Below are positions 1 to 64,000 of a stretch of 64,000 nucleotides of DNA, piece after piece. A model generated the notes under the pieces. The model saw only the letters and a list, made by a program, of their open reading frames with translations, did not search any database and was not told the origin of the DNA. The stretch's first letter is position 1, and each line of letters opens with the position of its first letter. Source of the stretch: Caenorhabditis elegans (taxonomy: Eukaryota; Nematoda; Chromadorea; Rhabditida; Rhabditidae); NCBI RefSeq assembly GCF_000002985.6, contig NC_003283.11:15005501-15069500 (forward strand), written 5' to 3'. Made by a program: the position numbers and the translations under genes.

Positions 1-683
1 AAATCAGTAATTAGAAAGCAATCAACATATTTACAGTATATTTTCTACGGACTCCCGTCCAACGTGGAAGCTTTCCCGAGGATGCTCCATGGAATTGAAA
101 AGTCGGCACACAAGGAAAACAAAATAGTTTTCATCGATATTGTCGTGTCGATTTTAGAGAAAATTCAAATTAAGGTCGTCAGCTTTGAACTTTACAATCG
201 AAAGTGTACTGTGCCAACGTGGGTTGCTGAACTCGTCATGTAAGCTAAAAGAAAGATAATCGAGAAATTCACAATAAATCATTTGATTTCAGAACTTATT
301 GTGCGCCAATTGAGGAACAGCAACAGCGTATTGAGGAAATCCGCCGAACTCGTGCTTCAGTTCCAGTTGCCATATCGGACGCAGCCAACGGATCTGCCGA
401 GATGGTCCCTTCCAACACCACTGGATCTTCAGGATCGCCCATGTCGACCGCTCCAGTACCAGCCGCAAAGAAAGAGAAGGTCCAGTACGAAAGTATTCGT
501 CAAATTCGCCCGAACGCCCAAGGAAGATACTTCGTTCCGGCAAGAATGATCAATATGGATATCGAAATGAGCAACGATGAGTACTCGCCGGATGAGAGCG
601 AGAACGACGAGAATGAATATGACTACGAAAATGCTGCGCGTTACGATGATGGTTACGACGAAGGCCACGAATACTGCCAATAA
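1..683 (+). CDS. 3' end of an unrecognised gene (two exons visible)
   Basis: The window opens inside an exon: frame 1 is open from base 1 to a GT donor at 240 (about 80 residues). A 52-bp intron ends in TTTCAG at 291, and the last exon runs from 292 to a TAA at 681-683. The C-terminal part is hydrophilic. A glutamine/glutamate-rich stretch (EEQQQRIEEIRR) is followed by a Ser/Thr/Pro-rich linker, a short basic patch (AAKKEKV) and a very acidic tail rich in Asp, Glu, Asn and Tyr that ends EYCQ. I see no membrane segment and no domain I recognise. The acidic, disordered tail could suit a nuclear or RNA-associated protein, but that is inference. If the next gene is nmr-2, this should be its neighbour on cosmid T01C3; I do not assign a symbol. 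The start lies outside the window. Confidence 0.7.
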
Positions 684-911
684 TTTCCCAAACCCAAAGC
701 ACATTTTATCCCCATTTTTACGGTTCCCCGCACTGGTTCTTATGTATTTCCTATTTATCTCAACTAGTTCCAAATAGTTTTAACTGCATTCCGGTATCAT
801 ATAATTTACATGATTTTATGCAAAACTCGACGGTTTCCTCTTTTTTCGTGTATCTCGAATTCTAATTTATAATATTAATATCATGAAATGTTTTATCTGG
901 AAATCACGAGC

Positions 912-3900
912 TCAAAGATTGGTTTCGACTTGCAAAAAACGGGGGCTTCTTCTTGGCGGGTTCAGATCTTGATTGAATGGTTCTTCAGTTGGTCTTCTGA
1001 AGTTGTTTCTTTTTGTTTTTAAATATGGAATTTCCTAACACTCACAAATTCGCAGATCGTCGTCGTTTTAATTGCGGAGAATTCGTACTCGCCAACGATT
1101 GTGTCCTCGACCTCCATTCTTGAACTCGATCAACAGCTTCCGTGAATGTCAAAGATTTTCCCATAGCCTGGAAATAAAGAAAAAATGATTTTTTAAATTA
1201 ATAAATCACTTACCATACTGATAATTCCACACCAACCATTCGGATCAATCTTTTGTAGAGGCTTCCGAAGGTGCATGCAATAAATGTGCTCAAATCCAAG
1301 AACAATGACGCTGACGATCTGAAATTTTTAAGAACCAAATTTAAGGCTTATTTTCAAATGCTTACGATTCCACCGGCTAACAGCACAAATGCCGATAGAA
1401 AATTCTCGATTCCAAGCGGTGCTGACTGGGTTTGACTGTGACTGTCTGGTGTACATGCTCCGGTGAGCCAGAAGTTTTGAAGACGTTCCAAGTCACCTGA
1501 AAAACGCAAATTTGAATTGGGTTTTAAACTTAGAATGTGGAAAAATTGTTCTGGATGCTCTCAGAAAAGAAAGGCAGGATTTTTTGTAGCAAGGAATATA
1601 TTTGGGTGAATGTATAACACGTCGAAGTAGAGAAAAGACCGATATGAAACATTTCAAAATAGGCTCCTCCCACATAGTGGCTGTTTAGGATTTTCTTAGA
1701 ATTAATGTTTTTGAGAATTTTCGATTTTGAACAAAATTTGAACTTTCATAAAATGTTTGAGTTTTTTCAGATCACAAACCTTTCTGCTGATACTGCAGCA
1801 TGTAATGATTGACTAGAGAAGTGTGCGGTGAGTTCTTTGGAAATCCAATACCGTAACCTGTCATACTTGCCCATTTACCAACTGTCATCAATGCACAATT
1901 TGCATCTTTTCCAGCCCAGTAGTCAAGCACCACAGCGTCATAGATAAAAGCATCGAGTTCTCTGAAAATGATATTGGATCTAAAAAAGACGTTCAAACAT
2001 AAATTATTACTCATTTTTGACAGCTTCTATTCCCGCGGAAATGTTCATTCGGAAATATTTGTTATGCTTCACGTATTCGTGCATTCTGAAATCATCAGAA
2101 CTTGAATTTCAGACACTATTCAATAAAAAAAACAAACTTGTGCCAATTCCGTTTCATAGTCTCATGAGTGTTACCACCATCAACTGTACCAAATCGAAAT
2201 GGTGGTTTTTGATCATGTGGGAAGTTTAACTAAAAGATGTTTCTACTTGTATGTTAATTGTCTCTACTTACCATAGGATCATGTATTCCACTCAAATCAT
2301 AATATTGAACACGTGTGATCATAAATGCCGCCAAGTTAGCCGTGTAAACTGCCAAAAAAGTTAGACCAAAAGCTGCCCAAACGAGAGCCATCAATCGGGA
2401 TACTGTAGATTTGGGAACATCTGAAAAAAGGGGAATTTTACAGTTTTAGGTACGTGGCCCGGTCTCGTAACGATCATAACTTCGTAGCTACAGTACTCGC
2501 AAGTATTTTGCACGATTTTCTTCCAAAAATGTATAGTTTGCCTGTCACAAATCAGGAAAAGAGAGCAAATCTCTGCAACTATCGATAGAAAACATCGAAA
2601 TAGAAATTGGGTACGGAATCTCCTAATTTTTAATCGTGTCGAGACTCGGAATTGTACTGTCGCGTCATAAAAATTACGGTAATATGTAACCGCTGCTGCT
2701 GATATTGTGTGAGGAGGGTGAGTGAAAAGGAAAAATAAAATCTAAATATTAAAAACATTTTTGGGAGTTATTTACTTTTAAATTCAAAATTTTTAAAACA
2801 ACTAAAAATATTCAGTTCGTTACTTTTCTCGCCAAGGCAACATAGATATATGGTGCCAAAATTGGTATATAATGTGAAACTCCGTCCTTATCTTGGCTTC
2901 TTGCAATTTTGAAAAAAAAAACCTGTGGATACACTTGCACTGAACAATGTCGCCCACACGAGCCAATATGATCGAAATAATGAGAATTTATGCTCTGAAA
3001 TTGATTTTTCAGGGAATAGGCTTCAGCTTTCTACATCAGGAATCTCACGCCTAGTCACGTAAGTTGTCTAAAATCTGAGAAACGGAAAATTATACCTGGC
3101 GGGGGATATTTTTGCATATTGAATGAGTATGGTGACACCCATTCGAATAAAAATATCGAGATTGCTGCCACGTGGATGCAAACAAATAGAATAATAACCC
3201 ATGTTGAATACTCAAAAGGTTCTAGAAAAGCAGTTGGAGATAGAACTCCGCTTCGAATTTTTACAATTATTGAAATTCCAGTATCCAAAAATGGAAGGGA
3301 AAAGTCAATATCTCGTGCTCGTTCCGAGTTTAACTGGAAATCTAAATATTATTAATGTATCACAATAATCTTCAGAAACCTTCAATGAAGTAACACACAT
3401 ATCTGCCTTATTGTGCATCAAATCAGCTATAAGCCCATTCCATCCATTTTCAGTCTTCAGTCCCCATTTCTCGTCTCGTACTTTGTATAAAGTGTAAGTG
3501 AATCCAATATCATTTGCAAGTTTGTTGAGAAGATCTACACAATATCCAGAACAACATTTTAAAAGTGTTCGATTTCTGAGGAATAATCATTTGAGAGCGG
3601 AAAAGTTGAGAGATAACTCACTTCTTAACGCCAGCGCCATCAGTATACTCGACATCTCCCCAATCACAGATGGATCCCTGAAATTGTGTAGCTTAGATTT
3701 TACGGTATTAGTAGTAGGAGTTCAGCGCGATTCACGTTCTTCCAGGGCGAAAGACATGGCAGGAGTAAGCCAGTAAGTAATAAATAACCTGATTTCCTGG
3801 ACATTTCTGTGTGTCAGGATCAACATCAGATACAGCGATGAATGGTGGTTCATGCAGAGTGACCACTTTCACGTGAAACTTGTCAGCTGCTCCCTGAGGT

Positions 3901-6136
3901 GGATTGGCCTTTTCGCCCGGCCATTGAACATCCGCCATTTTCAACTCGTTATTTGTGAAAATTCCTACTTTTTCCCAAGTTTTTTCACCTTTCGAATTAG
4001 TTCTCAAATTTGAGATTTGAAGAATCGAGTTTCTCAACCGTCCGGTTTTCTCAAAAGTGTAGAAAAACGAGTCATGACCGTCATCCACGTGGAATGGATT
4101 TCCCTTTACAAATGCTGCTTTCATGTGTCTGAAATTTAATTTTTAACCAATTTTTCTTAGTTCATAGTTTCATATTATCAAATCTCACTCATAAATATAT
4201 TTCCCATTGTCCCAATATGGATCACCATCTTCACTTTTGCACGATACATTCGATTTCAACGAGAACATTTCGTTGGGTCGTAGTTGAAGCAAAGCGGCTC
4301 CAAAAAGTTTTGGTGCAAGTTGAATGATAAGAGGGAGGATGTCATCACGCGGAGCAAACATTGCATTGGATACTGAAATTGGTAATTTGATGGATTATCT
4401 TTAAATCGTGAAAAGATTAGGTGGAGCCTAAGCTTAAGCCTAAGCCTAAGATTAAGCAAAAGTCTAAGTCTAAGTCTAAGTCTAAATCTAAGTCTAAGTC
4501 TAAGTCTAAGTCTAAGTCTAAACAATTCCTGCCTGTATGAAAATTGACACAAAGCATTCCAGCCTGAGCCGGAGCTTTCACCGTAGTTTGTGTGCCTTTC
4601 ACTGATTGAGTGCCGATCCACAGATATTTTTCTCCGATCATATCCATTTTTTCAGCGTGCTGGAAATAAGTTTGTAACTATAATCAATAATCTTGAATTA
4701 CCGAAAAAATTGTCCCTGCTTGAGCCGCATTTGCGTACAATAAAATAATTTTCGCTTGATTTTTCTTCACATCTGCCAACTTTAAGTCAACGTCGGTATC
4801 ATTTTTTGTGTTCATATGAGAAAAGTGAATCATTTCGAATCTGAAAAAAAAAACCATTGAAAAGTTACAGTGAACTATTACAACTTTGTAGATTTATTGG
4901 AAAATAATTCCAGCTCTTCTCGAATCGCAGTCACAAAACGATCATTTCCAGCCATTTCAGATGTAACCACCCCAAATTTTGGCCAGTTGTATCGTCTAAG
5001 AAGTGCAAGCATTGCTCTGAAATTCTCTGAGTTCTGAGTATTTCCAGACTTTCCGATTTACCTAGCCTGATGCTCAATTGGCGGAGCCATTTGAATAATT
5101 CTATACGGACCCAAATCATTTTCAAATGTGAATCCAGCGTTGTCAGCGTTCCAAGCAATTATTGGAATTCCCGTATAACTTGCTGCAGTCAAGAAATATT
5201 GCTCAGCAGCGGTAGTTGAGTCATATGTCTCTGACGCTGTTACAAAAATGATAAGAGCTACGTTATTTGAGGTGACATTATTGCAAAGACAATCTAGAAC
5301 TTCTTTGACAAAAAATGTTCCAGTCGGAAGAATACAGTCGACTGCTTGGAAGTTGTATCGTGTAGCAAGGCGTCGGAGACTTCTAAAATATGAAATTTGT
5401 GAGGTTGAAAGATAATAAAAAGAACGTACGATACTGCAGTGGCGTCATTGATTTTTCGAATAACTTCCTTAAAAGCTTTGTCGTAGGATTTCGAGCGGCC
5501 AGCGTAATGCTGGAAATTTTTTATTGATGTCAAAATGTGGGCTAGTTACATTAGATATTTCACAAAGTGAGGTGTGAGCCTCATCCGCCTCTTCCCAGGT
5601 ATTAAATTTGCCATAAACTCTGAGAATACCGTTAACTGGGCGGGACTTACTTGGGAATTTGAATTCTTGATACGCAATTTCCAAGTTTAATCTTTTTTCT
5701 ACTTTATTCTCTCAACTAATACGTTTTCCAAAACTTTGTGGAAAATTATGCAGTGGAAAATTTGGCGGGAATTTTTGTAGCGGTAGATTCAAATTCTCTT
5801 TTTTTTCGAAAATAGTGTTCTTTGCGAGTTGCAATTTTTAAAATTTTGATTCATTACGGAAAAACTGTCATTTGTGACATGAAATATTTTTGACAAATTT
5901 TCTGAAAAATTTTCATAATTTTTTTATTTTTAATTTTGCAGACCACATTGCAAGGCACTTTACATTAAGACTCGAGGAATAATATTCACCTGATACACGA
6001 CAGCAATATTCACATCTTCTCTTTTTGGATCCTCCTTTGGCTTTTGAACTTTACGGCTTCCTCCCAAATCAATCGACTGATTTTTTTCGAAGAAAGTTGC
6101 AAGTAAAAGAAGAATAAACCAAATTCTGTGTTTCAT
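912..6136 (-). CDS. nmr-2: NMDA-type ionotropic glutamate receptor subunit (GluN2-like), NMR-2
   Basis: This is a subunit of a glutamate-gated cation channel of the neuronal plasma membrane. The start at 6136 begins a signal peptide (MKHRIWFILLLLATFF). Exons to about 4.3 kb encode the amino-terminal domain. The ligand-binding S1 segment at 3.8-4.1 kb contains VVTLHEPPF and VDPDTQKCPG, as in NMDA receptors. M1 lies at 3.1-3.3 kb, the pore loop near 2.93-2.99 kb (WLVWATLFSASVST), M3 near 2.3-2.4 kb (VYTANLAAFM), S2 at 1.8-2.2 kb (TGYGIGFPK) and M4 at 1.25-1.4 kb (AFVLLAGGIVSVIVLGFEHIY). The last two exons (1167-1046 and 996-912) give a basic cytoplasmic tail ending ETNL, a plausible type I PDZ ligand. 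The pore lacks the asparagines typical of vertebrate GluN2, and the usual SYTANLAAF begins with Val. The symbol rests on motifs and gene order recalled from memory. The 3' end faces the preceding gene. Confidence 0.85.
4426..4522. repeat. Degenerate telomere-like hexamer array in an nmr-2 intron
   Basis: Read on the minus strand, this stretch has two adjacent TTAGGC units, the C. elegans telomere repeat, plus variant units. These are followed by roughly ten mostly perfect TTAGAC units, a one-base variant. It lies between the exon ending near 4545 and the exon whose acceptor is near 4371, so it is intronic. Confidence 0.85.
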
Positions 6137-6472
6137 AGTAAAGAAGATGGACGAGTGAATAAGAGCCAAAGAAGGTGAAACTGGAGAAAAACAATTTAAA
6201 CGGCAACCTCTTCTTGAGCATCTCGTCTTCAAAAACCTATTACCGAAGAGAAGAGAGGGCCCCTTTCTAAGAATTTCGGAGGGTGTTCATTACTCTTTTT
6301 GGCGTTTTCCAATTTCCGGTTTTTGAAACATTTTTTCAAATGAACATTTCAGAATGCAGAAAAAATCAACATAAAAATCAGAACTTCATTCATGAAACGA
6401 CGGTGGACAAAATGACATAGGATGATGAGATACCCATATTATGACTCGAAAATTCAAATAAATTCTGATGGC

Positions 6473-8722
6473 TCAATCGACTGAAGAAATTGATGAGTTC
6501 GATGAGTTTGTCGAGCTATTTTCCAGAGACTCGAAAAGTTCCAGACAATTGGAGTAGTCACGATCCCAGTAGCCACCCTTGTACGCCCAGTGACCTTCGT
6601 CGTTTTTGGCAAACCACCTGAAAGTATGTACTAGTTAGAATTAGACTTAAAAATTTTTTAGAAAGCCGATAAACTTACTTCTTGTTATTACGAAACACAT
6701 GTTTCAGAATCTGGTTATGTCTAGCTATTTTTAAATTCAAAAATACCGTCAGTTTATTTATAAAAAATATCGTTAGCTCTTGAATTAAACAAGAAAATGA
6801 GAATCTCGATCCTTAAACTTTTATTAAACTCACATGGGAACATCACCAGTCTTAGTGGTTCTTCTCTCCCGTTGCTCCTCTTCATACTTATGTTTAAACT
6901 CTTCAGCTTCATCATTTTTCCCATCTTCCAATGCTTTCATATCCTTACGACGACGACTATCAGTTGGAGCAACAGTGTCACTCATTCCAGGATACATTTC
7001 ATTGAGAGAAAGTGTGAAGTTGGTAAAGTGGAACTGATCATCGAAGAGCTTCGGAATCTGATTCGAAACCCAAAGAATCTTGGATCCCGGTACCACAGGA
7101 CCCTGATCCTTTTCCGAAACTGTTTCATTAAACATTCGAAGATACTCCTTCCGATGATGTTTGAAGTCTTCATTATCACAGGATGCCAGGAAAAGTGTCC
7201 AATTTCCGTACAATGCTTTGATCTTATTCTTTCCTTCGAAAATGTGTCCTTCCACGTGTACATCACCTCCCTTATGGTTGTAGTATCCTTTGTTGTCGAA
7301 TGAGAACACTGCGTCGTAAGTACCGGATGATTCGATTTTCATGTGACTCGTCTGAAATTGTTCTATGTGTTTTATGTTTTATTTTATCTGATTGAAACTT
7401 ACAAAGTTCATGTACATCTTCCCCATTATCACATTATAGATGGCGCATTTGGGGGCTGACCACGAGTACGTCTCTCCGGTTCTAAAAAATTTCAGATTAA
7501 GATCTATTCTTTCAATTTAACAAAAAGGAAGACTGATCTCGGGCGGGCTCGAACCACCGACCTTCTGTGTGTTAGACAGATGTGATAACCACTACACCAC
7601 GAGACCGCTGTTCCGAGCAGCAAAAAGAGCCCATCATGAAACCCCTTGCTCCAACTCACTTTTTAAAAGTCAACTTGAGATGTGCATGTGGATTGGCAAG
7701 CAATTTGGTCATCCAGAATCCAAGTGTCGGTTCAACTGTACCCTATAAAAAAGGACGATGAAGCATAACATAACACACTTAAGCTTTCGTTGCAACTTTC
7801 ACTCGCCAACGTAATGAGGGAAGGGGAGGACCGGTTGGTCAATTTACTCACCTCGACCGTAAATTCGTCGGATTCTGCATAGACAGCCGATATTGGTGGA
7901 TGATGGGAAACTTGTTCGGCCAGGAAGCGAACACCGTTTCTGGAAAATGCAAAGTATAAGTTGGACAAGTTCAGAGTAACACCACTATTTGGGCACCACC
8001 TTCGACAGCTGGCAAAGTGCTACAGAAAGTTGTGACTCACCTCTCAAGCTCGAAAGTTTCCAGAAGCAATGGATTGAACGGTTTGGAGAGTCGCTTGTGA
8101 TTTGCTGAGACAGTCGCCAATGCAAATGCGGCAACATACTAAAAATGAAAAATTCTAAGACATTCCACATGTTTACACGGAATTAGCACATTTATAGAGT
8201 TAGCAAACGTAAATCCGGTTTTGTGAGCGGAATTTGATAATTTCATTTGATGCTTCAGTTTTTTCCAATTAAAAAAAAAACGAAACTCATAAAACTGCCA
8301 GAAAAATTATTCAAAAAGAAAGAAAGCAAACAATGGAAAAATCTGGAAAAACCGGACGAGAGGCTTGAACAAACCTCAATTCTCTCCATATCATCTGAAC
8401 ATTTTGCCGCTTTTTCGAGCAAATAATTGTATTGCACATTTTCAGAAAGTCTTTGAAGGAAGCTGAGAGGTTCATTCATGAACACTGGCACCGTGAACCG
8501 AGAGAAGTCTTTTCCGAGATTTGGCCGGATGATATCCCAAATTGAGACATCCTCTGGAGCAATATACGTGGCTGGAAGACGAGTTCTGAAATTATTTTTA
8601 GCTTGAAATAAATCTTAATATTAATAGACATACCTCTGCCCTTTATGAAGAACCGTTTGACGTTTGAAGTTCTGAATTTTCGGAGAACCCATGTCCTTTT
8701 TCTCTCTGAAAAGCTTCACCAT
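6473..8722 (-). CDS. obr-2: Short oxysterol-binding-protein-related lipid transfer protein
   Basis: This encodes an OSBP-related domain, which carries sterols or phosphoinositides between membranes. The signature EQVSHHPPISA is intact in the exon near 7.85-7.94 kb, on the minus strand. Upstream lie the lid and N-terminal core (IWDIIRPNLGKDFSRFTVPV, NEPLSFLQRL), and downstream the barrel (the exon at 6830-7342 with NWTLFLAS, and the C-terminal exon 6617-6473 with WFAKNDEGHWAY). No PH domain or FFAT motif is visible, so it is an ORD-only form. The start at 8722 gives MVKLFREKKDMGSPK; a second Met ten codons on is possible. A tRNA gene sits in the intron near 7.5-7.6 kb on the same strand. The symbol comes from recalling obr-2 (F14H8.1) next to cng-1 (F14H8.6) on chromosome V; the family call is firmer than the symbol. 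Confidence 0.85.
7534..7606 (-). tRNA. tRNA-Val (anticodon AAC)
   Basis: A 73-nt cloverleaf can be folded by eye. The acceptor stem is GGTCTCG with CGAGATC (one G.U pair), and the discriminator base is A. The D-arm is TGGTGTAGTGGTTATCACA-like. The anticodon stem is TCTGT/ACAGA with loop CTAACAC, giving anticodon AAC. The T-loop is TTCGAGC on a 5-bp stem with one wobble. There is no intron. It lies inside an obr-2 intron on the same strand, and internal A and B boxes are recognisable. It differs from the common C. elegans tRNA-Val-AAC at several stem positions. Confidence 0.92.
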
Positions 8723-11700
8723 TGTCGAGTATTGAAAAGTGTTCCGATTGAGTAGGAAAACGTAGAAATGATTGAAATTTCAATTGGCCAGCACTTGAAA
8801 ATTTGGTAACACGTTTTTTGAAAATAAAATAGGGAAGAATAAGGGCAAAGGGGGAGGACAAAAATTAAATGAGATTATTGAATTTATTTAAATTAAAACA
8901 AAGATTTATAAAAGGATGAGATTGCACCAGCCTTACTTTGACAGTTTGTATATTGGGTGACTTTGGTTTTTTTCAACTGAGAAAGTAGAGCTTGAATGTT
9001 TTCCTATATTCTATTAGGCTCAAATTATTTATCAAGATGCCAAAAAACATTTTTTCTACATTTTGTTTGTTTCTACAGCTATAGACGATTAAATGAAATA
9101 TGTGAGAATTCGGAACGGAAAACGAAAAAGGATATCTTGTAAACTTACTCAACTGAATTAATAAAATGTCAATTATATTCTTTGAAAAAAATTCAATTTA
9201 AAATTGCCGAACAGCGTTTCCCGTTTTGGAGAAATAACAATATTAAAAGTGGTTCTAAATTTGAAAACTATATACTAATTGTAGTTATTCGAGCTTATTT
9301 GAGACAAATAATTTGTTTAATAGTCAAGCATCTGGTCAGTTAAACTTTAAGATAAAATAATGTTTCCATTTAAAAAGTCTACGTCGCTTGCTAACCTTGA
9401 AGAAAAGATACAAGAGACGGCGTAAGATTTGATGGATGATGACACTTTCTAGTGACCAAGCTGGCTTCTTGCAAAGTGGCTAATTACGTAATGGATAGTG
9501 GACGAAAATTGTGAAAAAAAAAAAACGATTTTTACTTTATTTTTTAAGAGAAAAATTTGGAAGTTTTATGGAGTTATAGATATGTATATGGATAATAAAA
9601 ATTAAAATTTGATCTATGATTTTTCATAATTGATGTTTCAATTATTATTGAAATTATTTTCACATAAGGAATTGGAAATTTCTAAATTAAAAATTGAAAA
9701 AAAAAACTTCAGGTTTTCTAATTGGAAAATTTCGCTCAATAGAAAATAAATCAACAGACTTGTTTACTTCGAGAAATTACTTATCAGTATGTTTATCAGG
9801 AAAACAATTGGAGTTCTCTTGGAAATTGGAAGACTTAAAATTTGAAAAAAAAAACGATAAGGTCTCAAACATCTTAAAATATGTTGACTTTTTTTCAAAA
9901 TATTCGCCTAAAATTGAATTTTGTTTAAATTCGATTTTTCGAGATTTTTTTTTTTAATTTTTGCGTAAATTTGAATTGGACAATTTCGGCATAAAGCGGA
10001 GTACGAGCAGTAAATTTTGAAACATTTGCTCGCATTCTCCAGTTGAAAAAAAATTGGCGGAAGTTATGAATATTTATTTAAAAAACTGAAACAGGATATT
10101 GTTGGTTGAAAGTAGGAATCTCTTACCTTAGTAACATACACATTATTGAAAACAATTGAAAATCTGTGACGCGTTTTTTACAAAAAAATCACTTTCTTTT
10201 TGAAGGGATTGATCGGATTTTGTAGCCAAATTTGGGAGTGAAAATTATTAATTAATTTATTTTTAATAATGTTTTGCATTTTGTTGTTTTTTCCTACTTT
10301 TTTACATTATAAGATTAAAAAGGAAGCCAAACAAAATCAGAACACCGAAATGCTCGAATGACCAACAAAAAAAACGGATACGGACCAAAAAGCTGGAGAC
10401 GTGACAAATGAAAAATAATGTCCAATATATTTATTCTCATGAATTTTAAATGAAACATGAAACATTTGCTGCCTCAATTTTCTCAAGGTCTCCCGTAGAC
10501 TTTTAGACAACTAAAGACAGGATAAATAGACAGGGAAAAGATAAGAGGGTGGCAGAGAAATAGACGAAAAACCATATCTTCTCACCTTCTTCTTATTCAA
10601 CGTCCCGCCTGTTATTAGGCGCCTCTTTATACCTTTATACTAAGACCGTCTGTTATAATATTATCCCGTTCTCACGCCTTTTCAGAGAGTAGAAAAAGCC
10701 AGGGGCATTGGGAAAAAAAGGAAAAAAGAATGAGAATTGTATTGTTTTTGTGTACAGTGGAACCTCCTCAACCACACAACTTTCTTGTTTTTGCATCTTT
10801 TGTTTTCGAGAATTGGGACACTTTTTTGTGTATGAATTCAGGTTGAAAAACTGAAAAAAGGGCATTAATTGAGGGAATTACAGTAGAGAATTTGAAAGGT
10901 TTTTTGACTCACAATTAGTCTTCTAATTTGGTTCCAAATGACACGTAGGTTATTTTTGAAAAATATTTAGCAGCAGTGAAGACCTTTTAATTAGAATTTT
11001 CGAGCCTGATTGCGAGAGCAACTCGAGTTCTTTTGAAGAAATTTATCAGATTATCTAAAATCCACATTTCAAGCAATTTGGTGGGTTTATAAAATAACGA
11101 AAAAGTGCACTAACATGAGAATTTTCAGATTGACTTTTTCACAAAAAAATGTTTTCTTGATTTAAAAAAAATTAAGAGAAAATAACTCATCAAAACTTGA
11201 ATTTAAAAAAAAAACAGCAAAATATGTGAAGAAACAATTTTTGGGGTGATGTCTAGGCTTTGGAACTGTTCCTCAAATGTGTTTTTTCAAGAAAAAGGTC
11301 CGCCTATTTCTAACTTGTAGCCACAAAATTAAAAATGACACAAAACACAAAAAAAAACCTCTGACAAAAGTGATGAGAACTGTGAACGAATCAATCCCAA
11401 AACGAAAAGGGGAAAGAATGAGTCAAAAAGAAAACAGTGTGTTTACCTTCAGAGTCATGTTTGTTTTAAGAGAGAGAGTTTGGAGAAATAGAGAAAACGA
11501 CGGATTTGATGGATCAATTATTTATTGACACAATGGAAACTAATTTGTTGGCAAATGGCATGTCGAGAACACGTGGGAAACAGGAAAATGTAGGATGACA
11601 GAGGGGGAGGCGTTTTATGGGGGACTCCTACTCGCCCGGAAAACGCCTCGAAAAAAAGAGAAACGAAAATAAATAAACACAAAAAATCTTCTAAACTGAA

Positions 11701-13723
11701 CGTTTTTCTCTAATTTTTTGGAGATAAATTTCTATCTGTTTCACGAAACCTAACTTGTAAACCTGTTCTCATTGAATGGTTTCTCCTTGAAAAAGAAAAG
11801 ATAAAAATCACGAACAAAGGGTACAATGAATTTTGCGTGAAATAAAAAGAATGATTGGAAAATCGAGAGGAAAAATACTATAAATACAGGAAAAATTGAT
11901 TGGGATGATCATCTGGAACAATACATCATTTTCCAGAAATATAAAACATATTTTAGTGATGTAAATAATCAATTTACTATATATAAAGCGCGTGTCCTTC
12001 CGTCCGTTTGTAGTTTGTAGTTTGATCCTAGATGTTTCAACTCTCTTTTATGTAGTTGGAAGAGATATTGAGTTAAGAGTTGGTGAGGGATAATGTCAAG
12101 GTACTGTAGTAGTACTGTAGGAGTACTGTAGGTATACGGTAGGGTTACTGTAGTTTGGGAAAAATTGGGTTTTTGTCTACAGAAGAGGTATTGGGTTGGG
12201 AGTGGGTGGGGGATAATGTCAAGGTACTGTAGTGGTACTGTTGGGGTGCTGTAGGATTATTGTAGGATTATTGGAGTTTGGTGGAAAATTGCGTTTTAAG
12301 TTTTTGAAAATGTATTGGCTTGGGAATTGGTGAGGATAATGTCAAGATATTTTGATAGTTTCTTGCTTAGAGTCGGGAACATTTGGGAAGATGTGAAAGT
12401 TTCATTATTTTTTCATAAGACATTTTTGAATGATTGTGTCAAACATTTCAAATGTTGCCGTCGTTGGCCGCGCCGTAGACGCGGTCAGCGGCTGGTAAAC
12501 GAATAATCGAGGTGTATGATGTGAAATTGAACCAGAAAAAAACAAACGAAAAACCAAAAGCTTCCGAATTTTTCGAAGTTTTGTCGGCTCTTTGATTTGT
12601 CACAAAGACTTTGTTTGGAAATTGAAAAGTGAGTTCTTTGTAGACTAAGTAAACTTGAAAATAAGTCATATTTAAACTATGTTGGTATATACATACATAA
12701 ATTTTCAGTTGTGAAATTTCACAATTTCTAAGAGTTAAAATTTGTTTTTAATAGTTTAAAAATACATTTGAGGCAAGATTTTCGTATGACGTTGTGATGT
12801 GAGAACTAGAGCGATGTTCCAAAATCTTGAAATAATTTGATAAACGTTGCAAAAGTGATGTTTTATATCTTCTTTTGTATTTTATAAATCCCCATTTCCT
12901 CTTTTCGGAGATCGTATTGTTTCCTGTATTTGAAGGCAATATGTTTTCAACTTTAGAATGTATTTTTGTGCCAAAAAACAAAAAATTATTCCTGTTTTTC
13001 TAGGTCGCTATACGATTTCTTTCTTTGTAAGTTGTCAACAATTAACAACCGTACCAATAATGTTCTAGAACATTGCAATTTGCGTGGCGAATAAGGGCTG
13101 GGCTACAGTATCTCGGGAGATTATTCGATACTTAAAGATGTTATTTTTTGGTGATAGAGTTATCGAAAAGCAAATATCAAAATGTAGTAAACGAAAATTG
13201 AAACTTTAGCTGAAATTATCTACAAATAGCTTTTGTTAAAGGAGGCTCCGGTTATTTGGAATACACATCCTCAAACTCGCTAATAAAGTAAGTGAAGGTG
13301 TTAAAGATGAATGATTTTTTTTGTTTAAATTTTTTCACACACCCTAGGTTTCAGAACAAGAAACGCTGTGAATATTAAGGATTTCGCATACGTTGAGAAT
13401 TTTTATAGCTTCACTTTTTTGGTGCATCCAAACGTTTCTATATATTTTTTTAAATAGTCGAGTTTCAGTTTTTACGTACCAAAAACTTTAGATTTTATCC
13501 ATGTCCGATTAGAGCTGAAATATCCTAAATAACCTTACAATATAACAAATTATAATTTTTTGTGGAATTTATTCATCGAAATGTGCCAGTGCTTAAAATG
13601 GGTGCGCGAAAAAGTGAGTGTAATAGGGAAATTTTTTTATATCCGACAAATTTTGGATTTCATGACGCATTTTAAGAAGACAAAAAATCATAGTTAGGCA
13701 GAATAAAAATGCAAGCAAAGCAA
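8723..13723. other. Large AT-rich intergenic region, no gene seen
   Basis: Five kilobases between two minus-strand genes. Open frames here (for example 9694-9957, 11277-11528 and 12748-12981) are low-complexity and rich in Lys, Phe and Asn, and lack paired splice sites. It contains many A and T runs and the tandem repeat listed separately. It would include the upstream control region of obr-2, but I see no site I can name. Confidence 0.6.
12060..12360. repeat. Degenerate tandem repeat, about 120-bp unit, three copies
   Basis: The phrase GGATAATGTCAAG(G/A)TA recurs at about 12090, 12211 and 12332. Each copy is preceded by a TATTG(A/G)GTT-like stretch and the first two are followed by clusters of TACTGTAG. 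The third copy is the most diverged. Confidence 0.7.
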
Positions 13724-14825
13724 TTAAAAATATGTCGTTTCCGGATCCGCTTCCACAAAAATCGCAATGGGCGTACGGGAGGTACCAGCCAGTGAACTTG
13801 GAACAGTTTCTACATCTTCATTCTTCACTGGAGCCGTCTTCGAAGATTTTGTTGGCCTTTTTCTCTCTTCTAGATGATGTTCAGCCACAACTAGAAAGAC
13901 AGGTGGTCTGTGTGGAATCCCTGGAACATCAAGAGAAACTTCACCACACCATAGAGTTGTATCAATTCTTTTTGGTTTCATATCCAATAAGACGCTTTTC
14001 CATGTACGGTTGTATTGATTGAAAAGCTCTTCGATTTGTTGAATTACAATCTCGGCTTTGTCTGTGGCTTCTTCGAAATCTTTAGCATCACTTTTTTCAT
14101 CTCTGTCAACCTCTTTTTCCAGATCTTTCAGTGAATCGAATGCGTCCAAAGCGTACTTTTTGCGTTGTTGAACATGTTTATCGACAGCGTAGCAAGAGTC
14201 GGTGAAAAATTCTTCGAATTCGGTGGACAGAGAATTTATGACAAGCTTTAAAAACTGAAAAATTAAGATTAAAAGTATGGAAATTTCAGAAAGTAGTTAC
14301 CATAATGTTATCTTTAATGGGAATTCCAGCCGCTCGTGCTTCGAGAAGATATGTCATGCGATTTCGGAGCACAAATGATTTTCTGGAGAGAGCTCTTACG
14401 GTACGATTGTACTTTAGGCGAAGCAAGTCTTCCTCTTCGGAATTCGCAAATGGACGGCTCCCTGCGCGGCTCTGGAATAAAGATCGAGTTTTGAGGTGTT
14501 TTATATATATGTATATCTAACTAGTAAAGTCTGAGAAAATGCATGTCAAATAAAAAAAACCTAAAAACCGTTCTAAAAACTATCTCACCTCAATCAATTT
14601 TTTCAATTCATCGAGATGATCATCTTTGGTCGGAAATACGATTCTTCGCCTACGCCCAGGCTCCACATATCCTTCAACTCCAAAATGTGATCCTTCCCAA
14701 TCACCGAACTTACTCGCCTTGATACTTCCAGTTAGTTTCCGTTTCTCTGTCCATTGAAGCTCCTTAAACTCAAAACGATGGAGTGCTGCATAGTCAGCCG
14801 GCTCTCTAGAAAGCCATTGTCCCAT
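13724..14825 (-). CDS. Nematode-type protein with Met-Gly N-terminus, function unknown
   Basis: Three exons fit cleanly: 14825-14589 (79 codons), 14471-14301 (57 codons) and 14254-13724 (176 codons plus stop), about 312 residues. It starts MGQWLSRE, which fits an N-myristoylation consensus (Gly at 2, Ser at 6). The second half has a helical, charged stretch (SLSTEFEEFFTDS, then VDKHVQQRKKYALDAFDSLK) that resembles the matching exon of the two genes at 15.5 and 18.4 kb (FF..S...VD..V..RK..A). The C-terminal region is rich in Glu, Lys, Pro and Thr. I recognise no named domain. Membrane attachment is inference from the N-terminus. It is divergently oriented from the gene at 15532, with about 700 bp between them. 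Confidence 0.8.
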
Positions 14826-15531
14826 TTTTCACAGAAATGATGAGAATCGTTGTTAGCAAAATTTTATATATAGTCAAGATTGTGAAGGAGCTGCCTCAAT
14901 TATTGAGACAGGCACCGCCACTTGCCGAATCGAAAACAATTCCAAAAACAGGGGTACTGTAAATTAGAAGACGGACTTGTCGGAGAGTCGGACAATTATA
15001 CGACTAATGAAAACTTGTATTCTAGCGAATCTTATCAACTAACGCCGTAAGTCAGGCGTGGTTTTGAATATTTTGTAGAAATTCTACAAAATAATTCGAA
15101 TCTTGCCTGCAGGCAATTTTGGAATGATAATCCAACTTTTCAGATCAAAAATTTCTTTAGAAATATTTAAAAAAAATACTTAATTAGCTTGAAATTTTGA
15201 AAATTTTAAGTTGAAAAGTTAGAATACAGCCTTAAATATTTATTACTGCATTTGCCAAAAACCTACTGGTATTAATTTTTTTTCGATTGTCGTTTGAGCC
15301 ATTGAAATTTAAAACTTTAAAACCGTAACATCCTCCCCGAATATTCGAGTCAAATTCTTATCTCAACTACAAATTGCACAGTTTTGCAGAATTCGCATCA
15401 TAACGATTTTCTTCGATTAAAAACAACATGTCTTTCAAAGAAAATCTTAATATACAGTAACCCTGCTAACTGTAAAAATAACTAAGACTTATCCTCTAGA
15501 TGCCCGTCAATTTCAACATTTCAATTTCAAA

Positions 15532-16549
15532 ATGGGCAACTGTAATGCTCGTCCGGCTACTTTCAAGCCAAAAAATCTTCCAATGGAATACCCAAAAAAG
15601 TATGCAATGTATCCTACTCGTCGTCGTATGAGAGCTTCTGAAAGAAGAACTTACAAAAGAGATTGCAAGAATTTGTTAGAGGTAAATTTGAATTTTTGGG
15701 CTTTCTGGTGAAATTAGATAAACTTCAGAGCGTTGCTGGAGAAAATCCATTTGAAGGAGATGAAGAGACTGCTAATAATTACACAGAAGCAATTTTCAGC
15801 ATTTCTATCAAAGCAAAAGTTCTTAAAACGTACATGGATCTTATTGAATCGAGCATCAATGAAGAGTGCCCGGTTAATGGACACATTCAGGTAGACATCA
15901 AGAGTATGCAGCAAATTTTTTCCGAATTTGCCCAATTAGCCTAGCTCGGCAAATTTCGAGATTTGTCGCACACCCCAGACATATTTGTATACCAACTATA
16001 AGGATCGACAACCGTATTGTTCTGAAAACAATGTTCTCCATTAGTATAGGGCATCATATTATAGGACACTTTTATTAATTTCAGATTTTTTTCAATTTTA
16101 TTGGTTTTGTTTTCTAAAAAAATTTTCCGCTTAAAAAATTCTAAAAAAAATTTCAGCTCTTCTGCAATGAGATCAACAATCTCAGTCATCTTTACGAAGT
16201 CTTCTTCCGTAAATCAATTGTCAGCGTAGACACTCGTGTTGAGGAAAGGAAAGAAATTGCACGAGCTGCTTATAGAGATATCAAGAATCTCACTATCATC
16301 ATTTACCTGAACAAAGAAAGATCAAAGACACTTCTCCAAAGTGTCATGATGCACACTGAATTTCAAACTCACCAGGCCGAGAAGCTCGTTGAGCACTACG
16401 AAGCAACTTTCAGTCCAATTCTTAAGGAAGTTCTTCCGGATCCAAATGCTCCACGGATTCATAGAACTCCAACTCGTGCACAGATAATTGCATTCTGGGA
16501 GGAAGTCAGAAGAGAAAAGGAATCTGGAACTTTGGGAACACCTTTTTGA
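15532..16549 (+). CDS. Met-Gly N-terminus protein, paralog of the gene at 18364
   Basis: The exons are 15532-15681 (50 codons), 15729-15890 (54 codons) and 16157-16549 (130 codons plus stop), about 234 residues. It begins MGNCNARP, with Gly2 and Cys4, so myristoylation and palmitoylation are both conceivable. It shares exon phases, a 54-codon middle exon and many residues with the gene at 18364: EYP/YPEEY then YPT.RR near residue 25, the GDE.TA.NY motif, LFCN..N.L.H.YE.FFR.S, VD..VE.RK.IAR..Y.D.KNL..IIYLN, and PNAP near the C-terminus. It is mostly helical and charged with no membrane segment. I do not recognise the family. The two copies flank a mariner insertion and look like an old tandem duplication. 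Confidence 0.85.
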
Positions 16550-16914
16550 ACTCTGTTTGAACTTTTGATTTGAACTTTTGAAAATTTGATAATACGTTGT
16601 TTTTACTTGATCCCAACAATTGAAAATTATTCAAAATTGTTTTTTTTAGCTGAATAAAAATCTTTTCAAATTCGTGAATTTCAGACGACCAAGGGTTTAA
16701 AAAAATGTTGGCAAGTTGAAAATTGACACAAAAAATTTTGACTCGAAGTTGAAAATCCAGTTGGTCTGAACACTGAAAAGTTTGGCTTTAGATTTTAACA
16801 ATAACTGAAAAAAAACCGAGAGCCAAAATTTAATAAAAATTTTTGAATAAAATCCATGACTTCTTGGAAACTCAGTTTTTGAAAGCTCTGATATAAAGTC
16901 GCTTTTTAATTGTA

Positions 16915-18166
16915 TTAGGTTGGTCGAAAAGTCTTTGCAAAATTTGTACTTTTCTTCATTTCTCAGCGTCAATTCATTTTTTTCTGATTCTGTTTTTTAT
17001 TTGCATAGTACGTAATGTGCATGTTTAATATATTAAAAAAAAACTTTTGGGTGCTGTTCAAAATGACCGAGAATTTGCTCGCCGAACGTCACGCCCTCCG
17101 ATGGGTTTTTCTGTACGAGTTCCCCCAAATCTGCAATTGCGACGAAGCTCGTCGTAACATGTGTGCAGTGTTAGGCAAGAACTCTGTCACCTATAATACC
17201 ATGAAGTTTTGGTTCGAAAAGTTCACGAAAAAGAACTACGATCTCGATGATAAACCAAGATAAGATCGCTCTCGTTTGAATATCGACGAGGATATTTCGA
17301 GAGCCCTGGAAGATGATCCAAGAGCAACGAACCGCGAACTTTCTGCGACTCTCAAGCATCCCCAAAAAACCATCATCAACCATCTCCACGAAACCGGAAG
17401 GGTAGAAAAGTTCGGTCAACTCGTTCCTCACAATTTGCCCGATTCTCAGAAAAATTGTTTTGTGACCTCTCTTTTTCGCTGCTCACTAGGAAACGAACAA
17501 CGGACTGGGTTAAGGATATCATTACTGGAAATGATAAATGGGTATTGTATGTTAGCCATACCAGGAAAAAAGAGTGGGTCCCGGTCGAGGAAACCGCGAC
17601 ACCTGACCTCAAATTAGAACTTCACGGAAAAAAGTGCTTCTCTCAATTGGGCGGGACAGTAAGGGTGTCATTTCCAGAGAGCTTCTTCCAGACTTTGCTA
17701 CAATCAACGCTGGCCTATACTGCATTTAATTGGAAAAGATGGTCCATGCTCATCGATTACATCGCCCTAGAGGATCAAAGTTGTTGCTGCTCCATGACAA
17801 CGCAAGACCGCATACAACTTTTAAGACCCGCCAGAAGCTCCAGACAGTCGGAATCCAAATTTTATCTTACCCATCGTATTTGCCGGGCTTGGCTCCTACT
17901 GACTACCATCTGTTCCGCTCACTCCAGAATCACCTTGCCGGGCAGAAGTTTCATGATCGAAAGGTCGTCGAAACGGGGTTGGACGACTTCTTTGCCTCCT
18001 AATCGCAGGAGTTCTAGGCGGAGGGTACTGTTCAACTTCCGTTGTGTTGGCAAGAAGTCATAGGCATTAATGGTAAATATATTACCCATTGAATCTTGTT
18101 CGCTTTGAAAAAATACTACTTCCAAAAAAAATTCAAAATTTTGCAAAGACTTTTCGACCACCCTAA
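16915..18166 (+). mobile_element. mariner-family DNA transposon, complete ends, dead transposase
   Basis: The element is about 1.25 kb. Its terminal inverted repeats are about 30 bp: TTAGGTTGGTCGAAAAGTCT at the left, and the reverse complement with a GGTGG variant at the right. It is flanked on both sides by TA, the usual mariner target duplication (16913-16914 and 18167-18168). Inside is a plus-strand transposase remnant. It lies between two paralogous genes, with no coding exon interrupted. Confidence 0.93.
17063..18002 (+). pseudogene. mariner transposase, inactivated
   Basis: The N-terminal helix-turn-helix region begins at the ATG at 17063 and runs in one frame to an in-frame TAA at 17261-17263, then resumes in the same frame at 17264 with a second helix-turn-helix-like part. 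Between about 17450 and 17730 the match moves between frames, so there is at least one frameshift. Recognisable catalytic-domain pieces are TGNDKWVLY (first Asp), LLLHDNARPH (second Asp) and LAPTDYHLF (third Asp). The spacing of the last two fits the DD34D class. All three acidic positions survive although the frame is broken, which suggests fairly recent decay. Confidence 0.9.
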
Positions 18167-18363
18167 TAATTCCATTTATTTCATAGTAATTCCCGTCGAC
18201 TCAAAATTATTGATATTACTGATTTTCATATAATTTCCAAAAAAACATTCTCACATTTTTTTGGAATAACAATTAGAACTGTCTCGAGGTACTGTACCCT
18301 TCACGGCCGCTATATAAATGCTGAAATGCCCGCCTCCTATCTTGAAATTCGTCAATACTCAAA

Positions 18364-19488
18364 ATGGGAAATCTTATGACTCGATCCCTTCCGGATCATT
18401 ATCTACCAACAGAACTACCACTAGTATACCCCGAAGAGTACTGTGTGTATCCTACTAATCGCCGTAAGACCCCTGAAGAATTGGAGATGTACCGAATGAA
18501 CGCAAAGAGTTTGTCCGAGGTAAGAAATGAAACAAGTTCATATTAATGTTAATATCATATCATTAAGTGTCAAGCCGGAGAATTTCCATTTTATGGAGAT
18601 GAAGGAACTGCCAAGAACTATAGACATTCGATCGGAAATATTCTAGCCAAAATGACAACTCTCAAGGCGTACTATGATCAGGTTTACACTACTGGCTTGC
18701 GAGGAGGCAAGATAAATGGACTTATTCAGGTGAACTTTTCACTGTCATACAATATATGAAACGTTTTTCTTGTTAAGTTTTACAGTAATGTAAATGTGCT
18801 CTACCAAACATAACCATTTTGGACGCATTTTAGAGAAAAAATCGATGGTCCAGAAAATCAAGTTTTTCTTTGGTGATATTCAATGTTATTTTAGAAATTT
18901 TTTGATGCAGATTTCATAAAAAGGCAACGCACAGAAACGGCTGCGTTTACGGTAGATTAGTTGCGTAGACCAAAGTCCACTGGAAATGGCAGTAAAACTC
19001 AGTAGGTAGGTACGGTTACCTGAAGATGTACCGGCCTACAATGCATGCTTTTCCCAATTTGTACTTGAAATTTCTGTTTTTCATTTCGCATATCTGTCTA
19101 TTTTCAGCTATTCTGCAACCAAGTCAACATCCTCTGTCATCACTATGAGATCTTCTTCCGTGAATCATCTGTTAAAGTTGACAAATACGTAGAGAAGCGA
19201 AAGCAGATTGCACGCGATGGTTACAAGGATCTCAAGAATCTCAGTCTAATCATTTATCTGAACGAAAGAAGAAATCCAATACTCTTCAAACTTGTTCGGC
19301 AACGTGTTAAATTTCAAGCTCGGCAGGTTCAAAAACTCGTAGATCACTTCCACAGAACCTTCTGTCCAGTTCTGACAAATGCGATTCCAAAGCCGAATGC
19401 TCCACCAATGAGAATTGCAGCTTCTCCGACAAGTGCTCAGATTATTCCGTTTTACGATGATTCAAAATTTGGAATTATTGTTGATTGA
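18364..19488 (+). CDS. Met-Gly N-terminus protein, paralog of the gene at 15532
   Basis: The exons are 18364-18519 (52 codons), 18568-18729 (54 codons) and 19108-19488 (126 codons plus stop), about 232 residues. The start MGNLMTRS fits a myristoylation consensus well (Gly2, Thr6). The middle exon has the same length and phase as in the 15532 gene. The shared block LFCN.VN.L.HHYE.FFRES, VDKYVEKRKQIARDGYKDLKN is obvious by eye. The C-terminus (SAQIIPF) parallels RAQIIAF in the paralog. The second intron (18730-19107) is enlarged. A nematode-restricted family is my inference; I do not know a function. Confidence 0.85.
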
Positions 19489-20284
19489 GTCAACCCAGTT
19501 TATTTAATATGTAATTTCGTACTGAATTTGGAAAATCTGCATGTTTTTTTAAATAGCACCTTCACTATCTCTCCCGTTTCATTAATCTTTGTACTCAATT
19601 TCAGAACTGAAGACTATATAATATGTTGAGATGTTTAAATTTTTTTGAGATTTGTCTGAAGGCCATATTTTTTAATATTTTTTCGAGTATCCTGGTTTAT
19701 GATATTTTGTTTTTTTTTCTATTGTGCTCGCACGTTTGCTACAAGAAAGCTTGAATAAATAACCTGTTAACAGTTCATGTTCTTTGTAATTGGATGGGCT
19801 TGAAAGGGTGCTGTAGTGAGGCTCATTGGAGTGGAGGATTGTTATTCTGCAAGAAATCAAGAGTCGTTGAGATTACTGTAACTTTGTTCATCTGTAACTT
19901 GTTGACTGTTTTTGAGCTCATAACAGAGGGACATACAAGAATCAAAAAGTCATTGCAAATTTTATACATAATATATTATTTGATAACTTTGAAATTTGTT
20001 GGAAGTGATGGGCGTCTCTTGACCGCCTCTTCGCGCTACACGCATCCATGAGTACAGTCTGTTGAAATGGAGCCCTATTTTTTCCAATTAATTTTCAGAT
20101 AATCAATTCAAAAAATTTGAACAGATAGAGTTGTGAAATCGAATTTCAGACTGTTTTGACTATTTTGATGCAGATTCTTATTTACACTACACCGCTTTTG
20201 ATTAGAACACAACAATTCAAACTACAATAAGAATTTCAAGTTTATATCAGAAGTAAAATCTAAAAGCATTGATTTTTGTTATTT
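19489..20284. other. Convergent intergenic region, no gene seen
   Basis: About 800 bp between the 3' ends of the Met-Gly gene and cng-1. The open frames at 19672-19860 and 19794-20051 lack supporting splice sites or recognisable sequence. Confidence 0.5.
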
Positions 20285-23239
20285 CTACAAGACTGTAACT
20301 CCATCCGCAAATCTTGCAATTCGCTTCCAACTATTTTCTTTCAGCAATTCCTTTATCTCGTGAACAAGGTCCATTTCCATTCCAAATAGCCGTGTCTTCA
20401 TTTTCTGGTTTGATTTCTAAATTTTAAGAAATTAATTAATTTGAGCTTAAATAATTATCGTACATGAATCTTGTCCTCTGCTTGATCAATCATCTTTGTT
20501 ATTTTCAAAATTTCATGTTCCAAATGTTCCATATAATCTTCAATAGGCCCATTAAAACTTTCATCCTCGTCATCTACCATATTCGGGTCAATCATTTTGT
20601 CCTTCTCGAGAATTTGAATTCCTTTTTGAATCAGTGAATCTTTTGCTTGCGGATATTCATGAAGAGCCTCCCAAAGATCTTCTTTATCGAGAACATAAAG
20701 ATCAGAATATCTGAAATTAAAATTTGCCAAAGGAAAAGTTGAGAGCTTCAAATTACCCCTTGGATCTAACAGAAGCAGTTCTTAAATTCTTGTTTTTATT
20801 TCCAGGTATGTTTAGAATGGAAAGTTCTCCAAATACAAAGCCTGCCGGTAGAGTTACAAAAATCTGAAATAGCAAATTTCAAAAATCCGAGTCAGCTTTG
20901 AAAGTACCGTTTGACCATCCTCACTGACAACTTCCACAAATCCTTCCTTGACAATGTACATTTCGGTTCCAACATCTCCCTTTTTGCAGATATAATCCAT
21001 TGGGCTGAAATTAAATTTTTGTAGAACCCAACATCTCCCAGGCACCTCCGCCCATCACTATAAACTAGACACGGAACCCGGGAGTTGTCGGGCGCAAAAT
21101 AAGTGATGAAACGCGGAGAATTTATAAATTTTTAATTCGTAAGGTACCTGTATACTCGGAGCTGCAACTTCAAAATTAGCTCATACAATAGCCGCGGATC
21201 GCAACTCTAAATAATTCTTGAAGTCTCAAAAAATTGTGTATAATTCTGAAACCTCGAAAAGCTTGACTTTCTTCAAAGTGTCCATATGAATCTCCACTGC
21301 AATTTCTCCAAATAACCGCGGAGGCAGAAACTCGGCAATTTCCTCTTCATCAACTTGAGCCCCGCCATGAGCCCACACATAGGCAAAGTATTCGACAGCT
21401 TTTTTGCGGAGAAGATTTGGTACTTTTCTGGAATAAAGTGTGTTTTGTAACTGTAATATATCTGTTGGTTTCAAAAAACTCGGAGCTTAGCTACAAACAG
21501 GCCTGTCTATCTGCGTGCTTATATTATGCCTACCTACACCTACCCTTTGATACGAAATATTGTTTTGGATTCCGTTCTTCTGACAAATGTTGAAAACCGG
21601 TGCCAAATACTTTTGAAAGTCGCGAAACTTTGCTAGAAAGTTGCCCTAAACGGGTACTCACCTATAAACCATGAATCTTTTACATCCATCGAGAACATTC
21701 TCAAACTCTGACTTTCTCAAATTAATCGCCACCACCATATTACCGACATCTCCAACAATTACCGCAAAAATGACAAGACCCAGGAGGGTATCCCCAATTT
21801 CAAATGCATTTTGAAAAGTTGTACAAGGTGATGGCTGTTCTCCAAGTGTCACCAGAGTCAGTGCAGACCAGTAGAAGCTCAAAGCGTATTGGCGGAAAAA
21901 GTTGGCAAACTTTATGGTGGTAGTTCTAAAAAAATAATTTTTTAATTAAAAATAGTTTGGTAGGTTAACCTACTTATTTTCCCAAGTTGTCATATAATCA
22001 GTGACCGTAAACTGAACCTCATTCTCTGGTAGATGAGTGATAAGGAGGTCATCAGTATCGCAGAAATCTCTGTGATTCGGAATATCGGTCACACATGTTG
22101 CAAGTATTGGATTGATTATTTTATCGTAGGAGAATATCCAGTGCTCAAGCCGAGCCGCTTAAAAAATAATAACTTTGCAACATGTGAGTTTGTCTTTGTT
22201 TTTTTCAACAATTATCACAAACCAAAAACAGTAGGCAGGAAGTCACGTGGACATGGATGCAGTACCTACCTACCAAGCATCACCGGTAATTTTATATTTA
22301 AACTAACTTGTATAATTATAGACTTTACTTATGTAAAAGTAAAGACATCCATTCCAATGGAAAATCACAACGCAAATGAAAATGAGCTTAAATAGCCCAA
22401 AAGCGTGAGGAGATGTCGTGCGGGTGTCCGTTTGAGTTGAGAAATCGAATAGGCGGTAGCACTGCAAATGAGTTTCAGTTTTACTTTAAAACCAAAAATA
22501 ACTTGCCTTAGTCAGCCGATTGATTCTTGACCAGAAGAAACTGTCTCCAAAAATGTGCAATGACTCGGCAGGAACCACTGCGATGACATCTAATATGAAG
22601 AATGTTCTGAAGTTAATTTTAATTTGACATAACTTTCACGGAGGTGATGAAAATTTTCCCATAAGACGGGCTTAGGAGGGGGACAACAAAAGGCGTTCCA
22701 TGAAACAACTTACGATTTCAATCTATGATGCATAAGCTTTGACAAATTCTTGACCGCAACTCCATTTTCTACATATTCAATTCTTGTATGTGCTATCAAA
22801 TCCAATATATTAACAAGATCAAGTAAAAGATTCAAAGGTCCTGTGTTTCGAAGAAATGGATGAACATCTTGAAAAACCGATAAAGCTGTGAAGACAAGGG
22901 GATGGAGAGCAACCAAACTGACAAGCCCAGTCCATAGATAAAAAGTATTCGAATGTTCATCAACGGTAAATGACATGAAACCGGAACTTTTCTCGTCATC
23001 TTCTTGTTCTTCTCTCAACGCTTCTCTGAAATTGGTCTCAATATCCACGTCATTCTTTCGAAATAGATGAAGCCGCTTTTGAGCTCGTTGCATCCATCCT
23101 CGAAGTGCCTGAACAGAAAAAGAGAAGAATTATTTACTGTTATTTCAAAAAGGAAAAAAAAACGAACATATATCCTGAATACAATTCCACCAAAAGTTTC
23201 TCGACGAGCTGATGAAGTCGTCGATACATTCTCTGCCAT
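20285..23239 (-). CDS. cng-1: Cyclic-nucleotide-gated cation channel subunit
   Basis: This is a six-transmembrane channel opened by cAMP or cGMP. Translation likely begins at 23239 ([14 protein letters not shown]). S1-S2 lie at 22.7-23.1 kb. The S3-S4 region ([21 protein letters not shown]) is near 22.5-22.6 kb and S5 ([18 protein letters not shown]) near 22.3-22.4 kb. The pore exon at 21.66-21.92 kb has the filter [11 protein letters not shown], including the glutamate typical of CNG channels, and then S6 ([14 protein letters not shown]). The cyclic-nucleotide-binding domain covers 20.7-21.4 kb ([54 protein letters not shown]). The tail is charged, possibly coiled, and the last exon ends at 20285. 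The pattern is of the principal (A) subunit type. The symbol is recalled from F14H8.6 beside obr-2. The exon 1 donor (about 23160) is weak in my reading. Confidence 0.87.
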
Positions 23240-23987
23240 TTTGAATGAAGAAAATGAGATAAGGAATATGAAAGTGATGGAGAAGAAGATGCGAATTTCC
23301 GGAAAACATTATTTATGAGAAGATGGGCACGCACATCAGCAGAAGGAGGGTCCGAGGTGTACATACATAGATGAGGTATGTAGACTATTTCAAATTGAAA
23401 TTGCTGTTAAACAAATAATGTTCAATTAATTTTCAATCTATACTTTATAATCGTTTAATTACATGGAACACTGTATATCTCAAATTATATAATTGAGCTA
23501 CAGTTCCTTTTTCTCAACCATATGGCTAACCATAATACACAATTTGTCGACGCCCTGTCGGGCATCTCTCGAAAAATTAATTAAATCCAAAGACACATTT
23601 GGGAAGTGTGTGGTCATTCCATATTGCAACGGACACCCTCCGAGTTCCGCCACCTTCAACCCTTTGCAGGTGGAAAGGCGGAGGCTATCGAGGGGAGGAA
23701 AATGGGGGTCTCGCCGCGCACTCTACATTCATTCAACAATTTAGTAGATGCGCCTTTGAAGATATTGTTGAAAATATACGATTTCAAAACTCTACAGTAA
23801 CTTTAAAAGCGCGTTCGTGAAAGTTTTTAAAAAAGAAAAAAGTCCAGATTTATCTCAATAAATAATTATAAAATTTTAATGAAATTAATGTTTGAATATA
23901 ATAATTTTAAAAAAACCAAACCGTGAACTCAAAAAAAAGTTTTTTTGGGAATCAACTAAAATTAATCAATATCAGTTTCAAACCAAA
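23240..23987. other. Divergent upstream region of cng-1 and the small gene at 23988
   Basis: About 750 bp between divergent starts. The part at 23.6-23.7 kb is less AT-rich than its surroundings and is open in several frames, but no start or splice pair supports a gene. I cannot name a regulatory site. Confidence 0.4.
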
Positions 23988-24628
23988 ATGTCTATGATTT
24001 TCCTAATTGTATGCAGTGCTGCTGTCTTGGTGAGTAAATAAGGCCTGTTTTTTTTTTTAATGTTTCAGATTATACATTGATTTTCTTCCGTTCTCGGGCA
24101 CTTAAAGGTACATGAATTTATTCTAATAGGTCTCACCGCAAAAAGAAAGTTTAGGTACGTTTTCTTCCAGGCATTTATGCCAAATTTTTTCGTTTTTATC
24201 GATTTTAAAGTACAACAGTAATTTAAAAACAAACACACCAACCTCAGAAATCAAAATGTGCCATACCATACATTTTTTCACGGCAAGACCCATCCAATTA
24301 AAGCTCGGCTCCTTTAAGATAAACTTGCGAAATTTCGGAAAAAAAAATTTTAAGACCCGGTTTCACTATACCTATTTTCCGTTGCGAGACCCTCTTTTTT
24401 CAGTTCTCAACTCTCGTTCACTGTATGTCATCTGGATCGAACCGCCCATCATCGAATCGTCGTGGTCTCAACAGAGATCCAAAAATCGACCCGGATATTC
24501 AAAAGCAATATGTTCCACTTCTTCCAAATTGGGACTCACAACTTCCAGAAGTTCTCGAAGAATCGATGAAAGTTCAGTCGAAAGTTCGAGCGGAAGATGG
24601 AAGAGAATCAGTTATTGATAACATTTGA
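23988..24628 (+). CDS. Small protein with possible signal peptide, unknown function
   Basis: Two exons: 23988-24029 (14 codons, MSMIFLIVCSAAVL) and 24404-24628 (74 codons plus stop), 88 residues. The first exon and the start of the second (FSTLVHC) could form a signal peptide. Alternatively, translation could start at the internal Met of the second exon (MSSGSNRPSSNRRG), giving a 67-residue cytosolic protein. The rest is polar and charged (DPKIDPDIQKQYVPLLPNWD, then a helical, acidic C-terminus ending DNI). I do not recognise it. The 374-bp intron contains a GCGAGACC repeat fragment also found in other introns of the window. Confidence 0.55.
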
Positions 24629-24998
24629 AGCATTTTTTTTGGCAAAAGTGAACTATTTTTGAAATGAATTTTATTGTCGATTTGTTTTTGAAGTTAACTT
24701 TCCAATAGTGACATGAAAATATATAGTAAGGGCAGCATAACCTCTTCACACCGTGAATGCATATTGACAGTGTGGGGAGGGTTTCAGAAGAGGCATGTCG
24801 GAGGTACCCCTGTCCCTAAACCAAACAGAAGTGTAATATGTTGAGCGGTTAGTTTAAACTCCGAGAATTTGAGGTACTCTCCGATCAAACTTTCCAGATA
24901 TTCCGTCGAACAGAGAGCAACTTCTGTGAGGTAACAAGTAACATCAGGTCTCGTCTTAATTGTAAATTGGATTAGAAGTTTGGAATTTATTCATTTAG

Positions 24999-25042
<44 letters not shown>

Positions 25043-25489
25043 CTATATATATATATATATATTTTTTTTTCTTTTTGGAAATCTTAAAATTGAATATAAA
25101 CAAATTTAAAGTGAAAAAAGTTTATGTGGCTCGGTGGTAAATTTGATAATACTTGGTTATTTATTAGTTTTGCATTTTGAATATGTACTTTTTTAAATTC
25201 TGTTTCAATACATTGATAATTGAAATCTTTTGAATACTTTCTTCAATGTTGCAAAAAAAGGTAAATTGCGGAATAGACATTATTCTGCAAAAACTTGATA
25301 CAATTGCTAACACTAATGCAAAGATGAATTTATTTCAGACGTAAATAAAAAACAATAGGTATATACGGAACTCTTTCTGTAACTGGAAATTAATATACGA
25401 TCTCTAGGTTTTTGGTGCAGTTAACAAATATTGTTATTAATTTCATTTTACTTGTGATATCATATTGATTAATAATAATTCAATTAGGT
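24629..25489. other. Intergenic region with an AT microsatellite
   Basis: Very AT-rich. It holds the (AT)n run listed separately. I see no gene. Confidence 0.5.
25000..25062. repeat. (TA)n microsatellite
   Basis: About 20 TA dinucleotides, an AACT interruption at 25041-25044, then about nine more. Self-complementary, so it can form a cruciform or hairpin. Confidence 0.95.
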
Positions 25490-26049
25490 TTTTTAGCTAG
25501 AAAAAAGGAGATGGCTGACTATCAGATTTTAGAAATTGCTCCTCGCTTAAAATTTGTGTAAAATTGAAAAAATCAAATAATTTAACGCAATTTTCAATAA
25601 TAAAGGTTCCAAACCCCAGGAAAAAGTGAATATTATTTTGTTTTTGTGAAAATTTGCTCTTTTTGTCCAGTTGAGAACAGAAATTCATCGTCAATGAAAA
25701 ATGAAAGATTAAGCTTGTGACAAATAATGTGTAAGATTTTAAAAACTTACCTCAAACTGCGAATATCCTCCATTTTTGTAAGTTTTCAAATATTCATTGA
25801 ACAAATTTTGATCACAATTTCTCCATTGTTGAGTCAAAAATGTACTCCCTGTTTCCAGTAGCTCAAACGCTGAAGTTATTGTACTCATATTTTTAGAAAT
25901 AAATTTGGAATAACTCACATGTTAGAAATAGGAAAATCCGCAATTTCACAGTATCTAACATTCCTTTCAGCATCAACTTTTTGGAAATCTGGTTGAAATC
26001 TGATGCTTCTGAATTCTTCCAAATACTTCATTAGGTTTTCATGATCCAT
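25490..26049 (-). CDS. Possible small gene, tentative
   Basis: From an ATG at 26049 (MDHENLMKYLEEFRS) an open frame runs to a GT donor near 25919. A second exon at roughly 25750-25885 (FELLETGSTFLTQQWRNCDQ) ends at a good GTAAG donor. A short third exon could run to a TGA at 25490-25492. The acceptors of the second and third exons are weak in my reading, and using the better-looking TTCAG near 25871 breaks the frame. This may be a real small charged protein or a decaying fragment. I do not recognise it. It is divergent from the start at 26642. Confidence 0.35.
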
Positions 26050-26641
26050 TTCAGTTGTTGTTAAACTCTATTTAAAAATTCAATTGCTAAAAATTAAAAG
26101 AATTAAATAACAGAAATATTTTAGAATAGTTGGAACAATGTTTCGTGTCCTCTAAAAATGAACATAAGGAAACTATGAAAAGGTCGAAATATATAGAGGA
26201 CATCGCTTTGAAACATTGCGAAATTTTTCAAAATCTCGCTTTGCATTTTTTTAAAATTATGACAATCATTTAAAATTTAGAAAAACCGCAAACGTTTTAA
26301 TGCTGCTTGGCAACAGTCGAGAATTTTTCGAAGTTTCCAACGTTATTGCAAAATATTAATTTGTGTGGCGTCATATTTTTATTATAATTTCTGGACATCA
26401 AACAAAGTGTTACACCCGTCACCGAGGGCACCAGATGTTTTGAAGATGACACACAAAAACTGCACAACAAACCGATTATAAATAAAACAAGAGACTATAA
26501 TAAATTGTGAACTTTTACAATTTTTTTTTGAAACTATTTTTTATTTTACGCGACCTTTAAAAAAGTTTAAAAAAAAAAAGTTTGGTTTTCTGATCCCGTT
26601 GTCGCAATTTATTTCAAAATTTTCAAAAAACGGGCGGAACA

Positions 26642-27428
26642 ATGTTTAGCGATGTTTTAAAAAAAATTAATGCTCAAGAAATATACAAGGTATTCCAATT
26701 TTCGGTTAATTTCGCAAATACAATTTCAGCGTCATATTGACATTTTCCATACTTATGACAATATTGATGGATTGGTGGCGTTAGTTTTTCAGATTTTCAG
26801 ATGCGTTTTTGAATTGTTAATATTTTCAGAGCATTTGTCCGCAATGAACCATTTGATATAATTGCCACAGCCTCGGCTACTAGTACCGTACTCGCCATGT
26901 GCTCCAGCAAGGATCGACAAGCGGTAAGTGTTTCAGTTTGTTCCGGTAATTCAAGGATTCATTTTCAGGACCGTAAAAAATCTAAAAAGGCATCCGCAAC
27001 CAAGTCGTCTCGTGCTTCAAAAAGTCAAAAATCCGCGAAGTCGACGAGATCTGGAAAGTCGTCCAAATCTGGACACTCAAGCCGTGGAAAGCCTTCAAAA
27101 TCCAAGAAGTCGAAATCAAAGAGCGTTAGACCTCTTGCAGTCCCCGGAGCACGGGTAGCTCCTAATTCGGAATCGAAGAAGCTGAGACGTGACAAGGACA
27201 AGTCGTCGAAATCAGAAAGATCCAGAAGATCTTCAAAGTCTAAGAAGTGCGACAAGTCGGCCAAGAAGTGTGACCTGAACAAGGCGAAGGTGATTTTTTC
27301 CACAGTTTTGAATATAAAAACAATTCAAAAAATTTCAGAAGAGAAGTCCGAGAAATCGAAGGCTCTCAAATTGGTTCCCAATCAGTCGAACTACACATTC
27401 CCGGAGGGACAGGGGACTGCCTCAGTGA
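26642..27428 (+). CDS. Possible chimeric gene: unrelated 5' exons joined to MSP copy A
   Basis: Two short exons (26642-26689, MFSDVLKKINAQEIYK; 26730-26779, RHIDIFHTYDNIDGLV) and a third beginning at 26830 (AFVRNEPFD) have good splice sites and correct phases. The third exon passes without a break across 26861, where sequence shared with the MSP copies begins, and continues in frame through MSP exon 1 to 26923. Exon 2 (26969-27289, 321 bp) is the Ser/Lys/Arg-rich region. Exon 3 starts at 27339, but a 55-bp deletion relative to the other copies shifts the frame and a TGA follows at 27426-27428. The predicted product is about 200 residues, very basic, with no MSP domain. If the 49-bp intron (27290-27338) were retained, the frame would instead stay open into the MSP region. 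It could be a new chimeric gene or simply a pseudogene. I do not recognise the 5' exons. Confidence 0.45.
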
Positions 27429-27794
27429 AGACATCCACCCTTCGTGCTTCACCCAACAAGCTGCCATTCGCAACAACGGGTGGTGTTCAGACAGTTAGCA
27501 TCGCGAACAACACCAAGTCGAGAAAGGCGTTTAAGGTAAGCTTTGGCCTTTGGCTTGGGCTTTGGCTTCAGGCTCATTAAAAACAATAGCTTTCAGGTCA
27601 AAACCTCTGACAATCTTCTGTACCGTGTCAACCCAGTCTTTGGATTCGTTGAGCCGGGAGACAAGCTTTCGATCGATGTGCTCCGTCACAATGGTGTTGA
27701 GAAGACTGATCACATGATTGTCTTAACATCCAATGCTTCATCAGAACAAAATTGTGCCAAAGGAGTCTTCGAGAGTGACCAACCACGCGAGCTT
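26861..27794 (+). pseudogene. MSP-domain gene copy A, truncated and rearranged
   Basis: This is a direct repeat of the copy starting at 28911. It matches through the Ser/Lys-rich exon and the MSP exons (LVPNQSNYTFPEGQG; VKTSDNLLYRVNPVFGFVEPG). It differs by a 55-bp deletion at the start of exon 3 (after 27340), by GCC ATG TGC in place of GCC ATG GGC in exon 1, and by lacking the 4-bp insertion of the other copies. It is cut after GAGCTTACC and joined to sdc-3 sequence at about 27795, losing the last residues of the MSP domain (VIPLVVN). The sdc-3 part is in a different reading frame, so no MSP-SDC-3 fusion protein results. Confidence 0.85.
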
Positions 27795-28358
27795 ACCTCG
27801 GAAGTGGTGGATTCTTCCGTGTTGCTCTTGCCATCAATCGGAAGGACGTGAAGCCAATGAGTCAACAGTTCCGAGACTTTTTCATCGAGTATCTAAAAGA
27901 TGTAAATGAAAATTATGCGAAAGCGGTAGAATTGGTCCAAATGGATGAAGACAAACTGATGGAAGCTATGATTGAAAAAGCGGGTTTGTCATCGATAGAT
28001 CTGCTGGCTTTGGATGAAGATGTTCAGGGACAAGTTAGTGAGAGGTATGATTTGGTTCAGAACCCACAAACACAATTCTGTACTATAAAAATATTGTCAA
28101 AGATTTTAAAAAGAAAATTGTATTTTCAGTCACAAACATAAATGCGTTCAATGTTCAATCCGTAACCAATCCGTATACTTCTCGTCATATTCACTTTTGG
28201 AGCTACACGGAAAACTTCACCAAAACCTGCACGAACTTGCTCCGGAAGACGCAGATGACTGTCAAGATTGCTATGAAACGTTGACATCATCATTTGAAGT
28301 TATCGTTCATCGAATCAATCACCATCATTCTCGTCGTTGCTTCTTTGCAGACGATTGA
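27795..28358 (+). pseudogene. Duplicated 3' end of sdc-3 (zinc-finger exons), promoterless
   Basis: This copies the distal part of sdc-3 exon 13 (from GGFFRVALAINRKDVKP onward), the following intron and the last exon, including both C-terminal zinc fingers (CVQC...H..LH and CQDC...H..NHHH), down to the stop at 28356-28358. The sequence is intact with working splice sites, but it has no start of its own, and upstream lies MSP copy A in another frame. An ORF could begin at KPMSQQ's Met (about 27857) and splice to encode an approximately 155-residue zinc-finger fragment; expression is unknown. Confidence 0.9.
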
Positions 28359-28879
28359 AATTAGTTTTACAATTTTATCACAACCAGTGATTTTCGACAT
28401 ATCTGGATAGTGAACTTGAAATATATATTAATTGAAAAGAAAAAGAGAATACAAAGAATCTCTCATGCCCCCCGTTTATTATAATTAATTGAACTCATTC
28501 CCAACAGATCTTGAATTGTTTTGTTTTGTATATTATGAACATATTGAATGAATTTTGTGATAATTAATTTCAAAACTAAACTGCAAAGAAGTTTTTTATG
28601 AAATGGCAAAAGTAAAACTAAATATTTAAATTTGTATATTCAAACTATTTTTTTTGTAAATTTAAAATTTTGATTTCCGTGAACTCAAAAAAACTTTTGA
28701 AGAAATCTTGAAAACAAATTTGATTTAAATTTCAAAACGTGACAAAACTTCAAAGGCCAAACTGATTTTATCAGTGCCCCCCTCAATCAGTTTCCAAAAA
28801 TTCAGTATTCAAAACTTGTCCATATATTGGAATTTTCGACGAATAAAGAAGTACCAGCTGGAATTGAAAGATCTGAACG
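28359..28879. other. Intergenic region inside the left arm
   Basis: AT-rich spacer between the sdc-3 fragment and MSP copy B, mirrored at 33336-33856. It would hold the B-copy promoter. No gene is seen. Confidence 0.5.
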
Positions 28880-29920
28880 ATGATCTCACTGGTTTCTTTG
28901 ATTGCCACAGCCTCGGCTACTAGTACCGTACTCGCCATGGGCTCCAGCAAGGATCGACAAGCGGTAAGTGTTTCAGTTTGTTCCGGTAATTCAAGGATTC
29001 ATTTTCAGGACCGTAAAAAATCAATCTAAAAAGGCATCCGCAACCAAGTCGTCTCGTGCTTCAAAAAGTCAAAAATCCGCGAAGTCGACGAGATCTGGAA
29101 AGTCGTCCAAATCTGGACACTTAAGCCGTGGAAAGCCTTCAAAATCCAAGAAGTCGAAATCAAAGAGCGTTAGACCTCTTGCAGTCCCCGGAGCACGGGG
29201 AGCTCCTAAGTCGGAATCGAAGAAGCTGAGACGTGACAAGGACAAGTCGTCGAAATCAGAAAGATCCAGAAGATCTTCAAAGTCTAAGAAGTGCGACAAG
29301 TCGGCCAAGAAGTGTGACCTGAACAAGGCGAAGGTGATTTTTTCCACAGTTTTGAATATAAAAACAATTCAAAAAATTTCAGAACCTCTGCCCACCGGTC
29401 TCAGATGTTTCCGATGCGTCCATCAAATCAAATTCTGGGGAGAAGTCCGAGAAATCGAAGGCTCTCAAATTGGTTCCCAATCAGTCGAACTACACATTCC
29501 CGGAGGGACAGGGGACTGCCTCAGTGAAGACATCCACCCTTCGTGCTTCACCCAACAAGCTGCCATTCGCAACAACGGGTGGTGTTCAGACAGTTAGCAT
29601 CGCGAACAACACCAAGTCGAGAAAGGCGTTTAAGGTAAGCTTTGGCCTTTGGCTTGGGCTTTGGCTTCAGGCTCATTAAAAACAATAGCTTTCAGGTCAA
29701 AACCTCTGACAATCTTCTGTACCGTGTCAACCCAGTCTTTGGATTCGTTGAGCCGGGAGACAAGCTTTCGATCGATGTGCTCCGTCACAATGGTGTTGAG
29801 AAGACTGATCACATGATTGTCTTAACATCCAATGCTTCATCAGAACAAAATTGTGCCAAAGGAGTCTTCGAGAGTGACCAACCACGCGAGCTTACCGTCA
29901 TTCCATTGGTGGTCAACTAG
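28880..29920 (+). pseudogene. MSP-domain gene copy B, frame broken by 4 bp
   Basis: The exons are 28880-28963 (MISLVSLIATASATSTVLAM, signal-like), 29009-29333 (Ser/Lys/Arg-rich linker), 29383-29634 and 29696-29920 (MSP domain, ending VIPLVVN). Exon lengths are 84, 325, 252 and 225. Three are multiples of three; the second has one base too many because TCAA is inserted near 29022 relative to copy A, giving a stop just after DRKKSI. Without it the product would be about 293 residues. MSP-domain proteins of this type are usually sperm or cytoskeletal. It may be a pseudogene, or an unrecognised splice or start may restore the frame. Copy C has the same change. Confidence 0.7.
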
Positions 29921-30523
29921 ATTCTACATATCTGCCTCCCTAAAGAAAGTGTCTCGAAGTTCAATTATTTGAAAGTGTGTGAAATTTGATGAATTTTTGA
30001 TTGAATAAAAATGTTGATGGCGGTGTTCTGTGTTTTTTGGTTCTGAGCTATTATGGTTACCAAACGTACGAAACAATAAACTATTTTCTCCTTTTTCATG
30101 AATTACTCGGTAACTGACTTTCTCACGGAAGTCTTGTGAGAAAGCGCCTCTGAGTTGGGCTTTTGGTAGAGACGCGGATCATATTAGCCTTTTTCTCGCC
30201 CGTGAGGCACCTCCAATAAAGTGTGAGGTGCAGAAAAAACAAACTAACATTTTTGTCGCAGTCACCGAGGACCTAGGATGAGTTCAACTCTCCACCACGG
30301 GAAAATTTTTTGCGAATTTTTTCATCCCAAAAAAAAAAAAGAAAAAAAAGGTCCAGAAAAAAGAAACAAACATTTTTGTCGCAGTCACCGAGGTTAATTT
30401 AATTGGTTTGAAGAGGTACATGGTGATTACAAATAGGTGGAGATGACGGGTGTACAGTGTCCCCAATTTTCATAGTATCATGCCAAAATTTGACAAAGGG
30501 ATAGGGTTAATAGACCGATTTTG

Positions 30524-31691
30524 ATCACACTAATACCCAAAAGATCAATAGAATCCAGGGAAATATCCAGAAGAGACAAAAATACGAATACAAGTATTCT
30601 GGAAAAAAGCCGAACCAATTCCGCCCAACAGTATAATATGGTGTTAATATGAAAAACTCAAGCGATGTCTGATAGAAGTTCACAATTAAGCATATATAAT
30701 AATAATGACGTGCCTTACAAAAGTAGCCGCCTAAAATCTATACCAAATAATTTATTCTAATATCAAAATGAGATTTATTATATCCTGTTTTTTTCCCAAA
30801 CTACTCATCCACCACCTCTCTCGACATCTGACGACCTCCACTTGCTCCGGCCACCAGCTTGATCTTCAAGTGTGGAATCTTAGTTCCAGCACTGTCCGCT
30901 GCTTTGAACGCAGTCTTCGGATCTTGCACATCATTTTCAATTTGGAGGTATTGAACGATCGCTTTATCCTTTTGAATTGGTCCGGGCATCCGATTGATTG
31001 TCAGTTGGCGGCACTTGTTCGGCTCGATGATCATGTGAGTTGGCTCAACACGAAATAGTGCATTGCCACATCTCACTTTGATCGCCATGCGTTTTGAGGT
31101 GAAGTTGACCACCATATGCTCCGATTTTCCGCCGGCATTTGGGAGTTTGGCTTCCTGAAATTTGCTGCTGTTTTTTTTACCTTAGTACTATTTTGGAAGC
31201 AATGCAAAAATATCTTACCTCTGGATCAATTGCTAGTGGCACTTTTGAAGATTCTGAGTTTGCCTCATCGATTTCGTCCTTCTTCAAACTCTCCGTCTTA
31301 CTTTTCTCTTTTTCCATTACTCCGAAGTTGTAGTTTTTGAAAACTGAGAACTGATTCACTTGCTGTTTTGCTTCATCTATTTTTTAATTTGAAAGGTTAA
31401 ATGGTTCAACGTGGAGTTGCACGCATTGTTCACGTATTCTTTATTTTGTGGATATTGGATTTCCCACATTTTTTAATTGGCAAACCCTTTTTTATATTAA
31501 TGCTTTACGTGTATACCCTTGCACTATTCCGAAAAACCTTATTACAATTGTCGAAAATATTGAGGAGCACTGTAAACTGAGAAACGTCGATCTGACATAT
31601 GTTTGTTAAATAAGTGCATCTGTTTTACTACTTTCGGGGGTCTAAAATTCTAAGTCTACAGTATTTCTAAGTCATACTGTAGATTTTCTTA
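30524..31691. other. Unique spacer of the inverted duplication
   Basis: 1,168 bp not shared by the arms. It contains the MSP-domain gene listed next and its flanks. Nothing else is seen. Confidence 0.85.
30801..31317 (-). CDS. MSP-domain protein in the palindrome spacer
   Basis: Two exons: 31317-31219 (33 codons, MEKEKSKTESLKKDEIDE, acidic/lysine-rich) and 31154-30801 (117 codons plus stop), 150 residues. The second exon is a full MSP domain: KLPNAGGKSEHMVVNFTSKRMAIKV is followed by the strand pattern CGNALFRVEPTHMIIEPNKCRQLTINR and then the last strands (PHLKIKLVAG). It is clearly different from copies A to C (other N-terminus, other MSP sequence, no Ser/Lys linker), so it is not a product of the duplication. 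MSP-domain proteins act as sperm motility or signalling components or membrane-contact adaptors; sperm expression is a family-based guess. Confidence 0.87.
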
Positions 31692-34419
31692 CAAAATCGG
31701 TCTATTAACCCTATCCCTTTGTCAAATTTCGGCATGATACTATGAAAATTGGGGACACTGTACACCCGTCATCTCCACCTATTTGTAATCACCATGTACC
31801 TCTTCAAACCAATTAAATTAACCTCGGTGACTGCGACAAAAATGTTTGTTTGTTTTTTCTGGACCTTTTTTTTTCTTTTTTTTTTGGGATGAAAAAATTC
31901 GCAAAAAATTTTCCCGTGGTGGAGAGTTGAACTCATCCTAGGTCCTCGGTGACTGCGACAAAAATGTTAGTTTGTTTTTTCTGCACCTCACACTTTATTG
32001 GAGGTGCCTCACGGGCGAGAAAAAGGCTAATATGATCCGCGTCTCTACCAAAAGCCCAACTCAGAGGCGCTTTCTCACAAGACTTCCGTGAGAAAGTCAG
32101 TTACCGAGTAATTCATGAAAAAGGAGAAAATAGTTTATTGTTTCGTACGTTTGGTAACCATAATAGCTCAGAACCAAAAAAACACAGAACACCGCCATCA
32201 ACATTTTTATTCAATCAAAAATTCATCAAATTTCACACACTTTCAAATAATTGAACTTCGAGACACTTTCTTTAGGGAGGCAGATATGTAGAATCTAGTT
32301 GACCACCAATGGAATGACGGTAAGCTCGCGTGGTTGGTCACTCTCGAAGACTCCTTTGGCACAATTTTGTTCTGATGAAGCATTGGATGTTAAGACAATC
32401 ATGTGATCAGTCTTCTCAACACCATTGTGACGGAGCACATCGATCGAAAGCTTGTCTCCCGGCTCAACGAATCCAAAGACTGGGTTGACACGGTACAGAA
32501 GATTGTCAGAGGTTTTGACCTGAAAGCTATTGTTTTTAATGAGCCTGAAGCCAAAGCCCAAGCCAAAGGCCAAAGCTTACCTTAAACGCCTTTCTCGACT
32601 TGGTGTTGTTCGCGATGCTAACTGTCTGAACACCACCCGTTGTTGCGAATGGCAGCTTGTTGGGTGAAGCACGAAGGGTGGATGTCTTCACTGAGGCAGT
32701 CCCCTGTCCCTCCGGGAATGTGTAGTTCGACTGATTGGGAACCAATTTGAGAGCCTTCGATTTCTCGGACTTCTCCCCAGAATTTGATTTGATGGACGCA
32801 TCGGAAACAACTGAGACCGGTGGGCAGAGGTTCTGAAATTTTTTGAATTGTTTTTATATTCAAAACTGTGGAAAAAATCACCTTCGCCTTGTTCAGGTCA
32901 CACTTCTTGGCCGACTTGTCGCACTTCTTAGACTTTGAAGATCTTCTGGATCTTTCTGATTTCGACGACTTGTCCTTGTCACGTCTCAGCTTCTTCGATT
33001 CCGACTTAGGAGCTCCCCGTGCTCCGGGGACTGCAAGAGGTCTAACGCTCTTTGATTTCGACTTCTTGGATTTTGAAGGCTTTCCACGGCTTAAGTGTCC
33101 AGATTTGGACGACTTTCCAGATCTCGTCGACTTCGCGGATTTTTGACTTTTTGAAGCACGAGACGACTTGGTTGCGGATGCCTTTTTAGATTGATTTTTT
33201 ACGGTCCTGAAAATGAATCCTTGAATTACCGGAACAAACTGAAACACTTACCGCTTGTCGATCCTTGCTGGAGCCCATGGCGAGTACGGTACTAGTAGCC
33301 GAGGCTGTGGCAATCAAAGAAACCAGTGAGATCATCGTTCAGATCTTTCAATTCCAGCTGGTACTTCTTTATTCGTCGAAAATTCCAATATATGGACAAG
33401 TTTTGAATACTGAATTTTTGGAAACTGATTGAGGGGGGCACTGATAAAATCAGTTTGGCCTTTGAAGTTTTGTCACGTTTTGAAATTTAAATCAAATTTG
33501 TTTTCAAGATTTCTTCAAAAGTTTTTTTGAGTTCACGGAAATCAAAATTTTAAATTTACAAAAAAAATAGTTTGAATATACAAATTTAAATATTTAGTTT
33601 TACTTTTGCCATTTCATAAAAAACTTCTTTGCAGTTTAGTTTTGAAATTAATTATCACAAAATTCATTCAATATGTTCATAATATACAAAACAAAACAAT
33701 TCAAGATCTGTTGGGAATGAGTTCAATTAATTATAATAAACGGGGGGCATGAGAGATTCTTTGTATTCTCTTTTTCTTTTCAATTAATATATATTTCAAG
33801 TTCACTATCCAGATATGTCGAAAATCACTGGTTGTGATAAAATTGTAAAACTAATTTCAATCGTCTGCAAAGAAGCAACGACGAGAATGATGGTGATTGA
33901 TTCGATGAACGATAACTTCAAATGATGATGTCAACGTTTCATAGCAATCTTGACAGTCATCTGCGTCTTCCGGAGCAAGTTCGTGCAGGTTTTGGTGAAG
34001 TTTTCCGTGTAGCTCCAAAAGTGAATATGACGAGAAGTATACGGATTGGTTACGGATTGAACATTGAACGCATTTATGTTTGTGACTGAAAATACAATTT
34101 TCTTTTTAAAATCTTTGACAATATTTTTATAGTACAGAATTGTGTTTGTGGGTTCTGAACCAAATCATACCTCTCACTAACTTGTCCCTGAACATCTTCA
34201 TCCAAAGCCAGCAGATCTATCGATGACAAACCCGCTTTTTCAATCATAGCTTCCATCAGTTTGTCTTCATCCATTTGGACCAATTCTACCGCTTTCGCAT
34301 AATTTTCATTTACATCTTTTAGATACTCGATGAAAAAGTCTCGGAACTGTTGACTCATTGGCTTCACGTCCTTCCGATTGATGGCAAGAGCAACACGGAA
34401 GAATCCACCACTTCCGAGG
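31692..34419. repeat. Right arm of the inverted duplication (original sdc-3 locus side)
   Basis: Mirror of 27795-30523. It carries MSP copy C and the real 3' end of sdc-3. Because sdc-3 continues beyond 34419 only on this side, this arm holds the ancestral sdc-3 sequence and the left arm is the copy. Confidence 0.95.
32295..33335 (-). pseudogene. MSP-domain gene copy C, same frame break as copy B
   Basis: Same length (1,041 bp) and exon plan as copy B on the opposite strand, including the TCAA insertion near 33193. One coding difference is visible (Ser in place of Arg when the linker to exon 3 is read in the alternate frame, an A/T change near 32811). It lies 3' of sdc-3 in the same orientation, with about 520 bp between the sdc-3 stop and its ATG. 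Confidence 0.7.
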
Positions 34420-37400
34420 AACATCCGCCAGCCATAGTAGATCATTTCCTGGAAAGTCAGTCTTTCATGAAAAAGAGTGCAAGCATATTCCATCAGTGAA
34501 ACATTTCTTGCTGGTTAAAAAGTTAACAAAAATTCAAATTAAATTCATTCAGTATTTTTTCTTTTAGATTTGCACATGTGAGATAAAAACTGTCAAATTG
34601 AAGCAAGGAGCGCAAGTCTAATAAAAAAATACGGTCTAAAAAACTCACCAATCTTCTCTTAATATACTCTGGATGTGCCCACGACACCTGTGATTGTGCA
34701 GTCATACGGAGCACACTTTTCATGTATGCTCCAAGTAGCATATTCTCCGTTGAGTTCAGCACGTCTCGATCTCCATCTGTCAACATCCCAATTTCACATC
34801 GTCCAATAATTTTTTCCTTCATTTCAGTTATATTCGAAATGACTCCGTGGAAAGTAAATGGAGTGATTTTCTGAAGAAAAAAACATTCCATTTGAAAGAG
34901 AACATTTACTTACGTGATTGTTGAGATGAAGTGAAGCTTTTTCGCGAAGAGCGTGTGCTAATTTGTTGTAATCAACTACTGAAAATTAAAGTTCAAAGTT
35001 ATAAACCTTCTAGAAATTTGAACTTACGTGGCTTGTGCTCTTGTGATAATTTCTTCGGGAATTGTGTTAACAGCTTGATAAAATCGTCGTCAAAACCTTT
35101 GATTCTATCAGTAACGGTCATGCTGATTTCTGGAAAAATACACAACAGACATAAAAACGTTTTTTTCAATCAAAGACTTACTGTAAATTTGTCCACTAAT
35201 GTTTCGATCACTGAACAAAATGCGTACCAGAAGCATAAACTTCTCCGGATCCGTCATGAAAGCTTCATTGATTTCCTTCCAAATAATCTGTGTCATGAAA
35301 AACTTGTGAACCGGCTTCTCATTTTCCTCAAAAACTCGAATAATCTTCAACGGAAGTGTCTCGTGCTCCTCAACGGATTTACAGTTGAAGTTTGCTTGCA
35401 CAATACGGCAATCCGCATTCTCCACACCTTCCTCAATTTTCACTTGAACCCTTTCCATCAAAATTTCACATTCTCGTTTCTGCGGGGGTTCTCCGTTGAG
35501 TTCAAGTTTTATATCGTCCAGAATTTGTTGCTGCTTTTCCGCACGGAGTCGTTTCTTGGATTTGCGAGAGGTTTCTGTGATTGCTGGAGGTGCCATCCAG
35601 TTTTCATCTTCGATTTCTATTTTCACTGGTCTGAAAAATAATTAATCAGAAAATGATATTTGCATGGTTGAGTAAAAAAGTCTCTCCTTCTAAATCTGAT
35701 CTTCAACCGATGTCATCTGATCTTTCACCAATAGCATCTAGTTTAAATCTCATCCTCTAATTAATCGTTCTATATCTCACACTTATGGTATCAGATCTAA
35801 ACCTATGGTTTCTGAGCTTCCACTTATGGTACGCCATTGTGTGGTGCCAGACCTAGGTAGAGCTATTGCATTTCTTCTAATCTTTATTTATCGAAACTTA
35901 TGGTATCTGATCTTCCACTTTTAAATCCCCATGATCCCACACAAATTTAACTCACCCTTCTAAGTTCGTCACTGTCGCAGATTCTCCTCTCTCTGCCGAT
36001 CTCTCCACATCGAACACCTCAAATATGTCCTGCACAGATTTTGGGAGTTGTTTCAGTTTCTCAGAAGCTCCATCCGGTGAAACAGAATCTCTTGCAACTC
36101 CCGTCCGTCTGGCAGGTGTTGGTGAAGCATTAGTACCTGCTTGAGATTGTATACGCATACGTGGAACCGGATTGTTTTTGGAAAGGAAAAGACGTTTGCT
36201 TCTACTTGTTTTGACACTAGATGCAGTTGATTCCCTTCCTGTTCTTAGGGATGGTGTTTCAAATCCTTCCTCTCCTACATGCCCAGGCCTCTCAGTTTCA
36301 TGTAAATCTTCTGGCTCCGGAGTAAGTACTCTTGAAACATCACTATCATTTGGTTCTTCCACTTTGGCTCTTTTTTGTCTTCTTGTAGCTGTAGCTTCTT
36401 CGGAACTGACATTGGCCATTCTTTTGCGTGATTGTTGTGTCGGAGTAGGAGCCAGCTCAATTTCTTCCGTTTTCGAAATCGAAGTAAAAACTTTTCTGGC
36501 CTTAGCAATATGCGGTGGAGTTTTCTTCCTTCGGCGTCCTCGTTTCTTTGAACTTTTAGGATTTGGTTGCAAAACCTCATCTTGTAGAACCTCATCATGT
36601 ACAACAATCTCCGACGGCGATGGTGCACCTGCTTCGTCCAGTTCTCCGTATTCACCCAGCAGCTCTTCAGTCGAGTACTGATACGCGGTAAGTTTATCGT
36701 TTTGAACTTGCTCAACCAGATTGATCGGTCCATTCGGATCGGTTTCAGACGAGATAACTTGAACATCGTCATCGCTAGAATGAGCTCGGCTGGGAATATT
36801 TCCCTCTGGTGCAGGCACGGGTGATGTCTCAAATAACGGCAGCGCCTCAATAATTGGTTCGAAAACTTTATCTGAAATTTTTTTTTGAATTTTAAAGAAA
36901 AATCAACAATACTTACCTGGCTCTTCAATTTGTTGCTCGATTGGCTCAGTTTCTAGTTGAGCTGCTGGTGCAGGTACAGGTTCGTGTACAACTTCTGGAC
37001 CAACTTCCGGTTCTACTTGTTCTTGTTCCTCTACTACTTCTGGCTCATGTGCAGCCTCTTCTTTCTGTCCTCTTCTCGGCTGAATTCTTTTCTTCAAATT
37101 TTCTTTCACTTTCTTCGGACGTCCACGTGTTGTTTTCCCAGACTTCTTTTTAGGTGATTCTTCAGCGACAGGGGTTTCAGTAGCTTCGGGTCCAGGAGAC
37201 TCCGTTCCGAGTAGTTCGTCTACAGTATAAATATGTGAAGACGATGGGATGGATGATCCTTCTGAAAAATATTATTCGATTGCTGAAGCTTCAAAAAATA
37301 AATTAACTTACCCTGTAAAGTTGGTCCCTCTGAAGTCACATTTTCTTCTTGTTGATTAGTTACCGGAACAACCGATCCTTCAACTTCAACTTCTGGAACA

Positions 37401-40400
37401 ATCTGATTGTTAGCTTTTTCTGAAGCTGACACCGGAAGCTGTTCTGGGTGTTCTTCCGGATCTTCTACGAGAAGTGATTCGAACGAAGTAGAAGATCTTG
37501 AAATTGTAACCGACTGATTTACTTGCACCTCAACACCACTTTCCAACAGCAAGTCAACCTGAATCTCTTCAAAAGAAATATCTTCTGAACCTTGATCCCC
37601 GAGAAGTTGATCTTCAGATAATCTTTCGATGTTGGCGCCTTGAGCTATACTTCCTAGCCGAGCTGCGATCATCTTCTCCAATTTATCATTATAGATTTCT
37701 TGAATCTCTTCTATTGTTTCCACTTCTTCCACTACAACGCCATCTCTATCACTTGCATAGTTGAAAGCTGCATCAGGAAGTTTCCGAAGTGCAGACATCT
37801 CGCGAGAAATCCTTGACGCTTTCTCTTCGGCCGATAGAACAGGAGCCGCAGGAATATCAGGCTCTTCCACAACAAGTGGTGTTTCTTCTTCTTCAACTAT
37901 TTCTTGCTCCTCAACTAAATCCTGATCTTTTAAAAGTGAATTTATCTCTACTGTCGACAATGTTGGAATCCTCACATGATCCTCTTCCAAGTAAGCGGAC
38001 AGATCAAAATCGGGTGCTTCATCATACGGGGGAACGATTCCTGCTCCGGGAGCCGTCACGTCAAATCGATTCAACGGTTGGAATGGCTGTGGTACATTTG
38101 GGAAAAGCATAGAGTATTGTTCTCGTTTCTTCCTCATCAGATCTCTCATTTCTGCGTCCGACATTTCTTGTCGAATATTCTCAGTTACTGCTTCAACTCT
38201 CTCTGGCTCCTCATTCTCAACTTGATCAGGAGAGTCCACAAGCTCACGATCTTCCGAGTCAAGACGAATTCCAGTACATACTGATTCAGCACCGTCGAAA
38301 TGAATGTCTATATCTTGATCAAGATCTTCATCATATGCTTCTTGCGGAGCTGGAAGCATTTCTTCAAAACTATTTTCTCTGGATATGGGGAGTAGTATTT
38401 GTTGCTCCACTTCTGGGGTAATGCTTTTCAATAAACTTTCCTGACCATGCTCTATACCCATATCCATGCGACGCTGATCTTCTTCCTCTTTCTCTTTCTG
38501 TGCCCTTTGTGCAGCTCTCATCTCATGCCACTCTTTCTCACGCTTTTCCTTATCCCTTTTCAATCGTTCGTAGACGGGCTTCATCTTCTCCCATAATTCC
38601 GTTCTGTATATCCATGACTTGAGTTTATCTCTGACTATTTCCAGGTGAATGTCATAGTGCAATCTCTTGATAAGATAAGGGCTACTGATGGGATACTCTT
38701 TGGATCCTAGAACATTGATTTTTTTCAAATCACGAAAATCGTCGTGCTTCCAGACAGGAAGAAGGCCGAGTTCCTTGTTGCTGGTACCGCTGGTACTTGC
38801 ATCAGGGTCACCTAGACGCTCCGCTTCTTGAGTTGCTTGCTCGTATAGATCTGGGAATCGTCTTTTCTGCTTTCCAGACCATTCATCTTCCTTTTCACAT
38901 AATCTTTTTAGAATCAACTTTTCATCTTGCAACTGCAGAAATCCCTTCTCGGGGATCATTCGAGGCTTGTACTTCACATCTTTCGACATCAATGCATCAA
39001 GTTGCAGTCGCTCTTCAAAGTTCAATTTTTCCAAAAGCCGATTCTTCTCAAGCATCTTCTCTTCTGGGAATGAGAAATCCTTGTCTTCCAACTCCGCGAG
39101 GCGAAACCTTGTGTAAGTCACAAGTGAACGTTGAACTTTTGGCTGGTTTCTTCTAGGTGCAGTATATTTTATTCCTGTGTTTGAAATGGGAAATTTCACA
39201 AAGTCAGATGTGCTTGCGAACTCGGGAAGACTGGAAGAAACGTAGAAAGGATGTTTCTCTTTCTCTTTATTATACTCTCGAATCTTCTCTCTCATCTTAG
39301 CCAACATCTCCATTTCCTGTTTATCATCCTTCTCCAGTCGTGGTAGATCACAAATATTCGGGTGTTTAGTCTTCCATGAAAATCTACCTGCTAGCGGTTT
39401 AACCCGTTGCTTCCAATTACATTCATAAACTTTTTCCCATTGGCCCCTATGTACCCAATAGAATGGATTTGGTAATGGCTCTTCGGTAATTACAGAGGTG
39501 TAACATCTGTGAAAACGCTGATGTTCTATAATTGGTCGGACTCTGATAAACTCTTCATGGTAAAGCTTCTTTATTTCAGATGCTGTCCTGTAATCAAAGC
39601 AGTCCGTGTCTTTTGTGGCAACTCCTTTCTTATCCATATTAGTTGTGAGGAACACTTTGAATAAGTCAATTGGTGCTTTGGAGACTAATTCCGGGGAGAA
39701 TTTTCTAAACTTTTTGAAATTAAGTTTAGTTTTCCTCCAGTCAGTGTACATTCGAAGAAATGGTCGAAGTGGAATTGACCACAAATATTGTTCTGTTCGA
39801 AGCAGTGCAAACATTGGAGAAGTGATTTCTTGATCATGAGTATTCTCGTTTTTTACAAGAACGGTAGCTAATTGGAACATTATCTCCAGCTCATTTTCTG
39901 GGCGAATATACTTTAAACGATGTTGTTCAACTCCAGAATAATCACGAACAGTCTCAATTGTAGCAACTTGAGGTATAAGTTCTTGGCAGACAGTCAAGTT
40001 AATCATGTCGTCAATACATTCCTTAACCTGTCTGATATCTTCGAGTGGCATATTATTTCGAAAAAGTTCCAGAACAATTGGCTTCAGATTGATTTCGGCA
40101 TCGGTGGTGAATGTGACGTCGTCGTGGATAGATGCTCGATTCTCTGGTCTCATAATATACACGGATCTATTGAATTCCTCGTCTGTCACTTTTGATAAAT
40201 TTTCTCGAAGCATCGTGATGTTTTCCTCGATGTTGTCTTCTTCCACTTAAAATATTATAACTTTTTATTAAAAGTTTTGAACATGGTGCTGTGTCAATGG
40301 GAAGTTTTGTCAATTTACCAAAACTTTGACAAACAAATCCGGGTAGTTTTTCCAGAAATTGTTTTAATTTTAAATTTTTCAGAAAATTAAATTGTTCCAG

Positions 40401-42291
40401 AAAGTTTCTAAAATCGTTGCCTATTCCTAAACACTCTTATAATAAGTTTGATACCGAAACCGCGAAATAGAATGGGAAAAAGAAAAAATTTGAAATTGAA
40501 TAATATATTCACAAAATTTTTTAATCTCTAAACAGGCCGTAATTTTAAAAAGTGCTCAAAAACTTACGCCATTGCATTTGAAGTCTGTATACATCCCAGA
40601 ACTCCTGCTCACATTGCGGGTCTGTCATATGGTAGACGTTTTTCCTTTGAAGTAGCTTCTTCACTTCACGAGCGGCATCTCGAATGTTGAACACACCTTG
40701 ATCTCTCACTAAAACATGTATGAAGTTAGATCTCAAGTTTACTTTGGGGAGCAACATATTTTTACAGCATTGAAATTTGTTTTTCACAGTATTTGAAATT
40801 ATTGAAAGAAAAACATGCTAACTATAAGTGTGATATTTTACAAAATTTGATAAAGTTAATTAATAAGCAAAAATCAGAACCTTACCTTTTTTGAACTTTA
40901 ACCATTTCTCAAGAATATTTGAACGTTTGAATGGAGATTTCTTGTAGTAACGTAAACGGAATTGAGATCGAAATTTAAATGGTGTCACAATAAAGCAAAA
41001 CCGATCCTTTCCAAGATATTTCGCCAACTTTAACAAATCAGGCGTGGCTGGTCGAATCTTCGAATGATGTACCACTGATGGTGGTTTAGAAAATGATGTT
41101 TCGGGATCTTTAAGCTCTTCTCTCACTACATCCCTGATACATTTCTCGAATGGAAGAGGAAATTGATAGGCGGCCATATACCGTTTGTAGTGCACGTCCT
41201 GGAAGATTAAGAGGTTTTTCAAATTTTTTAGTTAAAAAAAAAGTTAACTCACATTCTCCTTCGAATGCCATAAATAGTTCAAAAACTCTCCACCTCGTTT
41301 CCTATGGAAGATTCTTAATAGTCGTCGTCTTTTCCTTCTCGCCTGGTTCTTTTTGTACGTATTGGACATCTTGATCTTTTGGACGAGATCTCTATCAATT
41401 AGTCTAGCTGAAAATTTATTTTTCTAGGGAGAACCAAAGAAATATTGAGCTTACGCCACTCCCGAGGATATAAAGGGTTATACTCCCAATTACGGTGATC
41501 TGGTACCGGGATCATAAATGGATCATAGAAGTCGGCGGCAACGTGGTAGTCTGAAATAAATTAAATTTAGAATGTATGATGCATGTTGCATCGTAATCGC
41601 CCCTTTACTCGCCCTCGCACGATTCCAATTAGTTGTCATAATATTAACACATTTTCTATATATTTTTATGTATTTTTTGGATTTTAATGTCTTTTTTAGT
41701 TGACATTTTACATTTAAAAAATTGGAATTTCAACTTTAAACCATTAAAAACACTTTATTTGAAATTTTAAAAATGAAAAATATGTAAATGTTTACCAAAA
41801 AATTTGCATATTTTGAGATAATTATTTAACAGCTTCCATCTGGGCGAGGGATTTTAATTGCCTTTTCTGTCGCTTTCCTAGAGTGCGTTTTCTTGTTGCG
41901 GTTTTAATGAATATTTTTGAATATTATTTGTGTTAAAAAATGACTTCAGTTGACGACTTTTTCAAAAAAAAATTAGGTGTAAAATAATTTAATATTTTAT
42001 GTATATTTTCATTCAGCTTTTGTAGAATCGAATGCTATTTCTATTTTGTTTCTATCAGTTTTTTTCAACAAAAATAAACTCACTGAGATCAGGTCTTTCT
42101 AACTCTCCATCCAGGTACAATCTACGTGCAGCGACTACAAGTTCCTGAGTGAACGTGACTTTTCCACGAATAGCTTTTCGAATTCGTAGCTCCACGGGTA
42201 TGCTCTTGTCATTGACAAATGCAATCGATACACAGTTGGAGAATGGGCCATCTTCTTCAGTTGGGAGCACTATTGGTGGTTCGTCAGACAT
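33857..42291 (-). CDS. sdc-3: SDC-3, sex determination and dosage compensation regulator
   Basis: SDC-3 directs the dosage compensation complex to hermaphrodite X chromosomes and represses her-1. I read 14 exons from the ATG at 42291 (MSDEPPIVLPTEEDG; a TTTCAG ten bases upstream suits trans-splicing) to a TGA at 33857-33859. They encode about 2,170 residues, close to the 2,150 I recall for SDC-3. The largest exon (40245-37312) holds about 980 residues, first folded-looking, then acidic with Glu/Gln-rich stretches and a long charged helix (KRDKEKREKEWHEMRAAQRA). The exon at 37261-36917 has a basic AT-hook-like GRPKK. The exon at 36871-35956 has basic patches (KKRGRRRKK). The last exon holds two zinc fingers of C2H2 type: CVQC with HGKLH, and CQDC with HRINHH. 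These paired C-terminal fingers are the main basis for the name. The 3' end is duplicated in inverted orientation at 27.8-28.4 kb. My exon lengths sum one base off a multiple of three, so one boundary is slightly wrong. Confidence 0.93.
35631..35955. repeat. Degenerate short repeats in an sdc-3 intron
   Basis: The phrase CTTATGGTAT(C)(T/A)GATCT, often with TCCACTTATGG, recurs about four to six times with divergence between 35700 and 35930. This intron is longer than most in the gene. Confidence 0.6.
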
Positions 42292-43783
42292 TTCTAATGC
42301 TCTGAAAATTAAATTTTAAGATTTTTAAACTTTGACAGCTTATGTCTCGCTTGTTTCACAAGATATCAAAAAGTTTCAACTAAAAAAATTGTATAATATT
42401 ATTGTCTAATTTTTTGTAGTTGATAACGTTTTGATATGACTAGAAATGAGCGATAAAATTTGAAAATTTCAGAACTTTTCGAATTTTTACTTTCAAGATT
42501 TTTATTTCACATTTAAATAATATTTTTCCGTTTTTTTTCACTTCAAGTATTATATTTTAATTTTGATAAAAATTATTCACAATATTTTAAAACATAAAAA
42601 CTCACTTTTTGAATAAATATGCAGAGGAAGTGATTAAATGTGATTTGGGAATCGGGATCCCCGGAAACCAAAACTTCTCATTTACCAGTGGCTCTTGTTT
42701 TTTTTCTCTGAAATTGAATTTAATCTTGAAAGCAAATAAAAAAAGAATTAATCAAAATGAGCGCGGGAAAATCTCACATTCAAAATTATAAGGCAACTAG
42801 CGTAGTTCGCAACATCTCGAGAGGGGGAGATGGAGAGAGTGTGTTAGAGATTGAGACGTAGAGATGGAAAGACACATGAAGAGGAAAGAGAAGAGGACAA
42901 CACATGGGTGCATCTAGTGTTTTAGATAACTGATTTCAAAATAGGGTTATGGTAACTAGAAAAAAAATTGAGCAGAAGAAAAAAGTCTCTACATACTTTC
43001 AAATCAGAGGCCAAAAATTGAAAATTTCTTGGAAAGTTTCTTGAAAATGTCCATTTTTAAAAGATTGCAAAAAGTCAAATTTTTAAATAAAATCCCGTTT
43101 TTGAGTTCTGGCTCAAGAAAAATAAGTGTTAATCAAATCAGAAATTTTAGATTTTTAATTGCTTCAAATGATGAAATCTGCTAGATATCAGGACGAGACC
43201 CACAGAGAAAATTAACATAACTTGTCATATTTTATGGGTTATGATTTCTGGAAAGTTTAACGAGTGAGTAACTATGGAAACAGAAACTAATTGTCACAAG
43301 AGTCAGTTTTGAAAAACCTGACAAAACTAATTAACACAAAAATATGCATATACGAATCGATAGATGTAAGACTAGCATACGGACGCGCGAGCTGTTAAAA
43401 ATCCACCGTATCTGGATGGCAAGTGACCTGACCTTTCTTCTGAAAACTAAACATTCATGCGTGTGAGCAAGTGGAGAGAGAAGAGTTGGTTCAGTTTATG
43501 ATTTTTTGAAAGTGTAATGGAGTGAGTAACTATGGAAACATTTTGGAGATTCCCACGAGAGTGTAATACCCGAGATGTTACTTGCCAACATTTTGAAATG
43601 TAATATTAGGTCGGCAAATAATTTACTATTGACTTATTTTGTCAATTTACGATTTTTTGTAAGTTTTATATGCGTGACTTATAGTGAACCGTGAGTGTAT
43701 AAAAGCATTCAATTATTAGCTACTTCGGCCTTCTAGTATAAGGATTCAAAAAAATCACTCAGTTGTCACCCAGTTGTCACTCA
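42292..43783. other. Upstream region of sdc-3
   Basis: 1.5 kb, AT-rich, no coding exon seen. It contains a purine-rich stretch (about 42815-42900) and a diverged direct repeat around GAGTGAGTAACTATGGAAACA at about 43262 and 43520. Near 43607, TTAGGTCGGCAAATA resembles a mariner-type terminal sequence, but no matching right end was found. Confidence 0.5.
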
Positions 43784-44580
43784 GTTTTTTTTAGCAGGCG
43801 GGCACTGGCAAAGTTCTCATGGTCTCTCTCGACTGCTTCCCTACATTTTATAGATAGTTACTTAAAATTTGGGTCTGATCTGTCCATAAGACGTCTTTTG
43901 AAGAGCATTTGTCGAGTTTCCTCCGAGAGTCGGTTGGCGGAGTGGATGGATGGTTGAATTACTGATTGATCCTGGGCTGTTTTGAGAGAGTCGACAAGGA
44001 TCTTGTAGTCCTCATCAATATCTCCATGAGCAGGGGCAGTAATTGTTGCGCTGACAGCCAGAGCTGTAGCTTTATCCAAAACTCTTTTCGGGGGTTTTCT
44101 CCTTTTCACTTGATCTAGTTTCGCCAAATTAATGTTGAAATGGATGTTACTTTGGAGAAAACTACTTCAGTGATTCGGGGGAGGAGGTGCTTGTGACGAT
44201 GAAGCCGACCCCTCCTGAAACAGAATTTGGGTTTCGAGATCCTAGAAAGATCTCGACCCCGTCGGCGCCAATTGCATGCTTTTCCGTTGCTCTTTTTGTT
44301 TCAGAGAGTCCGATAATATCGAACTTGATTCTCTTCGTCTCTTCGAGCAGTTCTGCAAGCCTGTCGTTGGAGGAGACAGACCTGCAGTTGAAAGTCGCAA
44401 TTCTGGCGTCGATTCGCCTTGTTTTGGGCCGGAGGCTAGCTTTTAACCGTTCCGGGTGACAGGTACTCCGAGATTGGATGGCCCCTCCCGATTTGCTTGT
44501 GGATCTGTCGTACCACTTGCAGAGATCAGGTGCGGAGGACTGGGGCGCTTGGTATTGCTGTTTAGAGCAAAGGTTGTGTC
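43784..44580 (-). mobile_element. Truncated RTE-type non-LTR retrotransposon
   Basis: Reading on the minus strand, the element begins with an apurinic endonuclease domain (RIATFNCRSVSSNDRL, FDIIGLSETKR, GGVGFIV) at about 44410-44190. It jumps by an internal deletion to the region between endonuclease and reverse transcriptase (KLDQVKRRKPPKRVLDK, then DYKILVDSLK) at 44120-43858. After a stop in place of a lysine codon it continues LSIKCREAVERDHENFASAR to about 43790. No reverse transcriptase core remains. The order and motifs match the RTE clade; similarity to C. elegans RTE-1 is from memory. Confidence 0.87.
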
Positions 44581-45573
44581 TCTAGATACTTTATAATGAC
44601 CTTTTGGAATCGGCGTCAAAACGAAAATATTACAAAATTTCTAATCTTAAAAAATGACAAATAATGAAAATTTTCGTTAGTTGGGAAGAGCTGGCGTATA
44701 TCACTACTCATCAGTTCTATCACTTTTTCAATAATTCTTTTTTTTTTAATTTTATTCGAAAGAGGAAGTTTTCGATGAAAACTTCACATTTATAATTTAA
44801 AAAAAATCAAATTTCAACACGTTTTGCATACAATGGAATTGTGAACTTCTTGAATGTTCACATTTCGAACCATCGTCAAACCGTCATCTTCAAGTTTTTA
44901 CGCGTTTCACTTTTTCTTAAACCATGCTCTTTACACAATGCTCATTTTCTTCATGTCCAGATCTAGCTACTGTATGTCTTTTGCCCCTCTCTACACTTAT
45001 TTGTTCTTCCCTCATAAGATATCAGTTTACGTTGCGAGATCCTGTGAGACACCACTACGGCAAAGATCATCTTCAAAGGAGGTGATGAATACGGTGTAAG
45101 AGGCGGAAAAAGTTTGTGTGCGCCGCACGGACATGATAGCCAGAGTATGACTACCGTTCCATTTTTCATGCGAGTCTTTGACTTTTGAGTTTGAACTTTA
45201 TTTTTATGAAAGTTGATCTCGTTATTTGAATATAGAGCTAAGTATTGTTTACTTGAAAAAGTTCTATTTTGTTCAAAAACCCAGCCTAAGAGTTTTTGTA
45301 AAAACTTGAACATAACGCCTTTTGTCCCTCAAAACTCTAGAAACCAAAAAATCCGGGTCCTACAACAAAGTTTTTTCAGTGGATATACAATGCGCTTGAT
45401 TGTTTTTATTAAAAAACTGTTTCTTATATAATTAAAATATTATAGAAAAACACGACGGAAGCTTATTTGCTGTTAAGTTCATAATTTTTGTTTCCAAATC
45501 TAGACTACTCTTCACCTATTTTTTTTTATTCTACAAAAGCAACAAATAAAAAATTTTTCAACAAATTTGATTT
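44581..45573. other. Intergenic region, no gene seen
   Basis: AT-rich region between the RTE fragment and the F-box gene. Open frames at 44854-45099 (plus) and 44963-45313 (minus) overlap each other and lack splice support. Confidence 0.5.
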
Positions 45574-46975
45574 CTAGCTTTCATCATTTTCTCTTTGAAT
45601 CTCAAGATGGTAATCATCAAGGAATATGATATAATTCCCTCCAGAGCATTTGTAAGCAAAATAATCCAAATTTCCATTTGTGTTGCTTGGTTGAAAAAGC
45701 CTTGCAACTTCGAATCGATGTGCCACAAATTGCATAGAATATTCGATTTTGCAGTAGTTGAAGTTGGCAGAATTAAGAAGGATCTGAAACAAGTTTTAGA
45801 CTACTTGTTATATGAATAAACTTACATTTTTAATTTTAACAGCATCCGCTACAGTAAAAGTCTCCAGATTGATTTCAAATTTTCGAAAATTGAATAAGTT
45901 CTCAATTGAGGTGTAAAAGCCTGCAAAAACAGCACTGGCACACAATTCTTTGGCATTTTTCCACTGTTCCAACTGTGCAAGATAATTTTCCAAAAGTATT
46001 CCATGATGAAAATTCAACTCAATTTTCTCAATATTGTTTGCATTCAACAATGACAAAATGGATTTCATTTCTTCACAATGCATACGAGTAAAGCTTATTG
46101 TTTTTGTATTGATTGGTTCCACTCTTCTCATAAGCTCCGTTAAAAACATATATAGACGATCTCGTTCTTCCTTTTTATAAAGAATTTCTATGATTACACT
46201 AAATAAGTGCAGTTCGAGCTTCGGGCGTTTGAAAATTAGCCTGAGATCTCTGATGGCAGTTTCGATATAATCATGATTTTTTAGTGAAGAAAAATGATTA
46301 TTTCGTTTGACAATGCATCCAGTTTTTGTGGGTTTGTACTGTAAAACATTGCCATCGAGAATTAGGTGCACATTTCTTTCAATGAAATCGACTTTGATTT
46401 CTTTGAAACCAGGTTCCATGACCATAAGGATCTTTTGAAATTTGGACGAAACTTTCCAGGCAATAAGTCTGGAAAAACTTTGAGTATTTAAGCGTACACC
46501 TTGCTGAAATTTTGAAAACAGGCACAATTATTCGGTGAATTTTTGTTTGAGTAAAAACATTTAAATGTGGAGGGGGACCAGTGGGGAAATTGTTTTAAAA
46601 CATGCCTGTCGCACCACAATGGTCAAATATCAGAGTAAAAAATTCCAAAAAAAAATTTCTAAGTTTTGTATGATTTTTTTCTCGAAAAAGATCAAGTCAC
46701 TTTTTGACTGTAAAAAAAATTCAATCATTTTGGCACCAAACGAGTTGTATTTTACCATTTCCTACCGGTGCTATTACACTTTTAAGACAGAAAAAGCTTA
46801 ACAACGCAAGAATCTTACCTGTCAATTGGATCCAACTTGTTCAAAACTTCACCTACCAGTTCAATTGGCAACTCGGAGAAAGATGGTGAAGCGGTTTTTG
46901 ACCTAAGTTTTTTGGAGTTTTGGAAAATTAGAATTTGGAAAACAGTACTTACAGTTCATCAATTGATGTTGACAT
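45574..46975 (-). CDS. F-box protein with FTH/DUF38 domain (FBXA type)
   Basis: The start is at 46975 (MSTSIDEL), followed by an exon near 46906-46820 with an F-box beginning (SFSELPIELVGEVLNKLDPIDR) and a long exon 46509-45827 that continues it (SRLIAWKVSSKFQKIL). It then has the FTH pattern: KEIKVDFIERNVHLILDG, IETAIRDLRLIFKRPKLELHLFSV, LMRRVEPINTKTISFTRMHCEEMKSILSLL and IEKIELNFH. A final exon, about 45785-45574, ends NDES. In the FBXA family the F-box binds SKP-1 homologs in an SCF ubiquitin ligase, and the FTH domain is thought to bind targets. The family is very large and fast-evolving in Caenorhabditis. The F-box is somewhat unusual between DPIDR and the next exon, so one boundary may be off. 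Confidence 0.8.
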
Positions 46976-48264
46976 TTTATTAGGGAAATTGTAATATTAT
47001 TCAATAAAAACTAAAATGAGTGTAATTCGGAAAAAAAAAATGAAATCACTGATAAGAGCATGCTTGCCTATTTCAAAATGTGTCACAATATGTTTGCAGT
47101 GGAAAATTAAAAGTTTCAGGGAACACTCAGACATTAAACATTTTCATATATTGTAGTAACTGTTACACTAAATTTTCCGAGGATTTTTGGATTTCTAAGA
47201 ATGTATAGCAGTTTTGAGTGCACTCCTTTTTCGAAAAATTGATACTCTCTAGAACGTGTAGGTAAACACAACAGCGGTAAGCTTTGTAGTTTTACAGTTT
47301 GAAACTGTTATAATATTTGAAAAACAATTAAGACGAGGTAATATTGGTTCTAAAGATTTAGTTTTAGTGGAATAGTTCCCCAGCATCTCTCCTCTATTCC
47401 TTTCAATTTTCAATTCGAAAACTCTGGCCTCAATTCAATTCACCGATTTGTTCAAACCATTGTTCTCCTCCCTCTCCCACTCCATTCTCATAGTCCATTT
47501 TTCGTTGTCTCGGATTTATCCAGATTTCGCTGTGTATATATGTATCGAAATCAGAGTTTGTTTGGTCATCCTCAACACTTCCGGTGAGGATCGCGCGCGG
47601 TGGGCTCCCGCCGCGCAACCGTCCTGGAGGACACTTCAATTATCATTTTATCACACTTTTTTTTTGTTATTTCTCCCACATTATCACTTCCTGCTGTTTC
47701 CTTACTCTTGGCATTTTTTAACTGAGATTTTGCTTTTTTACCCGATTCTCTGAAATTTTGAAAAAAAAAGAATAATTGTTGTTCAACTTTGCCACCTCAT
47801 ATCTCGGTTGTTTTTGGGTTTATCGAAATATTGTCCACAGACAAAAGAATTTTCATCTATTTTCCTATAATTTTCAATTAAACATTTTTGATATCTTCAA
47901 AACCGAGATATGAGGTGGGCGGAAATCCTATTAGGGAAATGTACAAAACTGCATATTTCGGCATGACTCTAGAGTGTTTCAATTAAAAAAATAATATAGG
48001 AATGTAGAAAAATCTTTGCTTAACTTGAAAATGTTTTAATTATTTTTATGAATTTTGGAAATTACCATAAAATTTCTTGACACTTGTCAGCGGAAATCTT
48101 TCAGCGAATTACATTTTTTAGCCGTTTTGGAGCTATTTTTGAGTTTTCAAAAAAGTTAAAAGCAGTTTTCGAAGTAATCAAATATTTTTTAATTTTGTAC
48201 ACATTCATCTAAGCATCATTAATTTCTTAGAACATTTTCAAAAATCAATACGTAATTGTTTCAG
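46976..48264. other. Divergent intergenic region with a GC-rich hairpin
   Basis: 1.3 kb between divergent genes. At 47588-47618 an unusually GC-rich stretch (CGCGCGCGGTGGG...CCGCCGCGC) can form a hairpin. At about 47791-47919 a 21-24-bp inverted repeat (CCACCTCATATCTCGGTT and its complement) encloses about 85 bp and looks like a small non-autonomous element. The frame at 47448-47753 has no splice or start support. Confidence 0.5.
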
Positions 48265-50674
48265 ATGCGACGAAATCTTCTATATAACTTCTACATAACC
48301 TTCTACATATTACTTTCAATCTCATCGTTTTTTGTCGAATGCTGCGACAAAGGATTAACTCAATTGAGGCATAAGGATACCCTTCAGCTGATGAGATGTG
48401 TGCCTACTTTGCCGGTAATTTTTTTTTCGGATTTCTGTAAAAAATTGTCACAATTTCTGGAAATCAATACTCGAAGATTATCAGCTGCCGATGTTTTTTA
48501 GGAGGACAAAAATAAATGGTATATACCATTTATTTTTGTCCTCCTAAAAAACACATTCAGAAAATTTGAAATATGCAAACATTTTATCATATGGAAAAAA
48601 AAACATTTCACCTAAATGTATACATTTTTTTCAAAATAATACTCCAAAAAAAGTTGTTCAAAACGTTAATTTAATTGAAACTCTAAAATTTCGGTGACCG
48701 ATTGTTGCTGGTTACCGGACATGTTAGCGTTTGGCGATTTCTGGTTGCCACACAGCCATGGATCAGTTCTAGAATATTTTCTTTTACGCTGCTACCGTAC
48801 CCAACCGTACCAGTACAGTGTATATCCGAGAATAATCTCCGAATCACGCTAGCTACCGTACCCCCAACAGCTCCACCGTACGCGCAATTTTAAACTTTTC
48901 CAGGGACACCCGGACCCCTGCATTCTCCAAACTGGAGGTCAAATGAGCTTCTGCCAACCGGATGGAAGTCAAGATTATGTGTGTTGTGGAACACCTGAAC
49001 TGCTGGTTAGGTTGGTTGGTAATCAGAATAAGCAATCATATCCAGAGAACTGGAACTTTTATCCAAGGCAATCACATTACGACTATAGTGTCTATATCAG
49101 GAGTTCGAAAGGTTAGCTGTGGTAGAAGAATTGTCTTAAATCTGGAAATTTAGAACAACTAGAAAGTGATGCTGCTTTCAAAAATCAAGTAATTCTAACG
49201 ACTCCGAAGACCACGACCACGACGGTTACAACTACGAGAAAACGGCAACCGGTGAAAGTATGGGTTTCTAAGAATTTTTTTGCGCGTAAAATCTGATACA
49301 TTTCGGTTTTTTTTTTCCAGAAATCCAACGTTGTTCTTCAAATGCTCACAATCCCGTCGTTAAGCCGTGGAAACTACTCAAACTCTCTGAAACTTCATAC
49401 AAATTCTGTTCTCGTTCGGGATGGTGCATGCGTTTTTGTGGTAGATACCGGGCTGCCGTCTCAGAAAAAACAAATCTCAAAAAGTTTGTTTCACTATTTC
49501 CATTCGGCTCATTTAATAATGTTTTCAGATTTGGCATCATATGGTGCTCCAGCAAAGAAAATAAAATTTGTAGTGGTGACGTCATCACAGCCTCAGTTCT
49601 CAGGAAATTTGAATTTATTCCCATTTTCACAGTTCATAATGGCCGACGCCACAATGTACAAGGATAATATCGTTTTTATGAAACGATTTGAAAAGGTGGG
49701 AATTTGATTGATGACCGAGTTTTTTTTCTTCATTTTCTCGGCCAGTTGTGAAAATTTGCTTTAAAAATACGGTACCTGGTCTCGCCACGACAAATTTTTG
49801 TTAGATGCATAAAGGTGTGCGCCTTTAAAGGGCAATGCAGCTTCGAACAGAAAACATGTAAAATTACTGTAATATTTAAAGGCGCACACCTCTTCACATG
49901 GAACAAAAATTTGTCGTGGCGAGACCGGGCATCGTGTTATGATTGCAAAAATGGAATAGGATTTGGTTTTTTTGTAGTTATAATTTTCCGGCCAATGAAT
50001 CTGCAAGCTTTTTTTTTTATTTTTGCGGGAAAATTCTCAAAATAGTATATTTAAATCTGGCCACGAATGATGTATTTTCAAACAGAATTCACGAAAAGAG
50101 GTGTGCGTATTCAAAGGACTACTGTAATGGGGTTATTCAAGTAATGTCGGAAAATTAAAAAGTGTAGAAAAATTACGTCACAACTGTATTCAAGTATATA
50201 AAAACATGTATTTTTCGTTTCTATAGGTTTTCAACAAAAAAGTTAACAAGAAAATGGAGAAACTGGTTGCTGTACTTCTTAAAGGCCTTTTTTGCAAATA
50301 GCAAAATTTCGAAAATCGTGGCGAGACCCATTGCTTTCCGAATTAAATGTTTTACGATTTAACAATAACATTTTCAGCATTCAATTCTGGAATTATGCTC
50401 TCCGAATTCTCTAATTCAGTCGACACCCGGACCCACTCCAAACTCAATAACCGTAATAATTCGAAACGTGGATTTAATGGGAACAATTGCAATCGCCGGC
50501 GCCCTCTTCCCAAATGGAAACGATTTAAACGTTTTCGATCGGAATTCCGTGTATGATATCGATAAATTGATCGAATCACGAAATCAGGTGATTTGTGAAG
50601 TTGATTGGATTGTCCCGGCGAGCTCTTCTCCGTTCCGTGTCACACAACTGCACAGGACAAATGCAAACTGTTAA
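48265..50674 (+). CDS. Secreted metallo-beta-lactamase-fold protein, catalytically degenerate
   Basis: The start at 48265 directly follows TTTCAG, a likely trans-splice site. Exon 1 (to 48414) encodes a signal anchor or peptide ([24 protein letters not shown]). The exon from 48904 has a Cys-rich segment ([17 protein letters not shown]). The exon near 49155-49258 is a Thr-rich linker ([13 protein letters not shown]). The next exons form an MBLAC1/SWIP-10-like beta-lactamase fold: [20 protein letters not shown], then [18 protein letters not shown] where active relatives have THGHSDHVGNLNLFP. The last exon (from 50380) has [16 protein letters not shown] and [10 protein letters not shown], where relatives have TPGHT and AGDLF. 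All the usual metal ligands are therefore replaced. It ends at 50674. An extracellular, non-enzymatic role is inference. The junction near 49100-49155 is the least certain. Confidence 0.8.
48492..48553. repeat. Perfect 62-bp palindrome in an intron
   Basis: Each 31-base half is the exact reverse complement of the other, centred between 48522 and 48523 (GGTAT/ATACC) with no spacer. The half begins TGTTTTTTAGGAGGACAAAA. It lies in the first intron (48415-48903) of the beta-lactamase-fold gene. Confidence 0.98.
49772..49929. repeat. Inverted-repeat element in an intron
   Basis: Outer arms GGTCTCGCCACGACAAATTT and its complement, and inner arms AGGTGTGCGCCTTTAAA and its complement, enclose a short loop with TACTGTA. 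It lies in the 49696-50379 intron of the beta-lactamase-fold gene. A related pair occurs at 55.0-55.5 kb. Confidence 0.85.
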
Positions 50675-50816
50675 ATTAATTCGAAAATAATTAATTTCTC
50701 ATATTTATTAAGCGGGTTTCTATATTTTTTTGTTCACGCTGAAAAACATTTCAAAATAAAAAAAGCTAATAAATCGTTCCAAAAAAATGTATTTCCTATA
50801 TCTTCGAATCTAAAAA

Positions 50817-51218
50817 ATGACGTCTTCTTCCGTTCAACAATCGATTGAAATTCGTGTTAATTGGAATGAAATTCCAACAATTGAGCAAAAAATTTTGGAG
50901 GCGCTGAAAGGAATAAAAACTCGAAATATCCGAGAGACGAATGTAGTTTTGTTCAAGAAAAATGAGGTATGTTTCCACTTTCTCATTCCTTTCCAAATAA
51001 TTGTTTTCCAGGAAATTCATGTGAGAATCGAATTGAAGCCAATGGAATTCCCTGACACAAATCGTTGCAAAGCGGTTCAAGCGAACACCATTCCGTTGGT
51101 TGGTGACCATCGACTCGGATGTACCGGAATTCAGTATCGACAGGAGAAGGCAGCGAAACGTGGAAAGAAGGCTCGCATGTCGACCGGCGTTCAGACAGTC
51201 TCCACAAAGAATCAATGA
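50817..51218 (+). CDS. Small conserved-looking protein, unknown function
   Basis: Two exons: 50817-50966 (50 codons) and 51012-51218 (68 codons plus stop), 118 residues, with a 45-bp intron and perfect phases. The protein starts MTSSSVQQSIEIRVNWNEIP, has a helix (TIEQKILEALKGIK), beta-rich stretches (ETNVVLFKKNE, EIHVRIELKPMEFP) and a lysine-rich C-terminus (RQEKAAKRGKKARMS) that could bind nucleic acid or act as a nuclear signal. There is no signal peptide or membrane segment. I do not recognise the family. It converges on mcm-3, with 242 bp between the stop codons. Confidence 0.75.
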   Translation: MTSSSVQQSIEIRVNWNEIPTIEQKILEALKGIKTRNIRETNVVLFKKNEVCFHFLIPFQIIVFQEIHVRIELKPMEFPDTNRCKAVQANTIPLVGDHRLGCTGIQYRQEKAAKRGKKARMSTGVQTVSTKNQ

Positions 51219-51460
51219 CCAAGAGTACTTCTTTTATCCGGTTACGCGATTGATAAAGAGATATAATAGGGGGAGGAATAAAGAGAAAAGAGAGAGACAA
51301 CATAGTACAATAGGCAATGTAAAATCAATGTGAGTGGATTAGGAGACCCTAGTTAAAATGAAATAGGAATGATAATCAGGTGAAAAAAAGGATAAAATAA
51401 TGATTTGATTGAGAGATCGAAAAGAAAACGGGGCTTATGTTCCAGCTTCCAGCAGGAAAT

Positions 51461-54094
51461 TAGATGAGAGTGATCTTATCTTCGGCAATCATTGCAGCGT
51501 TATCGTTTTCCAATTGTTCGTATCCAGCCTTCAGCTCATCCTCAGTGAACTTGTGTGATCCGGCTTGAGTTTGAACACCTGAAAACATTTTTGTAATAAA
51601 CATTTTTAATGAAACATTTGCTTACTGTCTGTGATAATTTGAAGTTCAACCATATCGTCGGTGCTTCCAATGTCGTCGAACGCCTTTCTGACGTACTTCC
51701 GAAGCTCCTTATAACGATCAACTCCGATGGCAGCCGGTCCAGTACGTGCTTTCTTAGCAGTTGGCTGACTTTCTCCAATGGTAGTATCCATCATAGAATC
51801 CTGGCTATCATCATCTTCAGCACGCCTTCTGACTCCACGACGCGGGGTGGCTGCAGTCGGAACGGAGCTAGATTGAGGCTCTTCCGATGTTGCCATGTCC
51901 TCGTTATCGCTCTGATCCTCATCATCGTCACCATCAATTCGTGGAGCTCGCTTCTTCTTCTCATACTCTTGACGAGCCTTTGGCTTCTCCTTGAAACAGG
52001 CAAAGTGGAGCAGATTGTAAGCTTTCTCAGTATCCTCTCGTTCGACTTTTTTCGAGAATCTTGCCTTCGCGATAGCAGTTGACAAACGAATCAATGTTTC
52101 GAGTTGACGAGCGGTGACAGGCATTGTTCGTTCTTGATCAGTTTTGGTGATATCAAATGAACGAATATCGGCATATACTTCAGAAATGTACTCAGTAGCT
52201 TCATCGGTGAGTTTTGGTTGAACTGATCTTGCCAAATGGATGTACTTTCTCATGAAGTCCATTGTCAGGATTTTCGTGCTGAAATAGAGAAATTAATTAA
52301 TTTATATTGTTTTTTTATAAAAGAAACTCACTCTTGAATACCAGCCCATTGGGTATTTTCCTCATAGATCGAGCTGCTCGCCTTCTTAGTCTCCATATTG
52401 ATTGTACTGATCGTCTCAACACCTCCACCCATCGGAAGAACAGTTCCATCGGCTTCACCTTGGGTTCTGTAAGTGTGAAGCTTGAGCACATGTTCAGCGA
52501 CATTAGCGTCCTTGTCCGCATCATGCTCATCAAGAAGTACAAAGATCAAATCGAAACGCGAGAGGAGTGAATCTTGCATTCCGATGTTTTCCATTGGAGA
52601 TTTGAATGGATTGTATCGTCCGTACACCGGATTTGCTGCAGCCAGAACCGAGCAACGAGCATTCAGCTTCGCGTGGATTCCAGCCTTCGAAATTGTGACA
52701 CGTCCCTGTTCCATAACTTCGTGGATTGCAGTTCTATCAATATCAGACATCTTGTCAAATTCATCAATACAAACGACACCACGATCGGCGAGAACCATTG
52801 CTCCAGCTTCAAGACGACGTTCTCCCGAATCAGGATCAGTAGTAACAGCAGCAGTAAGTCCAACACCCGAAGATCCACGTCCAGTTGTGGTGATAGCTCT
52901 TGGGGCCATACGAAGAACATATCGAAGCAGTTGAGACTTGGCAACAGATGGATCTCCGATGAGAAGAACATTGATATCTCCCCTCAAACGAGAACCATTG
53001 TTCAGAATCTTTTCCATTCCACCTAGCAACAAACAGAGCAACGCTTTCTTTGTCTCTTCGTGGCCGCAAATTGATGGAGCAAGTGACCGAGCGAGCAGCT
53101 CAAATGGGTTTCTTGACTTTGAAATTTTACGAACATCTTTAACATCTTGTGGCTCAAAGTTTGGAATAACCTCCTTTGAAAGCATTTGAATATGATTAAT
53201 GATGATGATCGAACGGAAGGATCCAGACGAAACTCCATTCTGCTTATTCGGCAGAACACGGAAGACTCCAATGATGCGGACACGATCTCCAGGCTTGACG
53301 CGATCTGCCAAATCAAGATCAGCAACACAATCGACGGCCCGAGGAAGTTGACCGGCTGGTGCGGATTCTGGAAGCTCTTGAATTGTGAACGTTTGATGAT
53401 CCTTGTAAACTGAATGTCCGAATTCTGTTTCAAGAGGATTCTTATTTTCATCTTCTGTTGGATAGTTGTTATTGGTGACTGCAGTGTCGAGCATAGTGAA
53501 ATCGGCAAATTTCTTCTCGAGCACTTTATTTGTTGCTGGACAATAGTGGACAGAAGTGAGAAGTTTTTGACGAACAGTTGAACACTTTGTGACGATTCCC
53601 TCACAGCAGACAAGGTTTCCAAGATATGATGATTTGAGAGTACGTGGATTGACGTGGCGCTCTCCGAAAGTTCCTTCAAAGCCGACGTGGAATCCACTGA
53701 AAATACAAATTGTTTAAAAACAAAAACGGCTTTTAAAAGCTACTCACGTTTTGACAACAGCTTGAACATCACTACGATTAATAGCCATTTGAAGTGCAGA
53801 TTGTAAGCAATTCATCTCAAGAACGCTTTGGGTCAATAGCCTGAAAACTTTAATACTCGGGAATTCTTTATTTTTTATTAATTACCCTTCAGCTCTTTCT
53901 GGTAGAATTTCCCTGATTTCATCGAGATTCATCACCAAACGACTTTCTCCATCATTCATCATTTTCACAATTTTCTGACGATAGTGAAAAGTGTCGGCTT
54001 GATTGTCCAAAAAGTTGAGATACTGCTCCGTGATTTCTTGTTTTCGAGCATCCTCGGCACGATCAATGAACATTCCATCAGCTTGTCCGTCCAT
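51461..54094 (-). CDS. mcm-3: MCM3, replicative helicase subunit
   Basis: MCM3 is one of six AAA+ subunits of the MCM2-7 helicase that unwinds DNA at replication forks. The exons are 54094-53886, about 53839-53748, about 53699-52334, 52279-51627 and 51579-51461, encoding roughly 810 residues, the usual size. The N-terminal domain contains a cysteine cluster (CCEGIVTKC ... HYC) near residue 170. The AAA+ core has Walker [12 protein letters not shown] near residue 350, Walker [10 protein letters not shown], sensor region [12 protein letters not shown] and the arginine-finger motif [11 protein letters not shown]. The C-terminal exons add an acidic, basic and Ser-rich linker ([21 protein letters not shown]) and a small winged-helix-like end (ITLI). 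The DD/SD patches are likely phosphorylation sites. The start [18 protein letters not shown] was chosen because a TTTCAG lies just upstream. Identification is secure. Confidence 0.96.
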
Positions 54095-54883
54095 TTTTTC
54101 TGAAAATAAGATGTTTTTAACAAAAGAAACTTAAAATTAAAAAATAAACGAATAGAAACTAGAAAGCACGGAGAAGAGCGGGGAAAATAGAAAAATTCGG
54201 CCCAAATTCGCGCATTTCTCATTCAAACAGCAAGGTTTCGCGCGCTCGCTCCGTAAACACCATGACGCAACGCTGCACTCAATGCACCTGAAAGTGATGT
54301 TTGAACATGTTTATTTTAAATAGCTATTAATAGCGAAATAATTTTATTTAAATAAAAATGCCTGGAATAAAATGAAAATTGTCTGAAATTATCAGTTCAA
54401 AATTGTCATTTCAAGTTTCAAAAAACATCAATAACATTTGTGCCCGTGATCTATGCAAAAGATCTCTTCCAAAAATCTCCTCAATTTTTCATAACAAATC
54501 ACAAAAATGGAATCTATTGTTTCAGTACTCACAAACTCACAGACACAGATGCTTTTCCATTCTATTCATCCCATCTTTCTTATTTTCTCCCTGCCTCCCC
54601 CAGGACGCACCTTTCGTAATACATTTATACATAGAAATGGGAAGAAAGTGGTCACAAAAGCACACATATACACAAAATTTATGCCGTAAAGCTTTAAGTG
54701 CTTTGACTTTGTCTCCTAGAAACTTGAGCGCACCGCGTGCTGGAAACCATTGGAAACCGTTTGAAACAACATCTATCGGACCCTCCCGCCGCCGCTCGGG
54801 CCTTCACTCATTCATTCATTCACAAAGCTATTTTTTCTGTGCTTTTTCGTTTTATATTCGCAATACGATACGAATACGAAACC

Positions 54884-55924
54884 ATGAAACTTCTACTCGC
54901 AATCTCGATTCTGGTACTCTGGATTTCAGAGACAGGTGAGAATTGAATCTAGATTTATAACAGGACTGGCGAAATTTTGAACGTGTTGCCTCCAAGAGTA
55001 CTGTACCGGGTCTCGAAACGACTTTTTTAAGACAAAATCTATTAGCTTACTATTCTTCAAACGAGTGTGCACCTTTAAGGAGTACTGTAGTATTCAGATT
55101 GTTTCCGGGTTTTCTTTATTTAGTTGCTATAGTTTTTTCTTCCGTTTTTTAAGTATCAAAAAATGATAATTACACAAGTGAAATTACTTGAGAATGAAAC
55201 AATTTTTAGAAAACAGGAGAAAACTGTTCTGAGAAAAGTTAGAAACTACCGTACTCTTCAAAGGCGCAAACACTTTTGCAAATTTAATAATGGGTAGTGT
55301 CGAGATCTGATCTAAGGGGCTTGGTGTGCGCCTTTAAGAGGTACAGTTTTTCCAGGGTTCAAAAATGTTTATTTGAAAACTAAGTTGAAAATAAACCGAA
55401 AAATCTGAAAAAAAAAGTCGTTACTGTACCGCTTAAAGGCGCGTACCTTTCACGATTTGCAAATATTTCTTTCGTGGCGAGACCTTGGAGCTTTGGAACA
55501 TTGACTTTTTTTCAGAATCCACAACATGCTTCGTCCAAAATAGTATTCTCAATGCGTTCACTCAAGTCTGCCCGGGAAACATCTACACCTGCATGAAGTT
55601 CGACTGTAAAGTGAACAATCCGAAGAAATGTGAGTTTTAAGCCTGGAAATTATCTGTAAAATCTGAATTTTCAGTCCGTCAGACCACTAAAGGATGTAAT
55701 GATCCTGGAAATGCCCTGGTCGCCTGTACTCAGCTTATGGTAAGTAAAAATAAATTTATATATTTTTTCGTGCAAAAATTAATTTCCAGACGCAATGCCA
55801 AGCCCAAGGTGGAACCGGACAATGCTACACTTGCAATGGAGATTACTGTAATTCCAGTCCAACGAGCTTCTCGATTCTCATCTCCATCGTCGTTCCTGCA
55901 ATTTCCTACTTTTTAATTTTCTAA
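54884..55924 (+). CDS. GPI-anchored Ly-6/uPAR-like small protein
   Basis: Four exons: 54884-54935, 55517-55629, 55675-55740 and 55791-55924, encoding about 120 residues. It has a signal peptide (MKLLLAISILVLWISETG), then about ten cysteines in a three-finger-like pattern: TCFVQN, QVCPGNIYTCMKFDC, GCNDPG, ACTQL, QCQAQGG, CYTCNGDYCN. The hallmark CN near the C-terminus is followed by small residues (SSPTS) and a hydrophobic tail (FSILISIVVPAISYFLIF), as for GPI attachment. Ly-6 proteins act at the cell surface, often on receptors. The first intron (54936-55516) carries a dispersed inverted repeat. No symbol is recognised. Confidence 0.82.
55006..55487. repeat. Inverted-repeat element in the Ly-6 gene intron
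   Basis: It begins CCGGGTCTCGAAACGAC and ends TTTCGTGGCGAGACC, with internal inverted copies of GTGTGCACCTTTAAGGAGTACTG-like sequence (near 55068-55090, 55254-55270, 55325-55345 and 55425-55450). It belongs to the same family as the element at 49772-49929. Confidence 0.75.
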
Positions 55925-56397
55925 TTCCAAAAAATTTAATTTAAGTTTTTGTGCCATTTTTGGCTTTTGAATTCGTTGTAAAACATCAGTAGGTTGTTTT
56001 TTTTTAGTGAAATAAATCGGGAAAAAATTGGAGCAAGTTCATCATGTTCATAGCACACGAAAATTGTATGGAAAGGGGTTGGGTGGAAAAAAAAGAAGGA
56101 AAGTCATGCAAATCAATCAAAAATTGACAAAAAAATGGGGGAAAAAAAGAGAAAATGTGAGCCCGTAAAAAATCTACAAATTGATTGAAATTCGAATTTT
56201 CGCCATCGAATTTCTCGCAGGTTTAAATAGAAAGTGACACGACCGTGGACGATTTACATGTGCAAATATGGATATAAAATGAGCAATTTTGTGAATCCCA
56301 ACGAATCGATTGAATGGGGTATATGGAGGGGTAAAAGATCATAAAACAGGGAGAATGGATGGGATGGGATGTTTGGGATGGGGGATGAAGCTTCGGG

Positions 56398-58572
56398 TCA
56401 CATCAGAGAGCAACATGATTTGCTTTGTCTTGATTTATTCTGCACATAATTCATTTCTCGTACGATTTCCGCAAATGTGACATTCACATTTTGATTGTTT
56501 TTTGCGGAACATTCAGTGAATGGACATGACCAACTTTCGGCTGAAATTTCAAAATTAATTATTTGAATAATGTTTTATTTGAAAATTGTATCACTTTCTA
56601 TTTTGAAAAAAAATCGATTTTTCCAGAAAATGACTTTAAAATTTCTTTCTTTTTAGAAGTAAATTGTATTATTAAAATAAACTTTTTTCCCAAACAAAAT
56701 TTGATAAAATGTTAAAAACTTTGTGTTTTGAATTTTCTGGAAATCGAAAGCTTTCGTTTTCCGATTAACAAAATATTTTTTGACCATGGCCATGCAATGA
56801 TTTACGAAGCTGTACTCCCCGAGGAGGAGAGCTTCACATTGTTTAGAGTGAAAATAATTGTATTCCTTGTTGAAAAACTAGCAAAATTTTTGTTTTTTTT
56901 TGCAGTTCTCCGATCCAAATACATTGAATCTAACTCTTTTTGGCAGTGGTTCAGGCGAAAATCGTTGTGTTTGCAATTAAAAATTGCAGAAAAATATGTT
57001 TATTTTCACCTGAAACACAATGAATGAAAAATAGATTGACAAATTGCCGTAAATAGCGTAAATTCAAGAATTTTCGCCAAAAACTGTAAAAGCCTTTTCC
57101 TCGAGGAGTACACGAGCTGCGTAAATCGACACAAAGCTGTGTAAGAGGTTCTGCGGCTATTTTTCTTTTCAAAATATCAGTTTTTCGTATATTTTTTTAA
57201 AATTTAAATTTGATTTTTCAAATTAAAAAAGTCTCACCCAACGCCAATCCTTCCTCTGATCGTACTTGTCTCTGATGTGAAAGATCGCATTTGTTTCCAA
57301 CTAACAAAATCGGCACATTTTCGGATCCCTGAAGAAATTGATTTTAGTGAATTCACAATTTTTCAATACATTTTTAAAGTTAAAAGCCAACCTTAACCCT
57401 GACAATTTGCTCTTTCATATTTCGAATATCATGAAACGTCTGTTGACTGGTGATCGAGTAGACAACAACGAAGCCCTGAAAATAAATTAAAAATAATTTT
57501 TAGATAATTAATTAAAATTCAAGATTTACCTGTCCATTTTTGATATAAAGATCCCGCATCGAAGAAAATTGTTCCGTTCCTGCAGTGTCCAGAATTTCCA
57601 GTACTGATGGTTGACCGTCCACCTGGAAATTGATTGTTTTCATTCTAATTTTTCTGTTTTCCGTAGTTTTTTAAATTTATTTTGCTTAAAATTACCCAAA
57701 TTAATTGTTTTTTTGAACTTATTACTCGGTTTCTATTAATTTCCAGATTATTTGGCTCGAATTTACCAGATTTTACGAATATTCAGTCTAATTTTCCTTT
57801 TTCTTGGATTTTAGAATATATATGACTAGTTTCGGCAATTTTTCGGCGAATTTCTCCAAATTTAGATTTTTAAAACGCTTTTGCACTATTTTTTACTAGT
57901 TTCTAACATTTAAAAGGGAGTTTTGGGAAAATTAAAATTCTAAAGCAATTTTGAAGCTACGATCGCTCGTGTACTCCCCGAGGAGAAGGAGTTTACAGTT
58001 TTTCGTTAAAATGCTCGATTTTTGACTTTTTTTGCAAATTCGTTCGGTATTCAACAGATTTTCTCTTTTTTCCAGTTTTTTACAAGAAAACTGATGATTT
58101 TTTGATTAAAAACTACTGAAACCGATAATTTTTAGACTTTCGCCGAAAAACACATAGAATCCCCAAAAATCCTATAAACAAGAACTTTTATAGCTTTAAA
58201 TACATGAAGAAGTAGTAAAAATGCTACAAAATCAAATATTGTAGGAAAAAACTGTAAAATTCTTTTTCTCAGGGAGCAAGTAATGGGAGTTCTAAAATCT
58301 TTCAATTTCAAAGCTTAATATAATGTTTTAATGAATTTTTAGAAACTTTAAACCATTCTGAAAATTTCAAGCGCCATGATTTCAACCGAATTTTCTTTTT
58401 TTTTTTTTAAATTTAAAATAAAATGAATCGCTCTCACTTCAATTTCCTTGCGATAAAAGTCCTCAATCGTCGGATCATACTTCTCGATGAATGTGCTACT
58501 GACAAATTGCACCGTCAACGCCGATTTTCCGACACCTCCACTACCCAGAACGACCACTTTGAACTCCCTCAT
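56398..58572 (-). CDS. rap-2: RAP-2, Ras-family small GTPase
   Basis: This is a membrane-attached GTP switch. The exons are 58572-58438, about 57624-57533, about 57475-57391, 57330-57234 and 56539-56398. Motifs in order: P-loop GSGGVGKSA (residues 10-18), effector loop YDPTIEDFY, switch [10 protein letters not shown] with the Thr that marks Rap (Ras has Gln), NKCD for guanine binding, and ECSAK near the C-terminus. The protein ends CSLM, a prenylation CAAX box. About 182 residues is usual. An upstream Met eight codons earlier exists, but [10 protein letters not shown] is the family start. The large last intron (56540-57233) and the first intron (57625-58437) hold dispersed TACTCCCCGAGGAG repeats. 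It is divergent from otub-1. Confidence 0.93.
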
Positions 58573-60809
58573 TGAGAGTTTTTTGCTGAAAATCAATAAA
58601 TTGGATTAGGTGTGATTGTGAATGTGGTGGGAAAAGTGAGAAAAGAAGAAGAACGAATTATTGTAGTAGAACTATTACATCACCACACACACACAGACAA
58701 CAATAACCGGAAAAAATGGGAAAGAATGAAACGGAAGTTTGAAGAGATGATGATGATGGTATGAATGAAATGGAAATTGTGAAAGTTTTTTTGTTGTTTC
58801 TCGTTCGTTCGTCTTCCTTTTTTCATTTCATTATTGCTATAACATTCTCGGCAATTTGATGTTGAAAAGTAATAGGAAAACTGAAATTAAAACCTCGGAT
58901 TTGAAAAGTTTTCAGGCTGAAATTGATTCTAAAGTGGAGTAGCAAATTTTTTGGGCAGCTATCTTTAGCTGAAATGTTCAAATTTGCCAACCTCTCAGAG
59001 CCACAACGGTCGAAAAATCAATATTTATGTATTAAAGCTCCTTTGTTTTGCAAATTTCGGTCGTTTATATCTAATTTTTTGATAATTTAGGCACATTTTC
59101 AGTCAATAGGTGTACAAACTAACAGAAAAATAATGTAAAAACTTTAGAAATCCTCTAAACGAGACAGTAATTGGATAAATATTAATTCCGGCCGCTAGGA
59201 ATGGGACAAATTGGCCGAATTTGAGATTTTAGTTGAATTTATATATTTTTATTTAAATAACATAAGAATTTTTAAAAAATCAGTCCTAAAACAGACTAAT
59301 TCTTAATTGTTTATATATATATATATTTATCCTAATATGAATGATTCATAGTTTTAGAAAAAGTGAAATGAAAAAATATATTTAGATGAATCATAGTTTT
59401 TTTTTTGAAAAAAAAACTATATATTCAAAATAATCAACTTTCGTTTTTAATGAAGAATTATGCAATTATTTTCGAAATTGGCCAAAATTAAAAAAAAAGC
59501 AATTTTCAAGTTTTTTTTTGGAAATATTTAAAATAGGAATCGACAAGGAATAAAGTTTTCAAAAAAAAGACAAAAACTTTTCGCCAAAAAAAAAATCAGA
59601 ACAAAGAAGGGCGCAGGACGAGAAAAAAAAGGAAATGTTGGTGACGATGAGGGTGGGGGTAGAGCGTTGGGGGGTGTCCGTTGATGCCCTTGAGAAAATT
59701 ATCGATTCGGGAGTCTGCCCCCGGCTGTCCTCTCCCCAAATTGTGTGCGTGTGGCCAACTACCACCCAACACATTCTTCTTGTTGCGCAGACTAACAGCA
59801 CCAGCGTCAGCGCCTAAGAACAATGGACACATGAAATGACTGGAGCTTCTTCACGGGAGGGCGCCTGAGATGATTTGGTGGGGGGTCTATGTGGGTTTTA
59901 ACGAGGAAAAAGAAAAAAGGAAAGGACGACCGGGCACACCAACTTTCGAGTCAACTGATAGAGAAGGAAAAAGCGAAACAAATAGACCGTCTTGAGACGA
60001 AGAGCACAAAATTCCGGCCCTGAGAGTGGCGCCGCGCAAACCAACCAGATGATGGGGAGCCGACCGCCGCCGCAAGGACCGGTCTTTGTGGAGAGTTGAC
60101 GTGTTTTGCGTGCACCGGTACACTAGAGACGCGTCAACTGCATAGTTGGCGCAGCTTTTGTTGGGCTTTCAGAATATTTTTCTGTTATTTCAGTAATGGA
60201 AACTTTTCAGCTTATGTAAATCGGGCAAAATTATGCTTTTTCACTATTTTTAAGCTTAATTCTTTTTTTAAAAATCGATTTTAATGCAATTTTGCATTAA
60301 TTTTAATTTTAAAAGTTTTGAAATGAGCTAGAAGAGAGAACGAAAACAGAAAAGTAAGGAGAAACAAAAACTTCGACTGGTTCTGTTTGCAAACAAAATC
60401 TAAACTACAGTGGTAAATTTTAAAGGAACATATTGAACTCTCTAAACTTGGTCCTACAACGAAGTGCGCTAAAATTCATGAAAATGATATTATTTTTATT
60501 TAAACTTTTCAGAAAAAATTTCTTCGCAATTTTTACTGTAAATTGAAAATAGAAATAGAAAAAAGCCTTTTGATTTTGCTCATTTCCTACTCAAATTCCA
60601 GTTTGTTTACGAAAAGAAAGTACGGTTTGCAAACCGTAGTTCGGTGCAATTTGTCGTAATGGTGAACTTACGTATCTGAGCTCTCGCTTTTTTATTTTGA
60701 TTTATCGACTTTGGCATTCTCGAAATTGTTGTTCTTTTGCATTTTCTTTTGCATAAAACGCTTTTTTCTTCTCTAAAAATTAAACATTTTCTTACAGGTA
60801 ACAGGAACT
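58573..60809. other. Divergent rap-2/otub-1 upstream region
   Basis: 2.2 kb. A (CA)n-like run lies at 58681-58700. The stretch 59640-60130 is notably G+C-rich for this genome, with G-runs (GGGGGGTGTCC) and a GCCGACCGCCGCCGC segment, and probably contains promoter or 5' UTR sequence of one or both genes. Open frames there run on both strands and lack splice support, so I do not call a gene. A noncoding first exon of otub-1 could lie here. Confidence 0.45.
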
Positions 60810-61714
60810 ATGGCCAATGAACCCCAAAAATCTGATGATAACGGTCAGGCTGCGGAGGCTGTGGTGACTGATGACGAAATAGTTTTGCAGGACCAACAGT
60901 TGAAGACAATTGAAGATGAGGTTTGTTATTTTCCAATAGAAACGTTTAAATTATTCTTCTAATTTTCCAGCAAAAATCTGTTCCACTTGTTGCCACTTTA
61001 GCACCATTCTCTATTCTTTGTGCTGAATACGACAACGAAACATCGGCTGCCTTCCTTTCTAAAGCGACTGAGCTTAGTGAAGTGTATGGAGAGATCCGCT
61101 ACATTCGTGGAGACGGAAACTGCTTCTATCGTGCAATTCTCGTTGGACTTATTGAGATAATGCTGAAAGATCGAGCCAGACTCGAAAAATTCATTGCGAG
61201 TAGCAGGGATTGGACTCGGACACTTGTTGAACTTGGATTTCCGGATTGGACCTGCACAGATTTCTGTGACTTCTTTATCGAATTCCTTGAGAAAATCCAC
61301 AGTGGAGTGCATACCGAGGAAGCTGTTTACACGATTTTGAATGATGATGGCTCTGCTAATTATATTCTCATGTTCTTCCGTCTCATAACTTCAGCATTTT
61401 TGAAACAAAACTCAGAAGAATATGCTCCATTCATTGATGAGGGAATGACAGTGGCTCAATATTGCGAACAGGAAATCGAGCCAATGTGGAAAGATGCCGA
61501 TCATCTGGCAATTAATTCTTTGATCAAAGCCGCCGGCACAAGAGTTCGCATCGAATACATGGACCGTACTGCTGCTCCGAACGGTGGTTGGCATTACGAC
61601 ATTCCATCTGACGATCAACAAATTGCTCCGGAGATCACACTTCTCTATCGTCCAGGCCACTACGATGTCATTTACAAAAAGGATTCGACTGAAGCCTCTG
61701 AAATTGAGAATTGA
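60810..61714 (+). CDS. otub-1: OTUB-1, OTU-family deubiquitinase
   Basis: This is a cysteine protease that cleaves ubiquitin chains (K48-linked in the family) and can inhibit E2 enzymes. Exons 60810-60920 (37 codons) and 60971-61714 (247 codons plus stop) give 284 residues, the length I recall for C. elegans OTUB-1. The N-terminus is acidic and flexible (MANEPQKSDDNGQ). The catalytic motif is GDGNCFYRA with Cys88, and the catalytic His is in RPGHYDVIY near the C-terminus. The start follows an ACAG acceptor five bases upstream, consistent with trans-splicing. It is the first gene of a possible operon: the next start is 260 bp downstream. Confidence 0.95.
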
Positions 61715-61973
61715 TTTCATTTTACTGTAAATTTTTCAACCGATTCTCTTGTCTTCTCTCCCGATGTGCTCTCTCTTTCTCATCACCACTCCTTTTTTCA
61801 TAATCGTATTTATTTTGCCAGTGATATGCTAGATAAATTGCAAAATTATCTCAAAACCATGATTTATTAACCACTAATTCGAATTGTTTTTGTGTGGATT
61901 TCACTATTAACATACTACTAACATATTGTCCATGATTTGAAGAATTTTTTATTTAAAAATGTAGGCAGACAGA

Positions 61974-62974
61974 ATGAGATCAATACCGATGGAAGAGGAT
62001 GATTCGATGGACGACGCCGACGACGAAGGAAACTTGAAAATGGCAGTTGGAGCAACAAATACGAAGAAGAAAATGATTTATTCAAGAAAAATATTTGCAG
62101 TTGTATCTGTAATTTTCTTGATTTACGCTATCGGTAAGATTTTTTTTTAATTTCTAATGACATTAATCAAAAATCTTTTGCCTTATTTGACCCAAAATGC
62201 CCACATTTTTAACAATCTAAATAATTTTAAGGCGGCTCAAAACTCAAAAAAGACTACTTTTTAGCTAAAATTTTCAATCAATTTTATTAACTTTTTCGTA
62301 GCACAACCCCAGGAAATTGAGAAAATTAAAAGCCGTTAAAAATTTTTTTTTTGAAAAAACCCTTATTGATATTCAGCTTTCTTCGGTCATTTTGAATTTA
62401 ATTTCAGCTCAAATTTATCAAAACTCAAAATTTTATTTCAGGAAACATGACGCTGTTCATCACACCAGGAGTTCGCGAGTTTGTCCAACAATTCAAGATC
62501 TTCCTCTATCTCTGCGTCCCTTTGCCTATAATTTCAAAAATCCTGATTTCTGGCGTCGAACGTGTTTCCCATCCACCGAAGCTTCATCTCATAATTCCAG
62601 TATTCCTAGTACATTTACTTGCGATCTTCCTCTCTGCCACCACTTTATCTCTAACTTTCGACACTGAACTCGTCTATTTCAGTTGTTTTATAATATTCAT
62701 GAATACTGGCCAACTTGTATTTTATACACTTCAGAATTATTTAGTTTTAACCCCACTGAAAATGTTAATTCTTCTGATAGCCACCTCCTCGCTCAATTCA
62801 ATTTTCCTTCAAATCCTTCTCTCAATCTTTGTTTTCCCTTACTTTGAAGTTGTAACATTATCAACAATTATTTCATTCTACATTCATTTTAACAATGCCT
62901 TTTTCATGAACCATCTCAGCTCCTGTGACTGGCCAGTGGCAACGGTTTGGATTTTTAGTCGCGTTCCTGTGTAA
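61974..62974 (+). CDS. Multi-pass membrane protein, unknown function
   Basis: Two exons: 61974-62133 and 62442-62974, encoding about 230 residues. The cytosolic N-terminus is acidic (MEEDDSMDDADDEGN), followed by a basic stretch (TNTKKKMIYSRK). About six to seven hydrophobic segments follow (FAVVSVIFLIYAI, FLYLCVPLPIISKILI, LIIPVFLVHLLAIFLSA, VYFSCFIIFMNTGQLVF, MLILLIATSSLNSIFLQILLSIFVF, and one near the C-terminus). No channel, receptor or transporter signature is recognised. The spacing (260 bp after otub-1, 216 bp before the J-protein start) and shared strand suggest an operon with its neighbours. Confidence 0.82.
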
Positions 62975-63189
62975 TTTTTAAAAACTTCTTGTGTTTTTGT
63001 TTTTTTCGATTCCCTTTTATTGCATGCTTTAATGTATTAAAAATACAGAATATCCAATAAAAACTGAATTAAAAAAAAACAATTATATTCTTATTTGAAG
63101 ATTCTAAATGGTTCTAAACCGCAGCATACGTTTTTCAGATCAGGTTTGAACAAATTTTTGAACATTGGTAATTTCAGCATTAATAGTAT

Positions 63190-63968
63190 ATGGCAAAATT
63201 CATTCAAAAACGATTATTCGCATCATACATCATCAGAAAAAACTACTACGAGATAATTGGAGTTTCTGCTTCTGCCACGAGACAGGAAATTAGAGATGCA
63301 TTTTTGAAAAAGACCAAGCAGGTTTCAGAAAGCTGATTTAAATTTAAAAAATAAAACATTTCCAGCTTCACCCAGACCAGTCTCGAAAATCTTCAAAAAG
63401 TGATTCGCGAGTTGGATGGGCTACTGGTTCTTCTGAAACCGAACAATTTATGCTTGTGAAGGAGGCGTATGATGTTCTCAGAAATGAAGAAAAACGAAAA
63501 GAATACGATTTAGCGTTTAGTAGAGAAGGCGGTTTTTTAATGGAGGTATTTTATTAGAAAAGATTTGAGAATTATATATTTTTTCCAATTTCCAGGCGAC
63601 GCATAAAACTCAAGAAATGTCAACTCAGAGGAGGAATATTCAAAGAGCTGAATGGAGTGCTGATGTGATACCTGATGCAAAAAGGAATTCGAAAAAAGTT
63701 GTATATTCCCATTTTAGGTATTAAAGCTAATTCGCTGGCAACAATTTTTCAGTAAATTCTTTATTTTTCAGAAATCCCGAAGATGAATACCTCCGGGAAA
63801 AGCAGAAAAATCGAATGCTCGTCGTTTTAGCAGCAACTGTCATGGCTTTAATAGGGGCCAATATTGTTTATATTAGGTTCGTATCCTGGTTATTTAGCAT
63901 TAAACTTAATCTGTAAACGTTTTTTTTCCAGGAAACTACAAGCGGATCGCCTTTCGAAGCCGGTTTAG
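63190..63968 (+). CDS. dnj-4: DNAJC4-like J-domain protein with C-terminal membrane segment
   Basis: The start at 63190 gives MAKFIQKRLFASYIIRKNYYEIIGV: a basic amphipathic N-terminus, possibly a mitochondrial signal, leading straight into the J domain. The J domain is NYYEIIGVSASATRQEIRDAF, with the HPD tripeptide at the start of the second exon, then an insert rich in Ser and helix III (FMLVKEAYDVLRNEEKRKEYD). Exons follow encoding a polar region (STQRRNIQRAEWSADV) and a single membrane span (MLVVLAATVMALIGANIVYI), ending SKPV at 63966-63968. J proteins stimulate Hsp70 ATPase through HPD. The domain order matches DNAJC4; dnj-4 (C01G10.12) is from memory. It may be the third gene of an otub-1 operon. 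An AATAAA at about 63988 gives a very short 3' UTR. Confidence 0.85.
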
Positions 63969-64000
63969 GATTTTCATTGTTTTGTAAAATAAAGATTTTT

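Follow-up and report, generated by a model that had tools for sequence, protein, structure and literature searches.

Near-perfect inverted repeats are usually interpreted as duplications of recent date or as old arms subject to conversion, and mosaic insertions made via template switching, MMBIR or theta-mediated end joining carry non-contiguous donors with little overlap at the joins. In the part of their paper available to us, Zhao et al 2007 (PMC1803023) described paralogous C. elegans gene pairs that form long near-perfect inverted repeats, in which the inverted arms cover genes and intergenic DNA at high identity and for which gene conversion was proposed; the pairs given as examples also occur in C. 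briggsae and/or C. remanei, and neither sdc-3 nor C25D7 occurs in the main text as far as it was available. Katju and Bergthorsson 2010 (PMC3966223), also available in part, treated interlocus gene conversion between Caenorhabditis paralogs and tabulated conversion tracts that an analysis of 7,829 duplicate pairs in C. elegans had yielded. The accessible portion of PMC3857721 held nothing on the present locus, and a literature search on template switching in relation to chimeric genes and to mutation accumulation found no paper.

In the present study, we analysed an inverted repeat in a 64,000-nucleotide window of C. elegans DNA (the window; all unprefixed positions refer to it), and the features are collected in Table 1. 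The arms are inverted copies of 2728 bp with a 99.8% match around a spacer of 1168 bp, and the near-perfect 2.7-kb palindrome that an earlier note had proposed is thus real. Alignment of 27795-30523 with 31692-34419 gave seven differing columns, one of which is base 27795, outside the arm. The six within-arm differences are three true substitutions between the left (L) and right (R) arms (L29405 A/R T, L30363 G/R C and L30485 A/R G) and three homopolymer length differences. The latter arise from indels at 30032 and 30341; the L30339 A/R G column pairs with the 30341 indel (A12-G-A8 versus A10-G-A9), and this pair was counted as two length changes. Among the 40 of 113 first-look candidates that were scored, the sole other full-length genome match of an arm was its partner. 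In the near-identity of its arms over kilobases, the locus is like conversion-maintained long inverted repeats; intact paralogous genes in both arms, which also mark such repeats, were not found.

Table 1. Features of the inverted repeat and its surroundings (window positions)
Feature	Position	Strand	Remark
Two pieces, 24963-25004 and 25066-25142	24963..25142	-	match V:14782179-14782298 minus strand, 95% and 89%; TA repeat between
Chromosome-IV piece	25138..25732	+	93% match to IV:8711290-8711901
Chromosome-IV piece	25733..26860	+	97% match to IV:8714718-8715847
Predicted fusion ORF	26642..27851	+	chromosome-IV-derived first exons in frame with MSP copy T; predicted exons only
Third partial MSP gene copy (T)	26861..27797	+	abuts L outer edge exactly
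Left arm (L)	27796..30523	+	inverted match to right arm
Outer, apparently youngest part of L	27796..29896	+	1 difference to R in 2101 bp; probably copied recently from R 32319-34419
Copied sdc-3 3' coding end	27796..28358	+	identical to R 33857-34419
Left MSP-domain gene copy	28937..29931	+	PF00635, 1.6e-10
Inner part of L	29897..30523	+	differs from R by 2 substitutions and 3 homopolymer lengths; probably the remainder of an older inverted copy beginning with T
53-bp piece	30524..30576	+	98% identity to V:14778389-14778441
Spacer segment	30627..31816	+	near-identical to V:15105227-15106169 plus V:15109200-15109438
MSP-domain ORF in spacer	30801..31181	-	PF00635, 7.2e-19
Right arm (R)	31692..34419	-	outer end runs on into sdc-3
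Right MSP-domain gene copy	32284..33278	-	carries same 4-bp insertion as left copy
sdc-3 3' coding end in right arm	33857..34419	-	taken as functional, being continuous with the gene

The sdc-3 gene, an essential gene that controls X-chromosome dosage compensation and has zinc-finger exons at its 3' end, is represented in both arms by part of its penultimate and its final coding exon, 5.5-6.6 kb apart. The left copy holds a partial penultimate exon (27796-28044), an intron and the last exon (28130-28358), which carries two CxxC...H zinc-finger-like motifs. The stretch 34420-36900 matches itself alone in the genome and the gene is continuous at the right arm only, which bears out the proposal that the left arm duplicates these exons while the right arm alone continues into sdc-3. 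The left fragment had been called a promoterless copy. It is disconnected from sdc-3, but the description is incomplete: the fragment sits just downstream of the predicted fusion gene, which carries the copied chromosome-IV upstream region and does not continue the sdc-3 frame.

The predicted exons of the left MSP gene lie at 28937-28963, 29009-29333, 29383-29634 and 29696-29931, and the 4-bp insertion common to both arm copies would lead to a frameshift and an early stop. The exon 4 frame of the arm copy (41.3 bits) and the spacer ORF (68.1 bits) both score above the PF00635 MSP-domain cut-off of 25.9 bits. It had been argued that two opposed MSP copies would give transcripts able to form long dsRNA; this is wrong as stated, because both arms encode the same sense and the transcripts of the inverted copies are the same sequence, not complementary. 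Long dsRNA would require antisense transcription or read-through beyond the AATAAA within each arm (30004, 32211). A search for RNA families gave no match at the gathering score within 24900-35000. Unlike the repeats of Zhao et al (PMC1803023), as described in the available part of that paper, the sdc-3 copy is here a 3' fragment, both MSP copies are predicted to be frameshifted, and a third copy and mosaic matches point to a layered origin.

The earlier note had overlooked this third copy (T), as well as the mosaic left flank and spacer. T differs from the arms by four substitutions and two indels (4/937 against L); it is without the 4-bp insertion found in both arms and has its own 55-bp deletion. 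For polarisation, T, L and R were compared with two outgroup paralogs at V:16.237 and 16.516 Mb. Two substitutions and the 4-bp insertion are derived and common to L and R, both outgroups siding with T, and L thus groups with R relative to T. Private to T are the 55-bp deletion and two substitutions, the latter polarised by the 16.237-Mb paralog alone. Derived changes that are shared by L and R and absent from the adjoining T may mean either arms older than their identity implies or a younger outer arm.

The surroundings are a mosaic. Except for two stretches of 50-61 bp, 24963-31816 matches other loci throughout, namely chromosome IV at 8.71 Mb, V at 14.778/14.782 Mb, V at 15.105/15.109 Mb, or the sdc-3/MSP segment itself; for the 50 bp at 30577-30626, the genome search gave no match elsewhere. 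A patatin/iPLA2-like gene appears to have contributed its upstream region and first exons to the piece 25733-26860. The spacer segment extends 125 bp into the right arm; at its chromosome-V counterpart the two matches are separated by a 3.03-kb transposon-like insert. Pieces of a single 4-kb locus (V:14.778-14.782 Mb) lie on both sides of the block, in opposite orientations. The junctions share CC at T|L, A at IV|T and, at 25138-25142, up to 5 nt including a mismatch, with 0 nt of overlap at L|V14778 and at 25732|25733. Adjacent segments thus come from separate donor loci, and the joining of several non-contiguous donors with little overlap is like that of template-switch (MMBIR/TMEJ-like) mosaics; the pieces differ in divergence, therefore a single mosaic event is not established.

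Divergence falls into layers of ~2.4% (matches elsewhere), ~0.45% (T plus inner L) and ~0.05% (outer L), and not the single age of one mosaic, which could hold if conversion followed. One coeval event for all pieces without later conversion is ruled out by this inequality. The boundary between inner and outer L was fixed by the end of T and was not picked from the L-R differences; inner L and R show 3 mismatches in 626 (2 once slippage is treated), the inner length being entered as 626 in the tests where 29897-30523 spans 627. With all events, 1 in the outer part against 11 in T plus inner gave p=0.0006; with substitutions only, p=0.024 (strict count 0.047). Strict substitutions in the inner part alone (2/626) versus the outer part (1/2101) did not differ significantly (p=0.13), and the significance is modest because the differences are few. 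Within 27796-28900, no substitution was seen against 4.9 expected at the T-plus-inner rate (P=0.007). Long A-runs, which mutate fast, lie in the inner part. The derived base is in L at 30485 (donor comparison) and at 30363 (two dispersed copies checked), and in R at 29405. The chromosome-IV match (2.4%) is far older than T plus inner L (0.45%; p=1.5e-6), and the two chromosome-IV pieces themselves differ (4.2% versus 1.4%, p=0.0007); the two V 14.782 pieces (89%, 95%), more diverged than the rest, were excluded from the age counts. Our best reading of the aligned copies is that the left arm is probably not of one age, its layers being exposed by the adjoining T and the outgroups.

We consider it somewhat better than an even prospect that a repair scar lies downstream of sdc-3, with the inverted repeat as its most recent layer. 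We infer a break, a strand invasion and an order of steps as follows. In the oldest step (~2.4%), chromosome IV and V 14.78 Mb would each have provided segments that were joined at the site; the V 15.105-15.109 Mb segment shared with the inner end of the right arm may have been copied in either direction. In the second (~0.45%), one block (T plus inner L) would have arisen as an inverted copy of part of R, which took in everything from 36 bp ahead of the MSP start to the inner end; the outer end of the block would have become fused in frame to the chromosome-IV-derived exons. In the third (~0.05%), the block would have broken within the last MSP exon, after GAGCTTACC, and the inner broken end may have invaded the homologous exon of R. 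Copying would then have run outward for 2.1 kb, across the MSP gene, the region upstream of it and the sdc-3 zinc-finger exons, and ended in a join to the opposite end of the break over 2 nt of microhomology (CC). This would leave T truncated and the left arm composite, with an almost perfect inverted repeat of 2.7 kb as the result. The reading predicts an intermediate in which T continues into GTCATTCC and the inner region and the sdc-3 copy is missing. The edges of T and chromosome IV meet with nothing native between them despite the gap in age, which implies either a later insertion at the seam or homogenisation of an older copy by R; the order of steps is therefore not unique.

The main rival to this break-repair reading is arm-to-arm conversion, to which we give a distinctly smaller, although real, chance: T and the whole left arm would have come from one template-switch chain, and later palindrome-style conversion would have erased the differences in the outer 2.1 kb. 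The T end abutting the L edge and the V:14.778-14.782 Mb pieces on both flanks are as a single chain would leave them, and the derived changes common to L and R suit conversion. Conversion among C. elegans paralogs is established, and sequence transfer between adjacent copies, inverted ones included, has been described (PMC3966223, available part). Here conversion must reach exactly the outer edge and span at least 27796 to ~29400; against a tract mean of 117 bp (range 12-2,958) in the same source, one such tract is possible, though long. The surviving tracts there cluster at 50-200 nt, whereas the tract here is ~2.1 kb and ends at a non-homologous junction.

The earlier note had also suggested that such arms are often kept alike by conversion and that the 3' part of sdc-3 may be exchanging sequence with its copy. 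The shared derived changes and the divergence layers are signs of R-to-L transfer into an older inverted copy, but ongoing exchange into sdc-3 is unsupported: the polarised evidence fits R-to-L copying, and the sdc-3 part has no direction-informative differences. On our best reading of the polarised bases, copying probably ran away from sdc-3.

Unlikely, in our judgement, is a simple recent 2.7-kb inverted duplication whose outer edge fell by chance against an unrelated older MSP copy, T. The very low L-R divergence and the grouping ((L,R),T) agree with it, but it makes coincidences of the T/L abutment, the lost 3' remainder of T and a T divergence equal to that of inner L. An assembly artefact, with one arm duplicated in silico, is highly improbable, since the arms differ at six places, each arm has different flanks on both sides, and at 30363 and 30485 the base in L matches neither R nor the related copies compared. 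A transposon-like fold-back element, suggested by the long inverted arms and the dispersed repeats near the inner ends, deserves equally little credence, with arm edges inside an sdc-3 coding exon and inside a copied segment, and was rejected when no further full-length genome copy with the same arm ends was found among the 40 of 113 candidates scored.

Overall, under the preferred break-repair reading, the locus looks like a scar of repeated DNA repair that copied the end of an essential gene, rather than a functional element. A bolder version, which we hold to be improbable, is that the site downstream of sdc-3 has been repeatedly broken and patched from homologous and distant templates, yielding a fusion gene that joins a chromosome-IV leader in frame to the MSP gene and uses the copied sdc-3 3' end for termination, together with an inverted donor able to write variants back into the zinc-finger exons on which X dosage compensation depends. 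If this is true, natural sdc-3 alleles may differ through conversion from the left arm. The layered left arm predicts a concrete intermediate that can be searched for in wild isolates. An identical spare of the sdc-3 zinc-finger exons a few kb away is relevant to genotyping, to the design of guides and to variant calling from short reads, and the gene likely has an unstable neighbour, in principle capable of passing sequence to these exons.

Exact alignment bore out the near-perfect 2.7-kb inverted arms that the earlier note had reported: the left arm (L) and the right arm (R), which runs on into sdc-3, are reverse complements with six differing columns in 2728 bp. Two of these columns come from A12-G-A8 versus A10-G-A9, and the true differences are three substitutions and three homopolymer length differences. 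In the genome search (100,286,401 bp, 7 contigs; the window is contig C5 15005501-15069500), the sole other full-length match of either arm was its partner, among the 40 of 113 candidates scored. Each arm has a dispersed repeat of about 117 bp at its inner end (30278-30393 and 31822-31937); among the matches listed for this repeat are at least 30 of 90% or more, with all six numbered contigs (C1-C6) represented. Elsewhere in the window there are a tandem repeat (12059-12346; 123-bp unit, 2.3 copies) and a self-complementary inverted repeat (49755-49949; 70% over 197 aligned columns).

Coordinates of the arms, the MSP copies and the copied chromosome-IV pieces in the window
Feature	Position	Description
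Left arm (L)	27796-30523 (+)	outer part 27796-29896, inner part 29897-30523
Right arm (R)	31692-34419 (-)	runs on into sdc-3
MSP copy in L	28937-29931 (+)	
MSP copy in R	32284-33278 (-)	
T	26861-27797 (+)	copy of the MSP gene that starts 36 nt before the ATG and extends to GAGCTTACC in last exon
Chromosome-IV piece	25733-26860	matches IV 8.7147-8.7158 Mb
Chromosome-IV piece	25138-25732	matches IV 8.7113-8.7119 Mb

The outer ends of the arms carry part of the penultimate coding exon and the whole final one of a minus-strand gene which we take to be sdc-3, the name used in the earlier note. The last exon codes for two CxxC...H motifs, and its Pfam search gave no match at E 0.01. R is the real 3' end of the gene and L is a fragment, because the DNA outside R (34420-36900) matches nothing else in the genome, simple repeats being skipped. 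The available text of PMC3331833 pairs sdc-3 with the name C25D7.3. In the accessible part of a review, mutation of the two SDC-3 zinc fingers disrupts dosage compensation with >95% XX-specific lethality, and SDC-3 needs these fingers in order to localise to X (PMC8825453).

Each arm contains one MSP-domain gene (PF00635 by Pfam), and a third partial copy, T, joins the outer edge of L exactly, the overlap being a shared CC only. T differs from the arms by 4 substitutions and 2 indels. Polarised with two outgroup paralogs, O1 (V:16.237 Mb) and O2 (V:16.516 Mb), L and R have in common a second-codon T-to-G, a C-to-T and a 4-bp insertion in exon 2; private to T are a 55-bp deletion and two substitutions, which were polarised by O1 alone, as one of the two sites is missing from O2 and a third base stands there at the second. 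Since T is without the changes that L and R share, the arms have a more recent ancestor with each other than either has with T, over the shared stretch only. In the mRNA predicted for the left copy the 4-bp insertion brings in a premature stop, and the right copy has the identical insertion; the open reading frame of O1 is intact, and coding claims leave O2 out. A GATA-type palindrome (CTGATTTTATCAG, 28762-28774) upstream of the MSP copies is largely conserved in both paralogs and is a possible spermatogenesis promoter element.

The earlier proposal that the two opposed MSP copies would yield double-stranded RNA did not hold as stated, as transcripts of the arms have the same sense and so are not complementary. 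Both arms contain an AATAAA signal, at 30004 (+) and 32211 (-), and double-stranded RNA therefore requires read-through or antisense transcription. No function of its own is evident for the inverted repeat. T also stands in frame with the copied chromosome-IV first exons in a predicted fusion ORF (26642-27851). With normal splicing, the 55-bp deletion is predicted to shift the frame and stop this ORF; it would be open across the MSP part only if a 49-nt intron is retained, with a predicted 17-residue tail from the sdc-3 fragment in a different frame.

From exon order and frame, the copied IV exons probably belong to a patatin/iPLA2-like gene; a patatin-like domain lies on IV shortly downstream of the match to 25733-26860. 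The two adjacent IV pieces are unequally diverged (25138-25732, 4.2%; 25733-26860, 1.4%; p = 0.0007). Their matches lie just 2.8 kb apart on one IV locus, with a PARG-like gene between them. Pieces near 24963-25142 and at 30524-30576 match one 4-kb locus, V:14.778-14.782 Mb, in opposite orientations, and no other match was found for them. The stretch 30627-31816 matches V:15.105 and 15.109 Mb, and copying may have gone in either direction. Between these lies a 3030-bp gap (V:15106170-15109199; L025:2671-5700), with inverted repeats at both ends agreeing at 45/45 compared bases, termini CTAGGGAGTATTTTAACTATACGG... and TGA on each side; the window copy is without the insert. Because of the terminal inverted repeats and the flanking TGA, the gap reads as a transposon inserted there. 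No match was found for 30577-30626 or the TA repeat 25005-25065, nor elsewhere in the genome for 21000-24962 (simple repeats skipped).

Substitutions over aligned sites were 41/1713 for the chromosome IV match, 28/1179 for V15.105-15.109 and 1/53 for V14.778; the V 14.782 pieces (89% and 95% identity) were left out of age counts. T and L differ at 4/937 sites, inner L and R at 3/625 (2 after treating slippage), and outer L and R at 1/2102; the tests took 626 and 2101 as the last two lengths. Taken together, T and the inner arm postdate the IV match (p = 1.5e-6) and predate the outer arm (p = 0.024, or 0.047 by the strict count; 0.0006 with indels counted); inner versus outer alone was not significant by the strict count (p = 0.13).

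Long near-perfect inverted repeats are known in C. elegans, with conversion proposed, in the portion seen of PMC1803023, whose main text, to that extent, mentions neither sdc-3 nor C25D7. A literature search of titles and abstract openings, covering few subscription papers, found no description of this locus. Break repair of an older inverted copy would be the simplest account of T, the inner and the outer arm, because T ends where L starts, T is as diverged as the inner arm, and the outer arm is close to R. A possible but less economical alternative is that T and L formed coevally and conversion came later over the outer 2.1 kb; such a length is possible because tracts tabulated for 7,829 C. 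elegans duplicate pairs (mean 117 bp) range up to 2,958 bp (PMC3966223, which in the part available contains neither sdc-3 nor C25D7). Under break repair, a break within the older inverted copy, made up of T and inner L, would have let the inner broken end invade R, and 2.1 kb of synthesis on the R template, reaching into sdc-3, would have been closed by end joining at CC, with R as donor and L as recipient. Successive template switches are a plausible origin of the older layers, but these differ in age and we do not claim a single event for them.
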